From Streptomyces sp. NBC_01296 (lineage in GTDB: Bacteria > Actinomycetota > Actinomycetes > Streptomycetales > Streptomycetaceae), in NCBI RefSeq assembly GCF_035984415.1, contig NZ_CP130720.1, positions 1,674,001 to 1,738,000 of the forward strand: DNA of 64,000 nt. Reading direction: 5' to 3'. Under the pieces are notes generated by a model. The model did not search any database, was not told the DNA's origin, and saw nothing but the letters and a program-made list of their open reading frames with translations. Every line of letters starts with the position of its first letter. Position 1 is the stretch's first letter. Below are positions 1 through 64,000 of the stretch, one piece after another. Position numbers and translations under genes: made by a program.

Positions 1-1237
1 CCGGGTCGTCACCGCCGTGTTCTCCGTCGACGAGAGCATGATCGGGGTGGCGTATCGGACGGTTCTGGTCGGCGAGGGCAGTCAGCGGGCAGCTGCCGAA
101 CCGGACTCGCCGACTGCCGCCGGCACCACCTGGGTGCTGCCCAACGACCCTGAAACACAGCCCGACTTGGAGATCGTCATCGCACCGGGCAACGACGCGC
201 TGTGCCAAGAGGTGTCGTGGTTCTACCGCTCCCCGCACCGCTCGGTAGTTCCTCCTGTCATCATTCCGCGCAGGCCACTCGAGGGCGAGGGCGACTGGGC
301 TCGCGTGATGATGCGTGGCGTACAGGACCACAGCACCGCCGTTGACCTCACCCTCTTCCTGAACGGCATCGGCGACATCGTGAGCGAGGCGGTGCCGGAG
401 GAAGTGTGGGAAGCCCTCTACACGGTGGCGGACCTGTCGAGGCCGCCGACCGTGCTGCTCGCCACCTGGGATCCGTACGTGCCCTGGGAGCTCGCCCTGG
501 TGCCGCGCCCATGGGACAGCACGATTCCCAAACACCTCGGCGCACAGGCGGTCGTCGGCCGCTGGACGTACCGCGATCGGCACCGCACGGCAGCGCCGCC
601 GGCCCGGATGCGGGCGCGGGGGATGGCCGTGGTGAGCGGTGAATACGCGACGAACAGGCTTGTCGAAGCGGAAGCCGAGGCCTCACAACTCTGTGCTCAC
701 TACAAGGCGGAGCCGGTGGAGGCGCTGACCGAACCCGTCCTGAATCGCCTCAGACAATCCCCGAGCCCGGACATCCTGCACTTTTCCGTACACGGAAAAT
801 TCGATGTCGGCGGCACGCAAGACGGAATCAAGATGACTGATGGCACGTTCCTCAGCCCTCTCTCCGTGCGTGGTCTCCGGTCCGAAAAGAAATTGGATCA
901 GGTCGATCTCGTCTTCCTCAACGCATGCCAGCTCGCACAGGGTCAGCGGATGCTCGGCTCATACGCGGGCATGGTGGCATCGTTCCTCCACATCGGCGTC
1001 GGGGCGGCCATCGCGCCGCTGTGGAACGTCGACGACGGCGTCGCCCGGACGTTCGCCGAAGGGTTCTACCAGGCCGTGTTGATGGACGGCACAGCACCCG
1101 CCGAGTACGTGAGGCAACAGCGAGCCGGGACCCGGGACGCATCCGGGGCGGCAGCCTCCACTCCCCTCGCCTACCTGTTCTTCGGCCATCCACGGCTGAC
1201 CATCGATTGGGAACCACAAGGAGCTGACGATGCCTGA
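1..1237 (+). CDS. CHAT-domain caspase-like protease (5' end probably outside window)
   Basis: Predicted cytosolic cysteine protease of the CHAT (caspase HetF associated with TPR) family. Counting from the first in-frame GTG at 17 (406 residues), a CHAT-type WDPYVPWEL segment lies near residue 152, the catalytic His is in HFSVHG (His259) and the nucleophile is in FLNAC (Cys304); both are intact. The frame stays open back to base 2, so the true start and any N-terminal recognition domain may lie upstream. Its last 8 nt overlap the next gene, a lipase-like hydrolase, which implies translational coupling and joint function. Family knowledge: CHAT proteases often activate a partner by cleavage, as in CRISPR-linked TPR-CHAT. 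The partner here is inferred from the overlap only. Codon use is less GC-extreme than in the polyketide genes further on. Confidence 0.85.
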   Translation, partial: RVVTAVFSVDESMIGVAYRTVLVGEGSQRAAAEPDSPTAAGTTWVLPNDPETQPDLEIVIAPGNDALCQEVSWFYRSPHRSVVPPVIIPRRPLEGEGDWARVMMRGVQDHSTAVDLTLFLNGIGDIVSEAVPEEVWEALYTVADLSRPPTVLLATWDPYVPWELALVPRPWDSTIPKHLGAQAVVGRWTYRDRHRTAAPPARMRARGMAVVSGEYATNRLVEAEAEASQLCAHYKAEPVEALTEPVLNRLRQSPSPDILHFSVHGKFDVGGTQDGIKMTDGTFLSPLSVRGLRSEKKLDQVDLVFLNACQLAQGQRMLGSYAGMVASFLHIGVGAAIAPLWNVDDGVARTFAEGFYQAVLMDGTAPAEYVRQQRAGTRDASGAAASTPLAYLFFGHPRLTIDWEPQGADDA

Positions 1238-2762
1238 CATCGAAAGAGACGAGCGAATCGAACTCGACTACGGCGTCGTTCTTCAGTCCTCGAACGTGAG
1301 CGGACACATCGCATCGGTGCGGCGGTGGTACGAAACGGCCGGAACCGTACGGGAGGCAGCACCCGTCGCGCTGCCGGAACAGCTGGCCGCTGACAACGTC
1401 CCCACCGAGGCCGCACAACTGCTCGGGACGCTCGCCCAGGAGGCCGGGATGCGCCCGATCCTGACCCTCACCCTCACTGATCTGTCCGTTGCTGCCCGCC
1501 CGGACGGACAGCAACGGGGCGATGCGAACCCCCCGTACCTCGAAGTTGAGGTGCCCGCGCCCGGGGAGGACGAGGGGCAGGTCGTGCTGGAGACCGACGC
1601 AACCGGACTGGTGCGCTGGGTGGTCTCCGAGACCGCGGCACAGGGGCAGGGCACGGACAGGGCCGACGCGGTACAGACGTTCAGGATCAGCGTTGCGGAG
1701 TTCGACGTCGGGACGACGATCGAGCAGAACCGGGGGTGGACCGGATTCGGCGTCCGCAAAGTCATCCATCTGCTCCGCTTCCCAATCGAGAGGGCGGCCG
1801 GCCGGGTGGCCGAGTTCGCGATGGGCCGTTGGGAGAATCAACACCGCCCCTATGGACTGCGGCTGACGAGCCCAGGCAATTTCCTCGACCCGACAGCTGG
1901 TGAACCGGTGACAGCTGGCCGGCTGGCCGAATTGGCCGACCGGCCCTTCCTGCTGTTCGTCCACGGCATCTTCAGCCGATGCCACACGGGATTTCACGGC
2001 ATCGGCGAGGACCTGGACCTCCTGGGCGAGCTTCATCGGCGCTACCAGGACCGCGTCCTGGTTTTCGACCACCCAACCGTGCACGTGGATCCGGCCGACA
2101 ACGTCCGGTGGCTTCTGTCGCAGCTCCCCGCCGACCGGACGCTCACACTCGACCTCGTCACCCACTCACGAGGCGGGCTCGTGGCTCGTCAACTGGGTCA
2201 GCCCACCTTCGCCCGGGACGGAGGCCCGCCCGTTCCCGCTATCCGCACTCTCATCCACGTCGCAACCCCCAACTCAGGTACCGTGCTTGCCGACCGGAAA
2301 CGACTCGGCGATCTGCTCGACGTCTGCACTAACCTGCTCTCACTTTTCCCCGACGAAGTGGTGAGCAGCTCGCTCGAAGTGATCCTGGAAGTCGTCAAAC
2401 ACTGCGCCACCGGTGTGCTCCACGGACTCGGCGGTGTGGCCGCGATGGATCCAGCTTCCCCGACGCTGAAGGAACTGAACTCGGCTGCGGTTCCGAAGGG
2501 CGGAAGGGTCCACGCGATGACGTCCGATTTCAAGCCGGCCGAGGAGGCAGGCGTGGCGATCCGGGCGCTCAACGTATTGGTCGACAGCCTGTTCGGCACC
2601 AAGAACGACCTGGTCGTGCCGACCGAGGGGGTGCATCGCGCGGGTTCCTACGTCGTGACCGACCCGCTGGTGATCCCCTCGACGAGCGCAGTGGCACACA
2701 CCCACTTCTTCCGGAAGGCCCAGGTGCGCAGGCAACTCGCCCGGTGGCTGCCGGAAGACTGA
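1230..2762 (+). CDS. Lipase-like alpha/beta hydrolase partnered with the CHAT protease
   Basis: 510 residues. The first ~200 residues contain no domain I recognise and include a beta-rich stretch. From about residue 235 there is an alpha/beta-hydrolase fold: an FVHGI oxyanion-type segment, the nucleophile elbow THSRGG (Ser313), and a late acid/His pair in NDLVVP and VAHTH (His490 or His492). The arrangement resembles PGAP1-like or triacylglycerol lipases, so it probably cleaves ester bonds in lipids. There is no obvious signal peptide, so the protein is likely cytosolic. The start ATG lies inside the CHAT gene (8-nt overlap). I infer that it is either the effector released by the protease or an enzyme of the same response. 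The 3' end is 4 nt from the convergent NTPase gene. Confidence 0.85.
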   Translation: MPDIERDERIELDYGVVLQSSNVSGHIASVRRWYETAGTVREAAPVALPEQLAADNVPTEAAQLLGTLAQEAGMRPILTLTLTDLSVAARPDGQQRGDANPPYLEVEVPAPGEDEGQVVLETDATGLVRWVVSETAAQGQGTDRADAVQTFRISVAEFDVGTTIEQNRGWTGFGVRKVIHLLRFPIERAAGRVAEFAMGRWENQHRPYGLRLTSPGNFLDPTAGEPVTAGRLAELADRPFLLFVHGIFSRCHTGFHGIGEDLDLLGELHRRYQDRVLVFDHPTVHVDPADNVRWLLSQLPADRTLTLDLVTHSRGGLVARQLGQPTFARDGGPPVPAIRTLIHVATPNSGTVLADRKRLGDLLDVCTNLLSLFPDEVVSSSLEVILEVVKHCATGVLHGLGGVAAMDPASPTLKELNSAAVPKGGRVHAMTSDFKPAEEAGVAIRALNVLVDSLFGTKNDLVVPTEGVHRAGSYVVTDPLVIPSTSAVAHTHFFRKAQVRRQLARWLPED

Positions 2763-2766
2763 CGCA

Positions 2767-5700
2767 TCAGACGCCGACTGGCAGCATCTGGTGCGGCGCG
2801 AGCGAACTCATCAGAGCCGTCCCCGCATAGGGCAGCGCCCGCAGCCAGTCTTCACTCGCGGCCAGCCGTTGCAGACGACGGGCGATGTCCGCAGGCGTCG
2901 AGCCGTTCCTCAGGCCATGGACGATCTCGTCGATCTGACGGGAGTCGTCGGGAGGGGTGAGACCCGTGGCCAGCACCACCACTGCACTGCCCAAGCCGGC
3001 CAGCTGGAAAGCGAAGTCGTTGCGGAGCAGCAACTGGCGTACCAGTTCGCCGGAGCCGCCGGGGCTCGCGACATCGAGGATCACCAGGGGAGCGGCACGG
3101 CCGGCGGACACCCGCGCCACGAATCGGTCCAGGTCCGTGACGGCTATCGACTCCGAGGCCTCGGTCACCGGGATGAAGTCGTCACCGTACGTGGAGGAAC
3201 CGAAGTCGAGGTACGGGACACTGCCGGCGACGTCGAGCGTGGTACTGACGTGGATGACGTCCACCGTTGGGGTCGGCTGCGCCGCAAGCCTGTCGAGGGT
3301 TTCGCCATTCGGGTCGTCTGCGACGTCCACGGCCCAGCCGGCGCTTCCATACGCGACCACGAGGTCGGAACCCCCCACGAAGTGGCCGCGCTGCGATGCC
3401 AGCTGCGCCGCGCTGCCGCGACGCAGGATCAGCACACGCGGACTCTCCGATGTCCGCACGAGCGCTTCGCGGAGGCTCTCCCAGCTGGGCGAGTCGGCCT
3501 CCGGGGCCCCCTCGGGGCCGAACGCACGCATGACCTCCGAAACGGCCTGCCGGGTCTGCGATCTCGTCAGGCCGTCCACGGCGCCGGGAATAGCTTCGAG
3601 CCGCCGCAGGATCGACTGGAGCACGCCGATGCGGGTCTTTTCGGCACGGCGTGTACAGGGCATCCGGCAGAGGAAGCGGATCCGCTCGTCTGCGGCCAGC
3701 ATGCCTCTTGTGGTCGCCGCCGTCTCCCACGGCACCTGGGCCAGATGCGGCTGACCGACCGTCAGGCAGATATCCAGCGGCCGATCTAGACCCCTCCGCA
3801 GCAGTGGCTCCATCGTCGCCGTGCCGGGCATGAGGGGAGCACCCTCGAGAAGGGTATCGACCAGGCGCCCGAGCATGGTCCTGTGGCCCTCCTCGCGCAG
3901 AGCCCAGGCGAGATGTGCCGTCGGCTCCATCCGGTCCAGCGTGAGCGTGCCGTCCCGAACGAGCAGTGCCCCGTCCGGCGCGAGTTCCAGGTTGACGGTG
4001 TTCTTGACAGGCGTTCGAACTGCGAGCAGCCCGCGATCGACGCCAAGTTCCGCCGAAACTGCACGAGCGGTGCGGTCGTGGTGAATTGCTTCCGATGAAC
4101 CCGTAGTCCTCTCCAGCAACCATGACAACGTCTCGTGGGCCATGGCTTGCCATTGGTTCGGGGTCTCCTGCGCCAACAGGGAATCGGCGCGCCGGAGTCT
4201 CTCGATGGTGTGGTTCACCAGTTCGGAGCCCGCCCATCGCCCTGCGACTCTCACAAGGTGGGCTGCACGCAGCATCGGATACTCGTCATAACCCACGAGT
4301 TCGGGCGGCTGCAGCTCCTCACGCCCGACGGGCCCGGTCCGCTCCGTGAGACCGGCCAGCCGCCACCATGCGAAGCTGTCCTCCTCGGCCAAGACCCGCG
4401 CCGCCCTCGTGGCGTGGTGGCGCGCCTCTTCGAACCGGCCGGCCAGCCGCAACACCTCGGCGCCACGGAACTCCAGCCAGGCAGCATCGGCGGGGTTCTC
4501 CGCTCCCGGTGCGACGCCGTCGGGCAGGACAAGCGACAGCAGATCCTGCCCGACTGACAGCGCTCCCGGGCACCTCTCCAGCGGTTCCAGCATGGCCAGC
4601 ATGGCCAGCCGGGCGTTGGCCGGAGTGACACGGCGCAGCACCGCGAGCAGAACGTCCCCGAACTGCTCGTGCCTGCCGCCCGTCACAGACAGACCCTGTG
4701 CGGCCGCCTCGGCAATCCGCTGTGGGGCGGCATCGGACCGCTCCAGCCGCTTCAGTGTGGCTGCGCAGAGCCGCGCGGCGCCTTCCGGGTCTCCGTGCCT
4801 CATCATGAGCTCCGACTGCAGCAGCTGGCACGCCGCCCCGATCTCCCCGTCGTCTTCGAAGGTGAGGCGCATCGCCTCGTCCACGTACTGCTCCGCCTCC
4901 CAAAGGTTTCCCACCACATGGAGCTGGAGCAGGGCCGCCTTCAGCGTGCACTCTGCCGCGCGTTCGTGGTCTTGCATGCGCGCGAAGTACTCACGGGCCG
5001 TCAGCAGGTCCCGCGTGGCTCGCTCCACCTGCATGAGTGCGGCGTTGGCTTCACCGCGCAGTGCAAACACCGCCGCTTCCCGCTCCGGCAGCAGACCTGC
5101 GGGGGCGCTGAGTGCCATCTCGCAGCGGGCGCGGGCCGTCCGTGGCCGCCCGAGGATGAGCAGGGCCTTGACGCCCACGGCCAGCAGCCGTGCCCTGGGG
5201 TCGTCGGACGGTACGTCCGCCAGCGATGCGGCCGTCGCCGGCAGTCCAAGGTTCAGTGCGAGTTCCGCCTCGGTGAGACGCATTCCCGGATGCTTCGTGC
5301 CTCCGGTGTCGTCGCGCGGCACCGCCCTCACCCATCGCAGGGCTTCGTCGTACCGCACGCGGTTCGTGCTGTCATGGGCCAGAAGAAGGGCGAAATGCCC
5401 CGTGCTGGACTGCTCTCCCATCGTTCCGGCAATGGCCCATGCCTCCCTCAGCACGCTGCCGGCCTTGTCCGAGTGACCGAGCGCCCGAAGCGCGTCCGCA
5501 TACACTTCCAGCGCGAAACAGTGGTCGAGGGAAACCTCGACGGCTGACGCTGTGGGTCTGAGCAGTGCTTCGGCCTTACCCGGGCGGCCGCGGAAGAGCA
5601 GCAGAGCAGCACGCGCGGCATCCCACCGGACACGCGGTAGACGGACATCGTCCTGAAGCAGGATCGCCTCGACGTTGCCCAGCCTGCGTTCAGCCTCGCT

Positions 5701-7911
5701 CCAGAGCTGATGCCCTCCCGAAGGTCCCTCACACCGCGCTCTGCGGACAAGCGCCAAGGCCAGCTCCACTTGTGCCTCTGCGTGGAGCTGCGGGTCGAGC
5801 ACGGGAATTCCCCCGGCAACCTTTCTTGGCTCGTCCTCCTCGTCGAGATAGTCCGGTCCGAGGATCTCACCAGCGATCTCGGCGACGTCCTGGAGTCCGC
5901 CGGCCGCCTTGGCCCGCTCGACAGCGCTCCTCCAGGCGGGGGCCGCGCGATGCCCGCAAGCCTGGAACCGGTGGTATAGGGCTGCTCTGGTCCAGGCGGC
6001 CCATGTCTGCGGATGCAGGTCGCCGAGCCGCTCATAGTAGCGTGCGGCGTCCTCATGGAGCATTTGGTAGACAGGCTGCCTGGAAAGCAGGTGCCGCAGC
6101 GGCTCCCGAACGGACGGGTGGAAGACCAGGGTGTCCGGGTCCGTCGGAGCGGCACTCACCCAGGACGACACCTCCGCCGAGTACCGCTTCAGGTTGTCCC
6201 ATAGGCGCGCGAACTCCTCGGGCCCTTGCGGAGGCTGGACTCCCGTGCGGAACACGGGTGTGGCGCCGGGCGGGCGGCGATGGTCCTCGGGTTGGTCGTC
6301 ACTCGAACCCCTCATCGCCGAGACCATCCTGGGGAGCACGACCTGCTCGGCGAAGTCCCGGCTCAGCCGTCTTGCCAATGCGCCGTACCGGACCAGCCAC
6401 TGCAGTCCGTCGTCGTCGATCCGGCCGATGACGCGGTCGATGCACCAGGCGAGTCGCGGGTCGAGTCCTTCCACGCTCTCCGCTGACATGTCCGGCGAAT
6501 AGTCGGCGACATCAGCACGGAGGGCGAGCTGCCAGGGATTCCCGTCCGCCGCACGAACGATGGCCTCCAACAGCTCCGGAGAACGCCTGATGCCCCGCCG
6601 GTCGATCAGGTAGCTCCGGGACTCCTCCGGTGTGAACTTCGGGACTTCGAGCTCACCCATCACCTTTGCGGGCAGGCGTTCGTCCAACTGCCTCAGCTCG
6701 GCCTCGGCACCGGTGAGCCGCCCTGAGACCACCAACCGCACCCGGTGCGCGGCATCATGGATGTCGGCGAGAACTTCGATCAGCTCCCCGGCCCCGCCCA
6801 TCGGCCTGAGCACCGCGACCTCGAAGGCGTCCAGCACAATGAGCAGCGGTGTCGTGGACTCATCGTTGCTCAGCGCATTGAGGAATCGCTCACGGATGTC
6901 GTCAGCAGCGACCTCGACCGCAGGCGTGTCGAGCACAGCCGCTGCCGACGGATATCCCGTTGCCACCCCCCGCAACAGGGCTGATCCGTACGCCTTGTAC
7001 TTGCGCAGCAGTTCCTGGAAGGGGGCGCCCGCCATCTGTTCGTTGAGCTGCCGCGCGAGTTCCAGCGTGAGTAGCCAGGGGTAGCGGGCGATGTTCACCG
7101 CGTCGACGGCATCGAGGTCCACCAGGGCGCACGGAACCCGGTCCGGTGCGGCCACACAGCGGCGGGCGATAAACCAGCTGAGCATCAACGACTTGCCGAG
7201 TCCGCCGACCGCGTGCAGCCGCAGCGCACGAGTAGGACCTCCCCTCAACAGTTGCTCGAGTTGCTTCTCCAGCGTCGGCCGGGACAGATAGGTGCCTGAC
7301 CGCAGCAGAGCGTCGTACCAGAGCATCCGCGACCGTAGGTAGCGGTCCAAGTCGCTGCGCACCCGCGCCAAGTGTGGGCTGCTGATCTGCACGCGACTGG
7401 GCTCGCTCAGCGCGTCCAGCAGATTCTGGCAGCCGGGGAAGTCGAAGTTCTCGTCCTGTTCCCGGTACCACCCTTCAAGGCGCTCGGCCGCCAAGTCGGG
7501 GTCGGCAACGGCCAGTGCGCGCAATGCCTCGATCTTTTGCCCTGCCTGTCCGAAATACTCGGCAATACGCTGCTCGGCGTTCCGCAGCTCTTCGGGTACC
7601 GGGAGGGAGTCAGGCTCTTTTCCATGCTCGCGCCACCAGGTTCGCCAGGCTGCTTCCCGTATGTCAGACGTCACCTGGTAGCTGTCTGTGCTCCCGGGCT
7701 GGGCATCGACACACGGCAGCCGCACCAGCTCGGCCAGTGGCGGTCCACCCGTGCCCTGCAGGGCAGCCGTGTACAGGGCGCCGTCGAAGGAGTTCACCAG
7801 GGCGCAGTGGACCAGAGACCTCCGGAGGGGCTCAGAGAGCAGGGAAAGCGCCACATCGGCGATGTTCTCGCCTGCCGCAAGACTCTGTGAGATTTCATCC
7901 AATGCCTTCAT
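2767..7911 (-). CDS. Large NTPase-TPR-like protein with a degenerate C-terminal CHAT domain
   Basis: 1714 residues from the ATG at 7911, chosen because that ATG overlaps the stop of the upstream CHAT-NTPase gene (ATGA); a longer reading adds 14 residues. Order: ~230-residue N-terminal region; STAND/AP-ATPase-like NTPase with Walker A GGLGKS (residues 236-241) and Walker B LLIVLD (Asp361); a long alpha-helical, alanine-rich TPR-like region (~600-1300); and a C-terminal region laid out like CHAT, with a VPWE segment. At the expected catalytic His the sequence reads HVSTTLD (Thr1558), and where FLNAC is expected it reads ILDVAS (Ala1615). The domain therefore looks catalytically dead. It is probably a nucleotide-dependent scaffold or sensor that recruits an active CHAT protease. 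The degenerate-CHAT alignment is mine and moderately secure. Confidence 0.85.
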   Translation of the reverse strand: MKALDEISQSLAAGENIADVALSLLSEPLRRSLVHCALVNSFDGALYTAALQGTGGPPLAELVRLPCVDAQPGSTDSYQVTSDIREAAWRTWWREHGKEPDSLPVPEELRNAEQRIAEYFGQAGQKIEALRALAVADPDLAAERLEGWYREQDENFDFPGCQNLLDALSEPSRVQISSPHLARVRSDLDRYLRSRMLWYDALLRSGTYLSRPTLEKQLEQLLRGGPTRALRLHAVGGLGKSLMLSWFIARRCVAAPDRVPCALVDLDAVDAVNIARYPWLLTLELARQLNEQMAGAPFQELLRKYKAYGSALLRGVATGYPSAAAVLDTPAVEVAADDIRERFLNALSNDESTTPLLIVLDAFEVAVLRPMGGAGELIEVLADIHDAAHRVRLVVSGRLTGAEAELRQLDERLPAKVMGELEVPKFTPEESRSYLIDRRGIRRSPELLEAIVRAADGNPWQLALRADVADYSPDMSAESVEGLDPRLAWCIDRVIGRIDDDGLQWLVRYGALARRLSRDFAEQVVLPRMVSAMRGSSDDQPEDHRRPPGATPVFRTGVQPPQGPEEFARLWDNLKRYSAEVSSWVSAAPTDPDTLVFHPSVREPLRHLLSRQPVYQMLHEDAARYYERLGDLHPQTWAAWTRAALYHRFQACGHRAAPAWRSAVERAKAAGGLQDVAEIAGEILGPDYLDEEDEPRKVAGGIPVLDPQLHAEAQVELALALVRRARCEGPSGGHQLWSEAERRLGNVEAILLQDDVRLPRVRWDAARAALLLFRGRPGKAEALLRPTASAVEVSLDHCFALEVYADALRALGHSDKAGSVLREAWAIAGTMGEQSSTGHFALLLAHDSTNRVRYDEALRWVRAVPRDDTGGTKHPGMRLTEAELALNLGLPATAASLADVPSDDPRARLLAVGVKALLILGRPRTARARCEMALSAPAGLLPEREAAVFALRGEANAALMQVERATRDLLTAREYFARMQDHERAAECTLKAALLQLHVVGNLWEAEQYVDEAMRLTFEDDGEIGAACQLLQSELMMRHGDPEGAARLCAATLKRLERSDAAPQRIAEAAAQGLSVTGGRHEQFGDVLLAVLRRVTPANARLAMLAMLEPLERCPGALSVGQDLLSLVLPDGVAPGAENPADAAWLEFRGAEVLRLAGRFEEARHHATRAARVLAEEDSFAWWRLAGLTERTGPVGREELQPPELVGYDEYPMLRAAHLVRVAGRWAGSELVNHTIERLRRADSLLAQETPNQWQAMAHETLSWLLERTTGSSEAIHHDRTARAVSAELGVDRGLLAVRTPVKNTVNLELAPDGALLVRDGTLTLDRMEPTAHLAWALREEGHRTMLGRLVDTLLEGAPLMPGTATMEPLLRRGLDRPLDICLTVGQPHLAQVPWETAATTRGMLAADERIRFLCRMPCTRRAEKTRIGVLQSILRRLEAIPGAVDGLTRSQTRQAVSEVMRAFGPEGAPEADSPSWESLREALVRTSESPRVLILRRGSAAQLASQRGHFVGGSDLVVAYGSAGWAVDVADDPNGETLDRLAAQPTPTVDVIHVSTTLDVAGSVPYLDFGSSTYGDDFIPVTEASESIAVTDLDRFVARVSAGRAAPLVILDVASPGGSGELVRQLLLRNDFAFQLAGLGSAVVVLATGLTPPDDSRQIDEIVHGLRNGSTPADIARRLQRLAASEDWLRALPYAGTALMSSLAPHQMLPVGV

Positions 7912-9878
7912 GGGGCGCCGCCCTGCGCACGTCGTTGTGCCGCCGTTTCCCAAGCCTTGAACTCTTCAGGACTGAACGATCCGCTGCCTGCCTGACAGTC
8001 GAGAGCCCCTGCCCTCATCGTCTCGGTAAAAGTCTCCCAAGCCCGATCGGAGGGAAGTAGATCCCGATACCATTCACGCTTGCGGGCACAGTATTCACGG
8101 ACGAGTAGCGTCGCATCCTTCCGGTCGAACAGCTCGACTCCCATAATCCACTTCGCCGACTCCATTCTGAAGTCGGGCGGGAGCTCGCCGTCAACTGCCA
8201 CCATGCGGACCGGGTGGAACTTCCCCTCCCCGGCGGGTCCGAGAATGCGCTCCATCACGCGGCCGTACCGCTGAGCCTGCAGGAAGTGATCCAGAACCAG
8301 CAGCAGGGGTTTGGAATTTGCCAGATTGCGGATGAATTGTCCAAATTCCAAGATCAGTCGCCTCTCATTGTCCTCCGGCTGATTCGGATGGCTCGGGAGA
8401 GGAGGGGGTGCATGCGCCAATCCCGCAAGAGGTGCAGGCATTCCGGCCCGCAGCCGGTCGAGTTCATTTCGATGGATGGTCAGCAAATCGATAAAATCAC
8501 GGATCGCCGCATCGGACTCAGGCTCAAGCCAATCGGCCGCCGAACGCGCGACCCGCTCTAGCATGGTAGGGAGATCGATAACTCCCTCGTTCGCCAGATT
8601 TACATAGACGACCGGAACACCCCGCCAGGCGCTGGTCAGGATGCACGAGCGAATCAATTCAGACTTTCCGGCCTTGCTCTCCCCTGTGACGATCACAAGG
8701 TCAGCCTCGTGCGACGACGGCGCGGCGGCCATACGTCGCGATACCCGGTGCTGATCTCTCGCTCTTCCGACCAGCCAGCGCGGACCGTTGAACGCAGCTC
8801 CGCGCTGTCTCGCCACCTTGGCGTGATCAATTGGTTCGGGCCACTTGAGGATCACCCGGGGGTCGGCCTGAACCGTCAGCACCGGGAGCGCCCAGTCTCG
8901 GGGAAGGGTGCCGCTTGCATAGTGGAGAGCATTTCTGGCGCTGGCCGTGGATTCGTCGAGCGCCTTCCCTGCGGCCAGGCACCTGTACAACTGTTCGCTG
9001 AAGCGCACTGCCGGCGTCGACGCAATATCGCCCTGCATGGCAATGACCGCCAGCGTCCCCGCCTGGAAAAAGCCGTCGCTGACAGCCCAGACCAGCCCTC
9101 TGGCATCTTCCCCCGCGGTCCGGCAGGCGTTCAGCACAGCCAGCCGGAGCGGCGGCGCGAGTGCTCCGCCGACATACCCGGCAGTGAGTGACCAAGGGTC
9201 GCCCTTCGTCATGACCTCCAGAGAAGGCCCCTCCAACGCATCCTGCTTGCCGTGCCCGATGAAGTGAAGGATGTGCGGCGCGAAATCGGTGAATTCTTCT
9301 CGGGTCTCGTCCTTGCCGGGCGCCCAGAGGACACGGGTCTGCCAGCAGCAGGGCACTTCGCTCAGAGCGGCGTAGATGGCGTCCAGCTCGCTGTCCACCT
9401 TCAGGTCACCGTCCTGGGGATCGCCCACTACGACGAGGAGACGAACTGGCTCGGTCAAGGGCTCCGCCGTCTTGCCGTAAGGGATATGGGCTCGCACGAA
9501 CGGGCGACCTTCGTCCTCGAAGAGCCACCGCTGCTGGGGTGCAGGGGTGCAGAGCAGCTCCCAGGGCAGCAACCGGAGGGCTCCAGGCTGGATGTCCAGC
9601 ACCACTCGGAGATCAGCGTTGACCGCCGCGGTCTGCCAGACCTCGCCCGGAGCACCCGACAGCAACGCGTCGTACAGTTCCTGCCCGGTCGACATCAAGG
9701 TTCGCGTGGGAACACTGCGATCGTTCAGACTCGGGCAGCCAGCGAGCTTGCGGTCCGGGATCAAGACACGGGCGCGAGGGTGCTCGAACCACCGGGGATC
9801 CGTACCGTCGTCAATGCAGAGATCCTCAGGGAATCCCTCTGCCTGGTGATCTCCGACCTGAATCAGGATCGTCGACAT
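7908..9878 (-). CDS. CHAT protease fused to a P-loop NTPase
   Basis: 656 residues. An N-terminal CHAT domain includes LLPWELL (residues 103-109), the catalytic His in HFIGHG (His209) and the nucleophile in VLNAC (Cys252); both are intact. A second half carries a P-loop NTPase with Walker A GESKAGKS (399-406) and Walker B LLLVLD (Asp530). Fusing an active caspase-like protease to a nucleotide-driven switch is typical of predicted bacterial conflict and cell-death systems. It is the first gene of a two-gene transcript; its stop overlaps the start of the large pseudo-CHAT NTPase by 4 nt, so the products are probably made in fixed ratio. Several stretches (8300-8700) are visibly richer in A+T than the rest of the window, which fits horizontal acquisition. 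Confidence 0.9.
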   Translation of the reverse strand: MSTILIQVGDHQAEGFPEDLCIDDGTDPRWFEHPRARVLIPDRKLAGCPSLNDRSVPTRTLMSTGQELYDALLSGAPGEVWQTAAVNADLRVVLDIQPGALRLLPWELLCTPAPQQRWLFEDEGRPFVRAHIPYGKTAEPLTEPVRLLVVVGDPQDGDLKVDSELDAIYAALSEVPCCWQTRVLWAPGKDETREEFTDFAPHILHFIGHGKQDALEGPSLEVMTKGDPWSLTAGYVGGALAPPLRLAVLNACRTAGEDARGLVWAVSDGFFQAGTLAVIAMQGDIASTPAVRFSEQLYRCLAAGKALDESTASARNALHYASGTLPRDWALPVLTVQADPRVILKWPEPIDHAKVARQRGAAFNGPRWLVGRARDQHRVSRRMAAAPSSHEADLVIVTGESKAGKSELIRSCILTSAWRGVPVVYVNLANEGVIDLPTMLERVARSAADWLEPESDAAIRDFIDLLTIHRNELDRLRAGMPAPLAGLAHAPPPLPSHPNQPEDNERRLILEFGQFIRNLANSKPLLLVLDHFLQAQRYGRVMERILGPAGEGKFHPVRMVAVDGELPPDFRMESAKWIMGVELFDRKDATLLVREYCARKREWYRDLLPSDRAWETFTETMRAGALDCQAGSGSFSPEEFKAWETAAQRRAQGGAP

Positions 9879-10203
9879 TTCAGCCCCGCGTACGCGATAG
9901 TGCGCCTCTGTGGCCGTCCACTATCCATGATCGATCGACGGCTGGGGATTGTCCACCGGGCCATGAATCCGATCCCTGGAGGCCCTCCGGCAGGGTCTCA
10001 GGAAGGCGGGAGGACTACGGGGATGTCTGCGGGATGCCGACCATGCACGACGCGGAACCCGTCGACCTGGCCGTCGAGCGGCGGTCACGGCAGATCGTTC
10101 CAACGGCCGCTCGCGCCGCTCAACACGGTGCGTCCCGACCCCTCCTGGCGCGGAGCGCCGTACACTGGCGACAGAGATCAGGACATTTCGGGAGCCGGCC
10201 CTC
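9879..10203. other. Intergenic region between divergent CHAT-NTPase and esterase genes
   Basis: 325 nt without a supported gene. It must hold the promoters of both flanking genes. TACACT at 10161-10166 is a reasonable -10 element for the esterase, 37 nt before its GTG, but I see no good -35 at the right distance. No repeat or RNA gene was recognised. Confidence 0.5.
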
Positions 10204-11274
10204 GTGGAGCTGACCAGTACGTCGTTCCTCGTCACACTGATCGCCGTCACCGCGCTCGCCATGCTCGCCGCCCTGCTGCTGTGGAACCGGATCCCCGGAC
10301 CCGGGTGGGTGCGGTGGCCCGTGCGGGTGCTGATGATCGGGCTGTGCCAGCTGACGTCCATCGCGGTGATCGCGACCTGGATCAACGGCAGCTACGGGCT
10401 CTACTCCTCCTGGAACGACCTGCTGGGCACGGAGAACGTGCAGAACTCCTCGGCGATGACGGGGCCGCCGCTGGGCCGGGCCAAGTTCACGCAGGGCGGC
10501 GACGGTACGCAGACCGCCTATTTCCGCGGCTCTCATTCGAAGCTCGCCGGGCAGGTGATCGTGTGGACTCCGCCCGAGTACCGGGCCCCGGGCGCGGAGA
10601 AGAGACGGTTCCCGGTGCTGATGCTGCTGCACGGGTATCCGGGCTCGCCCCGGACCTGGATCGACCTGGGCAACATGCCCGGCGCGCTGGAGCAGCTGGT
10701 CCGGCTGGGCGCGGCGCACCCGTTCATCCTGGTGATCCCGGAGATCTACCCGGGCGGGGTGAACACGGACTGCAGCAACACGCCGACGCGGAAGGTGGCC
10801 GGCTGGCTCGCGGAGGACGTGCCGGACCTGGTCGCGAAGAACTTCCGTACCCTGCGCGAGCCCAGCGGCTGGGGGGTGCTGGGCGTGTCGACCGGGGCGT
10901 TCTGCGCGGCCAAGCTGCCGCTGCAGTACCCGAAGGTGTTCCGGGCGGGCGCGGCCCTTGACCCCGACCCGCTGGCCGGGGACCCGGAGGTGCTGGCCGA
11001 CCCGGCCCTGCGCGAGCGCAACAGCCCCCTGTGGCTGGTCCGGCAGGCCAAACGGGCCGACATCGGGCTGTTCCTGGCCACCTCGGCGCAGGACAAGGAC
11101 AGCCCGCCGCAGCAGCTGGAGGCCTTCAGCCGGGCCGCGGCGGGCAGCGGGGTCCGCGTGAGGACCCTCGTCCGCCCGGCCGGCGGCCACAACTTCCAGA
11201 CCTGGACCGGGATGTACCCGGAGGCGCTGGGCTGGCTGAGCACGGAGCTCGCGCCGCCCGGAGACGCGCGGTAG
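10204..11274 (+). CDS. Membrane-anchored esterase (esterase D / antigen 85-like alpha/beta hydrolase)
   Basis: 356 residues from a GTG. Two hydrophobic segments (about residues 7-26 and 38-58) should anchor the protein in the membrane with the catalytic domain outside. The hydrolase has a LLHGYPGSP oxyanion segment, the nucleophile motif GVSTG (Ser229) and a C-terminal GGHNF (His329). The layout matches the esterase family related to mycolyltransferases and S-formylglutathione hydrolases. In an organism without mycolic acids it is more likely an extracellular esterase of unknown substrate. It ends directly against the convergent P450 stop (adjacent at 11274/11275). Confidence 0.9.
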   Translation: MELTSTSFLVTLIAVTALAMLAALLLWNRIPGPGWVRWPVRVLMIGLCQLTSIAVIATWINGSYGLYSSWNDLLGTENVQNSSAMTGPPLGRAKFTQGGDGTQTAYFRGSHSKLAGQVIVWTPPEYRAPGAEKRRFPVLMLLHGYPGSPRTWIDLGNMPGALEQLVRLGAAHPFILVIPEIYPGGVNTDCSNTPTRKVAGWLAEDVPDLVAKNFRTLREPSGWGVLGVSTGAFCAAKLPLQYPKVFRAGAALDPDPLAGDPEVLADPALRERNSPLWLVRQAKRADIGLFLATSAQDKDSPPQQLEAFSRAAAGSGVRVRTLVRPAGGHNFQTWTGMYPEALGWLSTELAPPGDAR

Positions 11275-12525
11275 CTACCGCCCGGCCAGGCGGACCGGCA
11301 GGGACTCGACGCTGTTGCCGATGAAGCTGTGCTGGTGCGGGAGTTCGGGCTCGGGGACGGCGAGGTCGAGGTCCGGGAAGCGGGTGAAGAGCTGCTCCAG
11401 GGCGATGACCGCCTCGAGTCGGGCCAGCGGGGCGCCGACGCAGTAGTGCGCGCCGTGCCCGAAGGAGAGGTTGCGGGCGGCGGTGGGGCGGGTGATGTCG
11501 AAGCGGTCGGCGTCCGGGCCGTGGAAGGCCTCGTCGCGGCCGGCCGCGGTGTAGCCGGCGAGGACCGGGGTGCCCTTCGGGATCACGGTCCCGTCGACGG
11601 TCAGGTCGCGGGTGGGGTACCGGAACGGGAACCAGCTGACCGGTCCGTCCCAGCGCAGGGTCTCGTCGACCACGTCGGACCAGGTGGCCTTGGACTCCTG
11701 GACCAGTGCGAGCTGGTCGCGGTGGGTGCACAGGGCGCGGACGGCGTTGCTGATGAGGTTGAGGGTGGTCTCGTGGCCGGCGACGAGCATCAGGCGCATG
11801 GTGCCGATGAGTTCGGCCTCGCTGAGCCGGTCGCCGTCGCCCTCACGGGCGGCGATCAGCGCGCTGGTCAGGTCGTCGCCCGGCTTCTCGCGGCGGGCGG
11901 CGGCTATCGTGCCCATCAGCTCGACGAGCTCCCGTACGGCGGCCATCGCCTCGGCGGGGGTGGTGTCGGTGGCGATGATCACCGTGTGGGACAGGTGGTG
12001 CAGCCGGCCCCGGTGCTCGGGGTCCACGCCGAGCAGCTCGCAGATGACGCTCATCGGCAGGGGCAGGGCGAAGTGGGTGCGCAGGTCCGCGACACCGTCG
12101 GGGGCCTCGGCCGCGGCCCGGCCGAGGTCGTCGAGGAGCCCGGCGGTCAGCTCCTCGATCCGCGGCCGCAGCCGCTCCACCTGGCGGGCGGTGAAGGCGT
12201 TCCCGACGAGGGAGCGCAGCCGGCGGTGGTCGGCTCCGTCGGAGGTGTGCATGCCCTGGGCGTTGGCGAACGCCCGCAGAGGCCAGTTCGGCGGGATGGT
12301 GCCGTCGTGCAGGGACGGGAAGTGCCGGGCGTCCTTGGCCGCGTCGGGGTGGGCGAGGAACTCCTTCAGCGCTTCGTGTCCGAGGACGACCGCCCCGGGC
12401 ACCCCGCCGGGCAGGACGACGTCCGCCACGGGGCCCCGGGCGCGCAGCCGGGCATTGAGGGCGTGCGGGCATCCGCCGGCGGGGTCGATGACGTACGCGG
12501 GCGCGGGTGCGTTGTCGGGTGACAA
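11275..12525 (-). CDS. Cytochrome P450
   Basis: 416 residues from a TTG at 12525, chosen because AGGAGA sits 6 nt upstream and homology-like sequence begins just after it; the frame stays open far upstream but that part overlaps the secreted-protein gene in another frame. The I-helix oxygen-binding motif is AGHETT, the K-helix ExxR is ETLR and the heme loop is FGHGAHYCVG (Cys362), so all core residues are present. It is a soluble bacterial class I enzyme needing ferredoxin and reductase encoded elsewhere. The substrate is unknown. The gene lies 83 nt downstream of the propeller-protein gene on the same strand and may be co-transcribed. Confidence 0.93.
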   Translation of the reverse strand: MSPDNAPAPAYVIDPAGGCPHALNARLRARGPVADVVLPGGVPGAVVLGHEALKEFLAHPDAAKDARHFPSLHDGTIPPNWPLRAFANAQGMHTSDGADHRRLRSLVGNAFTARQVERLRPRIEELTAGLLDDLGRAAAEAPDGVADLRTHFALPLPMSVICELLGVDPEHRGRLHHLSHTVIIATDTTPAEAMAAVRELVELMGTIAAARREKPGDDLTSALIAAREGDGDRLSEAELIGTMRLMLVAGHETTLNLISNAVRALCTHRDQLALVQESKATWSDVVDETLRWDGPVSWFPFRYPTRDLTVDGTVIPKGTPVLAGYTAAGRDEAFHGPDADRFDITRPTAARNLSFGHGAHYCVGAPLARLEAVIALEQLFTRFPDLDLAVPEPELPHQHSFIGNSVESLPVRLAGR

Positions 12526-12608
12526 GCGGGCTCTCCTGACCGTATGGACGAAACTCGGCCAACAGTGCGGCCTGAAGGCCGGGTTGTACAAGTCCGCCCG
12601 GTCCGGGG

Positions 12609-13865
12609 TCAGAACCAGGTGAGGGTGAGGGGGAAGGCGGTGCTCGCGGTGGCTCCGGTGGAGTCGGTGGCGGTCACCGTGACCCGTGCGGTACCGCTGC
12701 CCCAGGGCTTGCCGGTGATACGGCCGGAGGCGGTGTCGAGGGCCAGGCCGAACGGCAGTCCGCCGGCGGCGAAGCGGACGGGCGGCTTTCCGCCGGTGGC
12801 GGTGAGCCGGATGGTGCAGGGCTGGTTGAACGTGCAGGCCTGCGGGCCGGGGTCGGCGACCTTCAGATCGCCCGGGCCGGGTGTGGGGGTGGGCGTCGGC
12901 GTGGGGGTGGGCGTCGGCGTGGTGCCGCAGCCCGGGGTGGCCTCCGGCGGCAGCGGGACCCGCCAGATCTGGGTGTCGTTCTCCGATCCGACGAGCAGGC
13001 TGGTGCAGTCCGCGTACGTGACGGTCTCGCCCTGGGACTGGGCGGGCAGGGCGACGTCCGCGAGCTTGGTGCCCGCGGTGTCGTACACGGTGGCGGTGTT
13101 GGCGCCGAGCGGACCGCCGCTGCGCAGGGTGTACGAGGCGCCGGACGGCGAGAACGCGCCGTCGGTGGCGAAGACCGGACCCGGGCGGACCGCGGTGAGG
13201 GTGTTGACCTGACCGGTCAGCGGGGGCAGCGGGGCCTTGTACAACCGACCGGCCGCGCCGATGAGTTTGCTCGCGACGTAGAGCTGACCTGTGACGGGGT
13301 CGGCGAGCAGGGACTCGGCGTCGTGCCTGCCGTCCGCGTAGGCGAAGCGGTACGTCACCGGCGTGACGGTGGCATCGGCGAGCTGCTCGGGCTCGGCGAA
13401 GGCGTGCACGGTGATCTCGGCGCGCCCGCTGAAGTTGTCGCCGATGTCGCCGACCAGGATCGTCGGAAGGCCGGCCGCGTCCTTGCCGAGGGCCAGCCCC
13501 TCCCAGTCGGTGTTGCCGACGCCGGAGACGGTGTACGTGGCCCGGAGCCGGCCGGTCGCCGTGGTGCAGTCGACGGCGAAGACCTGGTTGGTGTTGCCGC
13601 TGTCGTTGACGGCGTAGAAGACGCCGGGGTGCTTGCGGCTCATGGCGAGTCCGCTGAGCTCGGCCAGGCCGCCGGGGAGCGTGCACTTCTTCTCCGGAGC
13701 CGGAGCCGGAGCCGGGGCCGGGGCCGCGGCGGGAGCGGGCGCGGAGGCGGGCAGGCCGGCCGGGGCGGCGGTGGCACTGGCCATCCAAACGGCCGCCGGG
13801 AGGAGCGTGGCGAGGGCAGCGGTTGCAAGGGCGGCGGCCCGTGGGGGCGTGAGGAGTCGGGACAT
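12609..13865 (-). CDS. Secreted propeller-like protein with C-terminal Ig-like (He_PIG) module
   Basis: 418 residues from the ATG at 13865, which places a clear signal peptide at the N-terminus (MSRLL..., a hydrophobic core, cleavage near ASATAAPAG). An Ala/Pro linker follows, then about 270 residues with blade-like repeats (GLAELSGLA, DWEGLA, VGDIGDN) resembling secreted phytase/esterase-like propellers. A Thr-Pro repeat linker (about residues 318-333) leads to an ~85-residue putative Ig domain ending in LTLTWF. The same linker-plus-domain ends the phosphoesterase at 32465-33727. The enzymatic role is unproven; a substrate- or wall-binding role for the Ig-like module is inferred. Confidence 0.88.
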   Translation of the reverse strand: MSRLLTPPRAAALATAALATLLPAAVWMASATAAPAGLPASAPAPAAAPAPAPAPAPEKKCTLPGGLAELSGLAMSRKHPGVFYAVNDSGNTNQVFAVDCTTATGRLRATYTVSGVGNTDWEGLALGKDAAGLPTILVGDIGDNFSGRAEITVHAFAEPEQLADATVTPVTYRFAYADGRHDAESLLADPVTGQLYVASKLIGAAGRLYKAPLPPLTGQVNTLTAVRPGPVFATDGAFSPSGASYTLRSGGPLGANTATVYDTAGTKLADVALPAQSQGETVTYADCTSLLVGSENDTQIWRVPLPPEATPGCGTTPTPTPTPTPTPTPGPGDLKVADPGPQACTFNQPCTIRLTATGGKPPVRFAAGGLPFGLALDTASGRITGKPWGSGTARVTVTATDSTGATASTAFPLTLTWF

Positions 13866-13977
13866 GCACACAATGTGATGGCACGTCAGGCACTGCCGGA
13901 AGGGCCGACGGTCACCTCTTTGAACATGGGTCAATGCCGTGCGGGCATGGCTGCCGGCACCTGCCGGCGGTTTTCGG

Positions 13978-14871
13978 TCAGCGCGCCGGCTCCCGTACCG
14001 GTGCGTTGTGCCGGGCGTGCGCGATGAACGCCCGGGCCGCGCGGCTCAGCGGCCGCCGGGCGTGTGCGATCCCCACCGGGCGCAGCAGGGGCGGGGAGAA
14101 GGAGCGGATCTCCGCGCGGTCGCCGAAGGCGCGCACGGCCACGTCCCGGTACCAGACGACGGAGCCGCGGCCGTCCGTCACGCCCGTCACCCAGGCGAGC
14201 CGTTCGTCGGCCTCGAGGGTGGGCACGGGGCGTACTCCGAGGCAGCTGAACATGGCTTCCAACTCGGTGCGCCTGCCTGCGCCCGGGGTCGGCAGCACCA
14301 TCGGAAGGCCGTCGAGCAGCCTGAAGGGCATCGGGTCGGGAAGTCTGCAGCCGATCGGGGAGATCAGCACCACCTCGCGCTCCTGGATGTGGTGCGTGGA
14401 CAGCTCCTTGTCCACCGGCAGGTCCACGAGGGCCAACTCGGCGCTCCCTGCGGCGAGTTCCTGCACGAGGGCCTCCCGGCTGTCGTGCTGCTGGAGCCGG
14501 ACGTCCACTCCGGTGTGCCGTTCGGTGAAGGCCGGCACCAGGTCCGCGGCCAGGTCCAGGGCCAGGGTCGGGGTGGTGACGAGGGTCAAGGCGACCCGGA
14601 CCCCGCTGCCGTGCGCGGTCCCGATGTCGTCGATCGCCTCCACCGCGTCCAGGACGGTACGGGCGAGCCGGACCGCCCGGGACCCCTCCGGCGTGAGGTC
14701 CACGCCCCGGCCCCGGCGGGCGAGGAGGTCGACTCCGAGGTCGCGTTCCATGGCCTGGATGGCCCGCGACAGGGCGGACTGGGCGACGAAGACCGAGGCG
14801 GCAGCGCCGGTGATGGAACGGCAGTCCGCGACGGCCACCAGATAGCGAAGCTGCGCGAGGGTGGGGGTCAT
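13978..14871 (-). CDS. LysR-family transcriptional regulator
   Basis: 297 residues from the ATG at 14871. The N-terminal winged HTH is clear (LAQLRYLVAVAD..., SALSRAIQAMERDLG), followed by a LysR substrate-binding domain (about residues 90-297). A shift to an upstream start would add an implausible Arg/Gly-rich leader. It is divergent from the polyketide operon that begins at 15458, the usual geometry for a LysR protein controlling its neighbour. A T-N11-A palindrome lies 100 nt upstream of its start codon. Target and inducer are unknown. Confidence 0.93.
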   Translation of the reverse strand: MTPTLAQLRYLVAVADCRSITGAAASVFVAQSALSRAIQAMERDLGVDLLARRGRGVDLTPEGSRAVRLARTVLDAVEAIDDIGTAHGSGVRVALTLVTTPTLALDLAADLVPAFTERHTGVDVRLQQHDSREALVQELAAGSAELALVDLPVDKELSTHHIQEREVVLISPIGCRLPDPMPFRLLDGLPMVLPTPGAGRRTELEAMFSCLGVRPVPTLEADERLAWVTGVTDGRGSVVWYRDVAVRAFGDRAEIRSFSPPLLRPVGIAHARRPLSRAARAFIAHARHNAPVREPAR

Positions 14872-14970
14872 GACCGGACGGTAACCTCGCCGTGCCGCAC
14901 CCGTAAGGGCCGCAGGGGTGAACAAATACCCACCCCCGGAGCCGAGTTCATGCCCGGTGGGCGACAAGGT

Positions 14971-14985
14971 ATGCCGGTGCGGCAT
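14971..14985. promoter_or_regulatory. Candidate LysR-type operator (T-N11-A palindrome)
   Basis: ATGCCGGTGCGGCAT has perfect 6-nt arms around a 3-nt centre and fits the T-N11-A consensus of LysR regulators. It is 100 nt upstream of the lysR-type start codon. Binding by that regulator is inferred. Confidence 0.4.
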
Positions 14986-15152
14986 GAGCCCCGCCCGGTG
15001 CGGTACGGCCACCGGGACGCCGGGGCCGGCCCCGCCCGGGCGGGATCGGCGCAGGCCACCGGCCCCGGTGGGGCCGCAACGGGACCGGCCGGGGCGCGCT
15101 CCGGGGCGGCCGTCGGCGCCGAAGGGGCGAAACGACGTACTCCGCATGACCG

Positions 15153-15181
15153 TTGACAGTGCAGGGCGGCCACCGCACGAT
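15153..15181 (+). promoter_or_regulatory. Candidate vegetative promoter of the polyketide operon
   Basis: A perfect TTGACA -35 hexamer is followed after 17 nt by CACGAT, a weak -10. The position implies a ~270-nt untranslated leader, longer than usual, so the assignment is tentative. Confidence 0.3.
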
Positions 15182-15457
15182 GCATCGCGGCATCAGGGAA
15201 GTTGACCACTGTTCAAACCCGCCCGTGCAGGTGCTCGGGTCGCCCGGGCGGCCCGAGCACCGCCACCCGGCGGGAGACCACGCCCGCGCACGCCCCCCAC
15301 GGCACGACCAGCGCACGCGCCCCGCACTCCCTGCACCCCCCGCACTGCCCCGTACAGCCGCGTCCGGCCCCGTCCGGCCTCCGTGCGCCCCCGTGCGCGC
15401 CGGAGTGCGCTGACACGCACCGCGACATGTCACACAGCACCGACCAGAGGAGCGCTC

Positions 15458-18400
15458 GTGACCCCCCAGCCCCCGCGATCCGCCGCCACCCGTGACCTGG
15501 TCGTCGCGGTCAGCCCGTTCGAGGAACCGCACCCGCGGATCGTGATCGCCGCCGAACGGGCCGGGGCCCTCGGGCTGCTCGACCTCGGCCGGGATCCCGC
15601 GGCCGCCCGCCGCGGCTTCGCGGAGCTCGCCCGCCGGCTCGGCGGCCGGCGCCGCTACGGGGTGCGGGTGCCCGCCGGATGCCCGCTCGGGCCCGAGGAC
15701 CTGCCGCCCGAGGTGGACACGGTGCTCGTCGCCGACCCCGCGGAGCACACCCCGGAGCAGATGGCCGCCTGGGCCGAGGGCGGGCGGCGGCGCGCCTGGG
15801 CCGAGGTCACCGACCGGGCGGAGGCCCTGATCGCCGTGGCCGCCGGAGCGGTGGCACTCGTCGCCAAGGGGCACGAGGCCGGCGGCCGGGTGGGCGGGGC
15901 CACCACCTTCGTGCTGCTCCAGCAGCTACTGGCCGGGCCCGGACTCGGCGTGCCCGTCCTCGCCCGGGGCGGGATCGGGCCGCACACGGCCGCCGCCGCC
16001 GTCGCGGGCGGAGCCGCCGGCGTGCTGGTCGACGTACAACTGGCCCTGACCGCGGAGGGTGAGGCCGCGCTGCCCGCCGAAGTGGCCGCCGCGCTCCGGG
16101 CGATGGACGGCTCCGAGACCCGGCTGCACGACGGGCACCGGGTGTACGCGCGCCCCGACCTGACCCCGCCCGAGGGCCCGGCCGCCGCGCTGCTCGGGGC
16201 CCGGGACCTGCGGACCCAGCTGCTGCCGGTCGGGCAGGACGGCGCCTCGGCGGCCCGGCTGGCCGCCCGGTACCGGACGACGGGCGGGGTGCTCCAGGCC
16301 GTACGGGCGGCCGTCACCGGGCACCTGGGGGCCGCGGTGCGCACCCGGCCGCTGCTGCGGCCGCTCCCCGTCGCCCAGGGGCCGATGACCCGCGTCAGCG
16401 ACCAGGCCGCCTTCGCCGAGGCGGTGGCCGCCGAGGGCGGGATCCCGTACCTGGCGCTCGCGGTGATGGACGGCGCGGACGTACGCAAACTGCTCGCCGA
16501 GACGGCCGAGCGGCTCGGGGACCGCCCCTGGGGCGTGGGACTTCTCGGCTTCGCCCCGCCCGAGCTGCGCCGGGAGCAGCTGGCGGCCGTGGCCGAGATC
16601 CGGCCGCCGCACGCGATCATCGCCGGCGGCACCCCGGCCCAGGCGGCCCCGCTGGAGGCGGCCGGGACCGCGACGCATCTGCACGTGCCCTCGCCGGGGC
16701 TGCTGGAGCGGTATCTCGCCGAAGGAGCACGGCGGTTCGTGTTCGAGGGGCTGGAATGCGGCGGCCACGTCGGGCCGCGCACCTCGTTCGCGCTGTGGGA
16801 GGAGCAGATCGAGCTGCTCCTGGGATGCCCCGAACCGGCCGCCCTGGACGTGCTGTTCGCGGGCGGCATCCACGACGCGCGCTCCGCCGCGATGGCGGTG
16901 GCGGCCGCCGCGCCACTGGCCGAGCGGGGCGCGCGGATCGGGGTGCTGATGGGGACCGCGTACCTGTTCACGCAGGAGGCGGTGGCCGCGGGCGCGGTAC
17001 TGCCCGGCTTCCAGCGGGCGGCGGTCGAGTGCACGGAGACGGTCCTGCTGCACACGGCCCCCGGGCACGCCACGCGCTGCGCGGCCACTCCGTACGCCGA
17101 GGCCTTCGAGGCGACCCGGCAGCGGCTCGTGGCGGGCGGGAGCGAGGCGCGCGCCGTGTGGGAGGAGCTGGAGCGGCTGAACCTGGGGCGGCTGCGGATC
17201 GCGAGCAAGGGGCTGCGGCGGGGTGCGGCGGCGCCGGCGCCGCTGGAGCGGGTGGGCGAGCAACGGCAGTATGCGGAAGGGCTGTTCATGCTCGGCCAGG
17301 CCGCGACCCTCCGTACCGGGACCACCACGGTCGCCGCCCTGCACGCCCAGGTCACCGAGGGGGCGACCGGGCTGCTGGAGCAGCGCGCCGCCGAGCTGGC
17401 GGCCGCCGGGCAGGACGGGCCGGCCTCCGGGGAGCCCGTGGCCGACCCGCTGGACGTCGCCATCGTCGGCATGGCCTGCGCCTACCCGGGCGCGCCCGAT
17501 CTCGCCGCCTACTGGGCCCGGATCCTGGCCGGGACGGACGCGGTGACCGAGGTGCCGCCCGAGCGCTGGGACCCGGCGCTGTACTACGACGCCGACCCGG
17601 CGCGGGCCGGCGAGCGCACCCCCTCGCGCTGGGGCGGCTTCCTCGACCCGGTGCCGTTCGACGCCCTCGCGCACGGCATCCCGCCGGCCTCCCTCGCCGC
17701 CGTCGAGCCGGTCCAGCTGCTGGCCCTGGAGATCTCGGCGCGGGCCCTCGGGGACGCGGGGTACGGCCGGGACCGGGAGTTCGACCGCTCGCGGACCTCG
17801 GTGGTCTTCGGCGCCGAGGCCGGTACCGAGCTGGCCGGGGCGTACGGGCTGCGCGCGCTGCACCCCGCCTACCTGGGCGAGCTCCCGCCCGGGCTGGACG
17901 AGCAGCTGCCCCGGCTCACCGAGGACTCCTTCCCCGGCATCCTCGCCAATGTGATCGCGGGCCGGGTCGCCAACCGGCTCGATCTCGGCGGCGCCAACTG
18001 CACCGTCGACGCCGCCTGCGCCTCCTCGCTGGCCGCGCTGGACCTGGCCTGCCGACAACTGCGCGACGGGGACAGCGACATGGTGCTGTGCGGCGGCGCG
18101 GACGTGCACAACGGGATCAACGACTACCTGATGTTCTCCTCGGTGCGGGCACTGTCCCCGAGCGGGCGCTGCCGGCCCTTCGACGCGGCGGCCGACGGGA
18201 TCGCGCTCGGCGAGGGCGTGGGCGCCCTGGTCCTCAAGCGGCTCGCGGACGCGGAGCGGGACGGCGACCGGGTCTACGCCGTGGTCAAGGCGGTCGGGGC
18301 GGCCAGCGACGGGCGGTCCCTGGGCCTGACCGCGCCCCGGCCGGAGGGACAGCGCCGGGCCCTGGAGCGGGCCTACGCGCGGGCGGGCATCACCCCCGGC

Positions 18401-21400
18401 GAGGTGGGGCTGATCGAGGCCCACGGCACCGGCACGGTGGTCGGGGACAGCACCGAACTGGGCGTGCTGACCGAGTTGTTCGCCGCAGCCGGGGCGGCGC
18501 CCGGATCCTGCGCGCTGGGCTCGGTGAAATCGCAGCTCGGGCACACCAAGTGCGCGGCCGGGCTGGCCGGGCTGATCAAGGCCGCCCGGGCGGTCCACAC
18601 GGGTGTCCGGCCGCCGACCCTGCACATCGAGACGCCGAACCCGGCCTGGCAGGCGGAGACCAGCCCCTTCGCCTTCCCCACCGAGGCCCGGCCGTGGGCG
18701 GTCCCCGCCGAGCGGCGGATCGCCGGGGTCAGTGCCTTCGGCTTCGGCGGCACCAACTACCACGCGGTGCTGGCCGGTTACGGGGGCGCCGAGGAGGCCC
18801 CGCACGGGCTGGAGGAATGGCCTGCCGAGCTGTTCTGCTTCCGCGGTGAGGACCGGCGGGCGGCGGGGCGGGCGATGGCCCGGCTCGCGGCCCGGCTGGT
18901 GGAGAACGAGGCGGCCGGGCGGCCGTGGGCCCTGCGGGATCTCGCCGCGGAGGCCGCCGCCGAGGGGCAGGGCTCGGGGCCGGTGCGGGTGGCGGTCGTG
19001 GCCGGGGACCTGGACGAGCTCGCGGCCCGGCTGGAGCGGGCCCGGGGGTTCACCGCCGGCGAGGGGGTCCACGTACGGGAGGATGCGGCCGATCCGCGCA
19101 AGGTGGCGTTCCTGTTCCCCGGGCAGGGCAGTCAACGGCCCGGAATGCTCGGCGAGTTGTTCATCGCGTTCCCGGCGCTGCGGGGGCTGCTGGAAACGGC
19201 CCCGCGGGCCGTGGTCTCGGCGGTGTTCCCGCCGGGCGCCTTCAGCGCCGCGGACCGGGCGGCGCAGCGGGCGGCCGTCACCGACACCCGGATCGCCCAG
19301 CCGGCCCTCGGGCTGGCCGGGGCGGCGGCGCATCTGCTGCTCGGGGAGCTCGGCGTACGGCCGGACTGCGTGGCCGGGCACTCGTACGGGGAGCTCACCG
19401 CGCTGTGGGCGGCCGGCGTGTACGACACGGAGAGCCTGCTGCGGCTGAGCGCGCGCCGGGCCGAGGCGATCCTCGCGGCCGCAGGGGCGGATCCGGGATC
19501 CATGGCGGCGGTGACGGCCGCGCCGCAGGAGGTGCGGGAGATCGCGGAGCGGTCCGGGTGCGTGGTCGCGAACCACAACGCGCCGCGGCAGTGCGCGATT
19601 TCGGGCCCGGCGGACTCCGTGGCCGAGGCGGTGGCGGCACTGCGCGCGGCGGGGCTCTCGGCGGAGCCGCTCGAGGTGGCGTGCGCGTTCCACAGCCCGG
19701 TGGTCGCGGGGGCGGCCGCCGCGCTGGCCGAGGAGCTGGCCGGGACGGCGGTTGCCGACGCCGCCGTTCCGGTCTGGTCGAACACCACGGCAGGGCCGTA
19801 CCCGGCCGGCGCCGAGGCCGTACGAAGCCTTGCCGCGCGCCAGGTCGCGGAGCCGGTCCGGTTCGTGGAGCAGGTGGAGGCCATGTACGCGTCCGGTGTC
19901 CGGACGTTCGTGGAAGCGGGGCCCGGGCGGGTCCTCTCCGGCCTGCTGGGCCGGATCCTGCGCGAGCGGCCGCATACGGTGGTGCCGCTGGACGTGCCGG
20001 GCGAGCACGGCCTGTTCCGGCTGGTCACCGCATTGGCGGAGCTGGCTGCGGCGGGCGTGCCGGTGGCCCCCGAGGCCCTGTACCGCGGCCGTGGCACCCG
20101 GCTGCCGGAGCGCGCCCCGCGGCGGCCGGGCTGGCTGGTCGACGGCCACCTGGTCCGCACCGCGGACGGCGCCCCCGTGGCGGGTGGCCTGCAGCCGGCC
20201 CGGCGGGTGGCCCCGGCGGCGGCGCCGTCGGCACCGGCGCCGGCGGACCGCCGCGAGGAGGCGGTCCTCGCGTACCTGCGCGGCTCCCGGGAGCTGGTCG
20301 AGGCCCAACGGGACGTCCTGCTGGGCTTCCTGGGCGCCGGATCGGCCGCGGCTCCGGGCGGGGCCGTGCCCTCCGGGAGCGACTGGCCCGCTGCGATGCC
20401 CGGCCGGGCCGGCACGAACGGCTTCGCGGAGCCGGCCGAGGGCTGGGCGCCGGCGGACGCGCCGCCCGCGCCCGGCACGGTGTGGGCCGGCCGGACGCGC
20501 CCGGGGCTCCGGGCCGACGCGGGCGCAGCGCCGGTACCGGCGACCGGCGACCGGGCCGGCGCGGGCGGGCGGGGCGGCGGGCCCAGCTCCGCCGAGGAGG
20601 TGATGGACGTGGTCCTGGACATCGTGCACACCCGCACCGGATACCCGCGCGACATGCTCGGCCCCGAGTTGGACCTGGAGGCCGACCTGTCCATCGACTC
20701 CATCAAGCGCGTCGAGATCATCGGCGCGCTGGCCGACCGGATCGGGCTCCCGCAGGACCCCGACGGCTCAGCCGAGTCCGCCGTCGAGGAACTCTCCCGT
20801 CTCAAGACCCTGAGCGGCATCGTCGGCTGGGTCACGTCCCACACGAGGGCCCCGGCCGCCGGTACGTCGCCGGCGCCGGCCGCACGGCCTGCCGCAGCCC
20901 GCTGGAGCGACGGCCTCGCGGCGGGCGCAGCCGAGCCGCCAGGGCCCCCTGCCCGTGGCCTCCCGGCAGGCGCACGCGAGTCCGCGGCATCCGCGGCCCG
21001 CGGCCTCACGGGCGGTGTAGCCGACCGGGCCGGCACGAACGGTGGCGGGCACTCGCCGAGGGCATCCGAACCGGCCGGATCCACAAGCGGCGCCCGCTCC
21101 GGCGCTGCCGGGCCCGCCGGGGCGGCGGCCCACGGGCCCGGGGCCGGCTCAGCCGAGCCCGTGGGGTCCGCGGGCACCGGGCGAGCGGTGCGCCGGTTGC
21201 GGGTGGAGGACGTGCCCGTGCCGGCCGTGGCCGTGGAGCCGGAACGGCTGCGGAGGCTGCGGGTCGGGGTGGTCGACGACGGGCAGGGGGTGTCGGCCGC
21301 GCTCGGCACGGCGTTGCGGGAGCACGGCGCCGAGGTGCGGGTCCTCACCGAGGCGGACGCCGGGGGCGCTGCCGGGCTCGACGGGATCGTCGACCTGTCC

Positions 21401-22609
21401 GGGCTGCGGGCCGGCGCCGAGCCGGCGCTGCCCGGCGCGTTCCCCGCACTGCAGCGCGCACTCACCGGCGGGGTCCGCCGGCTCCTGCTCGCCACCACAC
21501 CCGGCGGAGCCCCCGGCGCGGGTCTGCACGGCTTCGCCCGCAGCGCGGCCCTCGAGTTCCCGGGCAGCCTGGTCCGCGCCGTGGAGGTCAGCGCCAAGGA
21601 GGACCCCGAGCGGGTCGCGGCGCAGCTCCTCGCCGAACTGGGCGACGTCCACGGCGAGGGCTCTTCCGTGGGGTACACCGCCGAGGGGGTCCGGATCGCC
21701 CGCCGCCCGGTGCCCGCTCCCCTGCCCGCTGCCGCCGGCGGGGGCGGGGCCCCGCCGCTCGACGCCCGTTGCGTGGTCCTGCTGACCGGCGGGGCCCGCG
21801 GGATCACCGCCCGGACCGCCCTCGCGCTGGCCCGCGCCACCGGATGCCACGTCGAGCTGGTCGGACGTACACCGCGGCCCGCCGCCGAGGCGGACCGCTT
21901 CGCCCGGGCCACCGACCGCGTCGCACTGCGCGCCGCCCTCATCGCCGACGGCCTGCGCAAGCCCGCCGAGATCGAGGCCGCGGCCTCGCGGATCCTCGCC
22001 GAGCGCGAGGTACGGGCCACCCTGTCCGCGATCGGCGCGGTGGCGGCCTCCGTCCGCTACCACCGCGCCGACGTCACCGACGAGCAGGCCGTACGGGCCG
22101 TCGTGGACGACGTACGGGAGCGGCACGGCCGGCTCGACGGCATCGTGCACGGCGCCGGGGTGCTGCGCGACGGGCTGCTGCGGGACAAGCAACCGGACGC
22201 CTTCGCCGAGGTGTTCACCACGAAGGTGACCGGCGCCCGCAACCTCGCGGCCGCGGCCGCCGAGCACGGGTCGGGGCCCGCGCCACGGTTCCTGGCCCTG
22301 TTCGGCAGTGTCTCCGGGGTGTACGGCAACCGCGGCCAGACGGACTACGCCGCCGCCAACGACGCGCTCGATGCCCTCGCGCACGCCTGGTCGGCGTTCC
22401 TCCCGGGCCGGGTGCTGTCCGTCGACTGGGGCCCCTGGGCCGCGGAGGCGGGCGGGATGGTCACGCCGGAGCTGGAGCGCGCGTACGCCCGGCGCGGGGT
22501 CCCGCTGCTCTCCGCCGAGGCCGCCACCGCCGCGTTCCTCGCCGAGCTCGCGTACGGGACCGACGTACAGGTGGTCCTGACGGCCGGGGAGGGCGAGGGC
22601 GATGAGTGA
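15458..22609 (+). CDS. PUFA-type polyketide synthase subunit: NMO-like ER, KS, AT, ACP, KR
   Basis: 2383 residues from a GTG at 15458 with GAGGAG just upstream. Domains: two nitronate-monooxygenase/PfaD-like TIM-barrel segments (~10-600; GGIGPHTAAAA, LECGGHVGPRTS), which in PUFA synthases act as the enoyl reductase; ketosynthase (~664-1090; Cys854 in DAACASS, EAHGTGT, GHTKCAAG); acyltransferase (~1214-1520; GHSYGE with Ser1309; AFHSP suggests malonyl-CoA); one ACP (~1709-1790; Ser1748 in DLSIDSIKR, the PUFA-type signature); and a C-terminal ketoreductase (~2100-2370; TGGARGI, YAAANDA). PfaA normally lacks the reductase domain, so the N-terminal fusion is notable. Ala/Gly/Pro-rich linkers flank the ACP. 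First gene of a seven-gene coupled operon, overlapping the next by 8 nt. Confidence 0.95.
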   Translation: MTPQPPRSAATRDLVVAVSPFEEPHPRIVIAAERAGALGLLDLGRDPAAARRGFAELARRLGGRRRYGVRVPAGCPLGPEDLPPEVDTVLVADPAEHTPEQMAAWAEGGRRRAWAEVTDRAEALIAVAAGAVALVAKGHEAGGRVGGATTFVLLQQLLAGPGLGVPVLARGGIGPHTAAAAVAGGAAGVLVDVQLALTAEGEAALPAEVAAALRAMDGSETRLHDGHRVYARPDLTPPEGPAAALLGARDLRTQLLPVGQDGASAARLAARYRTTGGVLQAVRAAVTGHLGAAVRTRPLLRPLPVAQGPMTRVSDQAAFAEAVAAEGGIPYLALAVMDGADVRKLLAETAERLGDRPWGVGLLGFAPPELRREQLAAVAEIRPPHAIIAGGTPAQAAPLEAAGTATHLHVPSPGLLERYLAEGARRFVFEGLECGGHVGPRTSFALWEEQIELLLGCPEPAALDVLFAGGIHDARSAAMAVAAAAPLAERGARIGVLMGTAYLFTQEAVAAGAVLPGFQRAAVECTETVLLHTAPGHATRCAATPYAEAFEATRQRLVAGGSEARAVWEELERLNLGRLRIASKGLRRGAAAPAPLERVGEQRQYAEGLFMLGQAATLRTGTTTVAALHAQVTEGATGLLEQRAAELAAAGQDGPASGEPVADPLDVAIVGMACAYPGAPDLAAYWARILAGTDAVTEVPPERWDPALYYDADPARAGERTPSRWGGFLDPVPFDALAHGIPPASLAAVEPVQLLALEISARALGDAGYGRDREFDRSRTSVVFGAEAGTELAGAYGLRALHPAYLGELPPGLDEQLPRLTEDSFPGILANVIAGRVANRLDLGGANCTVDAACASSLAALDLACRQLRDGDSDMVLCGGADVHNGINDYLMFSSVRALSPSGRCRPFDAAADGIALGEGVGALVLKRLADAERDGDRVYAVVKAVGAASDGRSLGLTAPRPEGQRRALERAYARAGITPGEVGLIEAHGTGTVVGDSTELGVLTELFAAAGAAPGSCALGSVKSQLGHTKCAAGLAGLIKAARAVHTGVRPPTLHIETPNPAWQAETSPFAFPTEARPWAVPAERRIAGVSAFGFGGTNYHAVLAGYGGAEEAPHGLEEWPAELFCFRGEDRRAAGRAMARLAARLVENEAAGRPWALRDLAAEAAAEGQGSGPVRVAVVAGDLDELAARLERARGFTAGEGVHVREDAADPRKVAFLFPGQGSQRPGMLGELFIAFPALRGLLETAPRAVVSAVFPPGAFSAADRAAQRAAVTDTRIAQPALGLAGAAAHLLLGELGVRPDCVAGHSYGELTALWAAGVYDTESLLRLSARRAEAILAAAGADPGSMAAVTAAPQEVREIAERSGCVVANHNAPRQCAISGPADSVAEAVAALRAAGLSAEPLEVACAFHSPVVAGAAAALAEELAGTAVADAAVPVWSNTTAGPYPAGAEAVRSLAARQVAEPVRFVEQVEAMYASGVRTFVEAGPGRVLSGLLGRILRERPHTVVPLDVPGEHGLFRLVTALAELAAAGVPVAPEALYRGRGTRLPERAPRRPGWLVDGHLVRTADGAPVAGGLQPARRVAPAAAPSAPAPADRREEAVLAYLRGSRELVEAQRDVLLGFLGAGSAAAPGGAVPSGSDWPAAMPGRAGTNGFAEPAEGWAPADAPPAPGTVWAGRTRPGLRADAGAAPVPATGDRAGAGGRGGGPSSAEEVMDVVLDIVHTRTGYPRDMLGPELDLEADLSIDSIKRVEIIGALADRIGLPQDPDGSAESAVEELSRLKTLSGIVGWVTSHTRAPAAGTSPAPAARPAAARWSDGLAAGAAEPPGPPARGLPAGARESAASAARGLTGGVADRAGTNGGGHSPRASEPAGSTSGARSGAAGPAGAAAHGPGAGSAEPVGSAGTGRAVRRLRVEDVPVPAVAVEPERLRRLRVGVVDDGQGVSAALGTALREHGAEVRVLTEADAGGAAGLDGIVDLSGLRAGAEPALPGAFPALQRALTGGVRRLLLATTPGGAPGAGLHGFARSAALEFPGSLVRAVEVSAKEDPERVAAQLLAELGDVHGEGSSVGYTAEGVRIARRPVPAPLPAAAGGGGAPPLDARCVVLLTGGARGITARTALALARATGCHVELVGRTPRPAAEADRFARATDRVALRAALIADGLRKPAEIEAAASRILAEREVRATLSAIGAVAASVRYHRADVTDEQAVRAVVDDVRERHGRLDGIVHGAGVLRDGLLRDKQPDAFAEVFTTKVTGARNLAAAAAEHGSGPAPRFLALFGSVSGVYGNRGQTDYAAANDALDALAHAWSAFLPGRVLSVDWGPWAAEAGGMVTPELERAYARRGVPLLSAEAATAAFLAELAYGTDVQVVLTAGEGEGDE

Positions 22610-25600
22610 GCGCGGGCACGGGGCGGGGCGGGGCCCGCGGCCGACCGACGCGGCGATCGTCGGGATGGGCGCGGTGTTCCCCGGGGCACCGGACCTGGCC
22701 GCGTACCGCCGCAACCTGCTGGCCGGTACCGATGCCATCGGCGAGGTACCGCCCGGGCGCTGGGATCCGGAGGTGTACTACGACCCGGGCAGCGCGACCG
22801 GTCCCGCGGCCGGCGACCGGTTCTACTGCCGGCGGGGCGGTTTCATCGACGGTCCGGCCGTCTTCGACCCGACCCGGTTCGGGATCATGCCGGCCGCGGT
22901 GGAGGGGGCCGAGCCGGACCAGCTGCTGGCCCTGCACGCGACGGCCGAGGCGATCGCGGATGCGGGCGGCGAGAACCGGCTGCCCGCCGACCGCTCGCGG
23001 ATCGGGGTGGTGCTGGGGCGCGGCGGGTTCATGGGCGTGGCCACGGCCCGGCTGGACCAACGGGTGCGTACGGCCCACCAGTTGGCGCAGACCCTGCGCG
23101 AGCTGGCTCCCGAGCTGGGCGAGCGGCGGATCTCCGCGGTGCGCGCCGCCTTCCAGGACGCGCTGGGTCCGGAGCGGCCCGACGCCTCGATCGGGCTGGT
23201 GCCGAGCTTCACCGCCGCCCGGACGGCGAACCGGCTGGACTTCAGCGGCCCCGCCTACACCCTGGACGCGGCCTGCGCCTCCTCGCTGCTGGCGGTGGAC
23301 CAGGCGGTGGGGCTGCTGGCCGGCGGGCGCTGCGACGCAGTGGTCGCGGGGGCCGTGCACCACTGCCACATCGCCACGCTGTGGAGCGTGTTCACCCAGC
23401 TGCGGGCGCTCAGCCCGAGCGAGCGGATCCGGCCGTTCGACCGGCTGGCCGACGGGACGCTGCTCTCCGAGGGGACCGGGGTGGTGCTGCTGAAGCGGCT
23501 GGCGGACGCGGAACGGGACGGCGACCGGATCTACGCGGTGATCCGCGGTACGGGCGTGGCAGGGGACGGCCGGGCCGCGAGCCTGATGAGCCCGCTGGTC
23601 GCCGGCCAGGTACGGGCCCTGGAGCGGGCCTGGCGGGAGGCCGGCCTGGACCCGCGGGCGCCCGGCGCGCTGGGCCTGCTGGAGGCGCACGGTACGGGGA
23701 CCCCGGTCGGCGACGCCGCCGAACTGGACACCCTGGCGCAGGTGTTCGGCCCACCGGAGGCCGCCGAGCCGGGCGGCATCGGCTTCGGCTCGGTGAAGTC
23801 GATGCTCGGGCACACGATGCAGGCCTCCGGCATGGCCGGGCTCATCAAGGCGGCCCTCGCGGTGTACGGGGGGACGCTGCCGCCGACCCTGCACCTGACG
23901 GATCCGCACCCGGACCTGGCCCGGACCCGGATGCGGCCGATCACGCAGGCGGAGCCGTGGGAGCGCGGGCCGCAGCCGCGCCGGGCGGGCGTCAACGCCT
24001 TCGGCTTCGGCGGGATCAACGCCCACGTGGTGCTGGAGGAGGCCCCGGGAGCCGGCCGCCCGGCGCCTGCGGTACGCCGCTTCCTGCCGCTGGGGGCCGC
24101 GGCCGCACCGGTGGCCGGCCCGGGCGGGCGGGACGAGGTGCTCCTGCTCGCGGCGGACGGCCCGGCGGAGCTGGCGGAACTGCTCGCCGCACGGACCGCC
24201 GGACCGGGCGCCGGTCCCGGGCCCGCGGGCGACGGGCCGTGCCGGCTGGCGGTGGTCGGGCCGACCCCGCAGCGGCTCGCGCTGGCCGCGAAGGCCGTGG
24301 CGCGCGGCCGGGCCTGGCGGGGCCGCGGGGACGTCTGGTTCACCCCGGAGCCGCTGGGCGGCCGGGTGGCCTTCCTGTTCCCGGGCCTGGAACCGGAGTT
24401 CGCGCCGGTGGTGGACGACGTCGCGGTCCGGCTCGGCCTCCCCGCACCACGGCTGAGCCGCGGCGGGGAGCTGATGGAACGGGCCCTCGACGCGATCGCC
24501 GCGGGACGGTTCTTCGCCTGTGTCTTGGCGGAACTGGGCATCGGGGCCGATGTGTTGGCGGGTCACAGCCTGGGCGAGTGGGCGGCGATGGTGGCTGCCG
24601 GCATGTATCCGCAGGACGCGGCGGACTCCTTCCTCGATTCGCTGCGGCCGGATTCGCTGAAGGTCCCCGATCTCGTCTACGCGGCGCTCGGGTGCGGGGC
24701 GGCGCGGGCGGAGGCTGCGTTGCACGGCGTGGCGGGGGTGGTGGTCAGCCATGACAACTGCCCGCACCAGTCGGTGGTCTGCGGGGACCCCGCCGGGGTG
24801 GGCCGGGTCCTGGAGCGGCTGCGCTCGGAGGGGGTGCTCGGGCAGGAACTGCCGTTCCGTTCGGGCTTCCACACGCCGATGTGGGAGCCGTACCTCGGGC
24901 AGGTCCGCTCCGCGTTCGACCGGCTGCCGGTGCGGGAGGGGGCGGTGGCGGTGTGGTCGGCGACGACGCTCGCCCCGTTCCCCGCCGACGCGGATGCCGT
25001 CCGGGAGCTGGTGGTGCGGCACCTTCTGGAGCCGGTCCGCTTCAGGGAGCTGACGCTGCGGCTGTACGAGGACGCGGGCGTGCGGAGTTTCGTCGCGCTG
25101 GGCCCGGGCAGCCTGCCCGGCTTCGTCGAGGACACCCTCCGGGACCGCCCCCACCTCTCGGTGGCCACGTCCTCCCCCCGGCTCGCGGGCCTGCCGGCCC
25201 TGCGCCGCACCTGCGCCGCGCTCTGGACCGAGGGCCACGCCCCGAACTGGGCCCGCCTGTCGCCGCACCCCGCTCCCGCCACGCCGCCCGCCCCGGACCA
25301 GGCCCTCCCGGACCAGACCGCCGCGGGCCAGGCCGCCCCGAACCGGGCCGTCGCGCTGGACCTCGGCTCGCCGTTGGTCCGGCTCGGCGAGACGGCACGC
25401 GCCGCGCTGGGCGGTCTGGCTCCCCGGCCGGAGGAAGGCGGTCGGCCGGGGCTGTTGTCCGCGCTGGACACCGTCCTCGCCGACACCCGCGCGGCCGCGC
25501 AGGCCGTCACCGAGGCCTGGTCGACCGTCCGCGGGGCGGCCGGCACCGCAGCTGCCGGTCCGCCGCCGGGCCTCCGCGCCGCCGCCGGTCCCTCGCCGGA

Positions 25601-27200
25601 GCCCCCCACCCCGCGCGGGGAGCCCGGCGCGGGCGCGCGGGGGGCCACGGGCACGTCCCGGCTCCGGGTGTCCCTCGATGCCATGCCCTACGTACGCGAC
25701 CACTGCGTGTACCTGCAGCCCGACGGCTGGCCCGAGGACTCCGACCGGTTCCCCGTCGTGCCCATGACGACCATGCTGGAGTTGGCCGCCGACGCGGCCC
25801 GCCGGCACGCCCCGCCCGGCGCCGCCCTCATCGGCTACGACGACGTACGCGCCCTGCGGTGGCTCCCCGCCGCGCCCGCCGTCGACGTCGAGGTCAGCGC
25901 CCGCAGCGACGGGCCCGGGCGGATCCGGATCGGACTCGGCCCGTACGCCTCCGTCGTCGTCCTGCTCGGCCCGGGCCACGGGCAGCCGCCCCCGCCCGAC
26001 GCCACCCCGCTGCGGGATCCGCGCCCCGCCCCCGTCAGCGCCGAGGCCCTGTACCGGGACCGGTGGATGTTCCACGGCCCCCGCTTCGCCGGCGTCCACG
26101 AGGTCCGGACCGTCGGCGCCGACGGGATCCGCGGAGTCCTGCGGGCGCTGCCCGACCCGGGGGCACTGCTGGACGCCGCCGGGCAGCTGTTCGGGCACTG
26201 GATGCAGCTCGAACTGCCCGTCGACAGGCTGGTGTTCCCGGCCGCCGTCGACCGCATCCGGTTCTTCGGGCCACCGCCCGCCGCCGGCGAGCAGGTCGAC
26301 GCCACCGCCCGTATCCGCGAGGTGCGCGACGTCACCGTGCGCGGCGACCTCGAGCTCAGCCGCACCACCGGCGAGGTGTGGGCCCGGGTCGAGGGCTGGA
26401 CGTACCGCCGCTTCGGCGCCGACGAGCGGGTCTGGCCGATGAAGTTCACCCCCGAGGTGTGCGGCATCGGCGAACCGCAGCCCGCCGGCTGGTGCCTGGC
26501 CCGGCGCCGGTGGACCGACCCCGCGTCGCAGGAACTGGTCATGCGCCGCTACCTCGGCGCCGCCGAGCGGGCGGCGTACGGGCAACTGCCTCCCCGCGCC
26601 AGGGCGCCGTGGCTGCTGGGCCGGATCGCGGCCAAGGACGCGCTGCGGCAGCTGCTGTGGGACGGCGGTGCGGGGCCGGTGTTCCCGGCGGAGGTCCCCG
26701 TCGGGAACGATCCCCACGGGCGGCCCGTGCCCGAGGGGGCACTCGCCTCCGGCTTCCGGCTCTCCCTCGCCCACAAGGACCGGATCGCCGTCGCCGTCGC
26801 GCACCGGTCCCTGGCGGTCGGGATCGACGTCGAGCCGGTCACGGCCGACCCCGACGCGCTGGTCCGCATCGCACTCACCCCGGACGAACTCTCCCTGGCC
26901 GAGACCCTGTCCGCCCGCGAGGGCACCGGCCTGCCGGGCGCGCTCACCGCTCTGTGGTGCGCCAAGGAGGCCGCGGCCAAGGCGGCGGGCACCGGCCTCG
27001 GCGGCCGCCCGCGCGCCTGGCGGGCGGTGTACGACCCCGGCTCCGGCGGGCTGCGGGTGCTCTCCCCCGACGGGCACCCGTACACCCTCCGTACGTCCCT
27101 CCTGCCCGACGGCCACGTCGTCGCCTGGACCGCCCACCCCGCGGCGCCCGACCGCGCCCCCGTCCCCTTCACCCTCACGGAGACCAGCCATGGCCACTGA
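22602..27200 (+). CDS. Polyketide synthase subunit: KS, AT, DH and fused phosphopantetheinyl transferase
   Basis: 1532 residues. Ketosynthase (~15-480) has Cys225 in DAACASS and EAHGTGT, so it is not a chain-length factor, but the third motif reads GHTMQASG: the usual Lys is Met. Acyltransferase (~586-880) has GHSLGE (Ser656) and GFHTP. A double-hotdog dehydratase (~1020-1240) has its His in VRDHC (His1034) with the usual glycine motif stretched by an insertion, and the second-half acid in DAAGQ (Asp1191). The C-terminal ~200 residues are a Sfp-type phosphopantetheinyl transferase (GIDVEPV ~1407, WCAKEAAAKA ~1452), able in principle to activate the ACPs of this system. There is no ACP in this chain. 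The next gene, a free ACP, starts inside its last codons. Confidence 0.95.
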   Translation: MSERGHGAGRGPRPTDAAIVGMGAVFPGAPDLAAYRRNLLAGTDAIGEVPPGRWDPEVYYDPGSATGPAAGDRFYCRRGGFIDGPAVFDPTRFGIMPAAVEGAEPDQLLALHATAEAIADAGGENRLPADRSRIGVVLGRGGFMGVATARLDQRVRTAHQLAQTLRELAPELGERRISAVRAAFQDALGPERPDASIGLVPSFTAARTANRLDFSGPAYTLDAACASSLLAVDQAVGLLAGGRCDAVVAGAVHHCHIATLWSVFTQLRALSPSERIRPFDRLADGTLLSEGTGVVLLKRLADAERDGDRIYAVIRGTGVAGDGRAASLMSPLVAGQVRALERAWREAGLDPRAPGALGLLEAHGTGTPVGDAAELDTLAQVFGPPEAAEPGGIGFGSVKSMLGHTMQASGMAGLIKAALAVYGGTLPPTLHLTDPHPDLARTRMRPITQAEPWERGPQPRRAGVNAFGFGGINAHVVLEEAPGAGRPAPAVRRFLPLGAAAAPVAGPGGRDEVLLLAADGPAELAELLAARTAGPGAGPGPAGDGPCRLAVVGPTPQRLALAAKAVARGRAWRGRGDVWFTPEPLGGRVAFLFPGLEPEFAPVVDDVAVRLGLPAPRLSRGGELMERALDAIAAGRFFACVLAELGIGADVLAGHSLGEWAAMVAAGMYPQDAADSFLDSLRPDSLKVPDLVYAALGCGAARAEAALHGVAGVVVSHDNCPHQSVVCGDPAGVGRVLERLRSEGVLGQELPFRSGFHTPMWEPYLGQVRSAFDRLPVREGAVAVWSATTLAPFPADADAVRELVVRHLLEPVRFRELTLRLYEDAGVRSFVALGPGSLPGFVEDTLRDRPHLSVATSSPRLAGLPALRRTCAALWTEGHAPNWARLSPHPAPATPPAPDQALPDQTAAGQAAPNRAVALDLGSPLVRLGETARAALGGLAPRPEEGGRPGLLSALDTVLADTRAAAQAVTEAWSTVRGAAGTAAAGPPPGLRAAAGPSPEPPTPRGEPGAGARGATGTSRLRVSLDAMPYVRDHCVYLQPDGWPEDSDRFPVVPMTTMLELAADAARRHAPPGAALIGYDDVRALRWLPAAPAVDVEVSARSDGPGRIRIGLGPYASVVVLLGPGHGQPPPPDATPLRDPRPAPVSAEALYRDRWMFHGPRFAGVHEVRTVGADGIRGVLRALPDPGALLDAAGQLFGHWMQLELPVDRLVFPAAVDRIRFFGPPPAAGEQVDATARIREVRDVTVRGDLELSRTTGEVWARVEGWTYRRFGADERVWPMKFTPEVCGIGEPQPAGWCLARRRWTDPASQELVMRRYLGAAERAAYGQLPPRARAPWLLGRIAAKDALRQLLWDGGAGPVFPAEVPVGNDPHGRPVPEGALASGFRLSLAHKDRIAVAVAHRSLAVGIDVEPVTADPDALVRIALTPDELSLAETLSAREGTGLPGALTALWCAKEAAAKAAGTGLGGRPRAWRAVYDPGSGGLRVLSPDGHPYTLRTSLLPDGHVVAWTAHPAAPDRAPVPFTLTETSHGH

Positions 27201-27507
27201 CATCCTCGCCGAGATCACCGGCATGCTCGTGGAGATCGTCGGCGACGAGTTCCTGCTCGCGGAGGAGGTCACGATGAAGACCAGGTTCAACGAGGATCTC
27301 GCCCTGGAGAGCATCGAGTTCGTCGCCCTCGCCGAGCTGCTCCACCATCGCTACGGCGCCGAGGTGGACCTCATGGGCTTCCTCGCCGAGAAGGACATGG
27401 ACGCCATCCTCGCGATGTCCGTCGGTGAACTGGTCACGCACATCGGCCGGGTCACCCACGCCTCCCTCGCCCGGGCGGCGGCCACGCCGACCGCCTCGGC
27501 CGGCTGA
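27190..27507 (+). CDS. Stand-alone acyl carrier protein
   Basis: 105 residues, acidic, with the phosphopantetheine serine in DLALESIEF (Ser41). It presumably carries the chain for the second synthase subunit, which has no ACP of its own, or delivers starter or finished acyl groups. Its ATG lies 11 nt inside the preceding gene and its stop is 7 nt before the hydrolase ATG. The sequence before Ser41 (RFNEDLAL) is a typical helix-II entry; the C-terminal ~20 residues look disordered. Confidence 0.92.
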   Translation: MATDILAEITGMLVEIVGDEFLLAEEVTMKTRFNEDLALESIEFVALAELLHHRYGAEVDLMGFLAEKDMDAILAMSVGELVTHIGRVTHASLARAAATPTASAG

Positions 27508-27514
27508 GCCCGCC

Positions 27515-28390
27515 ATGGCCTTCGTCCGGGCGAACTCGCTCCGCTTCCACGTCCAGCGGCTCCCGGCCGCCGTCCCCGACCGCCGAAACCTGCTCGACGG
27601 GACCGACGGGACCGACGGGACCGACCGCACCGATCGGCCGGTCGTCGTGTTCCTGCACGGACTGGTCGTCGACAACCTCTCCTCCTTCTACTGCCCCCTC
27701 GCCCTGCCCACGGCGCTCGCCGGCCACGAGGCGGTCCTCTACGATCTGCGCGGCCACGGCCGCACCGAACGCCCCGCCACCGGCTACGACAGCCGCACCG
27801 CCGTACGGGACCTCCTCGCGCTGCTCGGTGCCCTGGGACTCGGGCACCGCCGGGTGCACCTGGTCGGCAACAGCCACGGCGGCACCCTCGCCCTGCACGC
27901 CGCGCTCGCCCGGCCGGACCTGGTCGCCGGGCTGACCCTGCTCGAACCCCCGCTCAGCGGGGCCTGGGTGGAGAACATGGTGGACACGCTGTCCGCAGCC
28001 GCCCTGAGCCTGGAGGACAGTCCGGTCCCCGCCGAGCTGCTCGGCCTCCGGCTGCGCAAGGCCGCCCATCTGACGGCGATCGCCGACGAGCTCCTCAACC
28101 GGACCAGCCTGATCGACGACATCGCGGCCAGTCGCACCTTCACGCCCGCCGACTACGCCCGGCTGCGCTCCCCGCTCCTGATCGTGTGCGGGGAGCACTC
28201 CGAACTCGTCGCAGGGGCACGGGAACTGGCCCGGCACGCAACGCAGGCGGGCACCACGCTGCGGATCCTGCCGGGCCTCGGGCACGACGTACTGAAGGAG
28301 AGCAGCGGCTCCCTGCGGAAGGCCGTGCTGGCCCATCTCGAGGCGACGGCCGTGGTGACGGCCGCGCGGGCGGGAGCGCTGGTGCCATGA
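27515..28390 (+). CDS. Alpha/beta hydrolase (possible chain-releasing thioesterase)
   Basis: 291 residues. FLHGL forms the oxyanion strand, the nucleophile is in GNSHGG, and the late His is in GLGHDV, the usual alpha/beta-hydrolase order. Neither synthase subunit has a thioesterase domain, so this protein is the best candidate for releasing the chain; that is inference from context. Residues 28-36 are encoded by three exact 9-nt repeats (Asp-Gly-Thr). Its stop overlaps the glycosyltransferase start (ATGA). Confidence 0.9.
   Translation: MAFVRANSLRFHVQRLPAAVPDRRNLLDGTDGTDGTDRTDRPVVVFLHGLVVDNLSSFYCPLALPTALAGHEAVLYDLRGHGRTERPATGYDSRTAVRDLLALLGALGLGHRRVHLVGNSHGGTLALHAALARPDLVAGLTLLEPPLSGAWVENMVDTLSAAALSLEDSPVPAELLGLRLRKAAHLTAIADELLNRTSLIDDIAASRTFTPADYARLRSPLLIVCGEHSELVAGARELARHATQAGTTLRILPGLGHDVLKESSGSLRKAVLAHLEATAVVTAARAGALVP
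27596..27622 (+). repeat. Three tandem 9-bp repeats inside the hydrolase gene
   Basis: GACGGGACC three times in frame (Asp-Gly-Thr), followed by a diverged fourth copy (27623-27631). Copy-number change would lengthen or shorten a surface loop without a frameshift. Confidence 0.8.
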
Positions 28391-29577
28391 GGGTCCTCTT
28401 CACGGTGCCGCCGCTGGCCGGGCACGTCAATCCGACCGTGGCCCTCGGGGCCGAACTCGCCGCCCGGGGACACCAGGTCGCCTGGACCGGGCCGGCCGGC
28501 GCGCTGGCCCGGCTGCTGCCCGCGCACGCCCGGATCCTGCCGGCCGGCGAGGAGGCGGGCGGCGGTTACGCGGCGCTGCACGACCGCTGGCGCGATCTGC
28601 GCGGGGTGGGGGCGCTGCGCTTCCTGTGGGAGGAGGCGCTGGTGCCGCTGGCCCGGGCGATGGTGCCGGGGGTGACGGATGCGGTCCGCGGCTTCGCACC
28701 GGACCTGATGGTCGCCGATCAACAGGCCCTCGCCGGGCCGGTGGTCGCGCGCCGGCTCGGGATTCCCTGGGCCACCTCCGCGAGCACGTCCGCCGAGCTG
28801 ACCCGGCCGTTCGCGGACTTCCCGAAGGTCGGGGAGTGGGTCGACGGGCAGATCTCCGGGTTCCTCGCCGCGTACGCGGCGGACGGGGCGGCGGGAGCGA
28901 AGGGGGCGGACGGGACGGGCTGGGACCCTCGGTTCTCCGAACGCCTCGTCCTGGTCTTCTCGACCCCCGAACTCATCGGCGCGGTGGATGACTTCCCGCC
29001 GCACCACGCCTTCGTCGGCCCTGCCTTCGGGGCCCGACCCCACCCGCCCGGTTTCCCCTGGCAGCGGCTCGACCCGGAGCGGCGCCGGGTCCTCGTGTCG
29101 CTGGGCACCCTCAACCAGGAGGCCGGCGGCCGGTTCTACGGGGCGGTGCTGGGCGCCGCCGAGCAGCTGGCCGAGGAGGTGCAGCTGGTGCTCGTGGCCC
29201 CCGCGGCCCTGATCGGGGCGGTGCCCGAGAACGTGCTGCTGCTGGAGCGGGTGCCGCAGCTGGAACTGCTGCCCCATTTGGACGCGGTGGTCTGCCACGG
29301 CGGCCACAACACCGTCTGCGAGGCACTGGCGTACGGGCTGCCGCTGGTGGTCGCGCCGATCCGGGACGACCAGCCGATCGTGGCCCGGCAGGTCGTCGGG
29401 GCGGGGGCCGGGGTCCGGGTCCGGTTCGGCAGGACCCGGGCCGAGGAACTGAGGGACGCGCTCACGGCCGTGCTGGACGATCCCGGCCCCCGCCGGGCCG
29501 CCCGGCGGATCCAGGCCTCCTTCGCCGCGGCGGGCGGAGCCTGCGCCGCGGCCGACCGGTTGGAGAAACTCCTGTGA
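28387..29577 (+). CDS. Family 1 (UGT-like) glycosyltransferase
   Basis: 396 residues with the GT-B fold of macrolide and flavonoid glycosyltransferases: an N-terminal FTVPPLAGHVNPTVAL acceptor-domain motif and a C-terminal donor-binding stretch LVSLGT ... VCHGGHNTVCEAL. It should transfer a sugar from a nucleotide donor to a hydroxyl of the polyketide or lipid. No deoxysugar biosynthesis genes lie nearby, so the donor probably comes from primary metabolism. It overlaps both neighbours by 4 nt. Confidence 0.93.
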   Translation: MRVLFTVPPLAGHVNPTVALGAELAARGHQVAWTGPAGALARLLPAHARILPAGEEAGGGYAALHDRWRDLRGVGALRFLWEEALVPLARAMVPGVTDAVRGFAPDLMVADQQALAGPVVARRLGIPWATSASTSAELTRPFADFPKVGEWVDGQISGFLAAYAADGAAGAKGADGTGWDPRFSERLVLVFSTPELIGAVDDFPPHHAFVGPAFGARPHPPGFPWQRLDPERRRVLVSLGTLNQEAGGRFYGAVLGAAEQLAEEVQLVLVAPAALIGAVPENVLLLERVPQLELLPHLDAVVCHGGHNTVCEALAYGLPLVVAPIRDDQPIVARQVVGAGAGVRVRFGRTRAEELRDALTAVLDDPGPRRAARRIQASFAAAGGACAAADRLEKLL

Positions 29578-31490
29578 CACCCCTGACACCCCTGACAGCC
29601 CCGATGCCGACGGCGCGGCTCGCCCTCCGCGAGGTGCCGTGGACCTCTGCCGTGCTGCTGGCCGCGCTCGGTGCGGGCACCGTACGCGCCCGGCGGCGGC
29701 TGCGGGCCCTGCCCGTGCTGCCCGCGCCCCCGATCGCCCCGGCCGCATCGGCCGGTCTGCCGCGCGCCGCCGGGTGGCGGCTGCTGACCGCGCAGGGCGT
29801 GGAACCCGACGCGGCGACGTTCCTGACCGCCTGTGCGTACGCCGACCGGGAGGGCCTGCGGGTGCTGGACCTGATCCCGGCCGACCTCGCCGCCGAGCGT
29901 GCTCTGGGGCTGCTCCGCCTGGTCGACCCGGCCGGCTACCGGCAGGACCGGCTCGGCGAGGGGCGCGGGGCCGGGTATGCCGTGCTCGTGGCCGAGGAGG
30001 TGCTCGCGCGGGCCGGGGTGGATCCCGACACGCCCCGGCGCGACCCGGCCGAACTCCTGGCGCTCGTCCGCCGCTTGAAGGAGTTCGCGGCCGACGCCAC
30101 CGGTCTGGCCGTCGCCCCGGCGCTGAGCTCCGGGCGGCCCGGGCGCTGCGGCCCCGGCACCACCGGGCCGGGCCGGGTCGCCGCGTTGCAGGCCCAGGGT
30201 CTGCCGCCGGGTGGGCTGGCCGCCGCACAGCTCGCCGGGCTGGCGGTGCTGGCGGGTGCGGTACTGCGCCAGGGCCGGTGGGGCGCGGCGGCGGCCGGGC
30301 TGTACTGGCTCCAGCCGTACCTCGCCCTCGGCGGGCGCGGCGGCCCGCTGCACCCCGCCGACCTGGCCGCCGCGACCGCCCTGCGGCCGGTGCGCTCCCT
30401 CGGCGCCGGCCTGCGTACGGCCGCTGCGGCCGCCCGTACGGCCCGCGGCGCGGCGGACACCGCGCGGGCGGCCTCGTACCGGGCCGAACTGGCCGGCGGA
30501 ACCGACCGGTTCTTCGAGCCGCGCCGCCCGGACTGCCCATGGTGCGGGTCGCGGCGGCTCACCGTCCGGGTCCGGGTACCCGATCTGCTCCAGGGCAAGC
30601 CCGGCCGGTTCACCCTGGAGCAGTGCGGGGACTGCGGGCACGTCTTCCAGAACCCCCGGCTGACGCTGGAGGGGCTGGAGTTCTACTACCGCGATTTCTA
30701 CGACGGCCGCGGCGGGGAGGGCGCCGGGACGGTCTTCGGCCGGCTCGGCGCGTCGTACCGGGCGCGGGCGCAGATGCTCCGCCCGTACGGGGCTCCGGCT
30801 TCCTGGCTGGACGTCGGCACCGGGCACGGCCACTTCTGCAATGCCGCGCGGGCCGTCTGGCCCGGTACCCGCTTCGACGGGCTGGACATGGGCGAGGGGG
30901 TGCTCGAGGCCGAGCGGCGCGGGTGGGTGGCCACCGGATTCCAGGGCCAGTTCCCGGAGTTCGCGGCGAAGCTGGCCGGCCGGTACGAGGTGGTCAGCAT
31001 GTACCACTACCTGGAGCACACCCGGGACCCGCTCGCCGAACTGGACACGGCGGCCGAGGTGCTGGCCCCCGGCGGGCACCTGGCCATCGAACTCCCCGAT
31101 CCGGAGTCGCGGATGGCCCGGCTGCTGGGACCGGCCTGGCTGCCCTGGTTCCAGCCGCAGCACCAGCACCTGATCCCGGCCGCGAACCTGCGGGAGGCGT
31201 TGGCCGATCGGGGGTTCAGCGTCCTGGCCGAGGAGCACGGCGCGGCCCACCAGGGCAACGACTTCTTCGGCGCGGTGGCGCTGACCGCGACGCGGCTGGC
31301 CCCGGATCCGGACCGCCCGTGGGGTCCCCCGGCCACGCCGCGCAGTCGGGTCCTGGCCGGGGCCGTACGGGTGGCGGCGCTGCCGTGCCTCGCCGGCGCG
31401 GCGGTGCTCGACGCGGTGCGCACGGCCGCGGCCCGGCGCACGGACGGCGGGAACGCCTACCGGATGCTGGCCCGCAAGGAGGGAGCGTGA
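29574..31490 (+). CDS. Class I SAM-dependent methyltransferase with zinc-ribbon and extra N-terminal domain
   Basis: 638 residues from a GTG overlapping the previous stop (GTGA). The first ~310 residues are Ala/Arg-rich with a hydrophobic start and match nothing I recognise. A zinc-ribbon (CPWC ... CGDC, residues ~321-352) then precedes a methyltransferase with motif I DVGTGHGHF (~413) and YHYLEHTRDP, the layout of sugar C-methyltransferase-like enzymes. The substrate may be the sugar or the aglycone. The extra N-terminal half doubles the usual length and makes this a fusion of interest. Confidence 0.88.
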   Translation: MTPLTPLTAPMPTARLALREVPWTSAVLLAALGAGTVRARRRLRALPVLPAPPIAPAASAGLPRAAGWRLLTAQGVEPDAATFLTACAYADREGLRVLDLIPADLAAERALGLLRLVDPAGYRQDRLGEGRGAGYAVLVAEEVLARAGVDPDTPRRDPAELLALVRRLKEFAADATGLAVAPALSSGRPGRCGPGTTGPGRVAALQAQGLPPGGLAAAQLAGLAVLAGAVLRQGRWGAAAAGLYWLQPYLALGGRGGPLHPADLAAATALRPVRSLGAGLRTAAAAARTARGAADTARAASYRAELAGGTDRFFEPRRPDCPWCGSRRLTVRVRVPDLLQGKPGRFTLEQCGDCGHVFQNPRLTLEGLEFYYRDFYDGRGGEGAGTVFGRLGASYRARAQMLRPYGAPASWLDVGTGHGHFCNAARAVWPGTRFDGLDMGEGVLEAERRGWVATGFQGQFPEFAAKLAGRYEVVSMYHYLEHTRDPLAELDTAAEVLAPGGHLAIELPDPESRMARLLGPAWLPWFQPQHQHLIPAANLREALADRGFSVLAEEHGAAHQGNDFFGAVALTATRLAPDPDRPWGPPATPRSRVLAGAVRVAALPCLAGAAVLDAVRTAAARRTDGGNAYRMLARKEGA

Positions 31491-32437
31491 CCGCGGCTGC
31501 CGCCCGCGCCGGCGGGCCGGGCGCCCCCGCCGGGCAGGACATCGCCCGGCGGGCCACCGCCGACCCGCTGTTCCGGCTCGTCGCCTATGCACTGGAGGCC
31601 GCTCACGGCCGGCCCCCGGCGGCCGTCTGGAGCGCCCCGTACGCCTTCCACCTGCGATCGCCGGGGCTGGTGGCGGCGGCCGGCTGGCCGGTGGCGGCCG
31701 CCGCGGCGCCGCGCGGCGACGGCCTGGTGCGGCTCAGCTCCCTGGGGCACCCCGCCGACGGCTGCGACGTTCCGCTGGTGCTGTCCGGGCCGGCGCCCGC
31801 GATGCCCGCCTGGGCGGCCCGGCCGTACACGGTTCTGCGGGCCCTGGCCCGCGCCGGGTACGGCCGCGGCGGGAGCGATCTGCACGTGCAGGGCTCGCTC
31901 ACGGCCGCCGCCGGGCTGGCCACCGCGGAGCCGGCCGACTGCGCGGTGGCGCTCGCGGTGGCCGACGCCCACACGCCGCCGGGCACGGACCCGGACCGTG
32001 CCGAGCTGGCCCGGCTGCTGGCCGGGGCGCTGCCGGACGGTGACCGGGCGCTGCGCCGGGCGGTGCTCTTCGCCCGGCCGGGCGAGGCCCTGCGGGCGGA
32101 CCGGGATCCGGCGCGGCCGCACCGGTACGTCGCCTTCGACCCGGCGGCTTCGGGGGCGCGGCTGGTACTGCTGGCCGTACGCACGGATCCGCACCACCCG
32201 GACCTGCGGGCGGCGCTCGCGCGGGCGGTGGCGTGCGCGAGCCGGGCGGGGGCGCTGAGCGCCTGGCCGCCGGGGCCGCCCGGGGCGCGGCCGGGGCGGA
32301 GCGTCCTGGTGCTGCTGCCCGAAGAGCGGCTGGCGGCGGTGCGGGCCGCGGTCGCGGAGGACTTCCGCGGCCGGGGGCGGCCGGTACCCCGCTTCCTGAA
32401 CATCGCCGTGGCCGGTGCGGCCCGGCGGGAGGAATGA
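31487..32437 (+). CDS. Galactokinase/GHMP-kinase-like protein
   Basis: 316 residues from a GTG with AAGGAGGGA directly upstream. The central stretch (SDLHVQGSLTAAAGLATA, then CAVALAVADA) and the C-terminal FLNIAVA resemble galactokinase-type GHMP kinases, but the glycine-rich loop (normally like GAGLSSSA) reads QGSLTAAAG, so ATP binding may be altered or lost. A sugar-1-kinase feeding the neighbouring glycosyltransferase would make sense. It is the last gene of the coupled operon. I am sure of the gene, less so of the family. Confidence 0.7.
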   Translation: MTAAAARAGGPGAPAGQDIARRATADPLFRLVAYALEAAHGRPPAAVWSAPYAFHLRSPGLVAAAGWPVAAAAAPRGDGLVRLSSLGHPADGCDVPLVLSGPAPAMPAWAARPYTVLRALARAGYGRGGSDLHVQGSLTAAAGLATAEPADCAVALAVADAHTPPGTDPDRAELARLLAGALPDGDRALRRAVLFARPGEALRADRDPARPHRYVAFDPAASGARLVLLAVRTDPHHPDLRAALARAVACASRAGALSAWPPGPPGARPGRSVLVLLPEERLAAVRAAVAEDFRGRGRPVPRFLNIAVAGAARREE

Positions 32438-32464
32438 ACCACCGATCTCGAGGAGGAACCGCTC

Positions 32465-33727
32465 ATGCCCTCACCCAAGGCCGTCGCGAGACGACGGACC
32501 CGTAGGTCCGCGCTCGTGGCCGCAGCCGGCGCGCTCGGCCTGCTGGGCGCCTTCACCGTGGCCAACTCGCAGGCGGCGGACGGCAGTGCTCAGGAGACCC
32601 GGACGGCGGCCGCCGCCGCGGGGCTGCCGACGTACGACCACGTGGTGGTCGTCGTCTACGAGAACAAGCAGTACGGCGAGATCATCGGCAGCGCGAACGC
32701 CCCGTACATCAACCAGCTGGCGAACGGCGGCGCGAGCCTGACCGGCATGAAGGCGCTGACCCACCCCAGCCAGCCGAACTACTTCAACCTGTTCTCCGGC
32801 GCCACCCAGGGCATCACCGGGGACGGCTGCTACACCCCGCAGTCGATGACCGCCGCGAACCTCGGCCAGGAGCTGATCGCGGCCGGGAAGACGTTCGCGA
32901 CGTACAACGAGGACCTGCCGGCCGAGGGGTCCACGGCCTGCACGAACGGCCAGTACGCGCAGAAGCACAACCCGTGGTTCGCGTTCAAGAACGTGCCGCT
33001 CGACACCGGGAAGACCTGGGCGCAGTTCCCGCAGAACAACTTCTCGGCGCTGGCGAACCTGTCGTTCGTCGTCCCGAACCAGTGCAACGACATGCACTCC
33101 TGCTCGGTCGCCACGGGAGACACCTGGACGAAGAACAACATCGACGCCTATGCCCAGTGGGCGAAGGCCAACAACAGCCTGCTGGTGCTGACGTGGGACG
33201 AGGACAACTACCTCGGCTCCAACCAGATCGCGACCGTGTTCTCCGGGGCGAACGTCAAGAGCGGCACGTACGCCACCGCCTACAGCCACCACCATCTGCT
33301 GCGCACCTTCGAGGACCTGTTCGGCACGGCGACGCACGCCGGGAACGCGGCGAACGTGCAGCCGATCGGCGAGGTGTTCGGCGGCTCCACCGGCCCCACG
33401 CCCACTCCGACCCCCACACCGACCCCTACGCCCACGCCGACCCCGACGCCCACGGCGACCGCCGGTGCTCTGCAGCTCGCCGACCCCGGCCCGCAGAGCT
33501 GCAAGTTCAACCAGTCCTGCACCGTGCGGCTCACCGCGGCCGGCGGCAGGCCGCCGATCCGGTACTCCGCCACCGGTCTGCCGTTCGGCCTGACCATCGA
33601 CGCGGGCACCGGCCGTATCAGCGGCAAGCCGTGGGCGAGCGGCACCGTGCAGGTGACGGCCACCGCCACCGACTCGGCCGGGGCGAGCGCGAGCACCTCG
33701 TTCGCGCTGACCCTCACCTGGTTCTGA
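32465..33727 (+). CDS. Secreted phosphoesterase (acid phosphatase / phospholipase C-like) with Ig-like module
   Basis: 420 residues; GAGGAGGA lies 8 nt before the ATG. A signal peptide with a twin-Arg-like basic start (ARRRTRRS, hydrophobic core, ANSQAADG) precedes a phosphoesterase-family domain (VVVYENKQY, HPSQPNYFNLFSG, LTWDEDN, YSHHHLLRTFEDLFG) with the metal and nucleophile residues expected for acid phosphatase-like members. A Thr-Pro repeat linker (about residues 312-333) leads to an Ig-like domain nearly identical in design to that of the secreted protein at 12609-13865. It starts only 27 nt after the operon, so it may be co-transcribed, although a role with the polyketide is not evident. 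Its 3' end overlaps the convergent methyltransferase by 14 nt. Confidence 0.92.
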   Translation: MPSPKAVARRRTRRSALVAAAGALGLLGAFTVANSQAADGSAQETRTAAAAAGLPTYDHVVVVVYENKQYGEIIGSANAPYINQLANGGASLTGMKALTHPSQPNYFNLFSGATQGITGDGCYTPQSMTAANLGQELIAAGKTFATYNEDLPAEGSTACTNGQYAQKHNPWFAFKNVPLDTGKTWAQFPQNNFSALANLSFVVPNQCNDMHSCSVATGDTWTKNNIDAYAQWAKANNSLLVLTWDEDNYLGSNQIATVFSGANVKSGTYATAYSHHHLLRTFEDLFGTATHAGNAANVQPIGEVFGGSTGPTPTPTPTPTPTPTPTPTPTATAGALQLADPGPQSCKFNQSCTVRLTAAGGRPPIRYSATGLPFGLTIDAGTGRISGKPWASGTVQVTATATDSAGASASTSFALTLTWF

Positions 33728-34520
33728 CCGGCGCGGACACCGGCCGGGCCAGGTGCAGGCGGGTGTGGAAGCAGCCCGCCGACTCCTTCCCGGCCGGGTC
33801 CTCGCCCAGCGCGGTGACGGCGACGACCGCGCGCTGCTGCTCGCCGTGATCCGTGAAGCGCCGCTGGGGGTTCGTGCCCTCGGCGCGCTCCACGGTGAGC
33901 CCGTAGGACTCCAGGCAGCGGGCGATCGGCCGGTAGTCGTGGGTGCGCAGGACGAAGGCGGCCACCGGCACCGGCCGGCCGACGGCGGTGAGCAGCCGGG
34001 CGAAGGTGCGCTCGGTGAGGAAGCTGGTGCCACCGGTGATGGTGATCAGACCGACGCCGGCTGCGGAGCGCCGCAGCTGCTCCCCCGGCTCGGCGGTCTC
34101 CAGGTTCACGCAGTAGCCCTCGTCGAGCAGTCCGGCGGCCACCGCGTAGTCCACGGCGGGGCGCGAGACGTCGACGCCGATGGCCCGTACGGCCTCGGGG
34201 CGGCGCCGGGCGGCGTAGAACTCGCGGTCGCGGCGGATCAGTTCGGCGGTGGTCAGCCCGGCCGCCTCGGGCGAGGTGTAGTGCGCGTACAGCTCGTCCA
34301 GGGTGACGTCGTGGTTCACGAGCGCGGCGTTGATCCCGTACGAGCAGCACAGGTCGAGCATCGTCCCCCGCCCGGCCTCCAGTTCGCCGGCCAGGGCGCG
34401 GAACACGGGCTGGGCGTGGGCGGGTGTCTGATACCCGTACGGCCCGAGGCCGGTGAAGTACCCGCGGGGGTCCGGGAGCACGTAGACGTCGTCGAAGCTG
34501 GTCATGTCTGCTGTGGTCAT
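33714..34520 (-). CDS. Class I SAM-dependent methyltransferase of unknown substrate
   Basis: 268 residues from the ATG at 34520, with GGGAGA upstream. LDLCCSYGINAALVNHD corresponds to the SAM-binding motif I and IGVDVSRPAVDYA to motif II. A GLITITGGTSFLTERTF segment follows. The C-terminal half is rich in charged residues and resembles small-molecule methyltransferases found near natural-product genes, but no specific function can be given. The gene is monocistronic and convergent with the phosphoesterase. Confidence 0.85.
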   Translation of the reverse strand: MTTADMTSFDDVYVLPDPRGYFTGLGPYGYQTPAHAQPVFRALAGELEAGRGTMLDLCCSYGINAALVNHDVTLDELYAHYTSPEAAGLTTAELIRRDREFYAARRRPEAVRAIGVDVSRPAVDYAVAAGLLDEGYCVNLETAEPGEQLRRSAAGVGLITITGGTSFLTERTFARLLTAVGRPVPVAAFVLRTHDYRPIARCLESYGLTVERAEGTNPQRRFTDHGEQQRAVVAVTALGEDPAGKESAGCFHTRLHLARPVSAPVRTR

Positions 34521-34654
34521 CGGTCGGGCGTCTCCCTTGTCCGGGACGGGGTCCGGCGGGTCAGTCGTATCCCGCCGAACGAGGTGCCTGAAAGACCGCC
34601 GATCCGGCCAGCGGCGCGCGTCCGCGCTTGCGTGCCCGGCCGGCCCTCGCCGCG

Positions 34655-34660
34655 TAGGGT
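34655..34660 (+). promoter_or_regulatory. Candidate -10 element giving a leaderless SDR transcript
   Basis: TAGGGT ends 6 nt before the SDR ATG, and there is no Shine-Dalgarno sequence in between. This is the arrangement of leaderless mRNAs, which are common in Streptomyces. Confidence 0.35.
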
Positions 34661-34666
34661 CGGGCC

Positions 34667-35590
34667 ATGGCGGAAGCACGGCGGACCCTCGAAGGCAAGG
34701 TCGCCCTGGTGGCCGGGGCCACGCGGGGCGCGGGCCGGGGCATCGCGGTCCAGCTGGGCGCGCAGGGCGCGACGGTGTACGTGACGGGCCGCAGTACGCG
34801 CGGCAGCCGGTCGGAGTACGACCGGCCGGAGACCATCGAGGAGACGGCGGAGCTGGTCACGGCGGCGGGCGGGCAGGGCGTCGCCGTGGTCGCGGACCAC
34901 CTGGTGCCGGCACAGGTGCAGGCGCTGGTCGGGCGGATCGACGCCGAGCAGGGGCGCCTCGACGTGCTGGTGAACGACGTCTGGGGCGGCGAGCGGCTCT
35001 TCGAGTGGGACAGCACGGTGTGGGAGCACGATCTGGACAACGGGCTGCGGATGCTGCGGCTCGCCGTGGACACCCATGCCGTCACCAGCCATTTCGCGCT
35101 GCCGCTGCTGCTGCGCGCGCCGGGCGGGCTGGTGGTGGAGATGACGGACGGCACGGCCGAGTACAACGCGACCAACTACCGTGTCTCGTTCTTCTACGAC
35201 CTCGCCAAGTCGGCGGTCCTGCGGATGGCGTTCGCGCTCGGGCACGAGCTGGGGACGCGCGGGGCGACGGCGGTGGCGCTGACGCCGGGCTGGCTGCGCT
35301 CGGAGATGATGCTGGACAACTTCGGGGTGACCGAGGCGAATTGGCGGGACGCGCTGGAGAAGGTCCCGCATTTCGCCATCTCCGAGACGCCGTCGTACGT
35401 CGGGCGGGCGGTCGCGGCGCTCGCCGCGGACCCGGAGGTGTCGCGCTGGAACGGGCAGTCGCTCTCCAGCGGGCAGCTGGCCCGGGTCTACGGGTTCACG
35501 GATCTCGACGGCAGCCGGCCGGACGCGTGGCGGTACATGGTCGAGGTCCAGGACCCGGGCCGCCCGGCCGATGTGACCGGCTACCGCTGA
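34667..35590 (+). CDS. Short-chain dehydrogenase/reductase (SDR)
   Basis: 307 residues. The cofactor motif is AGATRGAGRGI, the catalytic pair is in YDLAK (YxxxK), and the usual catalytic Ser position falls in EMTDGTAEYN, where a Thr may substitute. The length includes a C-terminal extension of ~40 residues past the core fold, and WGGERLFEWD lies where many SDRs have NNAG. Substrate unknown. It is flanked by a divergent methyltransferase and a convergent acyl-CoA hydrolase. Confidence 0.92.
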   Translation: MAEARRTLEGKVALVAGATRGAGRGIAVQLGAQGATVYVTGRSTRGSRSEYDRPETIEETAELVTAAGGQGVAVVADHLVPAQVQALVGRIDAEQGRLDVLVNDVWGGERLFEWDSTVWEHDLDNGLRMLRLAVDTHAVTSHFALPLLLRAPGGLVVEMTDGTAEYNATNYRVSFFYDLAKSAVLRMAFALGHELGTRGATAVALTPGWLRSEMMLDNFGVTEANWRDALEKVPHFAISETPSYVGRAVAALAADPEVSRWNGQSLSSGQLARVYGFTDLDGSRPDAWRYMVEVQDPGRPADVTGYR

Positions 35591-35623
35591 CCGCACGACC
35601 GGCCGGGGCAACTTTGGCGGCCT

Positions 35624-36679
35624 TCAGGGCAGCCGGAGTTCGCGGGCCTCTCCGAGCGGGGCGAAGAACCGCTCCACGTCCGCGCCCGAGACATCGGCGA
35701 GCGCGGGCGGGGACCAGCGGGGGCTGCGGTCCTTGTCGACGACCTGGGCCCGGATGCCCTCCACCAGGTCGGGCGCGCGCAGGGCGTGGCAGGAGACGCG
35801 GAACTCCTGCTCCAGCACCCGCTCCAGGGAGCCGAGTCCGCGGGCCCGGCGGAGGGCGGCCAGGGTGACCTTGAGCGAGGTCGGGGACTTGGCCAGGATC
35901 GTCTCGGCGGTCTCCTTGGCAGCCGGATCGCCCTCGGCCAGCAGCCGCTCCACGATCTCCTCGACGGTGTCCGCGGCGTAGCAGCGGTCGATCCAGGCGC
36001 GCTGCTCGGCCAGTTCGCCCGGCGCGGGCCGTTCGGTGTGGCGCGGCAGCACTTCCTCGGCCGGTGCGCCGGCGAGCGCGGCGGTCAGCTCCGGCAGCCG
36101 GGCGGCGGGTACGAAGTGGTCGGCGAGTCCGCACAGCAGCGCGTCGGCCGCGCCCACGGCGGCACCGGTCAGCGCCAGGTGGGTGCCGAGCTCCCCCGGG
36201 GCGGCGGCGAGGAGGTGTGTACCGCCCACGTCGGGGACGAAGCCGATGCCGGTCTCGGGCATGGCGATGCGGGAGCGTTCGGTGACGACGCGCACGCCTC
36301 CGTGGGCGGAGAGGCCGACTCCGCCGCCCATCACGATGCCGTCCATGAGGGCCACGTAGGGCTTCGGGTAGCGGGCGATCCGCGCGTTCAGCCGGTACTC
36401 GTCGCGCCAGAAGCCCTCGGAGGCGTCCCCGCCGGCCTTCGCGTCGTCGTGGATGGCCCGGATGTCCCCGCCGGCGCACAGCCCGCGCTCGCCGGCGCCG
36501 CGGAGGAGGACCTGGGCGACGGCGGGGTCCTGCTCCCAGGCGTCCAGCGCCTCGGTGATCCGTAGCGCCATGGGGTGGGTGAGGGCGTTGAGCGCCCTGG
36601 GGCGGTTGAGGGTGATCACCCCGGTGTGGCCCTCCCTGGTGAACAGGGCCGTGTCGTCTGCGCCGTCTTCGGTCTTCAC
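35624..36679 (-). CDS. 3-hydroxyisobutyryl-CoA hydrolase / enoyl-CoA hydratase family
   Basis: 351 residues from a GTG at 36679. Crotonase-fold motifs: GLCAGGDIRAI and GIVMGGGVGLS form the oxyanion hole, and PETGIGFVPDVGG carries the acid. The length and the C-terminal extension (SLKVTLAALRRA...) fit hydrolases of valine catabolism that release 3-hydroxyisobutyrate, rather than the ~260-residue hydratases. The divergent reductase gene begins 27 nt away. Confidence 0.92.
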   Translation of the reverse strand: MKTEDGADDTALFTREGHTGVITLNRPRALNALTHPMALRITEALDAWEQDPAVAQVLLRGAGERGLCAGGDIRAIHDDAKAGGDASEGFWRDEYRLNARIARYPKPYVALMDGIVMGGGVGLSAHGGVRVVTERSRIAMPETGIGFVPDVGGTHLLAAAPGELGTHLALTGAAVGAADALLCGLADHFVPAARLPELTAALAGAPAEEVLPRHTERPAPGELAEQRAWIDRCYAADTVEEIVERLLAEGDPAAKETAETILAKSPTSLKVTLAALRRARGLGSLERVLEQEFRVSCHALRAPDLVEGIRAQVVDKDRSPRWSPPALADVSGADVERFFAPLGEARELRLP

Positions 36680-36706
36680 ACCGGCCAGTATGTAGCGTCG
36701 TCCGGC

Positions 36707-37273
36707 ATGCGAAAGATCATTCTGATGATGGGAATGTCCCTGGACGGCTTCATGGAGGGGCCGGACCGGGACATCTCCTGGCACATGGTCGACCACGAAC
36801 TGCACCGGTTCATGAACGACGAGATCCGCCCGCTGGGCGGCTTCCTCACCGGCCGGGTCACGCACGAGCTGATGACGGCGTACTGGCCGACCGCCGATGC
36901 CGATCCGTCCGCCTCCGCGGAGGAGGCCGAGTTCGCGGGCATCTGGCGGGACATGCCGAAGTACGTGTACTCGCGCACGCTGCGCCAGGACGACCTCGGC
37001 TGGAACTCCACGCTCGTGCGGGACGTCGTACCGGCGGAGGTCGCCGCGCTCAAGGAGGCCCCGGGCGGCGACCTGGTCGTGGGCGGGGCCGACCTCGCCG
37101 CCACGTTCCTGCGCCACGACCTGGTGGACGCGTACCGGATCTGCGTGCACCCGGTGCGCATCGGCCGCGGCACACCGCTGTTCCCGCCGTTCGCCGGCCC
37201 CGGACCGCTGCACCTCGAAGGCACCCGCACGTTCGGCAACGGCGTGGTCCAGCTGCGGTACGGACGACCGTAG
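36707..37273 (+). CDS. Dihydrofolate reductase / RibD C-terminal family protein
   Basis: 188 residues. The start (RKIILMMGMSLDGFMEG) and the central VVGGADLAATFL stretch are typical of RibD C-terminal-like NADPH reductases, a family with few characterised members. ATG at 36707 has TAGCGT 9 nt upstream and no clear ribosome site, so the transcript may be leaderless. Function beyond NADPH-dependent reduction is unknown. Confidence 0.9.
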   Translation: MRKIILMMGMSLDGFMEGPDRDISWHMVDHELHRFMNDEIRPLGGFLTGRVTHELMTAYWPTADADPSASAEEAEFAGIWRDMPKYVYSRTLRQDDLGWNSTLVRDVVPAEVAALKEAPGGDLVVGGADLAATFLRHDLVDAYRICVHPVRIGRGTPLFPPFAGPGPLHLEGTRTFGNGVVQLRYGRP

Positions 37274-37285
37274 AGGGTGCGCGGC

Positions 37286-38041
37286 TTACGGCAGCCGGCC
37301 GGGATGGGTCCCGGGGGTGTGGCCGAAGGCGCGGCGGAAGACGTCGATGAAAGCGCTCGCGGAGGACCAGCCGCAGCGGTGCGCGACGGCGGTGACTGGG
37401 GTGCCGACGGCCAGCAGCCGCAGCGCCTGGTGCAGCCGCAGCTGGGTGCGCCACTGCGGAAAGGTCATGCCGAGTTCGGAGCGGAAGAGGCGGCTCAGCG
37501 TCCGCTCGCTCGCCCCTGCGCCGGCGGCCGCGCTCAGCGCGGCCAGCCCGCGGGAATCCGCCGGATCGGCGTGCAGCAGGGCGCACACCGCCGCCAGCCG
37601 GGGGTCGGCGGGCGCGGGCAGGTGCAGCGGCTGCAGCGGGGAGGCCCGCAGCTGGTCGAGCAGTACCCCGAGCATCCGGCGCCGCTCGGGGCTGTCGTCC
37701 TCGGGGGCCCGCGTGTAGGCCAGGATCAGCTCCCGCAGCAGCGGCCCGACGGCGATCACGGCGGGGGTGTCGAGGGACAGCGGGTTGAGGTGCGTCGGCA
37801 GGCCGACGGAGTGCAGGTCGGTACGCCCGTACGCGCGGTGCTCGTGCACCGTCCCGGCCGGGATCCACAGCGCCCGGGTGGTGGGCGCCACCCATGTGCC
37901 GGCGTCGGTGGTGATGGACAGCACCCCGGAACCGGCGTAGGCGATCTGGTGGTCGTCGTGCCGGTGCGGGTCGATCCCGACGTTGGTGTCGAGCTCGCGG
38001 ATGCTCGTCGCGGCCCGGGGCGTGTGGCGGATTTTCTGCAT
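37286..38041 (-). CDS. AraC-family transcriptional regulator
   Basis: 251 residues from the ATG at 38041. An N-terminal cupin (HRHDDHQIAYAGSG) is followed by a double HTH (TLSRLFRSELGMTFPQWR, then AHRCGWSSASAFIDVFRRAFGHTPG). It is divergent from an MFS exporter with only 54 nt between start codons, and so probably controls that transporter. It ends in TAA, uncommon in this GC range. Confidence 0.93.
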   Translation of the reverse strand: MQKIRHTPRAATSIRELDTNVGIDPHRHDDHQIAYAGSGVLSITTDAGTWVAPTTRALWIPAGTVHEHRAYGRTDLHSVGLPTHLNPLSLDTPAVIAVGPLLRELILAYTRAPEDDSPERRRMLGVLLDQLRASPLQPLHLPAPADPRLAAVCALLHADPADSRGLAALSAAAGAGASERTLSRLFRSELGMTFPQWRTQLRLHQALRLLAVGTPVTAVAHRCGWSSASAFIDVFRRAFGHTPGTHPGRLP

Positions 38042-38095
38042 CACCCGGCAATTTATCGGAAGCGGGCCGCCTGAGACAGGGGCGATCCTCGACCG

Positions 38096-39319
38096 GTGAT
38101 CCCATCGAAGACCGCTGCAGAGCAGCTCACCGAACCGGACGCAGCTCCGTCCGCACGGCGCCGGCGCATGGCGGCCCGGGCGGCCGGCCATTCCTGCGTG
38201 GACGTCTACCAGGGCGCCGTCGCCGCTCTGGTCCCCTTCCTGGTCTCCGAGCGCGCGTACGGCTACGCCGCCGCGTCGGGCATCGTGCTGGCGGCCTCGC
38301 TGCTGTCCTCCGTGGTCCAGCCGCTGTTCGGGGCGCTGACCGACCGCCGGCCGATGCCGTGGCTGATCCCGCTGGGCACGGCCGCCGCCGGCCTGGGCAT
38401 CGCCCTGGTCGGCGCGGACGCCGGCTATCCGGCCACCGTCGCCGCCGTCGCCCTGTCCGGGCTGGGTGTCGCCGCCTACCACCCGGCGGCCGCCCGGCTG
38501 GTCCGCACGAGCGCCGGCGGCCCCGGGCACACGGCGATGAGCTGGTTCGCGCTCGGCGGCAACATCGGCTTCGCGTGCGCGCCGCTGCTCGTCGTCGGGG
38601 CCCTGTCGGTGCCCGGGCCGGCGGGCTGGGGGCTGCTGGCCCTGCCCGCGGCGCTCGGCGTCGTGCTGAACCTCCCCCGGCGGGCGCCGGACCGGACGGC
38701 CGGACCGGCGGCAGTGCAGCCGGCGGCAGACGCGGACGCGGCAGCCGGACCGGAGGACCGCCGGGCGTTCCTGCGGCTCTCCCTCGTGGTGGTGGTCCGG
38801 TCCGTCGCGTTCATCGGGCTGAGCACGTTCATCGCCCTGTACGTGCGGGAGCGCGGCGGCGCTGAAACCGCCGGGGCGGTGGCCCTGTTCGCGCTGTTCG
38901 CGGGCAGCGCGGCCGGCACCCTGCTCGGCGGCCGGCTGGCCTCCCGATGGGGCCGGGTCACCACCGTCCACCGGGCGTACGCGGCGGCCGCCCCGGCCAT
39001 CGCGGGCGTGCTCTTCCTTCCGCTGCCCCTGGTGTACGTCTGCGCAGCGCTGGCGGCCGCCGCTCTGTACGTGCCGTTCTCGCTCCAGGTCACGCTGGGC
39101 CAGGACTACCTTCCGGCCCGGATGGGCACGGCGAGCGGGGTCACCCTCGGCCTGACGGTCAGCGTGGGCGGTGTGGCGAGCCCCTTCATCGGCGCCGTCG
39201 CGGACGCCACCTCCGTGCGGACGGCCCTGCTCCCCCTGGCCGTTCTCCCCCTGCTGGCCTGGGCCCTGGCCCGGCGGCTGCCGGAGCCCGCCACCCCGGA
39301 GCCCGCACCGGGCCCCTGA
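38096..39319 (+). CDS. MFS exporter (fosmidomycin-resistance-like)
   Basis: 407 residues from a GTG; about 12 hydrophobic segments. The loop motif FGALTDRRP after the second helix and the repeat GGRLASRWGR in the second half are MFS signatures. The overall pattern resembles Fsr-type drug exporters. The divergent AraC regulator with a cupin sensor suggests induction by a small molecule. Substrate unknown. Confidence 0.9.
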   Translation: MIPSKTAAEQLTEPDAAPSARRRRMAARAAGHSCVDVYQGAVAALVPFLVSERAYGYAAASGIVLAASLLSSVVQPLFGALTDRRPMPWLIPLGTAAAGLGIALVGADAGYPATVAAVALSGLGVAAYHPAAARLVRTSAGGPGHTAMSWFALGGNIGFACAPLLVVGALSVPGPAGWGLLALPAALGVVLNLPRRAPDRTAGPAAVQPAADADAAAGPEDRRAFLRLSLVVVVRSVAFIGLSTFIALYVRERGGAETAGAVALFALFAGSAAGTLLGGRLASRWGRVTTVHRAYAAAAPAIAGVLFLPLPLVYVCAALAAAALYVPFSLQVTLGQDYLPARMGTASGVTLGLTVSVGGVASPFIGAVADATSVRTALLPLAVLPLLAWALARRLPEPATPEPAPGP

Positions 39320-39336
39320 GCGGCGGGTGGCCGGGG

Positions 39337-39891
39337 TCAGTCCTTCGGGAGGGCTCGGTGGGCCTGCCAGGCGGCCAGGGCCTGCTGCCGGGCGCCCTCC
39401 GGGTGGCGGGCGTGCCAGTCGCGCAGGAACCGGTTGAACTCGAACTGGGCGGCGACCTCCTGGGGTTCGGCAGCCCGGGCGCGGGTGCCGTGCCAGTGGG
39501 CGACGGCCTCGGCGAGGGTGTGTCCGGCGTGCTGGGCGACGTAGTCCCGCATGTAGGCGTCGAAGTGGAATCCGGGCCCGATCTCCCGGACGAAGTACTC
39601 CCGGAGCACCTGGCTGCACCGCTGGCCCTGCGGGATCACGGTGCCGCCGTCGACGGGGGCCGTGAGCTGCCGTTCTGCGCGGTGCGGGGCCCGGACCGGC
39701 TCCGGTGGCCGGAGTCCGTCGAGTGCGGCGGCCAGCCGGGCCGTCAGCGCCACCTTGCCGCCCCCGGCGGACAGGCCCATCTCCCGTGCGAGCACGGACA
39801 GTTCGGCCAGCGTCCAGTACCAGCGCGTCAGCTCCGCCCCGGTCAGCGCCGGGGTCAGGTCGGGCCGGGACTCCCCTATGTTCGTACTCAC
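39337..39891 (-). CDS. SAP-motif and DUF6434-like protein
   Basis: 184 residues from a GTG. Residues ~20-60 look like a SAP helix-turn-helix motif (LSVLAREMGLSAGGGKVALTARL); the rest resembles the DUF6434 type (REYFVREIGPGFHFDAYMRDYV ... TLAEAVAHWH). Such proteins are assumed to bind nucleic acid, but no function is established. The 3' end is 17 nt from the convergent exporter gene. Confidence 0.8.
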   Translation of the reverse strand: MSTNIGESRPDLTPALTGAELTRWYWTLAELSVLAREMGLSAGGGKVALTARLAAALDGLRPPEPVRAPHRAERQLTAPVDGGTVIPQGQRCSQVLREYFVREIGPGFHFDAYMRDYVAQHAGHTLAEAVAHWHGTRARAAEPQEVAAQFEFNRFLRDWHARHPEGARQQALAAWQAHRALPKD

Positions 39892-40021
39892 GTTCCCATT
39901 CTAGGAGCGGGGGTCACCCTGCGGCCGCCACGCCGGTCGGCACGGACCAGGAGGCCGACCAGGCGCGACCCGGGTTTCATGGGCGGGACCCGTGACACCC
40001 GGATCCACCGAAGGAGACCCG

Positions 40022-40609
40022 ATGAACGCCGCAGCCGACCGCACCCGCCTGACCCTCGACGGCGGCACCGCCCTGGTCCTCATCGACCTCCAGCAGGGCA
40101 TCCTGGGGCTGCCCGCCACCAGGCCCGCCGCCGAGATCCTCGCGAACGGCGTCGCCCTCGCCGAGGCGTTCCGCGCCCACAAGCTGCCGGTGGTACTGGT
40201 CAGGGTCGCCTGGTCGCCCGACGGTGGAGACCTGCCGACCACCGACGTGGACCGCCCGGGCCCGGCCGCCGCGCCGCCCGCCGCGTTCTCGGAGATCCCG
40301 GCCGAGCTCGCCGCCCTCGGCGACGTCGTCGTGACCAAGCGCCACTGGGGCGCCTTCACCGGGACCGAGCTCGACCTCCAGCTGCGCCGCCGCGGCATCC
40401 ACCGGATCGTCCTGGCCGGCATCTCGACCAGCGTCGGCGTCGAGTCGACCGCGCGCACGGCCTGGGAGCACAGCTATTGCCTGGTCTTCGCCGAGGACGC
40501 CACCGCCGACACGGACCCCGCGTCCCACGCCCATTCGTTCGGCAGGATCTTCCCGCGCATCGGCAAGGTCAGCACGACCGCCGAGATCATCTCCGCACTC
40601 GACGCCTGA
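40022..40609 (+). CDS. Isochorismatase-family hydrolase lacking the catalytic Cys
   Basis: 195 residues from the ATG at 40022, with GAAGGAGA upstream. Asp22 (LVLIDLQQ) and Lys106 (VVTKRHWG) of the family's triad are present, but the Cys position is Gly139 (GISTSVGVESTAR). PhzD-type isochorismatases also have Gly there and hydrolyse a vinyl ether without a nucleophile, whereas the amidases need the Cys. So this protein is probably not an amidase. No neighbouring genes hint at a pathway. Confidence 0.9.
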   Translation: MNAAADRTRLTLDGGTALVLIDLQQGILGLPATRPAAEILANGVALAEAFRAHKLPVVLVRVAWSPDGGDLPTTDVDRPGPAAAPPAAFSEIPAELAALGDVVVTKRHWGAFTGTELDLQLRRRGIHRIVLAGISTSVGVESTARTAWEHSYCLVFAEDATADTDPASHAHSFGRIFPRIGKVSTTAEIISALDA

Positions 40610-40618
40610 CGATATCCG

Positions 40619-40634
40619 GCCATTCGCGAATGGC
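40619..40634. repeat. 16-bp perfect palindrome
   Basis: GCCATTCGCGAATGGC lies 10 nt after the hydrolase stop and about 31 nt upstream of the candidate terpene-operon -35. With no loop it is a better operator than terminator. Confidence 0.5.
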
Positions 40635-40664
40635 TTCATCTGACGTGACATCAAATGGCCTGAA

Positions 40665-40692
40665 TTGATGCCGTTTCAGCTGTGGTTATGCT
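40665..40692 (+). promoter_or_regulatory. Candidate promoter of the methyltransferase-terpene cyclase operon
   Basis: TTGATG (40665-40670), 16-nt spacer, TATGCT (40687-40692), a fair match to the vegetative consensus and inside the most A+T-rich stretch nearby. A spaced inverted repeat AAGTGA-N17-TCACTT (40701-40729) sits at or just after the expected transcription start and could bind a regulator. Confidence 0.4.
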
Positions 40693-40787
40693 CATCACCC
40701 AAGTGAACGAGGACTTTTATCGATCACTTATGGGCAGAGTGGGGCGGCCGATTGACACCCCCACGCGACCGCAGGACCGGAGAACCG

Positions 40788-41699
40788 ATGGACAGCAACC
40801 TTGTCATCCAGACCCCCGCTGGTGGCCAGGACTTCGATGAGAGCCAAGTGCCGCTCTATTACAGCCGCAAGACCGTGGAGATCCTCCACAAGTACGGCCC
40901 GGGACCCCGGGTCCACTTCCACATGGGCCTCTTCGTCCCGGGTGCCACACCGAACACCACGGTCGCCCAACGCGTGCTCAAGCGCCGCGTCGTGGAGTCC
41001 CAGGAGGCCATCGTCGAGCACGCGGCCCGCAGTTGGGGGGCGTACTCCAATCCCCCCGGCAGCGTCCTCGACATCGGCTGCGGGGTCGGCGGCGGGTCGC
41101 TCTACTGGGCCCAGGAGCACGGAGCGACGGTCACCGGGCTCACCGTCGCGGCCGATCACATACCCGTGATCGAGGACTTTGCCCGCCAGGCCGGCGTCGG
41201 CGACCGCGTCACCCCCCTCCTGGCCGACGTGCACGCCTTCACCGCCGACCGGAAATACGACGCCGCGTACGCCAACGAGAGCTCGGGCTACATGGACCGC
41301 GAGCGACTCTTCCAGGTCGTGGCCGAATCCCTGAAACCCGGCGGCTGGTTCGGGATCCAGGAGCACTTCATCTGCCGGCCCGAGTGGACCGAGTTCATCG
41401 ACGGCTACTACAAGACGCGCCTCGGCACCCTCACCGAGTACCTCGCCGCCGCCGAGGCGGCCGGTTTTGAACTGGAGCAGGACGAGGACGTCACCGACCG
41501 CGTCGCCGAGTTCTGGGTGCAGTCCATGGCCTGGAACACCGCCGAGCTGGACCGCGTGGAGGGCCCCGGCGCCCCGTCCCACTGGTCGCCCGAGCGGCTC
41601 CGCGAGTCCGCCATCACGCACGGCAAGCTGTTCCGCATCTGGCGCGACCACGCGCTGGAGACCCGGCTGCTGCTGTTCCGTCTCGGCGGGGGCAGCTGA
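40788..41699 (+). CDS. SAM-dependent methyltransferase related to prenyl-diphosphate C-methyltransferases
   Basis: 303 residues from the ATG at 40788 (GGAGA upstream). Motif I is [12 protein letters not shown]; the later [14 protein letters not shown]...SLKPGG resembles the NEST...LF...LKVGG region of geranyl-diphosphate 2-methyltransferase and the prenyl-methylating TleD type. It precedes a terpene cyclase by 3 nt. I infer that it methylates a prenyl diphosphate (GPP, FPP or IPP) or a prenylated intermediate to make a non-canonical terpene. A sterol- or cyclopropane-type methyltransferase is the alternative. Confidence 0.85.
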
Positions 41700-41702
41700 C
41701 CT

Positions 41703-42821
41703 ATGGCACCCGCGTACGGCGACAACGCCCGCCCCTCCCGGATCGGCTGGCAACTGCCGCCGTTCTACTGGCCGTTCGAGAGGGGCCTGATCCACCCCAA
41801 GGCGGCCGAGCTCGAAGAGCGCTCCATCGCCTGGATCGATGCCTTCGGCCTGTACCCCGACGCCACCGAGCGCGCCTGGGGACTGGCCTCGCGCAGCGCC
41901 GACCTCGTCAGCCGGATCGTCCCCTACGGTGACGTGGAGCAGATGCTGCTCTTCGCCCAGTGGTGTTACTGGGCCTTCGCCGCCGACGACTGGCAGGACT
42001 CCGGCACCGGCGCGGGGCGCACGGCATCCGTCGTCGACCAGGGTGCCCGCGTCATCCGCGCGCTCGAATCGCCCGGCTCCGGCCTGCTGCCACCGGGGCC
42101 GCACACCGCCGCACTGGAGGACCTGGCGGCCCGCACCCGGGTGATGCTCACCCCCTTCCAGCTGCGCCGCTTCACCGAGGGCATACAGGAATGGGTGCTC
42201 GGTGCCGCCTCGCAGGCCGCCCACGCCGAGCGGGGCACCATGCCGAGCCTGAACGACTTCGCGGCGACGCGGAGCTGGATCGGCGGGACCCGGTTCCTGC
42301 TGACCTGGTGCGAAGCGGCGAGCGGGATCGAAGTACCGGCCGAGGTCCTGTATTCGGCGCCCGTCCAGGCCCTGACCGAGGCCGCCGGGTTCATCGTCGC
42401 GTGCGACAACGACCTGTTCTCGTACAACAAGGACGACCACCACGAGCCGCTGGAGCAGAACCTGCTCAACGTGCTTGCCCTGGAGGACGGCTGTACGCCC
42501 GCCGAGGCGCTGCCCGCCGCGTACGCGCTGCGGGACCGGTCGGTGACGCTGTTCGTCCGGCTGCGCGAGCAGCTGGCGCAGGGCGCCGACGTGCAGCTCG
42601 GGCGGTACCTCGTCGCGCTGGAGCACTGGATCGCGGGGGACACCGAGTACCACGACCGTGCGCCGCGCTACGCCAGTCCGCGCAACCGCAACGCGCTGCC
42701 CGTCGAGGGGGCTTCGTACGGCATCACCTGGACCGGCACGCCCAGCGACCCGAGCGTCGAGCCGCTGCCGGTCCCGGCTCTCGCCTGGTGGTGGCAGCAG
42801 CTCGACGACTCGTCACGCTGA
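41703..42821 (+). CDS. Class I terpene cyclase
   Basis: 372 residues. The aspartate-rich motif is DDWQD (residues 95-99) and the NSE/DTE motif is NDLFSYNKD (from Asn236), with Asp in place of the final Glu. Both metal-binding motifs are therefore intact. It has no long proline-rich N-terminus, unlike the encapsulin-linked cyclase at 60939. It is translated straight after a prenyl-methyltransferase-like gene, which suggests a methylated substrate. The gene ends 2 nt from the convergent conservon P450, a possible later tailoring enzyme. Confidence 0.9.
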   Translation: MAPAYGDNARPSRIGWQLPPFYWPFERGLIHPKAAELEERSIAWIDAFGLYPDATERAWGLASRSADLVSRIVPYGDVEQMLLFAQWCYWAFAADDWQDSGTGAGRTASVVDQGARVIRALESPGSGLLPPGPHTAALEDLAARTRVMLTPFQLRRFTEGIQEWVLGAASQAAHAERGTMPSLNDFAATRSWIGGTRFLLTWCEAASGIEVPAEVLYSAPVQALTEAAGFIVACDNDLFSYNKDDHHEPLEQNLLNVLALEDGCTPAEALPAAYALRDRSVTLFVRLREQLAQGADVQLGRYLVALEHWIAGDTEYHDRAPRYASPRNRNALPVEGASYGITWTGTPSDPSVEPLPVPALAWWWQQLDDSSR

Positions 42822-42823
42822 GG

Positions 42824-44221
42824 TCAGCCGCGGCCGCGCAGGCGCGCCCACCAGGAGCCCCGGCCCGCCCGCCGCTCCCCCGCAACGGGGGCGGCCGGCG
42901 GGGCCGCCGGCGTCGTCCAGGGCGCCTCGGCGGCCGGCCGGCCCGCAGCGGGTACCGGCGTGGAGCCGGTGACGGTGCTGCCGCGCGGGGTGAACCGTAC
43001 GGGGAGCGCCACCAGGTGACGGGAGAGCAGCGAGGACGTCCACTGGAGCTCGTCCTCGGGAACGGCCAGCTCCAGGTCGGGCAGCCGGGTCAGCAGGGTG
43101 TCGATGCCGGTGTCCGCGATGGCCCGGCCGATGTCCTGTCCGGGGCACTCGTGCGGGCCGCTGCTGAAGGCCAGGTGGGAGCGGTTTCCGTGGACGGGCT
43201 CCGTCAGATCGGGCCGGATCTCGGGGTCGACGTTGCCCGCCCCCAGCCCCAGCAGCAGCATGTCCCCGGCCTTGATCGGCGTTCCGGCCAGCTCCGTGTC
43301 GCCGGTGGCCCAGCGCCCGAGCATGGTCATGAACGGGGGCTCGTCCCACAGGACCTGCTCCAGCGCGTCCGGGAGCGTCATGTGGCCGCCGGACAGGTTC
43401 GCGCGGAAGCGCCGGTCGGTGAGCACCATGCGCAGGGTGTTCGCGATCAGGTTGGCGGTCGTCTCGAAGGCCGCGATCAACACCAGCCGCAGGTGCTCCA
43501 CGGCCTCGTCGTCGCTGAGTCCCGTGGGGTGCTCCACCAGCCAGGTGGTGAAGTCCCTGCCGGGCAGCTCCCGTTTGCGTTCCACGAGCTCGCGCAGGGT
43601 GACCGAGACGAACTCGAAGCTGGCGACGGCCGTCTCGGTGCCCTGGATCATGTCGCGGGCGGCCTCGACGAGACGGGGTCCGTAGGACTCCGGCGCCCCG
43701 ACGAGCTGGGTCATCACCAGCATCGGCAGCGGCTCGGCGAAGTCCTCGACCAGGTCTGCCTTTCCGGACTGGGCGAAGGCGTCGATCAGCAGGTCGGCGA
43801 AGCGCTTGACGTACCGCCGGATGCCGCGCCGGTCGAAACGCTCCAGCGACTCGGTGATCGCCCCGCGCAGCCGCTCGTGCTCGACGCCTTCGACCAGGTG
43901 GCACGCAGGCTGCCACGCGGTCATCGGCGTCAGGGGGTGGTCGGCGGGAACGTTTCCCTCCTGCTGGTCCCGCCAGTGGCGCGGGTCCCGGGCGAACCGG
44001 GACGGGGTGCGCGCCACGTCCAGGTTCTCGCGGTGGCCGAGCACCAGCCAGGCCGGGAGGTCACCCTGGACGAGGACGGGAGCCACCGCGCCGTGCTCGG
44101 CGCGCAGCTTCTCGTACAGGCCCATGGGGTCGGCCTCGGCCTCGGGGCCGTAGAGCCGGTGGGCCGGGCAGCCGGGCGGCGGGGCGGCCGGACCCGGCTG
44201 GGGGGTGGGGATGGTGCTCAC
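42824..44221 (-). CDS. cvnE: Conservon cytochrome P450, CYP157-like, without ExxR
   Basis: 465 residues from a GTG overlapping the cvnD stop (GTGA). The heme loop is FSSGPHECPG with its Cys and the I-helix reads AAFETT. In the K-helix, where other P450s have ExxR, the sequence is EQVLW: both Glu and Arg are gone. This is the published hallmark of the CYP157 family, whose genes sit at the end of conservons. A Pro/Ala-rich C-terminal tail of ~60 residues follows the catalytic domain. Role in the conservon is unknown. Confidence 0.93.
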   Translation of the reverse strand: MSTIPTPQPGPAAPPPGCPAHRLYGPEAEADPMGLYEKLRAEHGAVAPVLVQGDLPAWLVLGHRENLDVARTPSRFARDPRHWRDQQEGNVPADHPLTPMTAWQPACHLVEGVEHERLRGAITESLERFDRRGIRRYVKRFADLLIDAFAQSGKADLVEDFAEPLPMLVMTQLVGAPESYGPRLVEAARDMIQGTETAVASFEFVSVTLRELVERKRELPGRDFTTWLVEHPTGLSDDEAVEHLRLVLIAAFETTANLIANTLRMVLTDRRFRANLSGGHMTLPDALEQVLWDEPPFMTMLGRWATGDTELAGTPIKAGDMLLLGLGAGNVDPEIRPDLTEPVHGNRSHLAFSSGPHECPGQDIGRAIADTGIDTLLTRLPDLELAVPEDELQWTSSLLSRHLVALPVRFTPRGSTVTGSTPVPAAGRPAAEAPWTTPAAPPAAPVAGERRAGRGSWWARLRGRG

Positions 44222-44838
44222 AGTGCCTCCGGGGTCGCGGCGAGGGAGTGCAGGTAGCGCATCAGCGTCATCAGGACGTCGCGGCTGGAGTCGCGCCGCC
44301 GGGCGTCACAGAAGACCAGCGGTACGGACGGGGGCAGGTCGAGCGCGGCGCGCAGGTCCTCCAGAGGGTGCTCGGGCGCGTCGGGGAAGGAGTTGACGGC
44401 GACCACGAACGGCACACCGCGCTCCTCCAGCCGGCCGAGCACGTCGAAGCTGACCTCCAGCCTGCGGGTGTCGACCAGGACCACCGCGCCGAGCGCGCCC
44501 TCGAACAGGCCGCGCCACAGGAACCAGAAGCGCTCCTGGCCGGGCGTGCCGAAGAGGTACAGCACCAGCTCCTCGTTGATGCTGATGCGGCCGAAGTCCA
44601 TCGCCACGGTGGTGGAGGTCTTGCGTTCCACCCCCGCCGTGTCGTCGACGCCGACCCCGGCCTGGGTCATCGTCTCCTCGGTGGTGAGCGGCCGGATCTC
44701 GCTGACCGAGCCGACGAGGGTCGTCTTGCCGACCCCGAAGCCGCCCACGATCACCACCTTGACTGCGGCTGCGGCCGTGGCCGGCAGCGCGTCCTCGCGC
44801 CGGGGCGCGGTGGCCCGGTCAGAGCTTTCGAAGTCCAT
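44218..44838 (-). CDS. cvnD: Conservon GTP-binding protein CvnD
   Basis: 206 residues from the ATG at 44838; a TTG 15 nt further upstream is possible. The P-loop is GGFGVGKTT, G3 is FGTPGQERF, and G4-like sequence is VAVNSF. This is the small-GTPase-like component of conservons, thought to act with CvnA-C in a membrane-associated complex resembling a G-protein-coupled relay. It overlaps cvnC by 20 nt. Confidence 0.93.
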   Translation of the reverse strand: MDFESSDRATAPRREDALPATAAAAVKVVIVGGFGVGKTTLVGSVSEIRPLTTEETMTQAGVGVDDTAGVERKTSTTVAMDFGRISINEELVLYLFGTPGQERFWFLWRGLFEGALGAVVLVDTRRLEVSFDVLGRLEERGVPFVVAVNSFPDAPEHPLEDLRAALDLPPSVPLVFCDARRRDSSRDVLMTLMRYLHSLAATPEAL

Positions 44839-45178
44839 CGATGACTGCCTCAATCAGTGCCAGGTCCGGGAGTTTGGCGGGGGCGACGGGTGGGCGGGAG
44901 AGCACGTGTCCGGCGTCGAGCAGGTCACCGAGGAGTACGGTGACCACGCTCACCGGCAGGCCGAGATACGCGGAGATCTCGGCCACCGAGAGCGGCGACT
45001 GGCACAGCCGCATGATCGCCGCGTGCTCCGGCTGCATCCCGGGCCTGGGCCCCGACTTGGCGATGATCAGCGTGACGAGGTCGACCTGGGCGGGGACTAA
45101 CCCGCCACTGCGGCCGCCGGTGATCACGTAGAGCCGCTCGGGAGTGCCGTCCTCCCAGTCGCCGCCGGGGTTGCTCAC
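44819..45178 (-). CDS. cvnC: Conservon DUF742 protein CvnC
   Basis: 119 residues from a GTG overlapping the cvnB stop. A winged-HTH-like DUF742 domain (RLYVITGGRS, LCQSPLSVAEISAYLGLPVSVVTVLLGDLLDAG) fills the protein. It has no known DNA target and is usually taken to be a partner of CvnB and CvnD. Confidence 0.93.
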   Translation of the reverse strand: MSNPGGDWEDGTPERLYVITGGRSGGLVPAQVDLVTLIIAKSGPRPGMQPEHAAIMRLCQSPLSVAEISAYLGLPVSVVTVLLGDLLDAGHVLSRPPVAPAKLPDLALIEAVIDGLRKL

Positions 45179-45582
45179 GCCGGCTGCCCGTCGCGGCGCG
45201 GCGGGCTGCTCAGGTGTTCTCCGATCCGGGCGACGAGGTCGCGCATGCGCTGGCCCATCAGGCCGGCGTCGACGCCTTCGTCGGCCAGTACGGCGAGGAA
45301 GGCGCCGGCCCCGGCCGCCATCAGGTAGAAGAAGCCGCCGTCCATCTCGATGACGACGAGCCGCATCCGCCCGCTGCTGCCCGGGAGTTCGGAGGCGACG
45401 GCGCCGGCGAGGCTCTGCAGTCCGGCGCAGGCGGCGGCGAGCCGGTCCGCGGTGTCGGTCTCCGCCCCGTACTGCGCCATGCGCAGGCCGTCGGCGGAGA
45501 GGACGACGACGTGGCGGGTCTGCGGAACGCTCTCGGCCAGGTCCTTGAGCATCCAGTCCATATTGGTCTGCTGCTGGCTCAT
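45175..45582 (-). CDS. cvnB: Conservon roadblock/LC7 protein CvnB
   Basis: 135 residues. The roadblock/LC7 fold is evident (MDWMLKDLAESVPQTRHVVVLSADGL ... MAAGAGAFLAVLAD). Roadblock proteins regulate small GTPases, fitting a role in controlling CvnD. The ATG overlaps the cvnA stop by 4 nt; a much longer open frame upstream is a shadow of cvnA. Confidence 0.93.
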   Translation of the reverse strand: MSQQQTNMDWMLKDLAESVPQTRHVVVLSADGLRMAQYGAETDTADRLAAACAGLQSLAGAVASELPGSSGRMRLVVIEMDGGFFYLMAAGAGAFLAVLADEGVDAGLMGQRMRDLVARIGEHLSSPPRRDGQPA

Positions 45583-47234
45583 GGCTGTTCCCCCTTGCTC
45601 GCCGAGGCCGGCGAGGCGTCTGTGTTCTGGCTTGCTGCGCCGCTCCGGCTCACGGCGCTCTGACTCGCGGCGCTCTGGCTCTCCCCGGACAGGCCGCCCT
45701 GGAAGGCTGCCAGCCACATCCCGGGCTGTACCTCGGGCTGGGGATCGGGCGCGGGCTCGGGCACGGCTCCGTACCCGTATCCGGCGCGCTCCGCGGCCGC
45801 CTCGGCCGCCGCCGTGATCCGGTCGCCGGTGGCGATCGGCTCCGGCGCCACGGCGCGGGTCTTGCGGCGGCGCTGCGGCAGGCCGTTCGGGGTCCGCTCG
45901 GTCACGGCGGGTACCTCGTCGGCGGCTGCGGGCATCCGGGGGCCGGTGACCGGGCGGGCGGGCGGCTCCGGGCGGGCGGCCGGGACTCCGGCCCCTGCGG
46001 TGGCGGCCCCGGTCGTCGCCGCGCCGGCCGGCGGGAGGGCGGCGCGGGGGCCCGAGGCGGTGCCGATGCCGTGGGCGACGCCGGTCGCGGCGGACGCGGT
46101 GGTGATCAGCTGCTGCGGGATGACCAGAACGGCCCGTACGCCGCCGTACGCCGACGAGCGCAGCGAGACCTGGAAGTCGTACGCCTGCGACAGCCGGCCG
46201 ACCACCGCGAGACCCAGGCGCGGGGTCTCCCCGAGGTCGGTGAGGTCGATGCCCTGCTGCGCCTGGCGGAGCATGCGCTCGGCCCGCTTGCGGGCCTCCT
46301 CGCTCATGCTCACGCCGCCGTCCTCGATCTCGACGGCGATGCCCGAGTTCACGTCCACGGCGGTCAGATGGACCTTGGTCTGCGGCGGCGAGTAGCGGGT
46401 GGCGTTGTCCAGCAGCTCGGCGAGCGCGTGGATGAGCGGTTCGACGGCCGGTCCGATGACGGCGACCTGCGAGACCGAGTGGAGCTCGACGCGCTGGTAG
46501 TCGATGATCCGCGACATGGCACCGCGCAGCACGCTGTACAGCGGGACGGCCTTGCTCCACTGGCGGCCGGGCCGCGCCCCGCCGAGCACGGCGATGGAGT
46601 CGGCGAGACGGCCGATGAGGGCCGTGCCGTGGTCGAGCCGCAGCAGGTCGCCGAACACGTCCGGGCTGCGGCCGTGGCGGTCCTCCATCTCCCGCAGTTC
46701 CTGGGCCTGTTGGTGCACGATGGCCTGGACGCGGCGGGCGATGTTGACGAAGGCGCGCTGCGCGGAGTCGCGCAGGTCCTCCTCGGCGACGACGGCGTCG
46801 AGCACCGAGCGCAGCACGGCCTGGTGCGCCGCCCTGAACTCCGGTGTCAGGCCGGGCCCATGGGTCTCGGGCTCCTCCAGGGAGGCGAGCACCTCCTCGG
46901 GGAACTCCCCCTTGCGCAGCCGCTCCACGACGTCGGGCAGCAGCTCCTGCGCCAGCCGTACGGTCTCGGCCTGCTGCCGGTGCAGGGCAGCCTCGTGCGC
47001 GGCGACCGTCAGCCGCAGCGCGGCCACCGCTTTGCCGCGCCGGGCGGCCTCACCGCAGGAGAGGGCCACGGCCACGAAGGCCACGGCGCCGATCCAGGCG
47101 ACGGGGGTGCGGGCAGGTGCGGACACCTGCGCCACGGCGATCGCCGCAGCGGCGGCGGTCAGCAGGGCGGGCAGCGCCCATGCGACGGGTGAGGTGGGCC
47201 CTGGACTTCCGGGCGACGATCCCACGCGAACCAT
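45579..47234 (-). CDS. cvnA: Conservon sensor-kinase-like ATPase CvnA
   Basis: 551 residues from the ATG at 47234 with GAGGG upstream. Two transmembrane segments lie near the N-terminus (~14-60), then a helical region with a HATPase domain (ELLDNATRYSPP N-box, VEIEDGG G1 box, GLAVVGRL). A Pro/Ala-rich tail of ~160 residues follows. It is the membrane-bound first member of the conservon operon cvnA-B-C-D-E, in which every gene overlaps the next. Confidence 0.92.
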   Translation of the reverse strand: MVRVGSSPGSPGPTSPVAWALPALLTAAAAAIAVAQVSAPARTPVAWIGAVAFVAVALSCGEAARRGKAVAALRLTVAAHEAALHRQQAETVRLAQELLPDVVERLRKGEFPEEVLASLEEPETHGPGLTPEFRAAHQAVLRSVLDAVVAEEDLRDSAQRAFVNIARRVQAIVHQQAQELREMEDRHGRSPDVFGDLLRLDHGTALIGRLADSIAVLGGARPGRQWSKAVPLYSVLRGAMSRIIDYQRVELHSVSQVAVIGPAVEPLIHALAELLDNATRYSPPQTKVHLTAVDVNSGIAVEIEDGGVSMSEEARKRAERMLRQAQQGIDLTDLGETPRLGLAVVGRLSQAYDFQVSLRSSAYGGVRAVLVIPQQLITTASAATGVAHGIGTASGPRAALPPAGAATTGAATAGAGVPAARPEPPARPVTGPRMPAAADEVPAVTERTPNGLPQRRRKTRAVAPEPIATGDRITAAAEAAAERAGYGYGAVPEPAPDPQPEVQPGMWLAAFQGGLSGESQSAASQSAVSRSGAASQNTDASPASASKGEQP

Positions 47235-47539
47235 CAGAACCCTCAAACGATCGAAAGTGAATGATCATATGACAACGGCCCGGAATCTTAGCGTCTATAT
47301 GCACGGCCCTTGACAGCAGGTCATGATCCGGACGCAGCAAGCGGGTTGACGCTCCGCGATCTGGCCGAAACCTGCAGCCCCGTCGCTCAGGCGACATGCC
47401 TCGAGCAGCCCGCGGCATCCCGGTCCGCGCACGCGCCCGCCCCGATCACCCCCCGCCCGAGGCCCCCGACCCGCCACCCAAGGATCGGCCGAATCCCGCC
47501 ACTGGCGGCCGAGTCGCTCATCGCCCCCTCGCCATGCGG
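47235..47539. other. Intergenic region upstream of the conservon
   Basis: 305 nt. The first ~90 nt are A+T-rich for this genome (TGATCATATGAC around 47262) and should contain the cvnA promoter; TATAGA on the minus strand (47299-47294) could be a -10. At 47485-47512 inverted arms TCGGCCG/CGGCCGA with a 14-nt loop may form a weak terminator for the acyl-CoA ligase. No gene seen. Confidence 0.4.
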
Positions 47540-49039
47540 CTAGGGGGTGTCCGGGGGGACGGCGATCTCCCGCTTGAGGATCTTGCCGGTCGGCCCCTTG
47601 GGGAGCGCATCGGCGAGCCTGACGACCCGCGGGTACTTGTAGGCGGCCACCTCCGCCTTCACGTGGTCGCGGATCTCCTCGGCGGTGGTGTGCGCCCCGG
47701 GCCTGAGGACCACCACTGCGGCGACCTCCTCCCCCAGCACCGCGTCCGGCACGCCGACGACGGCGGCTTCGGCGACCGCCGGGTGCGCGTACAGGACCTC
47801 CTCGACCTCGCGCGGGTACACGTTGTAGCCTCCGCGGATGATCAGGTCCTTCTTCCGGTCGACGATGAAGTGGTAGCCGTCCTCGTCGACCCGGGCGAGG
47901 TCGCCGGTGTGGAACCAGCCGTCGCGGATCGCCTCCGCGGTGGCACTCGGCCTGTTGTGGTAACCGGCCATCACGTTCTCGCCGCGGATCGCGATCTCGG
48001 CGACCTCGCCGGGCCCGGCCGTCGTCCCGTCCTCCCTGACCAGCCGCAGCTCGACGCCGCGGACGGGCAGGCCGATCGAACCGGGCTTGCGCGGGCGGTC
48101 CGGCGGGTTGAAGGTGGCCACCGGAGACGTCTCGGACAGGCCGTAGCCCTCCAGCACGTCGACGCCGAAGCGGCTCTCGAAGCCGTGCAGCACCTCGACC
48201 GGTAGCGACGCGCCGCCGGCGACGGCCAGGCGCAGGCGGGGGGCGTCGAAGCCCTCGGGAAGCTCGGCGTGCAGGAGCGCCGCGTACATCGTCGGGACGC
48301 CGAGCAGAACGGTGACGGCGTCCCTGCGGATGGTCTCCAGCGCCGCCGCCGGATCGAAGCGGGTGAGGAGGGTCAGCGTGGCCCCCGCGGCCACGGCCGT
48401 GTTGAGGGCGCAGGTCTGGCCGAAGGCATGGAACAGCGGCAGTCCGCCGAAGAGCACGTCGTCGGGGCGAATATGGAACAGCGTCTGCACGGCGGTGGCG
48501 GCGTTGCCGAGGAGGTTGCGGTGCGTCAGTTCGGCGCCCTTCGGCGTGCCGGTGGTGCCTGAGGTGTAGAGGATCACCGCGAGGTCGCTGTCCTTCGCCT
48601 CGGCGACGCCGGGCAGCGGTACGGCGGCGTCCAGCAGCGCGTCGAAGCCGGCCGGCTCGACGACCAGGCAGTCGGCTTCGGTGTCGGCGGCCGCCTCGGC
48701 GGCCTCGGCCGCCGACATCGGCGAGGTCAGCACCGTCCGGGCGCCGCAGTCGCGCAGGGCGAAGGCGATCTCGCGGGCCTTGAGCAGCGGGTTCAGCGGC
48801 ACGACCACGGCGCCCGCGCGGAGGATGCCGTAGTAGGCGACGGGGAAGTGCGGCACGTTGGGCATGATGACGGCCACCCGGTCGCCCGGGCGGACGCCGC
48901 GGGTCTGCAGCAGCGCGGCGGTCCGCGCGCTCAGGTCGTCCAGTCGGGCGTAGGTCAGCGCGGTGGTCTCGTGGCGTACTGCGATCCGGTCCCCGTGGGC
49001 CGATGCGGAGGCCGTCAGCAGGGTGGCGAGATTGGTCAT
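47540..49039 (-). CDS. Long-chain fatty-acid/acyl-CoA ligase (AMP-binding)
   Basis: 499 residues. AMP-binding motifs: YTSGTTGTPKGAE, YGLSETSP, HTGDLARVDEDGY, and the C-terminal catalytic Lys in PTGKILKRE. It activates a carboxylic acid as the acyl-adenylate and then the CoA thioester, probably a medium- or long-chain fatty acid. It may be co-transcribed with the CocE-type hydrolase 26 nt upstream on the same strand. The gene ends in TAG. Confidence 0.93.
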   Translation of the reverse strand: MTNLATLLTASASAHGDRIAVRHETTALTYARLDDLSARTAALLQTRGVRPGDRVAVIMPNVPHFPVAYYGILRAGAVVVPLNPLLKAREIAFALRDCGARTVLTSPMSAAEAAEAAADTEADCLVVEPAGFDALLDAAVPLPGVAEAKDSDLAVILYTSGTTGTPKGAELTHRNLLGNAATAVQTLFHIRPDDVLFGGLPLFHAFGQTCALNTAVAAGATLTLLTRFDPAAALETIRRDAVTVLLGVPTMYAALLHAELPEGFDAPRLRLAVAGGASLPVEVLHGFESRFGVDVLEGYGLSETSPVATFNPPDRPRKPGSIGLPVRGVELRLVREDGTTAGPGEVAEIAIRGENVMAGYHNRPSATAEAIRDGWFHTGDLARVDEDGYHFIVDRKKDLIIRGGYNVYPREVEEVLYAHPAVAEAAVVGVPDAVLGEEVAAVVVLRPGAHTTAEEIRDHVKAEVAAYKYPRVVRLADALPKGPTGKILKREIAVPPDTP

Positions 49040-49065
49040 GGCGGTTCCTCGGGTGGGAGCTGTGG

Positions 49066-50673
49066 TCAGCTGATGACGGGCAGGACGAGGTACGAGGCGT
49101 GGTCGGCGTCGTGGTGGACGGCGTCACGGCCCACCTGGTGGCCGTAGTAGTGGTGGAACAGGCCGTCGGCGACCGCGGAGTCGCCGTTGGCGATCTCCAG
49201 GCGGATGCGGCTGCCCTTGGGGAACAGGTAGGAGGTCGGCCAGACCTCGATCTCGTAGCGGACGACGGCGCCCGGCTCGATCGGCTGGGGCGGACGGGTG
49301 CGGTGGGAGGCCTTCAACCAGCCGCGGGTGACCATCGCGGAGGGCGGCGGCACATTCTTGGCGACCTTGCGCATCAGGGTCGCCTTGAGCCTCGGAACGG
49401 CCTTCTGCTCGGAGATTTTGACGTGGAAGTCGGTGTCGGTCCGGTCGGATTCCGCGTACAGCACGAGGGTGATCTTCCCGGTGACCTCGGTGTCCTGTTC
49501 CAGGGGCGGGGTGGTGAAGGTGAGGATGCCGCGGGTGGGCTGCGGGATGCCGTCGGCGACGACGGTGGTGCCCACCGTCCACTCGGGGTGGGGGTAGTCG
49601 TACGCGGTCGGCTGCCCGGCCGGATGGGTGGGCGGGTGGGTGGGCGGGGTGGTGGTGAGGCTGCCGTCGTTCAGTGACCGGACGGCGCGTGCGGGTTCGG
49701 GGTGCAGGTAGAATTTGGTCGGCACGGCCCGCCGGGGCGGCCATTCGCTTTCCTCCCGCGGCCCGCGCCCGGAGTTGGCGACCTGGATACGGACCGGCGG
49801 CTGGTCCATGACACCGTTGTCGACGCCCTTGAGCCAGTGGTCGTACCAGGGGCGGACGTACGCGTCGAGGAACTCGGTCCGGTGGTAGCGCTCTTGGCTG
49901 TCGGTGCCGGCGAGCACGAGCAGGCGCTTGTCGGAGCGCGTGAGCCTCTCGTGGCCGTCGAGCTGACCGCGCAGGTGCAGGCCGACGCTGTACCACCAGG
50001 CGATGTTGAGCACCGGGACGTCGATGTCCTCCACCTTCACCGCCCGCTGCTCCCACCAGTCGTCGGCGACGGGCCGGTCGAGGGTCATGCCGATGATGTC
50101 GGCGGTGACGCCGCCGGGCCGGGGCGGGACGCCACCACCGATCGCGGCGCCGGCGCGGACCAGGTCGGTCGACCAGGAGTTGAGGAACCCCATGGAGTAG
50201 ATCCCGCCGTGGTAGACCGCGTCCTGATAGAGGTTCGTGAACCCGTTGTAGATCAGCGCACAGGTGAGGTGCGGCGGGCGCTGCGCCGCGGCCAGCCACT
50301 GGTTCAGGCTGTACGCGCTCTCGCCGATCATCGAGATCTTCCCGGTCGACCAGGACCGGGAGGCGATCCATTCGATGGTGTCGTGGAAGTCGCGCTGCTC
50401 GGCGGGCCCGAACAGCTCGAACTCCCCCTCGGACCTCCCGGTGCCGCGCTGGTCGCCGATCACGACCGCGTAGCCGTGGCCGGTCCAGTAGTCCATCGGG
50501 CCGGTCTCGATGAACCGGAACATCGGCACGGCCGGCAGGTGGAGCAGGTCCTTCTGGTACGGCGCCACCGCGTACAGCGCCGGGAACGGGCCGTCCCCGT
50601 CGGGCAGGTACACATCGGCGCAGATGCGGACACCGTCGGACACCGTGATCCACTCATCCTTGATCGTACGCAT
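49066..50673 (-). CDS. CocE/NonD family hydrolase (X-Pro dipeptidyl-peptidase-like)
   Basis: 535 residues from the ATG at 50673, preceded by GGGAGG at 6 nt; an earlier start would overlap the operator-like repeats. The nucleophile lies in GESAYS, an acid in LAGTDS, and a C-terminal jelly-roll domain (LTFTTPPLEQDTEVTGKITLVLY) completes the S15/CocE fold. Such enzymes hydrolyse esters or amides, including acylated xenobiotics. The gene is divergent from a TetR regulator that is likely to repress it. Confidence 0.93.
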   Translation of the reverse strand: MRTIKDEWITVSDGVRICADVYLPDGDGPFPALYAVAPYQKDLLHLPAVPMFRFIETGPMDYWTGHGYAVVIGDQRGTGRSEGEFELFGPAEQRDFHDTIEWIASRSWSTGKISMIGESAYSLNQWLAAAQRPPHLTCALIYNGFTNLYQDAVYHGGIYSMGFLNSWSTDLVRAGAAIGGGVPPRPGGVTADIIGMTLDRPVADDWWEQRAVKVEDIDVPVLNIAWWYSVGLHLRGQLDGHERLTRSDKRLLVLAGTDSQERYHRTEFLDAYVRPWYDHWLKGVDNGVMDQPPVRIQVANSGRGPREESEWPPRRAVPTKFYLHPEPARAVRSLNDGSLTTTPPTHPPTHPAGQPTAYDYPHPEWTVGTTVVADGIPQPTRGILTFTTPPLEQDTEVTGKITLVLYAESDRTDTDFHVKISEQKAVPRLKATLMRKVAKNVPPPSAMVTRGWLKASHRTRPPQPIEPGAVVRYEIEVWPTSYLFPKGSRIRLEIANGDSAVADGLFHHYYGHQVGRDAVHHDADHASYLVLPVIS

Positions 50674-50698
50674 GGCCAGCCTCCCAATTTCCTCACGC

Positions 50699-50730
50699 GC
50701 TGAAACTAATTTCAACGTATGCTGAAACTA
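50699..50730. promoter_or_regulatory. Candidate TetR operator in the hydrolase/regulator intergenic region
   Basis: TGAAACTAATTTCA (50701-50714) is an inverted repeat with 5-nt arms, and GCTGAAACTA occurs twice (50699-50708 and 50721-50730), 22 nt apart. The sites lie between the divergent cocE-like and tetR genes and would overlap promoters in both directions. Confidence 0.45.
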
Positions 50731-50776
50731 CGGCGGACGGCAAGGCGTCCCGACCCGTTGCGGAAGGTGATCGGTC

Positions 50777-51367
50777 ATGGCAGGGCGAGGCCCCAAGGGA
50801 GAACGCGGAGAGCAGGCGGACAGGATCGTCGCCGCCGCCCGCAGAGCCTTCGCCACCCGCGGCTACGCCGCGACCTCACTCCGGTCGGTCGCCCAGGAGG
50901 CCGACGTGGACCCCGGTCTGGTGACCTACTACTTCCGCACCAAGACCACGCTGCTGGAAGCGGTCATGCAGCCGCCCGAGGCGTTCGGCGCGGCCGTGAC
51001 CGCCGCTGCCGAACAACCGCTGCCGCTGCGGGGGCGCGCGTTCGTGCAGGCCAATCTGCGCCTGTGGGAAGACCCGGTCTCCGCCGAGATCCTGCGGTCC
51101 GTCATCCTCACCGCCGCCCAGGAACCCGCCGCCATGCAGCGCCTGCGGCAGTTGTTCTCCGAACTCGTCCTGGCCGTCGTCTCCCACAGCCTGCCCGACG
51201 CCGAACGCACCCTGCGGGCCAGCCTGATCGCCACCCAGATGGTCGGCCTGGCCATGAACCGGTACATCTGGCAGGTCGGCGACATCGCCGCCCTCCCCGC
51301 CGATACCGTCACCGACCTCCTGGCCCCCACCATCCAGCGCTACCTCGCCGACCCCCTGCCGACGTAG
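50777..51367 (+). CDS. TetR-family transcriptional regulator
   Basis: 196 residues. The N-terminal HTH (AFATRGYAATSLRSVAQEADVDPGLVTYYFRTKTTLL) is canonical; the C-terminal half is the variable ligand-binding domain. Start at 50777 follows a GGAAGG-type ribosome site. With the divergent hydrolase and paired repeats between, autoregulation and repression of the hydrolase are probable. Confidence 0.94.
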   Translation: MAGRGPKGERGEQADRIVAAARRAFATRGYAATSLRSVAQEADVDPGLVTYYFRTKTTLLEAVMQPPEAFGAAVTAAAEQPLPLRGRAFVQANLRLWEDPVSAEILRSVILTAAQEPAAMQRLRQLFSELVLAVVSHSLPDAERTLRASLIATQMVGLAMNRYIWQVGDIAALPADTVTDLLAPTIQRYLADPLPT

Positions 51368-51455
51368 CGGCGGCACCGGCTTCACGCCCCGCGGGAGTTC
51401 GGGCGACTACCCGGCGCACAACGGGCCGGACCGGTCGCATCAGGCCACGCACAAC

Positions 51456-51496
51456 ACGATGGCCCGCACTTGGCAGGGCCAAGTGCGGGCCATCGT
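51456..51496 (-). terminator. Strong hairpin terminator downstream of tRNA-Pro
   Basis: Perfect 19-bp inverted repeat with a 3-nt loop (left arm 51456-51474, right arm 51478-51496). It lies 26 nt past the 3' end of the minus-strand tRNA and also 88 nt past the TetR stop on the plus strand, so it may serve both. No U-tract follows on either strand, as is usual in actinobacteria. Confidence 0.7.
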
Positions 51497-51522
51497 GAGA
51501 AGTTCTCATATCCGACTTTATG

Positions 51523-51596
<74 letters not shown>

Positions 51597-51704
51597 TTGT
51601 GCTGTTGATCTGGGGTTTCCCCCGTCCCTGCGGCACATGCAGAACATTACCCCACGTAGAGGGGTGCGCATGCACGGGTTTCCGGCGGGAGGGAGGATGG
51701 CCGC

Positions 51705-52256
51705 GTGAACGGACGGGATCGGGACGGTGAGGGGCGGGCGCGGAGCGCGCGGCCCCGGGACGGGCTGGGGCGACCGCTGCCCTACGGGGAGCCGGGGGTG
51801 GAGCGGCAGCCCGAGGGGGTCGTGCGGACGCCCGCCGAGACACTGGCCGAGGCGCAGCGGCTGCTGGACGCGGGGATGCCGTTCCACGCGCACGAGGTGT
51901 TCGAGGACGCCTGGAAGTCCGGCCCGCCGGCCGAGGCCGCGCTGTGGCGGGCTCTCGCGCAGCTGGCGGTCGGCCTCACGCACGCCGCCCGCGGGAACGC
52001 CGTCGGCGGCGCCCGCCTGTTGCGCCGCGGGGCCACCGCCCTGGCCGGGCCCGACGCGGGGGACGGGGCGGGGGACGGGGCGGGGGACGGGGCGGGCGGA
52101 AGCGCCGGGGCTCGGGAGCCCTACGGGATCGATGTGCCGGGGCTGGTCCGCTGGGCCCGGGGGTTGGCCGGGCGGGTGGAGGCCGGGGCGGTGGTCGACG
52201 CGGCGGCCGAGGCTCCGCGCCTCGCCTCCCGGCCAAATCAGCCGAACCCCGCCTGA
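51705..52256 (+). CDS. DUF309-domain protein
   Basis: 183 residues from a GTG with GGGAGGGAGG upstream; the nearer ATG at 51696 is followed by an in-frame stop. The core FHAHEVFEDAWKSGP matches the metal-site-like HxxHExxExxW motif of DUF309, a small helical family of unknown function. An inserted Gly-Asp-Gly-Ala repeat (residues ~119-130) is encoded by a 12-bp tandem repeat. Confidence 0.88.
   Translation: MNGRDRDGEGRARSARPRDGLGRPLPYGEPGVERQPEGVVRTPAETLAEAQRLLDAGMPFHAHEVFEDAWKSGPPAEAALWRALAQLAVGLTHAARGNAVGGARLLRRGATALAGPDAGDGAGDGAGDGAGGSAGAREPYGIDVPGLVRWARGLAGRVEAGAVVDAAAEAPRLASRPNQPNPA
52059..52094 (+). repeat. Three tandem 12-bp repeats in the DUF309 gene
   Basis: GGGGACGGGGCG three times, in frame (Gly-Asp-Gly-Ala). 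G-rich on this strand, so G-quadruplex formation and slippage are both possible. Confidence 0.8.
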
Positions 52257-52397
52257 CCTCGGGCGGGCCGGTGCCGGCCGATGCGGCCGACCGGGGCAGC
52301 GGGCGCGCGCCAGGGCTCCGACCGGGGGCCGGGGGGCGGCGGCCGACCGTCGGCCCAGGCCCCGGAGGCGGCCGATGCGGGTGGTCGCGGCAGTGGG

Positions 52398-52796
52398 CTA
52401 CGCGGGCTCGAGGAGGTCCCAGCGGTTGCCGTAGAGGTCTTCGAAGACGGCCACCGAGCCGTACGCCTCGTGGCGCGGCTCCTCCAGGAAGCGGACGCCC
52501 TCCGCGGTCATCCGGGTGTGGTCCCGGGCGAAGTCGTCGGTGTACAGGAAGAAGCCGACCCGGCCGCCCGTCTGGTCCCCGACCCGGGAGCGCTGGGCCT
52601 CGTCCTTGGCGCGGGCCAGCAGCAGAGCCGCCTCGGTGGCGCCGTCGGGGCGGACCACGACCCAGCGGGAGCCGTCGGGGCGTGCGGTGTCCTCGACGAG
52701 GGTGAAGCCGAGGGCGCGGGTGTAGAAGTCGATGGCCTCGTCGTAGTCGCGGACGACGAGGGCGGTGAGCGCGATGTATGCGGGCATGGCACTCAT
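52398..52796 (-). CDS. VOC (glyoxalase/bleomycin-resistance) family protein
   Basis: 132 residues; the ATG at 52796 overlaps the lutC-like stop (ATGA), favouring it over the Met three codons in. Typical VOC pattern: VVRDYDEAIDFYTRALGF at the start and FEDLYGNRWDLLEP at the end. Metal-dependent lyase or dioxygenase-like; substrate unknown. Translational coupling to the lactate-utilisation genes suggests a linked role, perhaps with an alpha-keto or alpha-hydroxy acid. Confidence 0.9.
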   Translation of the reverse strand: MSAMPAYIALTALVVRDYDEAIDFYTRALGFTLVEDTARPDGSRWVVVRPDGATEAALLLARAKDEAQRSRVGDQTGGRVGFFLYTDDFARDHTRMTAEGVRFLEEPRHEAYGSVAVFEDLYGNRWDLLEPA

Positions 52797-53431
52797 TCTG
52801 CTGGTCCGGTCAGCAGGACCACCTCCAGGGTGCGCGGGCCGTGCACGCCCTCCACCCGGTCGAGCTCGATGTCGCTGGTGGCGGAGGGGCCGGAGATCCA
52901 GGTCAGCGGCCGCGTCGGGTCCAGCAGGGGCAGCGCCTGCGGGACCGAGTCCACCACCTGGTCCGGAACCCGGACCACGCAGATGTGGTGGTCCGGGATC
53001 AGGGTGATGCGGCGCCGGCCCTGCCCGGGGCCGCCGTCGAGGACGATCGTGCCGGTCTCGGCGATCGCGAGGGCGCAGCCGGTCACCACGCTGTCCACCG
53101 CGTCCAGTTCGTACAGGGTGGAGGCGGCGCGGTCGTGGACGCGGGTGGCGTCGGCCCCCGCGAGCCAGTTCGGGGGCAGGCCGGGCGGGACGAGCACCGT
53201 CCGCGCGCCCCGCTCGGCCAGCAGGCGCATCAGGAGCGGCGCGAGCCCGTCCTCGTCCGTGCGGTGCACCTTGGCGCGGTACTCGGACAGGTGGGCGGCG
53301 AGGAGGTCCGCCGTCTCGGCCGGGGTGCGGGTGCCGTGGACCGGGAGGTAGTCCCGCGGGATGGCGGGGTCGGGTGCGCCGTCCGCCACCGCCCGGCGGA
53401 TCCGGCCCAGGATGCGGTCCCTGCTGCTCAT
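52793..53431 (-). CDS. lutC: LUD-domain lactate utilisation protein C
   Basis: 212 residues from the ATG at 53431, which overlaps the lutB stop (ATGA). LUD-domain features are seen in VTGCALAIAETGTIVLDGG and in LIPDHHICVV. With LutA and LutB it forms the iron-sulfur L-lactate dehydrogenase complex that oxidises lactate to pyruvate. Confidence 0.92.
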   Translation of the reverse strand: MSSRDRILGRIRRAVADGAPDPAIPRDYLPVHGTRTPAETADLLAAHLSEYRAKVHRTDEDGLAPLLMRLLAERGARTVLVPPGLPPNWLAGADATRVHDRAASTLYELDAVDSVVTGCALAIAETGTIVLDGGPGQGRRRITLIPDHHICVVRVPDQVVDSVPQALPLLDPTRPLTWISGPSATSDIELDRVEGVHGPRTLEVVLLTGPAE

Positions 53432-54912
53432 GCCCGGCCTCCCCGCTCGCGGGCCCACCAGTCGCGAAACGGCTGCGGCGGGGGCTCCGGGAGGTCCCGG
53501 GTATCCGTCCATGCCCGGCCGGGGCCCGGCAGGCGGCGGGGCCGCAGTCTGCGGGCCCTGGCCAGGAGGCGTTCCCCCGCGCGCAGCGCGCCCGGGTGGT
53601 CCAGGAGCAGCCGGGCGGCCCGCATCGCGGCCCGCTCGGCGGTGTGGCCGTGCGCGGGGCGGATCCGGACGCGGATGCCCTCGCGGGTCACCGGGCCGCC
53701 CTGGGCCACCCGTTCGCGCAGGTGGACGAGGACCTCGGGGATGTCGATCGCGACCGGGCAGACCTCGTAGCAGGCCCCGCACAGGGTGGATGCGTAGGGC
53801 AGCGAGGCGTCGATCTCACTGCCCGTACCCCGCAGTTGGGGGCTGAGGATGGCGCCGATCGGGCCGGGGTAGACCGAGCCGTAGGCGTGGCCGCCGGCGC
53901 GCTCGTACACCGGGCAGACGTTCAGGCAGGCGGAGCAGCGGATGCAGCGCAGGGCCTGGCGGCCCACCGCGTCGGCGAGGGTGTCGGTGCGGCCGTTGTC
54001 GAGGAGGACGAGGTGGAAGGCGGAGGGTCCGTCGCCGTCAGCCCCCCTCGAAGGGCCCAGCCCGGTCCACATCGTCGTGTACGGGTTCATCCGCTCGGCC
54101 GTGGACGAGCGCGGCAGCGTCTGGAGGAAGATCTCCAGGTCCCGGAAGGTCGGCACGACCTTCTCGATGCCCACCACCGAGATCAGGGTCTCGGGCAGGG
54201 TCAGGCACATGCGGCCGTTGCCCTCGGATTCGAAGACGACCATCGTGCCCGTCTCGGCGACCATGAAGTTGGCGCCGCAGACCCCGACCTTCGCGCGCAG
54301 GAACTTCTCGCGCAGGTGCAGGCGCGCCGCCTCGGCGAGCTCGCGCGGGTCGTCGCCGAGCCCGTCCGGCGCCGGGAGGCCCCAACTCCCCATCTCCGCC
54401 TCGAAGATGTCCCGGATCTCGGCCCGGTTGCGGTGGATGGCCGGGACCAGGATGTGCGAGGGGCGGTCGTGGCCGAGCTGGACGATGAGCTCGGCCAGGT
54501 CCGTCTCGTACGCGGCGATCCCGGCGGCCTCGAGGGCCTCGTTGAGGCCGATCTCCTGGGTGGCCATGGACTTGACCTTGACCACCTCCCGGTGGCCCGT
54601 GGCCAGCACCAGCCCGGTCACGATCCGGTTGGCCTCGTCGGCGTCGGCCGCCCAGTGGACGGTGCCGCCCGCTGCCGTCACGGACTCCTCCAGCCGGAGC
54701 AGGTAGCGGTCCAGGTGGCGCAGCGTGTGGTCCTTGACGGCCTTGCCCGCCGCGCGCAGCCGGTCCCAGTCGGCCAGCTCGGCGACGGCCCGGGCCCGTT
54801 TGTCGCGGATGGTGTGGGTGGCGCGGCGGAGGTTGGCGCGCAGCGCCCCGTCCCCGACGGCCTCGCGCGCCGCCTCCGGGAACGCCGGCATGCCCATGAA
54901 CGTGCCCGTCAT
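53428..54912 (-). CDS. lutB: Iron-sulfur lactate utilisation protein B
   Basis: 494 residues from the ATG at 54912, with a GGGGG stretch ~9 nt upstream. An N-terminal LUD domain (VKVKSMATQEIGLNEAL ... GANFMVAETGTMV) is followed by two 4Fe-4S ferredoxin motifs, CIRCSACLNVCPVY and CGACYEVCPVAI, and a C-terminal basic region. It is the electron-carrying subunit of the lactate oxidation complex. The start is 13 nt after the lutA stop. Confidence 0.94.
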   Translation of the reverse strand: MTGTFMGMPAFPEAAREAVGDGALRANLRRATHTIRDKRARAVAELADWDRLRAAGKAVKDHTLRHLDRYLLRLEESVTAAGGTVHWAADADEANRIVTGLVLATGHREVVKVKSMATQEIGLNEALEAAGIAAYETDLAELIVQLGHDRPSHILVPAIHRNRAEIRDIFEAEMGSWGLPAPDGLGDDPRELAEAARLHLREKFLRAKVGVCGANFMVAETGTMVVFESEGNGRMCLTLPETLISVVGIEKVVPTFRDLEIFLQTLPRSSTAERMNPYTTMWTGLGPSRGADGDGPSAFHLVLLDNGRTDTLADAVGRQALRCIRCSACLNVCPVYERAGGHAYGSVYPGPIGAILSPQLRGTGSEIDASLPYASTLCGACYEVCPVAIDIPEVLVHLRERVAQGGPVTREGIRVRIRPAHGHTAERAAMRAARLLLDHPGALRAGERLLARARRLRPRRLPGPGRAWTDTRDLPEPPPQPFRDWWARERGGRA

Positions 54913-54925
54913 CCGAACGCCCCCT

Positions 54926-55681
54926 TCATCGCAGCGGTTCCTCCTCCGTCGAGGCCAGGATCTCGGCGAGGTGCAGGGCCCGCATCGCCTCTCCCCTGCG
55001 GCGCAGGATCCCGCCGAGGTGGGCCAGGCAGGAGTTGTCGGCCCCGCACAGGACGTCCGCGCCCGTCCCCACCGCACTGTCGATCTTGTCGGTGCCCATC
55101 GCCGCGGACACGTCCGGGTTCTTGACGGCGAAGGTGCCGCCGAAGCCGCAGCACTCCTCGGCGCCGGGCAGCTCGACCAGGTCCAGGCCCTTGACGGCGG
55201 CGAGCAGCCGCCGCGGCCGGTCCCCCAGCCCGAGCCCCCGCAAGCCGTGACAAGAGGGGTGATAGGTGACGGTGTGCGGGAAGTACGCGCCCACATCGGT
55301 CACCCCGAGTACGTCCACCAGGAACTCGGTCAGCTCGTGGACGCGCGGTACGAGGTCCCCGGTCAGCGCCGCCAGCCCGGAGCCCCGCCCCTCCTGCTCC
55401 GCCAGGCGGGCGATGCGCGGGTAGTGGGCGCGGACCATCGCGGCGCAGGAACCCGACGGGGTGACCACGTACGGGTACCCCGCGAAGGCCTCGGCGGTGC
55501 GCCGCAGCAGCGGTTCGCTCTCGCGCCGGTAGCCGGTGTTGTACTGCGGCTGGCCGCAGCAGCTCTGGGCCGCCGGGAAGTCCACGTCGACGCCGAGCCG
55601 CTCCAGCAGGCGTACGACGGCGATGCCGGTCCGGGGGTACAGCGCGTCGTTGACGCAGGTGACGAACAGGGCGGCACGCAT
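54926..55681 (-). CDS. lutA: Lactate utilisation protein A ((Fe-S)-binding, CCG domains)
   Basis: 251 residues. Two cysteine-rich CCG motifs (AQSCCGQPQYNTGY and EECCGFGG) plus Cys-rich SGSCAAM and NSCLAH segments, as in LutA/GlpC-type subunits that hold non-cubane iron-sulfur clusters. First gene of a coupled lutA-lutB-lutC-VOC operon, divergent from cobF with 18 nt between starts. Confidence 0.94.
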   Translation of the reverse strand: MRAALFVTCVNDALYPRTGIAVVRLLERLGVDVDFPAAQSCCGQPQYNTGYRRESEPLLRRTAEAFAGYPYVVTPSGSCAAMVRAHYPRIARLAEQEGRGSGLAALTGDLVPRVHELTEFLVDVLGVTDVGAYFPHTVTYHPSCHGLRGLGLGDRPRRLLAAVKGLDLVELPGAEECCGFGGTFAVKNPDVSAAMGTDKIDSAVGTGADVLCGADNSCLAHLGGILRRRGEAMRALHLAEILASTEEEPLR

Positions 55682-55699
55682 GACGGGCAGAATAGCGGC

Positions 55700-56452
55700 G
55701 TGAAGAAGTTCTCAGTGATCGGCATAGGCGCGGGCGACCCGGACCACCTGACCCTCCAGGCGGTCAGGGCGATCGGCGCGGCGGACGCATTCCTCATCCT
55801 GGAGAAGGGCGAGGAGAAGGCGGATCTGACCGGGCTGCGGCGCGCGATGCTCGACGAGCACGCCCGCCCCGGCCACCGGCTCGTGGAGGGCCGCGACCCG
55901 GACCGGGACCGGACCCCGGACCGGTACGCGCCGACGGTGGACGGCTGGCGCAGTGCGCGGGCCGAGATCTTCGAGCGGTTCATCGCCGAGGACCTGGCGG
56001 ACGGCGAGACCGGGGCGTTCCTGGTCTGGGGCGACCCCTCGCTGTACGACTCCACGCTCGCCATCCTGGACGAGGTGCTGGAGCGGGGGCGGGTGGCGTT
56101 CGAGCACGAGGTGGTGCCCGGCATCAGCAGCATCTCCTCGCTGCTGGCCCGGCACCGGACCAACCTGAACCGGGTCGGCCGGCCCGTCCAGATCACCACC
56201 GGGCGGCGCCTCGCCGAGGGCTGGCCGCAGGACGTGGACGACGTGGTGGTGATGCTGGACGCGCGGCACGCCTTCACCGCCCACCTCGACCAGGACCTCT
56301 TCATCTACTGGGGCGCCTACGTCGGCACCCCGGACGAGATCCTGGTCTCGGGGAAGCTGGCGGAGGTCGCCGGCCGGATCGAGGAGCTCCGGACCGAGGC
56401 CCGCGCCCGCAAGGGCTGGATCATGGACACGTACCTGCTCCGGCGCGGCTGA
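55700..56452 (+). CDS. cobF: Precorrin-6A synthase (CobF)
   Basis: 250 residues from a GTG at 55700. The tetrapyrrole methylase fold shows GIGAGDPDHLTLQAV at the N-terminus, FLVWGDPSLYDST in the SAM site and VVPGISSISSL. The length and TGRRLAEGWP segment fit CobF, which methylates C-1 of precorrin-5 with loss of acetate in aerobic cobalamin synthesis. It stands alone here, away from other cob genes. Confidence 0.92.
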   Translation: MKKFSVIGIGAGDPDHLTLQAVRAIGAADAFLILEKGEEKADLTGLRRAMLDEHARPGHRLVEGRDPDRDRTPDRYAPTVDGWRSARAEIFERFIAEDLADGETGAFLVWGDPSLYDSTLAILDEVLERGRVAFEHEVVPGISSISSLLARHRTNLNRVGRPVQITTGRRLAEGWPQDVDDVVVMLDARHAFTAHLDQDLFIYWGAYVGTPDEILVSGKLAEVAGRIEELRTEARARKGWIMDTYLLRRG

Positions 56453-56458
56453 GCCCCG

Positions 56459-57628
56459 TCATCCCACGTAGCCGGGGAGTACGGCGGCGAGGCGCTCGTA
56501 CTCCTCGGGCCGGTTGTAGACCTGCCCGCAGACGCGGATGCCGCCGCCGCCCGGCCAGGGCCAGACCAGCACCCGGATGCCCTGCTCCGCCGCGATCCGC
56601 TCGCGCAGGGCGCGGGCGGCCTCCGGGGTCTCGGCGGTGCCGGGCGGCAGCCGCAGGGAGCGCATCGCGAGGCCCTCGGTGTACGGGAGCGGGGTGAGCC
56701 CGGGGATCTCGCCGAGCAGGGCCGCGCCGTGGGCGGCGAGGGCGCTGTTGTGGGCCCGTACCTTCGCGGCGTCGAGCCGGTCGAGGAGGTCCAGGCCCTC
56801 GGGGGCGGCGAGCCATCCGGTGTAGTCGGCGGTGGCGCGGTTCTCGACGGAGCGGGGGAACCCGTCCGCGTCCTCCCAGGAGGGCACCAGCGCCCGGACC
56901 CGGCCGCGGTGTGCGGGGGCGACGGCGAGGACGGCGCTGCCGGAGGGGGCGTACCCCCATTTGTGCAGGTTGCCGAACCAGAAGTCGGCGCCCCCGGCGA
57001 GCGGGTCCGCGACCATGCCGGGGACGTGCGCCCCGTCGACGATGGTGGTGACCCCGCGGGCGGCCAGGTCGGCGAGCAGCCGGGGCGAGGCGATGAGCCG
57101 GGCGGTGGGCGAGCTGATGTGGTCGAGCAGCGCCACCTTGGTACGGGGCGTCAGCCCGGCCAGCACGGTCTCGCGTACGGCTTCCTCGTCGGGCAAGTAC
57201 GGGTCCAGCGCGACGGTGTTGACCCGCGCGCGGCGGGCGGCGGCCGCGACGACCGTGCCGTAGCCGTGGTCGGTGACCAGGATCTCGTCACCGTCGGCGA
57301 ACGGGACGGCGTCGAGGGCGAGGTTGGCGCCCTCGGTGGCGTTGGCGATGAAGGCCATGCCGTCGGGGTCGGCGCCGAAGTGCCGTGCGACACGGGCGCG
57401 GGCCCCGGCGATCCGGTCCGCGGCGCCGATGAAGAAGGCGTCCGGATCGGCGTGCAGCTCCGCCCGGAGCGCGGCCTGGGCCTCCTGCACGGGGAGCGGT
57501 ACGGCGCCGAAGGACCCGTGGTTGAGGTGGGCGACCTCCGGATCCAGCCGGAACAGCCCGGGTCCCGCGGGGAACACGGCGGGGGCGGCAGGACGCAACG
57601 GAGCGGCGGGGGCGGTCGGGTCGGTCAC
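56459..57628 (-). CDS. Class V aminotransferase (isopenicillin-N-epimerase-like)
   Basis: 389 residues from a GTG at 57628 with GGAGGA 4 nt upstream; the frame is open far upstream but that is a shadow of the glucanase gene. LNHGSFGAVP, ANATEGANLA and the PLP-Lys context WFGNLHKWGYAP are characteristic. Members act as epimerases, desulfurases or lyases, so substrate is open. The 3' end is 6 nt from cobF (convergent). Confidence 0.92.
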   Translation of the reverse strand: MTDPTAPAAPLRPAAPAVFPAGPGLFRLDPEVAHLNHGSFGAVPLPVQEAQAALRAELHADPDAFFIGAADRIAGARARVARHFGADPDGMAFIANATEGANLALDAVPFADGDEILVTDHGYGTVVAAAARRARVNTVALDPYLPDEEAVRETVLAGLTPRTKVALLDHISSPTARLIASPRLLADLAARGVTTIVDGAHVPGMVADPLAGGADFWFGNLHKWGYAPSGSAVLAVAPAHRGRVRALVPSWEDADGFPRSVENRATADYTGWLAAPEGLDLLDRLDAAKVRAHNSALAAHGAALLGEIPGLTPLPYTEGLAMRSLRLPPGTAETPEAARALRERIAAEQGIRVLVWPWPGGGGIRVCGQVYNRPEEYERLAAVLPGYVG

Positions 57629-57729
57629 GGGTCCTCCGAGGGGTGGTGTGCGGTTGCCCGGATGATGCGGGCCGCGCCGGACGGCCCGGAAGGGCCAATG
57701 CGGCCGAGGTGGCCGGTACCCGCCCCGTT

Positions 57730-59400
57730 CTAGTCGCGCCCGCTGGTGACGGCGTAATACTGCAGGTCCTGGACCTGGACCGTGCGGTCCGCCGCGTAGG
57801 GCAGTTTCACCTCCGTGCCGGGCTTGCCGTCGCGGACCACCACCGCCGAGCTGGTGCCCGGGCGCAGCGGCAGCAGTGCGCAGTGGATGCCCGCCGGGGC
57901 CTCGTACTCGTCCTGGGCCGTGCCCACCGCCGTACGGACGGTCGCCGGGGCCGTCAGGAAGCTGAGCACCTCCACCGAGTCGCGCGGCGCCGCGCTGCCC
58001 TTGCGCAGGGACATCACGAGCGACTGGGCGCCGGTGGGGTCGGCCGCGGCGAACTGGGTGCGGGCCGAGACGTACAGGGTGTCGCGGACGATCTTCGGCC
58101 AGCTGCCCGTCTTGAACTTGGTCAGGTAGTACGAGGAAAGGTCCAGGTACGCGTACCCGTTGTGCAGGGAGGGCGCGAACTGGCTGCCCTCCGAGTAGTC
58201 GTTCCAGGTGGTGAGCTGCACCCAGTCGGCGCCGTCGTCGATGGCGTGCGTCCAGGTGGAGCGCAGGGTGGCGGTGTTGCCGGCCTCGTCGTAGATGCCC
58301 TGGTTGGGGCGGGCGTCCTGGACCGACACGGGCTGCATCCAGATCTTGCCCATGCCGTGGGCCCGCTGCACGTCGCGGGTGGCGCTCTCCTGGCCGACGT
58401 AGCTGCGGCTGCCCCACTCGGAGAAGCCGTGGCTGATCGGCGCGAACCGCGCGCTGTTGGCGTCGAAGTCGAGGAACGTCGGGACGAAGGCGGTGCGGAT
58501 GCCGTGCCGGGTCCCCAGGAGGTCGAGGAACTGCGTCCACCAGGCGACGTCCTTCGCCTCCGCCTTGAAGGGGGAGACGACGAGCCGGCCGTCGCCGAGG
58601 CGGTGCGCGGCGGGGGCCTTGCCGAGGGCGGCGACGGCGTCGGCGAGCACGCCGGGGTCGTCGGTGTTCAGCGAGGTCATGTCCGGCATCAGCATGATCT
58701 TGAACGCGGGGTCGACCGCATGGGCGGCCTCCATCAGGAGGTGGGCGCGGTCCCGGTTCGGCCCGGACAGGGAGAGCATGTCGAGCGTGAACCCGTCGAG
58801 GCCGGCGGCGCGGGCGGTGCGCACCTCCTGTTCGAGGTTGGCGCGTTCCCAGTTGCCCTCCTTGGGCCGGACGGGCAGCGGCCGGTCGCGCAGCAGGCCG
58901 CCGTACCGCTCGTGCTTGCCGTTCTCCCCGCCCGGGTTCAGGTAGTTGCGGGTGTAGTAGTCGGCGTCGGCGCTCGCGTTGTCCAGCGAGAGCGGGTACG
59001 GGGTGAAGTAGTGCGCGAAGACCAGCTTCCTGCCCGCGCCGCCGCTGCGCAGGGCGGCCGGCCCGGGCAGGTCGAAGGGCAGGGCTCCGGCAGGCCGTTG
59101 GCCGCCGGCGTCCCCCGCACCGGCGGCGCTGCCCGGGCCCTCTCCGCCCGGGCTCCCGCCGGGGGCGGGCGAGGCCGGAGCGGTGGGGCTCGGGGCGGGG
59201 CCCCCGGAGCTCGTTTCGGGGCCTGCGGACCAGGGCGTGCCGATTGCGGCGGCGGAGGCCCCCTCCTGGCCGGAGGCCCGCGCGAACGGGTCCCAGGCGA
59301 TGCCGGCGGCGGCGCAGACGCCGACGAGGAGGAGGGCGGCGGCCGGCAGGGTCAGCAGCGGCCGGCCCCGGAACCTCCGGCGGCGGCGGTGCGAACTCAT
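57730..59400 (-). CDS. Secreted alpha-1,3-glucanase-like glycoside hydrolase (GH71-like)
   Basis: 556 residues from the ATG at 59400. A basic N-terminus and hydrophobic segment (~14-35) act as signal or membrane anchor, then an Ala/Gly/Pro/Ser linker (~45-110). The catalytic region has VFAHYFTPYPLS, GLDGFTLDML and WNDYSEGSQF, features of mutanase-type GH71 enzymes that degrade alpha-1,3-glucan. Possible roles are attack on fungal walls or dental-type glucans. No partner genes are apparent; 101 nt separate it from the aminotransferase. Confidence 0.85.
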   Translation of the reverse strand: MSSHRRRRRFRGRPLLTLPAAALLLVGVCAAAGIAWDPFARASGQEGASAAAIGTPWSAGPETSSGGPAPSPTAPASPAPGGSPGGEGPGSAAGAGDAGGQRPAGALPFDLPGPAALRSGGAGRKLVFAHYFTPYPLSLDNASADADYYTRNYLNPGGENGKHERYGGLLRDRPLPVRPKEGNWERANLEQEVRTARAAGLDGFTLDMLSLSGPNRDRAHLLMEAAHAVDPAFKIMLMPDMTSLNTDDPGVLADAVAALGKAPAAHRLGDGRLVVSPFKAEAKDVAWWTQFLDLLGTRHGIRTAFVPTFLDFDANSARFAPISHGFSEWGSRSYVGQESATRDVQRAHGMGKIWMQPVSVQDARPNQGIYDEAGNTATLRSTWTHAIDDGADWVQLTTWNDYSEGSQFAPSLHNGYAYLDLSSYYLTKFKTGSWPKIVRDTLYVSARTQFAAADPTGAQSLVMSLRKGSAAPRDSVEVLSFLTAPATVRTAVGTAQDEYEAPAGIHCALLPLRPGTSSAVVVRDGKPGTEVKLPYAADRTVQVQDLQYYAVTSGRD

Positions 59401-59523
59401 CGTGGATGCCCTCCCCTGCGCTGTGTCCCGGATGCGGGACGTGCACAGCAGTAGAGCCGATCGGCGGCTTCCGGACAACCGTTCGCAGGGGCGCGCACCA
59501 ACCGGCGCCGGGCCGGGCGGAGG

Positions 59524-60942
59524 TCAGGAGCGGGCGGCCGCGACGTTCACGTTCTCCAGGACCCCGAGGGCGTCGGGGACGAGAACGGCCGTCGAGTAGT
59601 AGGCGCTGACCAGGTAGGACATGATCGAGCGCTGGTCGATGCCCATGTAGCGGACGTTCAGGCCGGGTTCGTACTCCTCGGGGATCGCGGTCGGGCGCAG
59701 GCCGATGACGCCCTCGTGCTCCTCGCCGGTCCGCAGCGCGAGGATCGAGCTGGTGTGACCGCCGACGATCGGGATCTTGCCGCAGGGCAGCAGCGGGATC
59801 CCGCGCCAGGCGGGTACCGACTTGCCCTGTACCTCGGCGTTTTCGGGGACGAGCCCGCGCTTGTTGCACTCGCGGAAGAAGGCGGCGATGGCCTTGGGGT
59901 GGGCCAGCAGCACCTTGGTGCCGCGGCGCATGGTGACCAGCTCGTCGAGGTCGTCGGGGGTGGGCGGCCCGGACCAGGTGTTGATGCGCTGCTCGTACAC
60001 GGCGTTGTGCAGCAGCCCGAACTCCCGGTTGTTGACGAGCTCCCACTCCTGGCGCTCGCGCAACGCCTCGACGGTCAGGCGCAGTTGCTGCTCGAACTGG
60101 TCCATCGGCTCGTTGTAGAGGTCGGCGACGCGGGTGTGGATCTGCAGGACGGTCTGGGCGAGGGAGAGTTCGTACTCGCGCGGGCTGAGGTCGTAGTCGA
60201 CGAAGGTGCCGGGCAGCAGGGTCTCGCCCGCGTGGCCGGAGGCGAGCTCGATGTCGGCCTCGCCGCGCCGGTTGACCGGGCGGCGGCCGTTCTCCACGTA
60301 CTGTCCGAGGTGGGCGCGCAGGGCGGCGGAGCGCTCCAGGACCTCCTGGAAGGCGCGCCAGCGCAGCACCATCACGGCGGCGGCGGTGGCGGCCCGCACG
60401 GAGTAGTCCCAGCGCGGTTCGGGCCGGCCGAGGGCGTCGTCGCCCAGCTGGTCGCCGTCGGCGACGACGCCGAGGACGTCCGGCGCGCCGTACTTGCCCC
60501 GGGCGCGCTTCTCGAGGCGGCCGTGGGCGATGACGAAGACCTCCTCGACGGGGGCCCCTTCCTCGACCAGGGTGTCGCCGGCGCGCAGGTCCCGTTTGAC
60601 GAAGCGCACGGCGAGGTCCTCGAGGACCTCCTGGTCCTGGAAGCCCTTGAGGGTGGGGAGTTCGCCCAGGGTGGGGGCGAGGATCCGCACGTCGTCGGCG
60701 CCGGTCTGCACGAAGGAGACCCGGCCGCGGCCCACGGCGTGGCTCAGGCGCCGGTTGACGCGGTAGGTGCCCGCGCCGACGTTCACCCAGGGCAGTACGC
60801 GCAGCAGCCAGCGGGAGCTGATGCCCTGCATCTGGGGGACGGACTTGGTGGTGGTCGCGAGGTTGCGGGCGGCCGCGGTGCTGAGGGCGGCCTGCCGGGC
60901 CGCCTCTTCGGCCTCGGGGGTGGGGGCTTCGGGGGTGGTCAT
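59524..60942 (-). CDS. Family 2B encapsulin shell protein (cyclic-nucleotide-binding-domain type, EshA-like)
   Basis: 472 residues from the ATG at 60942, overlapping the terpene cyclase stop (ATGA). An HK97-type shell sequence is interrupted at ~105-215 by a cyclic-nucleotide-binding-like domain ([29 protein letters not shown] ... DQLGDDALG ... SVRAAT). The usual phosphate-binding FGE reads LGD here, so ligand binding is uncertain. Family 2B encapsulins form T=1 capsids and are known to package 2-methylisoborneol-synthase-type terpene cyclases. The N-terminal ~25 residues look like a disordered arm. Confidence 0.92.
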
Positions 60943-62213
60943 GCCGGGGTCCCTCCGTGCGTCGGGCCGTGCTCCGGGCCTTGCTCCGGGCCTTGCGTCG
61001 AGCCGTGCTCCGGGCTGCCGTCCCGGGCCGGGGCCCGGCCCGCGGGGTGGTAGCGGGCGGTGGTGCGGTGCCATTCCAGATTTCCGCCGAGCCAGGCCCA
61101 TACGTCGGCCAGGAAGCGGATCAGCGGCGGGAACCCGGCCGCGGCGAGCAGCGCCGACTCCTCCTCGAAGGCGTGCACGAGCTCGTCGTGGAGCTCGGCG
61201 GAGCGGCGCACCGCCTCGGCCCGCGAGCAGCCCTCCTCGGCCTCGATCAGCGCGGGCAGGTTGTAGTTGACGGCTGCGCTCTCGTCCTCGCGGTGCATGG
61301 AGTAGAGGTCGTTGACGATGACGCTGGCGGAGGCGGCCTTGAGGACGGCGCCCCGCACGCGCGGGTCGGCGTACGCCTCGACCGGGAGCTCGTAGCCGCC
61401 CGCCGGATCGAGCATCACCATGGCGGGGAGGAAGCTGTTGTCCTGGCGGACGGCGAGGAACTCCCAGACGGGCGGGGTGCGACCGGAGACCCGCCAGCCG
61501 GCCTCGGCGGTGTAGCCGCAGAAGAGCGCGGCCATCTCGTGCCGGTAGCGGGTGAGCTGGGAGCGGGTGGCGTACCGGGACAGGTGCTCGGTGCCGGAGC
61601 GCAGCGCGACGAGGACCGGGTCGGCACGCATGGCCTGCTCCAGCAGGGGCGCGTAGCGGGCGGGCAGATGGGCCGGGTCGATGGCGGCCAGGGCCTGGGA
61701 CAGGTGCGTGGCGATCTGCAGCGGGACGGCGCCGGCGCTCTCGTCGTCGCAGTAGTAGTCGTCGGTGGCCCACTGGGCGAGGGTGCACTTGGCGGGGGCG
61801 AGCAGCCGGTCCGGGTCCTCGACGTGGGCGTAGGTGAGCATGGTGTACCGGCCGAGCGAGAGCGCCCGTACCTCGTCCAGCCGGCCGGCGTAGATCCCGG
61901 TCTCCTCGGCCCAGGCGACGAGCCGGTCCTCCACCGCCTCCGCGAGGGCCGGATCGTCGCGCTGCGGGGGCGGGCAGTACAGCTCGGGGACGGCGGGGTT
62001 CCCCCGGGACCGCCCGGGCGCCGCGGGGGCCGGTACGGCCGCAGGGGCCGGCGCGGGGACGGCGGCCGGGGCCGGGAGCGGGGGCGGGAGGGCGGGACGG
62101 ATGCGCAGGGTGCTGGTGCCCGGTCCGCCGGGACCCCCGCGGAGCCGGGCCAGCAGCGCGGCGCGGGCCGGAACGGGAGGGGCGGGGTCGGCAGCGGGCG
62201 GATGCTTCTGCAT
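60939..62213 (-). CDS. Family 2 encapsulin cargo terpene cyclase (2-methylisoborneol-synthase-like)
   Basis: 424 residues from the ATG at 62213. A Pro/Ala-rich disordered N-terminus (1-75) contains [11 protein letters not shown] (26-36), resembling the conserved GPxGPGTxxL stretch of 2-methylisoborneol synthases that is implicated in shell loading. The catalytic domain has DDYYCDDE (from Asp151) and [11 protein letters not shown], followed by [11 protein letters not shown] as in the MIB synthases. A Gly/His/Glu/Pro repeat tail ends the protein. It is translated just before the shell. No methyltransferase lies next to it, so the product need not be 2-methylisoborneol. Confidence 0.92.
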
Positions 62214-62322
62214 GGCATGACAGTGCGATGCGGTCCCGGCGCACGGGTAGCCGCCCCTGCACCGGCCCTGTTGAAAATCCCGCGCAGTTGAAGCTCTGAA
62301 CGGATGTACGACAACACACCCC

Positions 62323-63678
62323 CTACGTCCCGGCCGCCACCCGCTCCAGCAGCGGCCGTACGACCCCGCTCGCGCGGACCGCCCGCAGCCGCCCCCGCAT
62401 CCGGCGCAGCGCGTCCGTCACCCGGGCCGACTCCAGCTGCGGTACGACGTCCAGCACCTCGTGCCAGGCGGCGCAGGCCCGCTCCAGATGCCCCTGGCCC
62501 AGGTGGAGTTCGGCGAGCCGGGCCGCCGTGACCGCCCGCGCCCGCCGCTCCGCCGCCGGCCGGTGGCGCAGCGAGGCCCCGAGCGCGGCGATGGCACCCC
62601 GGCCGTCGCCCAGCGCGGCCAGCGCCTCCGCCTGCTGGTGGCACAGCGCAGCCTGGTGGTAGTCGCCGATCGGCGCGCTCTGCCCCGCCGAGCGGTCCAG
62701 CAGCCGCTGCGCGCCCGCCAGATGGGAGACCGCTGCCCGCCGGTCCCCACAGGCGGCCTCCGCCACGGCCAGCTGCCCGGTGACGAACGCCGCCTGGAGC
62801 GTGGGCAGCCGCCCCGCCTCCCGCGCGGCCGCCTCCGCGAGCTCCAGCGCCTGCGTGCGGTGGCCGAGGTGGTGGGCCTGCACGCTCATCGCCCGCAGCA
62901 CGGGCGCGTGGCACTGCGGATCTCCGGCCTCCCGGCCCAGCCGCAGCGCCGCCCGGTAGTAGGCCTGGGCCACTCCGTGCTGGTTGCTGTCGAAGCACAG
63001 GAAGCCTGCGGTGTAGGCCAGTCGGGACGTGGCGCCGAGCAGCCGGTGGCGTACGGAGGGCGGCGCGTCGGCGCGCAGCCACGGGGCGACGGTGGTGGCG
63101 AGGTACGCGGTCAGGGCGGGCCGGGCGAGCCCGCTGCCGAACATCATGTCGGCGTTGCGGAAGACCGGGAGCACCGCCTCGGCGGCCCGTACGTGGTCCT
63201 GCCCGATCCGTACCCCGGCCCGCGGGCCGGCCTGCCCCGGTTGGTCCGGCTGCTGCTCCTCCGGGGGCCGCCACGCGGAGGAGTAGACCGGGATCTCGCC
63301 CAGCGCACCCACCCCGAAGTCCGGCCCGCAGTCGGGCAGTTGCGCCCCGGCCAGGGCGGCTGCGGCGAGGACGTCCGCGTCGTGTGCCCCGCCGCCGGGG
63401 CGGTCGCGCGCCCTCGCCCCGGCGGGCCGGGCGAGCCCGGTGTCGGCGGCGGCGATCCGGCGGCCGGTGCGCCGGCTCAGCGCCTCGGCGGCGAGGTCGA
63501 CGACGTGGGCGGGCGGCCTGGTGCCCGCGAGCCAGTGGGAGACGGACGTCCGGTCGTAGCTGAGGGTGAGGCCGGCCTCGGCTGCGATGCCGTTGACGGC
63601 CCGTGCGAAGTCCTGCCCGCTCCAGCGGGCTTCGATGAGGAGGGTGCGCAGTCGTCCGTTGGGGTCACGCTTCGCCAT
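62323..63678 (-). CDS. HTH regulator with TPR-like helical repeats
   Basis: 451 residues from the ATG at 63678; a start 14 codons further up is possible. An N-terminal HTH (RTLLIEARWSGQDFARAVN ... RTSVSHWLAGTRPP) is followed by a disordered stretch and ~280 residues of helical TPR-like repeats (YYRAALRLGREAG, ALELAEAAAREAG, CHQQAEALAALGD). Streptomyces have many such HTH-TPR proteins, some tied to development. It lies 109 nt upstream of the cyclase-encapsulin pair on the same strand and may regulate it. Confidence 0.9.
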   Translation of the reverse strand: MAKRDPNGRLRTLLIEARWSGQDFARAVNGIAAEAGLTLSYDRTSVSHWLAGTRPPAHVVDLAAEALSRRTGRRIAAADTGLARPAGARARDRPGGGAHDADVLAAAALAGAQLPDCGPDFGVGALGEIPVYSSAWRPPEEQQPDQPGQAGPRAGVRIGQDHVRAAEAVLPVFRNADMMFGSGLARPALTAYLATTVAPWLRADAPPSVRHRLLGATSRLAYTAGFLCFDSNQHGVAQAYYRAALRLGREAGDPQCHAPVLRAMSVQAHHLGHRTQALELAEAAAREAGRLPTLQAAFVTGQLAVAEAACGDRRAAVSHLAGAQRLLDRSAGQSAPIGDYHQAALCHQQAEALAALGDGRGAIAALGASLRHRPAAERRARAVTAARLAELHLGQGHLERACAAWHEVLDVVPQLESARVTDALRRMRGRLRAVRASGVVRPLLERVAAGT

Positions 63679-64000
63679 CCAGAACCGCCCAACTCGTACG
63701 TGTGTCCAGCGCTTCAACACGGTCGGAGATTCAACAGGGTGGGACAGGGACCCGTGTACCGGGTGGGGCCGCCCTGCCTCTAACTAAGACGTGTGCACAC
63801 GGTGGCACCCGGTCACACCGGGTGTGCGTGGCGTGCGGGAGCACAGCGGATCACGCACAAGCGGGATCGCTCCTTCCGATCGCCCCCGTACGCGACGCAC
63901 GCGACGTGCGCGACCCGCACCCGGGCCGCGGCGCAGGACGGTCACCGACGCCGCATCCGGAGCCCGGAAGACCGGCCGACCAAGGAAGACCGACCGAGAG
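63679..64000. other. Intergenic end of window with small palindromes
   Basis: 322 nt with no supported gene. It contains CGTGTGCACACG (63790-63801), a perfect 12-bp palindrome, and an 8-bp-arm hairpin (63806-63813 / 63817-63824, 3-nt loop). TAGTTA on the minus strand (63786-63781) could be a -10 for the HTH regulator. The rest shows nothing I can name. Confidence 0.4.

Follow-up and report, generated by a model that had tools for sequence, protein, structure and literature searches.

What does the large synthase operon of Streptomyces sp. NBC_01296 make, and to which family of iterative synthases does it belong? The window, the whole 64,000-nucleotide stretch of DNA analysed here, covers positions 1,674,001-1,738,000 of the 9.38 Mb genome, and its nearest relatives at the locus are Streptomyces (88% to S. 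katrae). Positions 15458-32437 hold seven tightly packed plus-strand genes, with an overlap of a few bases at most junctions. The two large subunits, PKS1 and PKS2, overlap by 8 bp, and the frame of the free acyl carrier protein (ACP) overlaps PKS2. GC3 reaches 0.91-0.95 in the frames of the PKSs, the hydrolase, the methyltransferase and the kinase-like protein, which supports their being coding, and conservation of catalytic residues in up to 81 sequences argues that the operon is not a chance pattern. The features of the locus are:

13978-15147, minus strand: LysR-family regulator (Pfam LysR_substrate and HTH_1), divergent from the operon, with the HTH starting at about residue 97 of the longest ORF
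15458-22609, plus strand: PKS1, FabK-type ER1 (His lost)-FabK-type ER2 (His437)-KS-AT-ACP-KR (Pfam KS, AT, PP-binding and KR)
15494-17377, plus strand: the two TIM barrels of PKS1 (628 aa), first pseudo-ER1, then catalytic ER2 (AlphaFold2 model)
22602-27200, plus strand: PKS2, KS2 (C-H-H intact)-AT2-DH-PPTase, without CLF (Pfam KS, AT and PS-DH; C-terminal PPTase)
27190-27507, plus strand: free acyl carrier protein, motif DLALESIEF (weak match to PF00550)
27515-28390, plus strand: alpha/beta hydrolase with nucleophile motif GNSHGG, a probable thioesterase or editing/release enzyme
28387-29577, plus strand: GT1-type (MGT family) glycosyltransferase (TIGR01426, E=4e-53)
29574-31490, plus strand: SAM methyltransferase (PF13489, E=6e-28) carrying Zn-ribbon-like CxxC motifs and about 300 additional aa in its N-terminal region
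31487-32437, plus strand: protein resembling a degenerate galactokinase (GHMP), probably without sugar kinase function (family profile and predicted fold)
32465-33727, plus strand: secreted phosphoesterase carrying a He_PIG domain, of doubtful operon membership and conserved in the nearest Streptomyces loci alone

The original prediction had spread KR, DH and nitronate-monooxygenase-like ER activities over two large subunits and a free ACP, coupled to glycosyltransferase, methyltransferase and galactokinase-like genes. All of these were recovered at the positions given, by Pfam and profile matches, but the prediction had overlooked the PPTase, the presence of a KS and an AT on both subunits, the hydrolase, the LysR gene and the two-barrel nature of the reductase. 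The LysR gene is kept at the equivalent position in most related Streptomyces loci. A He_PIG Ig-like domain ends both proteins that flank the operon (12609-13934, minus strand; 32465-33727, plus strand), and both proteins are kept in near Streptomyces relatives. Elsewhere in the window, a methyltransferase directly followed by a terpene synthase (40752-42821, plus strand) forms the gene pair expected for 2-methylisoborneol, with 42824-44221 (minus strand) alongside and a weak cytochrome P450 match beside it. A second terpene synthase (PF19086, E=5e-31) is located at 60939-62213 on the minus strand.

Among the smaller proteins of the operon, the Ser of the free ACP is invariant in 72 sequences and the Ser, Asp and His of the hydrolase are kept in 72/72. 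The methyltransferase occurs at full length in Frankia and as its C-terminal half alone in NBC_01243. The galactokinase-like protein has no Pfam match. Its family profile finds the galactokinase 6tep (E=2.9e-15) and the predicted fold agrees, with a model of low confidence at the N-terminus. Aligned to the galactokinase, however, it shows a gap in place of GEHTDYN and has GLATAEP instead of GLSSSAA. It is weak evidence of sugar supply, and is not read as such here because it lacks the sugar-binding loop GEHTDYN as well as a Ser-rich phosphate loop.

The tandem enoyl reductase of PKS1

As had been foreseen, PKS1 carries its reductase at the N-terminus and a single internal ACP (motif DLSIDSIKR, Pfam PP-binding), a layout housed in a PfaA-related iterative synthase. 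The N-terminal region matches nitronate monooxygenase/FabK in profile searches, and its 628 residues fold into two TIM barrels in the AlphaFold2 model (mean pLDDT 92). The first barrel (residues 13-240) matches FabK 5gvj by profile. NCBIfam places FabK in both reductase halves, with no other family found in the window sequence at E<=1. The fold of ER2 compares with FabK structures at Z 35.8 and ca. 24-25% identity, against Z 27-31.3 and 13-14% identity for PfaD. The N-terminal reductase is FabK-type rather than PfaD-type; an origin from PfaD is disfavoured by profile, identity and fold ranking. The fusion itself had been put forward as a distinction from known relatives, a claim that finds no support, with fused pfaDA and PPTase-bearing pfaBC described in Flavobacteriales and Renibacterium (PMC13291983), the class already catalogued as Type M (PMC3098273), and a double barrel in the Type P protein of Beijerinckia.

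The proposed catalytic His of TIM-barrel enoyl reductases sits in the motif xEAGGH (PMC13311796). Residue counts were taken on alignments of 81 PKS1 and 71 PKS2 sequences. The catalytic His is kept in ER2 of all 81 aligned PKS1 sequences and replaced in ER1 of 80. A first barrel without His in every sequence was considered and rejected on account of one exception, L068:10001-11806, the only sequence among the 81 that retains it. Enzymes of this kind must dimerise; the gammaproteobacterial PfaD contains one such ER domain, and the two thraustochytrid ERs form a heterodimer (PMC13311796). Because dimerisation is required, and the His is lost from ER1 and kept in ER2, ER1 probably serves ER2 as a structural partner within the same protein and stands in for the dimer required of TIM-barrel reductases.

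The other active sites are similarly preserved. KS1 keeps its Cys/His/His in 81/81 PKS1 sequences, KS2 in all 69 PKS2 sequences with an aligned KS2, and the DH its His and Asp in 71/71. The Ser residues of AT1 and AT2 are present wherever the alignment covers the region, as is the ACP Ser in all covered sequences. The catalytic motifs of KR, DH and ER2 are complete, so a full reductive cycle would be available.

Family membership of the synthase

In the KS tree, all KS1 sequences lie on one side of a branch (support 100/98) and adjoin the Type P (Ars) KS of Beijerinckia and Methylosinus (support 93/91), with PfaA-type KS outside. KS2 forms a second group, distant from the PfaC-type KS; the PfaC rows and RhodobactSC52 have long branches that make the placement of those rows unsure. 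Streptomyces and Bacteroidota rows populate the KS1 clade, and Frankia, Streptomyces and Bacteroidota rows the KS2 clade; the Frankia KS1 is 68% identical to that of the window. A PfaB-PfaC fusion as the source of PKS2 is disfavoured by this tree, where KS2 occupies a clade of its own far from PfaC KS. The DH-PPTase protein of the Beijerinckia Type P cluster matches the PKS2 tail (27% over 544 aa), and PKS2 looks like a KS-AT module joined to a DH-PPTase resembling the Ars partner protein.

The Ars-type cluster of Beijerinckia comes nearest among loci of a known product type, with 44% identity over 1641 aa. Type P clusters make the alkyl chains of phenolic lipids (PMC3098273), which in Ars systems are C22-C26 in length. 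ArsA is a synthase of C23-C25 fatty acids, and the LysR protein ArpR is the activator in Azotobacter (PMC4824345); the window operon likewise has a LysR gene, in divergent orientation. The Ars-type clusters of Azotobacter and Beijerinckia share with the window the N-terminal double FabK-type ER, KS, AT, ACP and KR, and the ArsA-like ER-ER-KS-AT-ACP-KR order together with a DH-PPTase is found in the window operon. They differ in that the DH-PPTase is a separate protein rather than the tail of PKS2, and in lacking KS2-AT2 and the cassette of free ACP, hydrolase and GT1. Furthermore, their chain is received by type III PKSs, whereas the scan of the operon genes and their immediate neighbours found none.

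Two further cluster types were described without a known product: Type M, in Frankia, Actinosynnema, Renibacterium and Streptomyces avermitilis, and Type N, in Chitinophaga and Chryseobacterium (Shulse and Allen, 2011, PMC3098273). On KS phylogeny and domain order, the operon can be assigned to this Type M/N class, being placed through the Frankia and Bacteroidota loci and linked to the S. avermitilis, Renibacterium and Actinosynnema clusters by description only. Its KSs group with those of Frankia and of Chitinophaga and Chryseobacterium, and a fused ER-PfaA subunit followed by a second subunit with AT, DH and PPTase is common to the window and the Frankia, Pseudonocardiales and Micromonospora loci. 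The Type M locus of Frankia (L071) reads ER1-ER2-KS1-AT1-ACP-KR and KS2-AT2-DH-PPTase, then ACP, hydrolase, glycosyltransferase and methyltransferase, as in the window; it has, on the other hand, two ACP domains, and the galactokinase-like and LysR genes are extra in the window. Type N clusters share a five-gene core of identical order, with 35-40% identity in the PKSs and the glycosyltransferase, but in them the glycosyltransferase is duplicated or fused, and two PapA-like acyltransferases come next, together with a small membrane protein.

Distribution and tailoring genes

A scan of species-representative genomes collected 80 related loci from Streptomyces, other actinomycetes and Bacteroidota. 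The tandem-ER gene is present in 55/199 Streptomyces genomes and in 10 of the 396 genomes of a phylum-wide sample. When the window genes were searched against the 80 loci, the order PKS1-PKS2-ACP-hydrolase-glycosyltransferase proved common to Actinomycetota (Streptomyces, Frankia) and Bacteroidota, the latter including Chitinophaga, Chryseobacterium, Pedobacter, Sphingobacterium and Dyadobacter, among others. A version with a PKS2 53% identical to that of the window is encoded on two Streptomyces plasmids, one of them described as mobilizable. Another Streptomyces plasmid (L094:445-19224) combines the gene of a PfaA-like synthase bearing four ACPs with genes for salicylate and dihydroxybenzoate, possibly a cluster for a metallophore that bears a lipid.

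Downstream of the core, Streptomyces loci continue with the methyltransferase, also present in Frankia, Skermania and Actinomadura loci, and the galactokinase-like gene. Bacteroidota carry a second or fused glycosyltransferase, two PapA-type condensation-domain acyltransferases and a small membrane protein. The first copy of the PapA-like pair (L035:24758-27291 and equivalent places elsewhere) has HHxxxDG and the second nearly always PHxxxDG; inactivity of the second was considered and set aside, as PHxxxDG retains the catalytic His and both copies may work. In four Micromonosporaceae loci (L033, L077, L083, L086) a sulfotransferase directly follows the hydrolase, in the usual place of the glycosyltransferase. 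These Bacteroidota and Micromonosporaceae genes beside the core look like head-group chemistry. The five-gene core syntenic in two phyla, the double FabK-type ER, the affinity to Ars and a KS2 not derived from PfaC are additions to what had been predicted from the window.

Product of the pathway

The reading we favour, with moderate confidence, is that of an Ars-like iterative type I fatty acid/polyketide synthase whose long, mostly reduced acyl chain receives a sugar and probably an O-methyl group, yielding a glycolipid. The PPTase domain seen in PKS2 would activate the ACPs, and AT1 would load extender units, presumably malonyl. Conserved active sites and homology to Ars suggest that chain growth with full reduction would be carried out by the intact KS1 together with KR, DH and ER2, with KS2-AT2 either priming the chain or performing the last condensation. 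The chain may then be handed to the free ACP and released or edited by the hydrolase, after which the glycosyltransferase could attach a sugar at a hydroxyl left by the KR and the methyltransferase could cap the product, LysR putatively regulating the operon.

Several points count against a glycolipid. Neither Type M nor Type N includes a cluster of known product, none having been characterised in the literature searched, which covered few subscription journals. The ER could work in some cycles only, leaving an unsaturated chain, and KS1 also resembles PfaA (TIGR02813). Macrolides, moreover, are frequent substrates of MGT-family glycosyltransferases. A secreted glycosylated antibiotic or surfactant (macrolide-like, or a macrodiolide glycolipid), in which the genes for secreted proteins on either side would take part, would fit this enzyme family, the patchy distribution, a hydrolase that could cyclise the chain and the version on a mobilizable plasmid of another Streptomyces. 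It is rather unlikely: the operon contains neither a dedicated exporter nor a resistance gene, and its core is conserved across two phyla. Fattiviracin- or glucolypsin-type glycolipids were also considered as the product, and no link to a gene cluster was found in the literature search.

A PUFA-like synthase proper, in which DH isomerisation and skipped ER steps would yield a polyunsaturated or polyene chain that is then glycosylated, must be called unlikely. The ACP has the PUFA-like motif IDSIKR and PKS1 reaches 892 bits against the PfaA model TIGR02813, but the cut-off of that model is 1010. PUFA synthases (PfaABCDE, Types A and B) contain a homologous KS-AT-ACP-KR subunit, yet differ in a separate PfaD-type ER, 4-6 ACPs, and a KS-CLF and two DHs in PfaC (PMC3098273). 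PKS1 bears one ACP where the PUFA type calls for at least four in tandem, its ER is fused and FabK-type, and the Pfam domain scan of PKS2 found one PS-DH and no CLF, its KS2 standing apart from PfaC KS. An envelope lipid of the heterocyst-glycolipid (hgl) type, deposited in aerial hyphae or spores, would draw on the related KS lineage (PMC3098273), the glycosyltransferase and the matching cassette in the nitrogen fixer Frankia. It appears quite unlikely: hgl clusters (Type F) have no DH and their HglC is a KS-CLF-AT protein (PMC3098273), unlike the window operon with its DH and no CLF; presence in about a quarter of Streptomyces genomes argues against a general developmental lipid; and a TTA codon occurs in no gene. 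The cluster agrees with neither PUFA nor Type F systems and lies nearer the Ars type. Of the product originally proposed, a glycosylated lipid chain stays plausible, but the chain is more likely to be reduced than a polyene.

Returning to the glycolipid, it is conceivable, at a little under an even chance, that one such pathway with a fixed five-gene core has been inherited in Actinomycetota and Bacteroidota. It would combine an Ars-type synthase, a second active KS-AT module and a fused dead/active FabK pair, while the head group would vary from clade to clade: a methylated sugar, an acylated disaccharide or a sulfate. The cassette, for which the literature searched holds no product, is found in about a quarter of sampled Streptomyces genomes, in Frankia and in many soil Bacteroidota. 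Its fused reductase pair provides a clean test case for TIM-barrel enoyl reductases inside large synthases, and the link to Ars-type systems points to a long reduced chain as the kind of product that chemists should seek.
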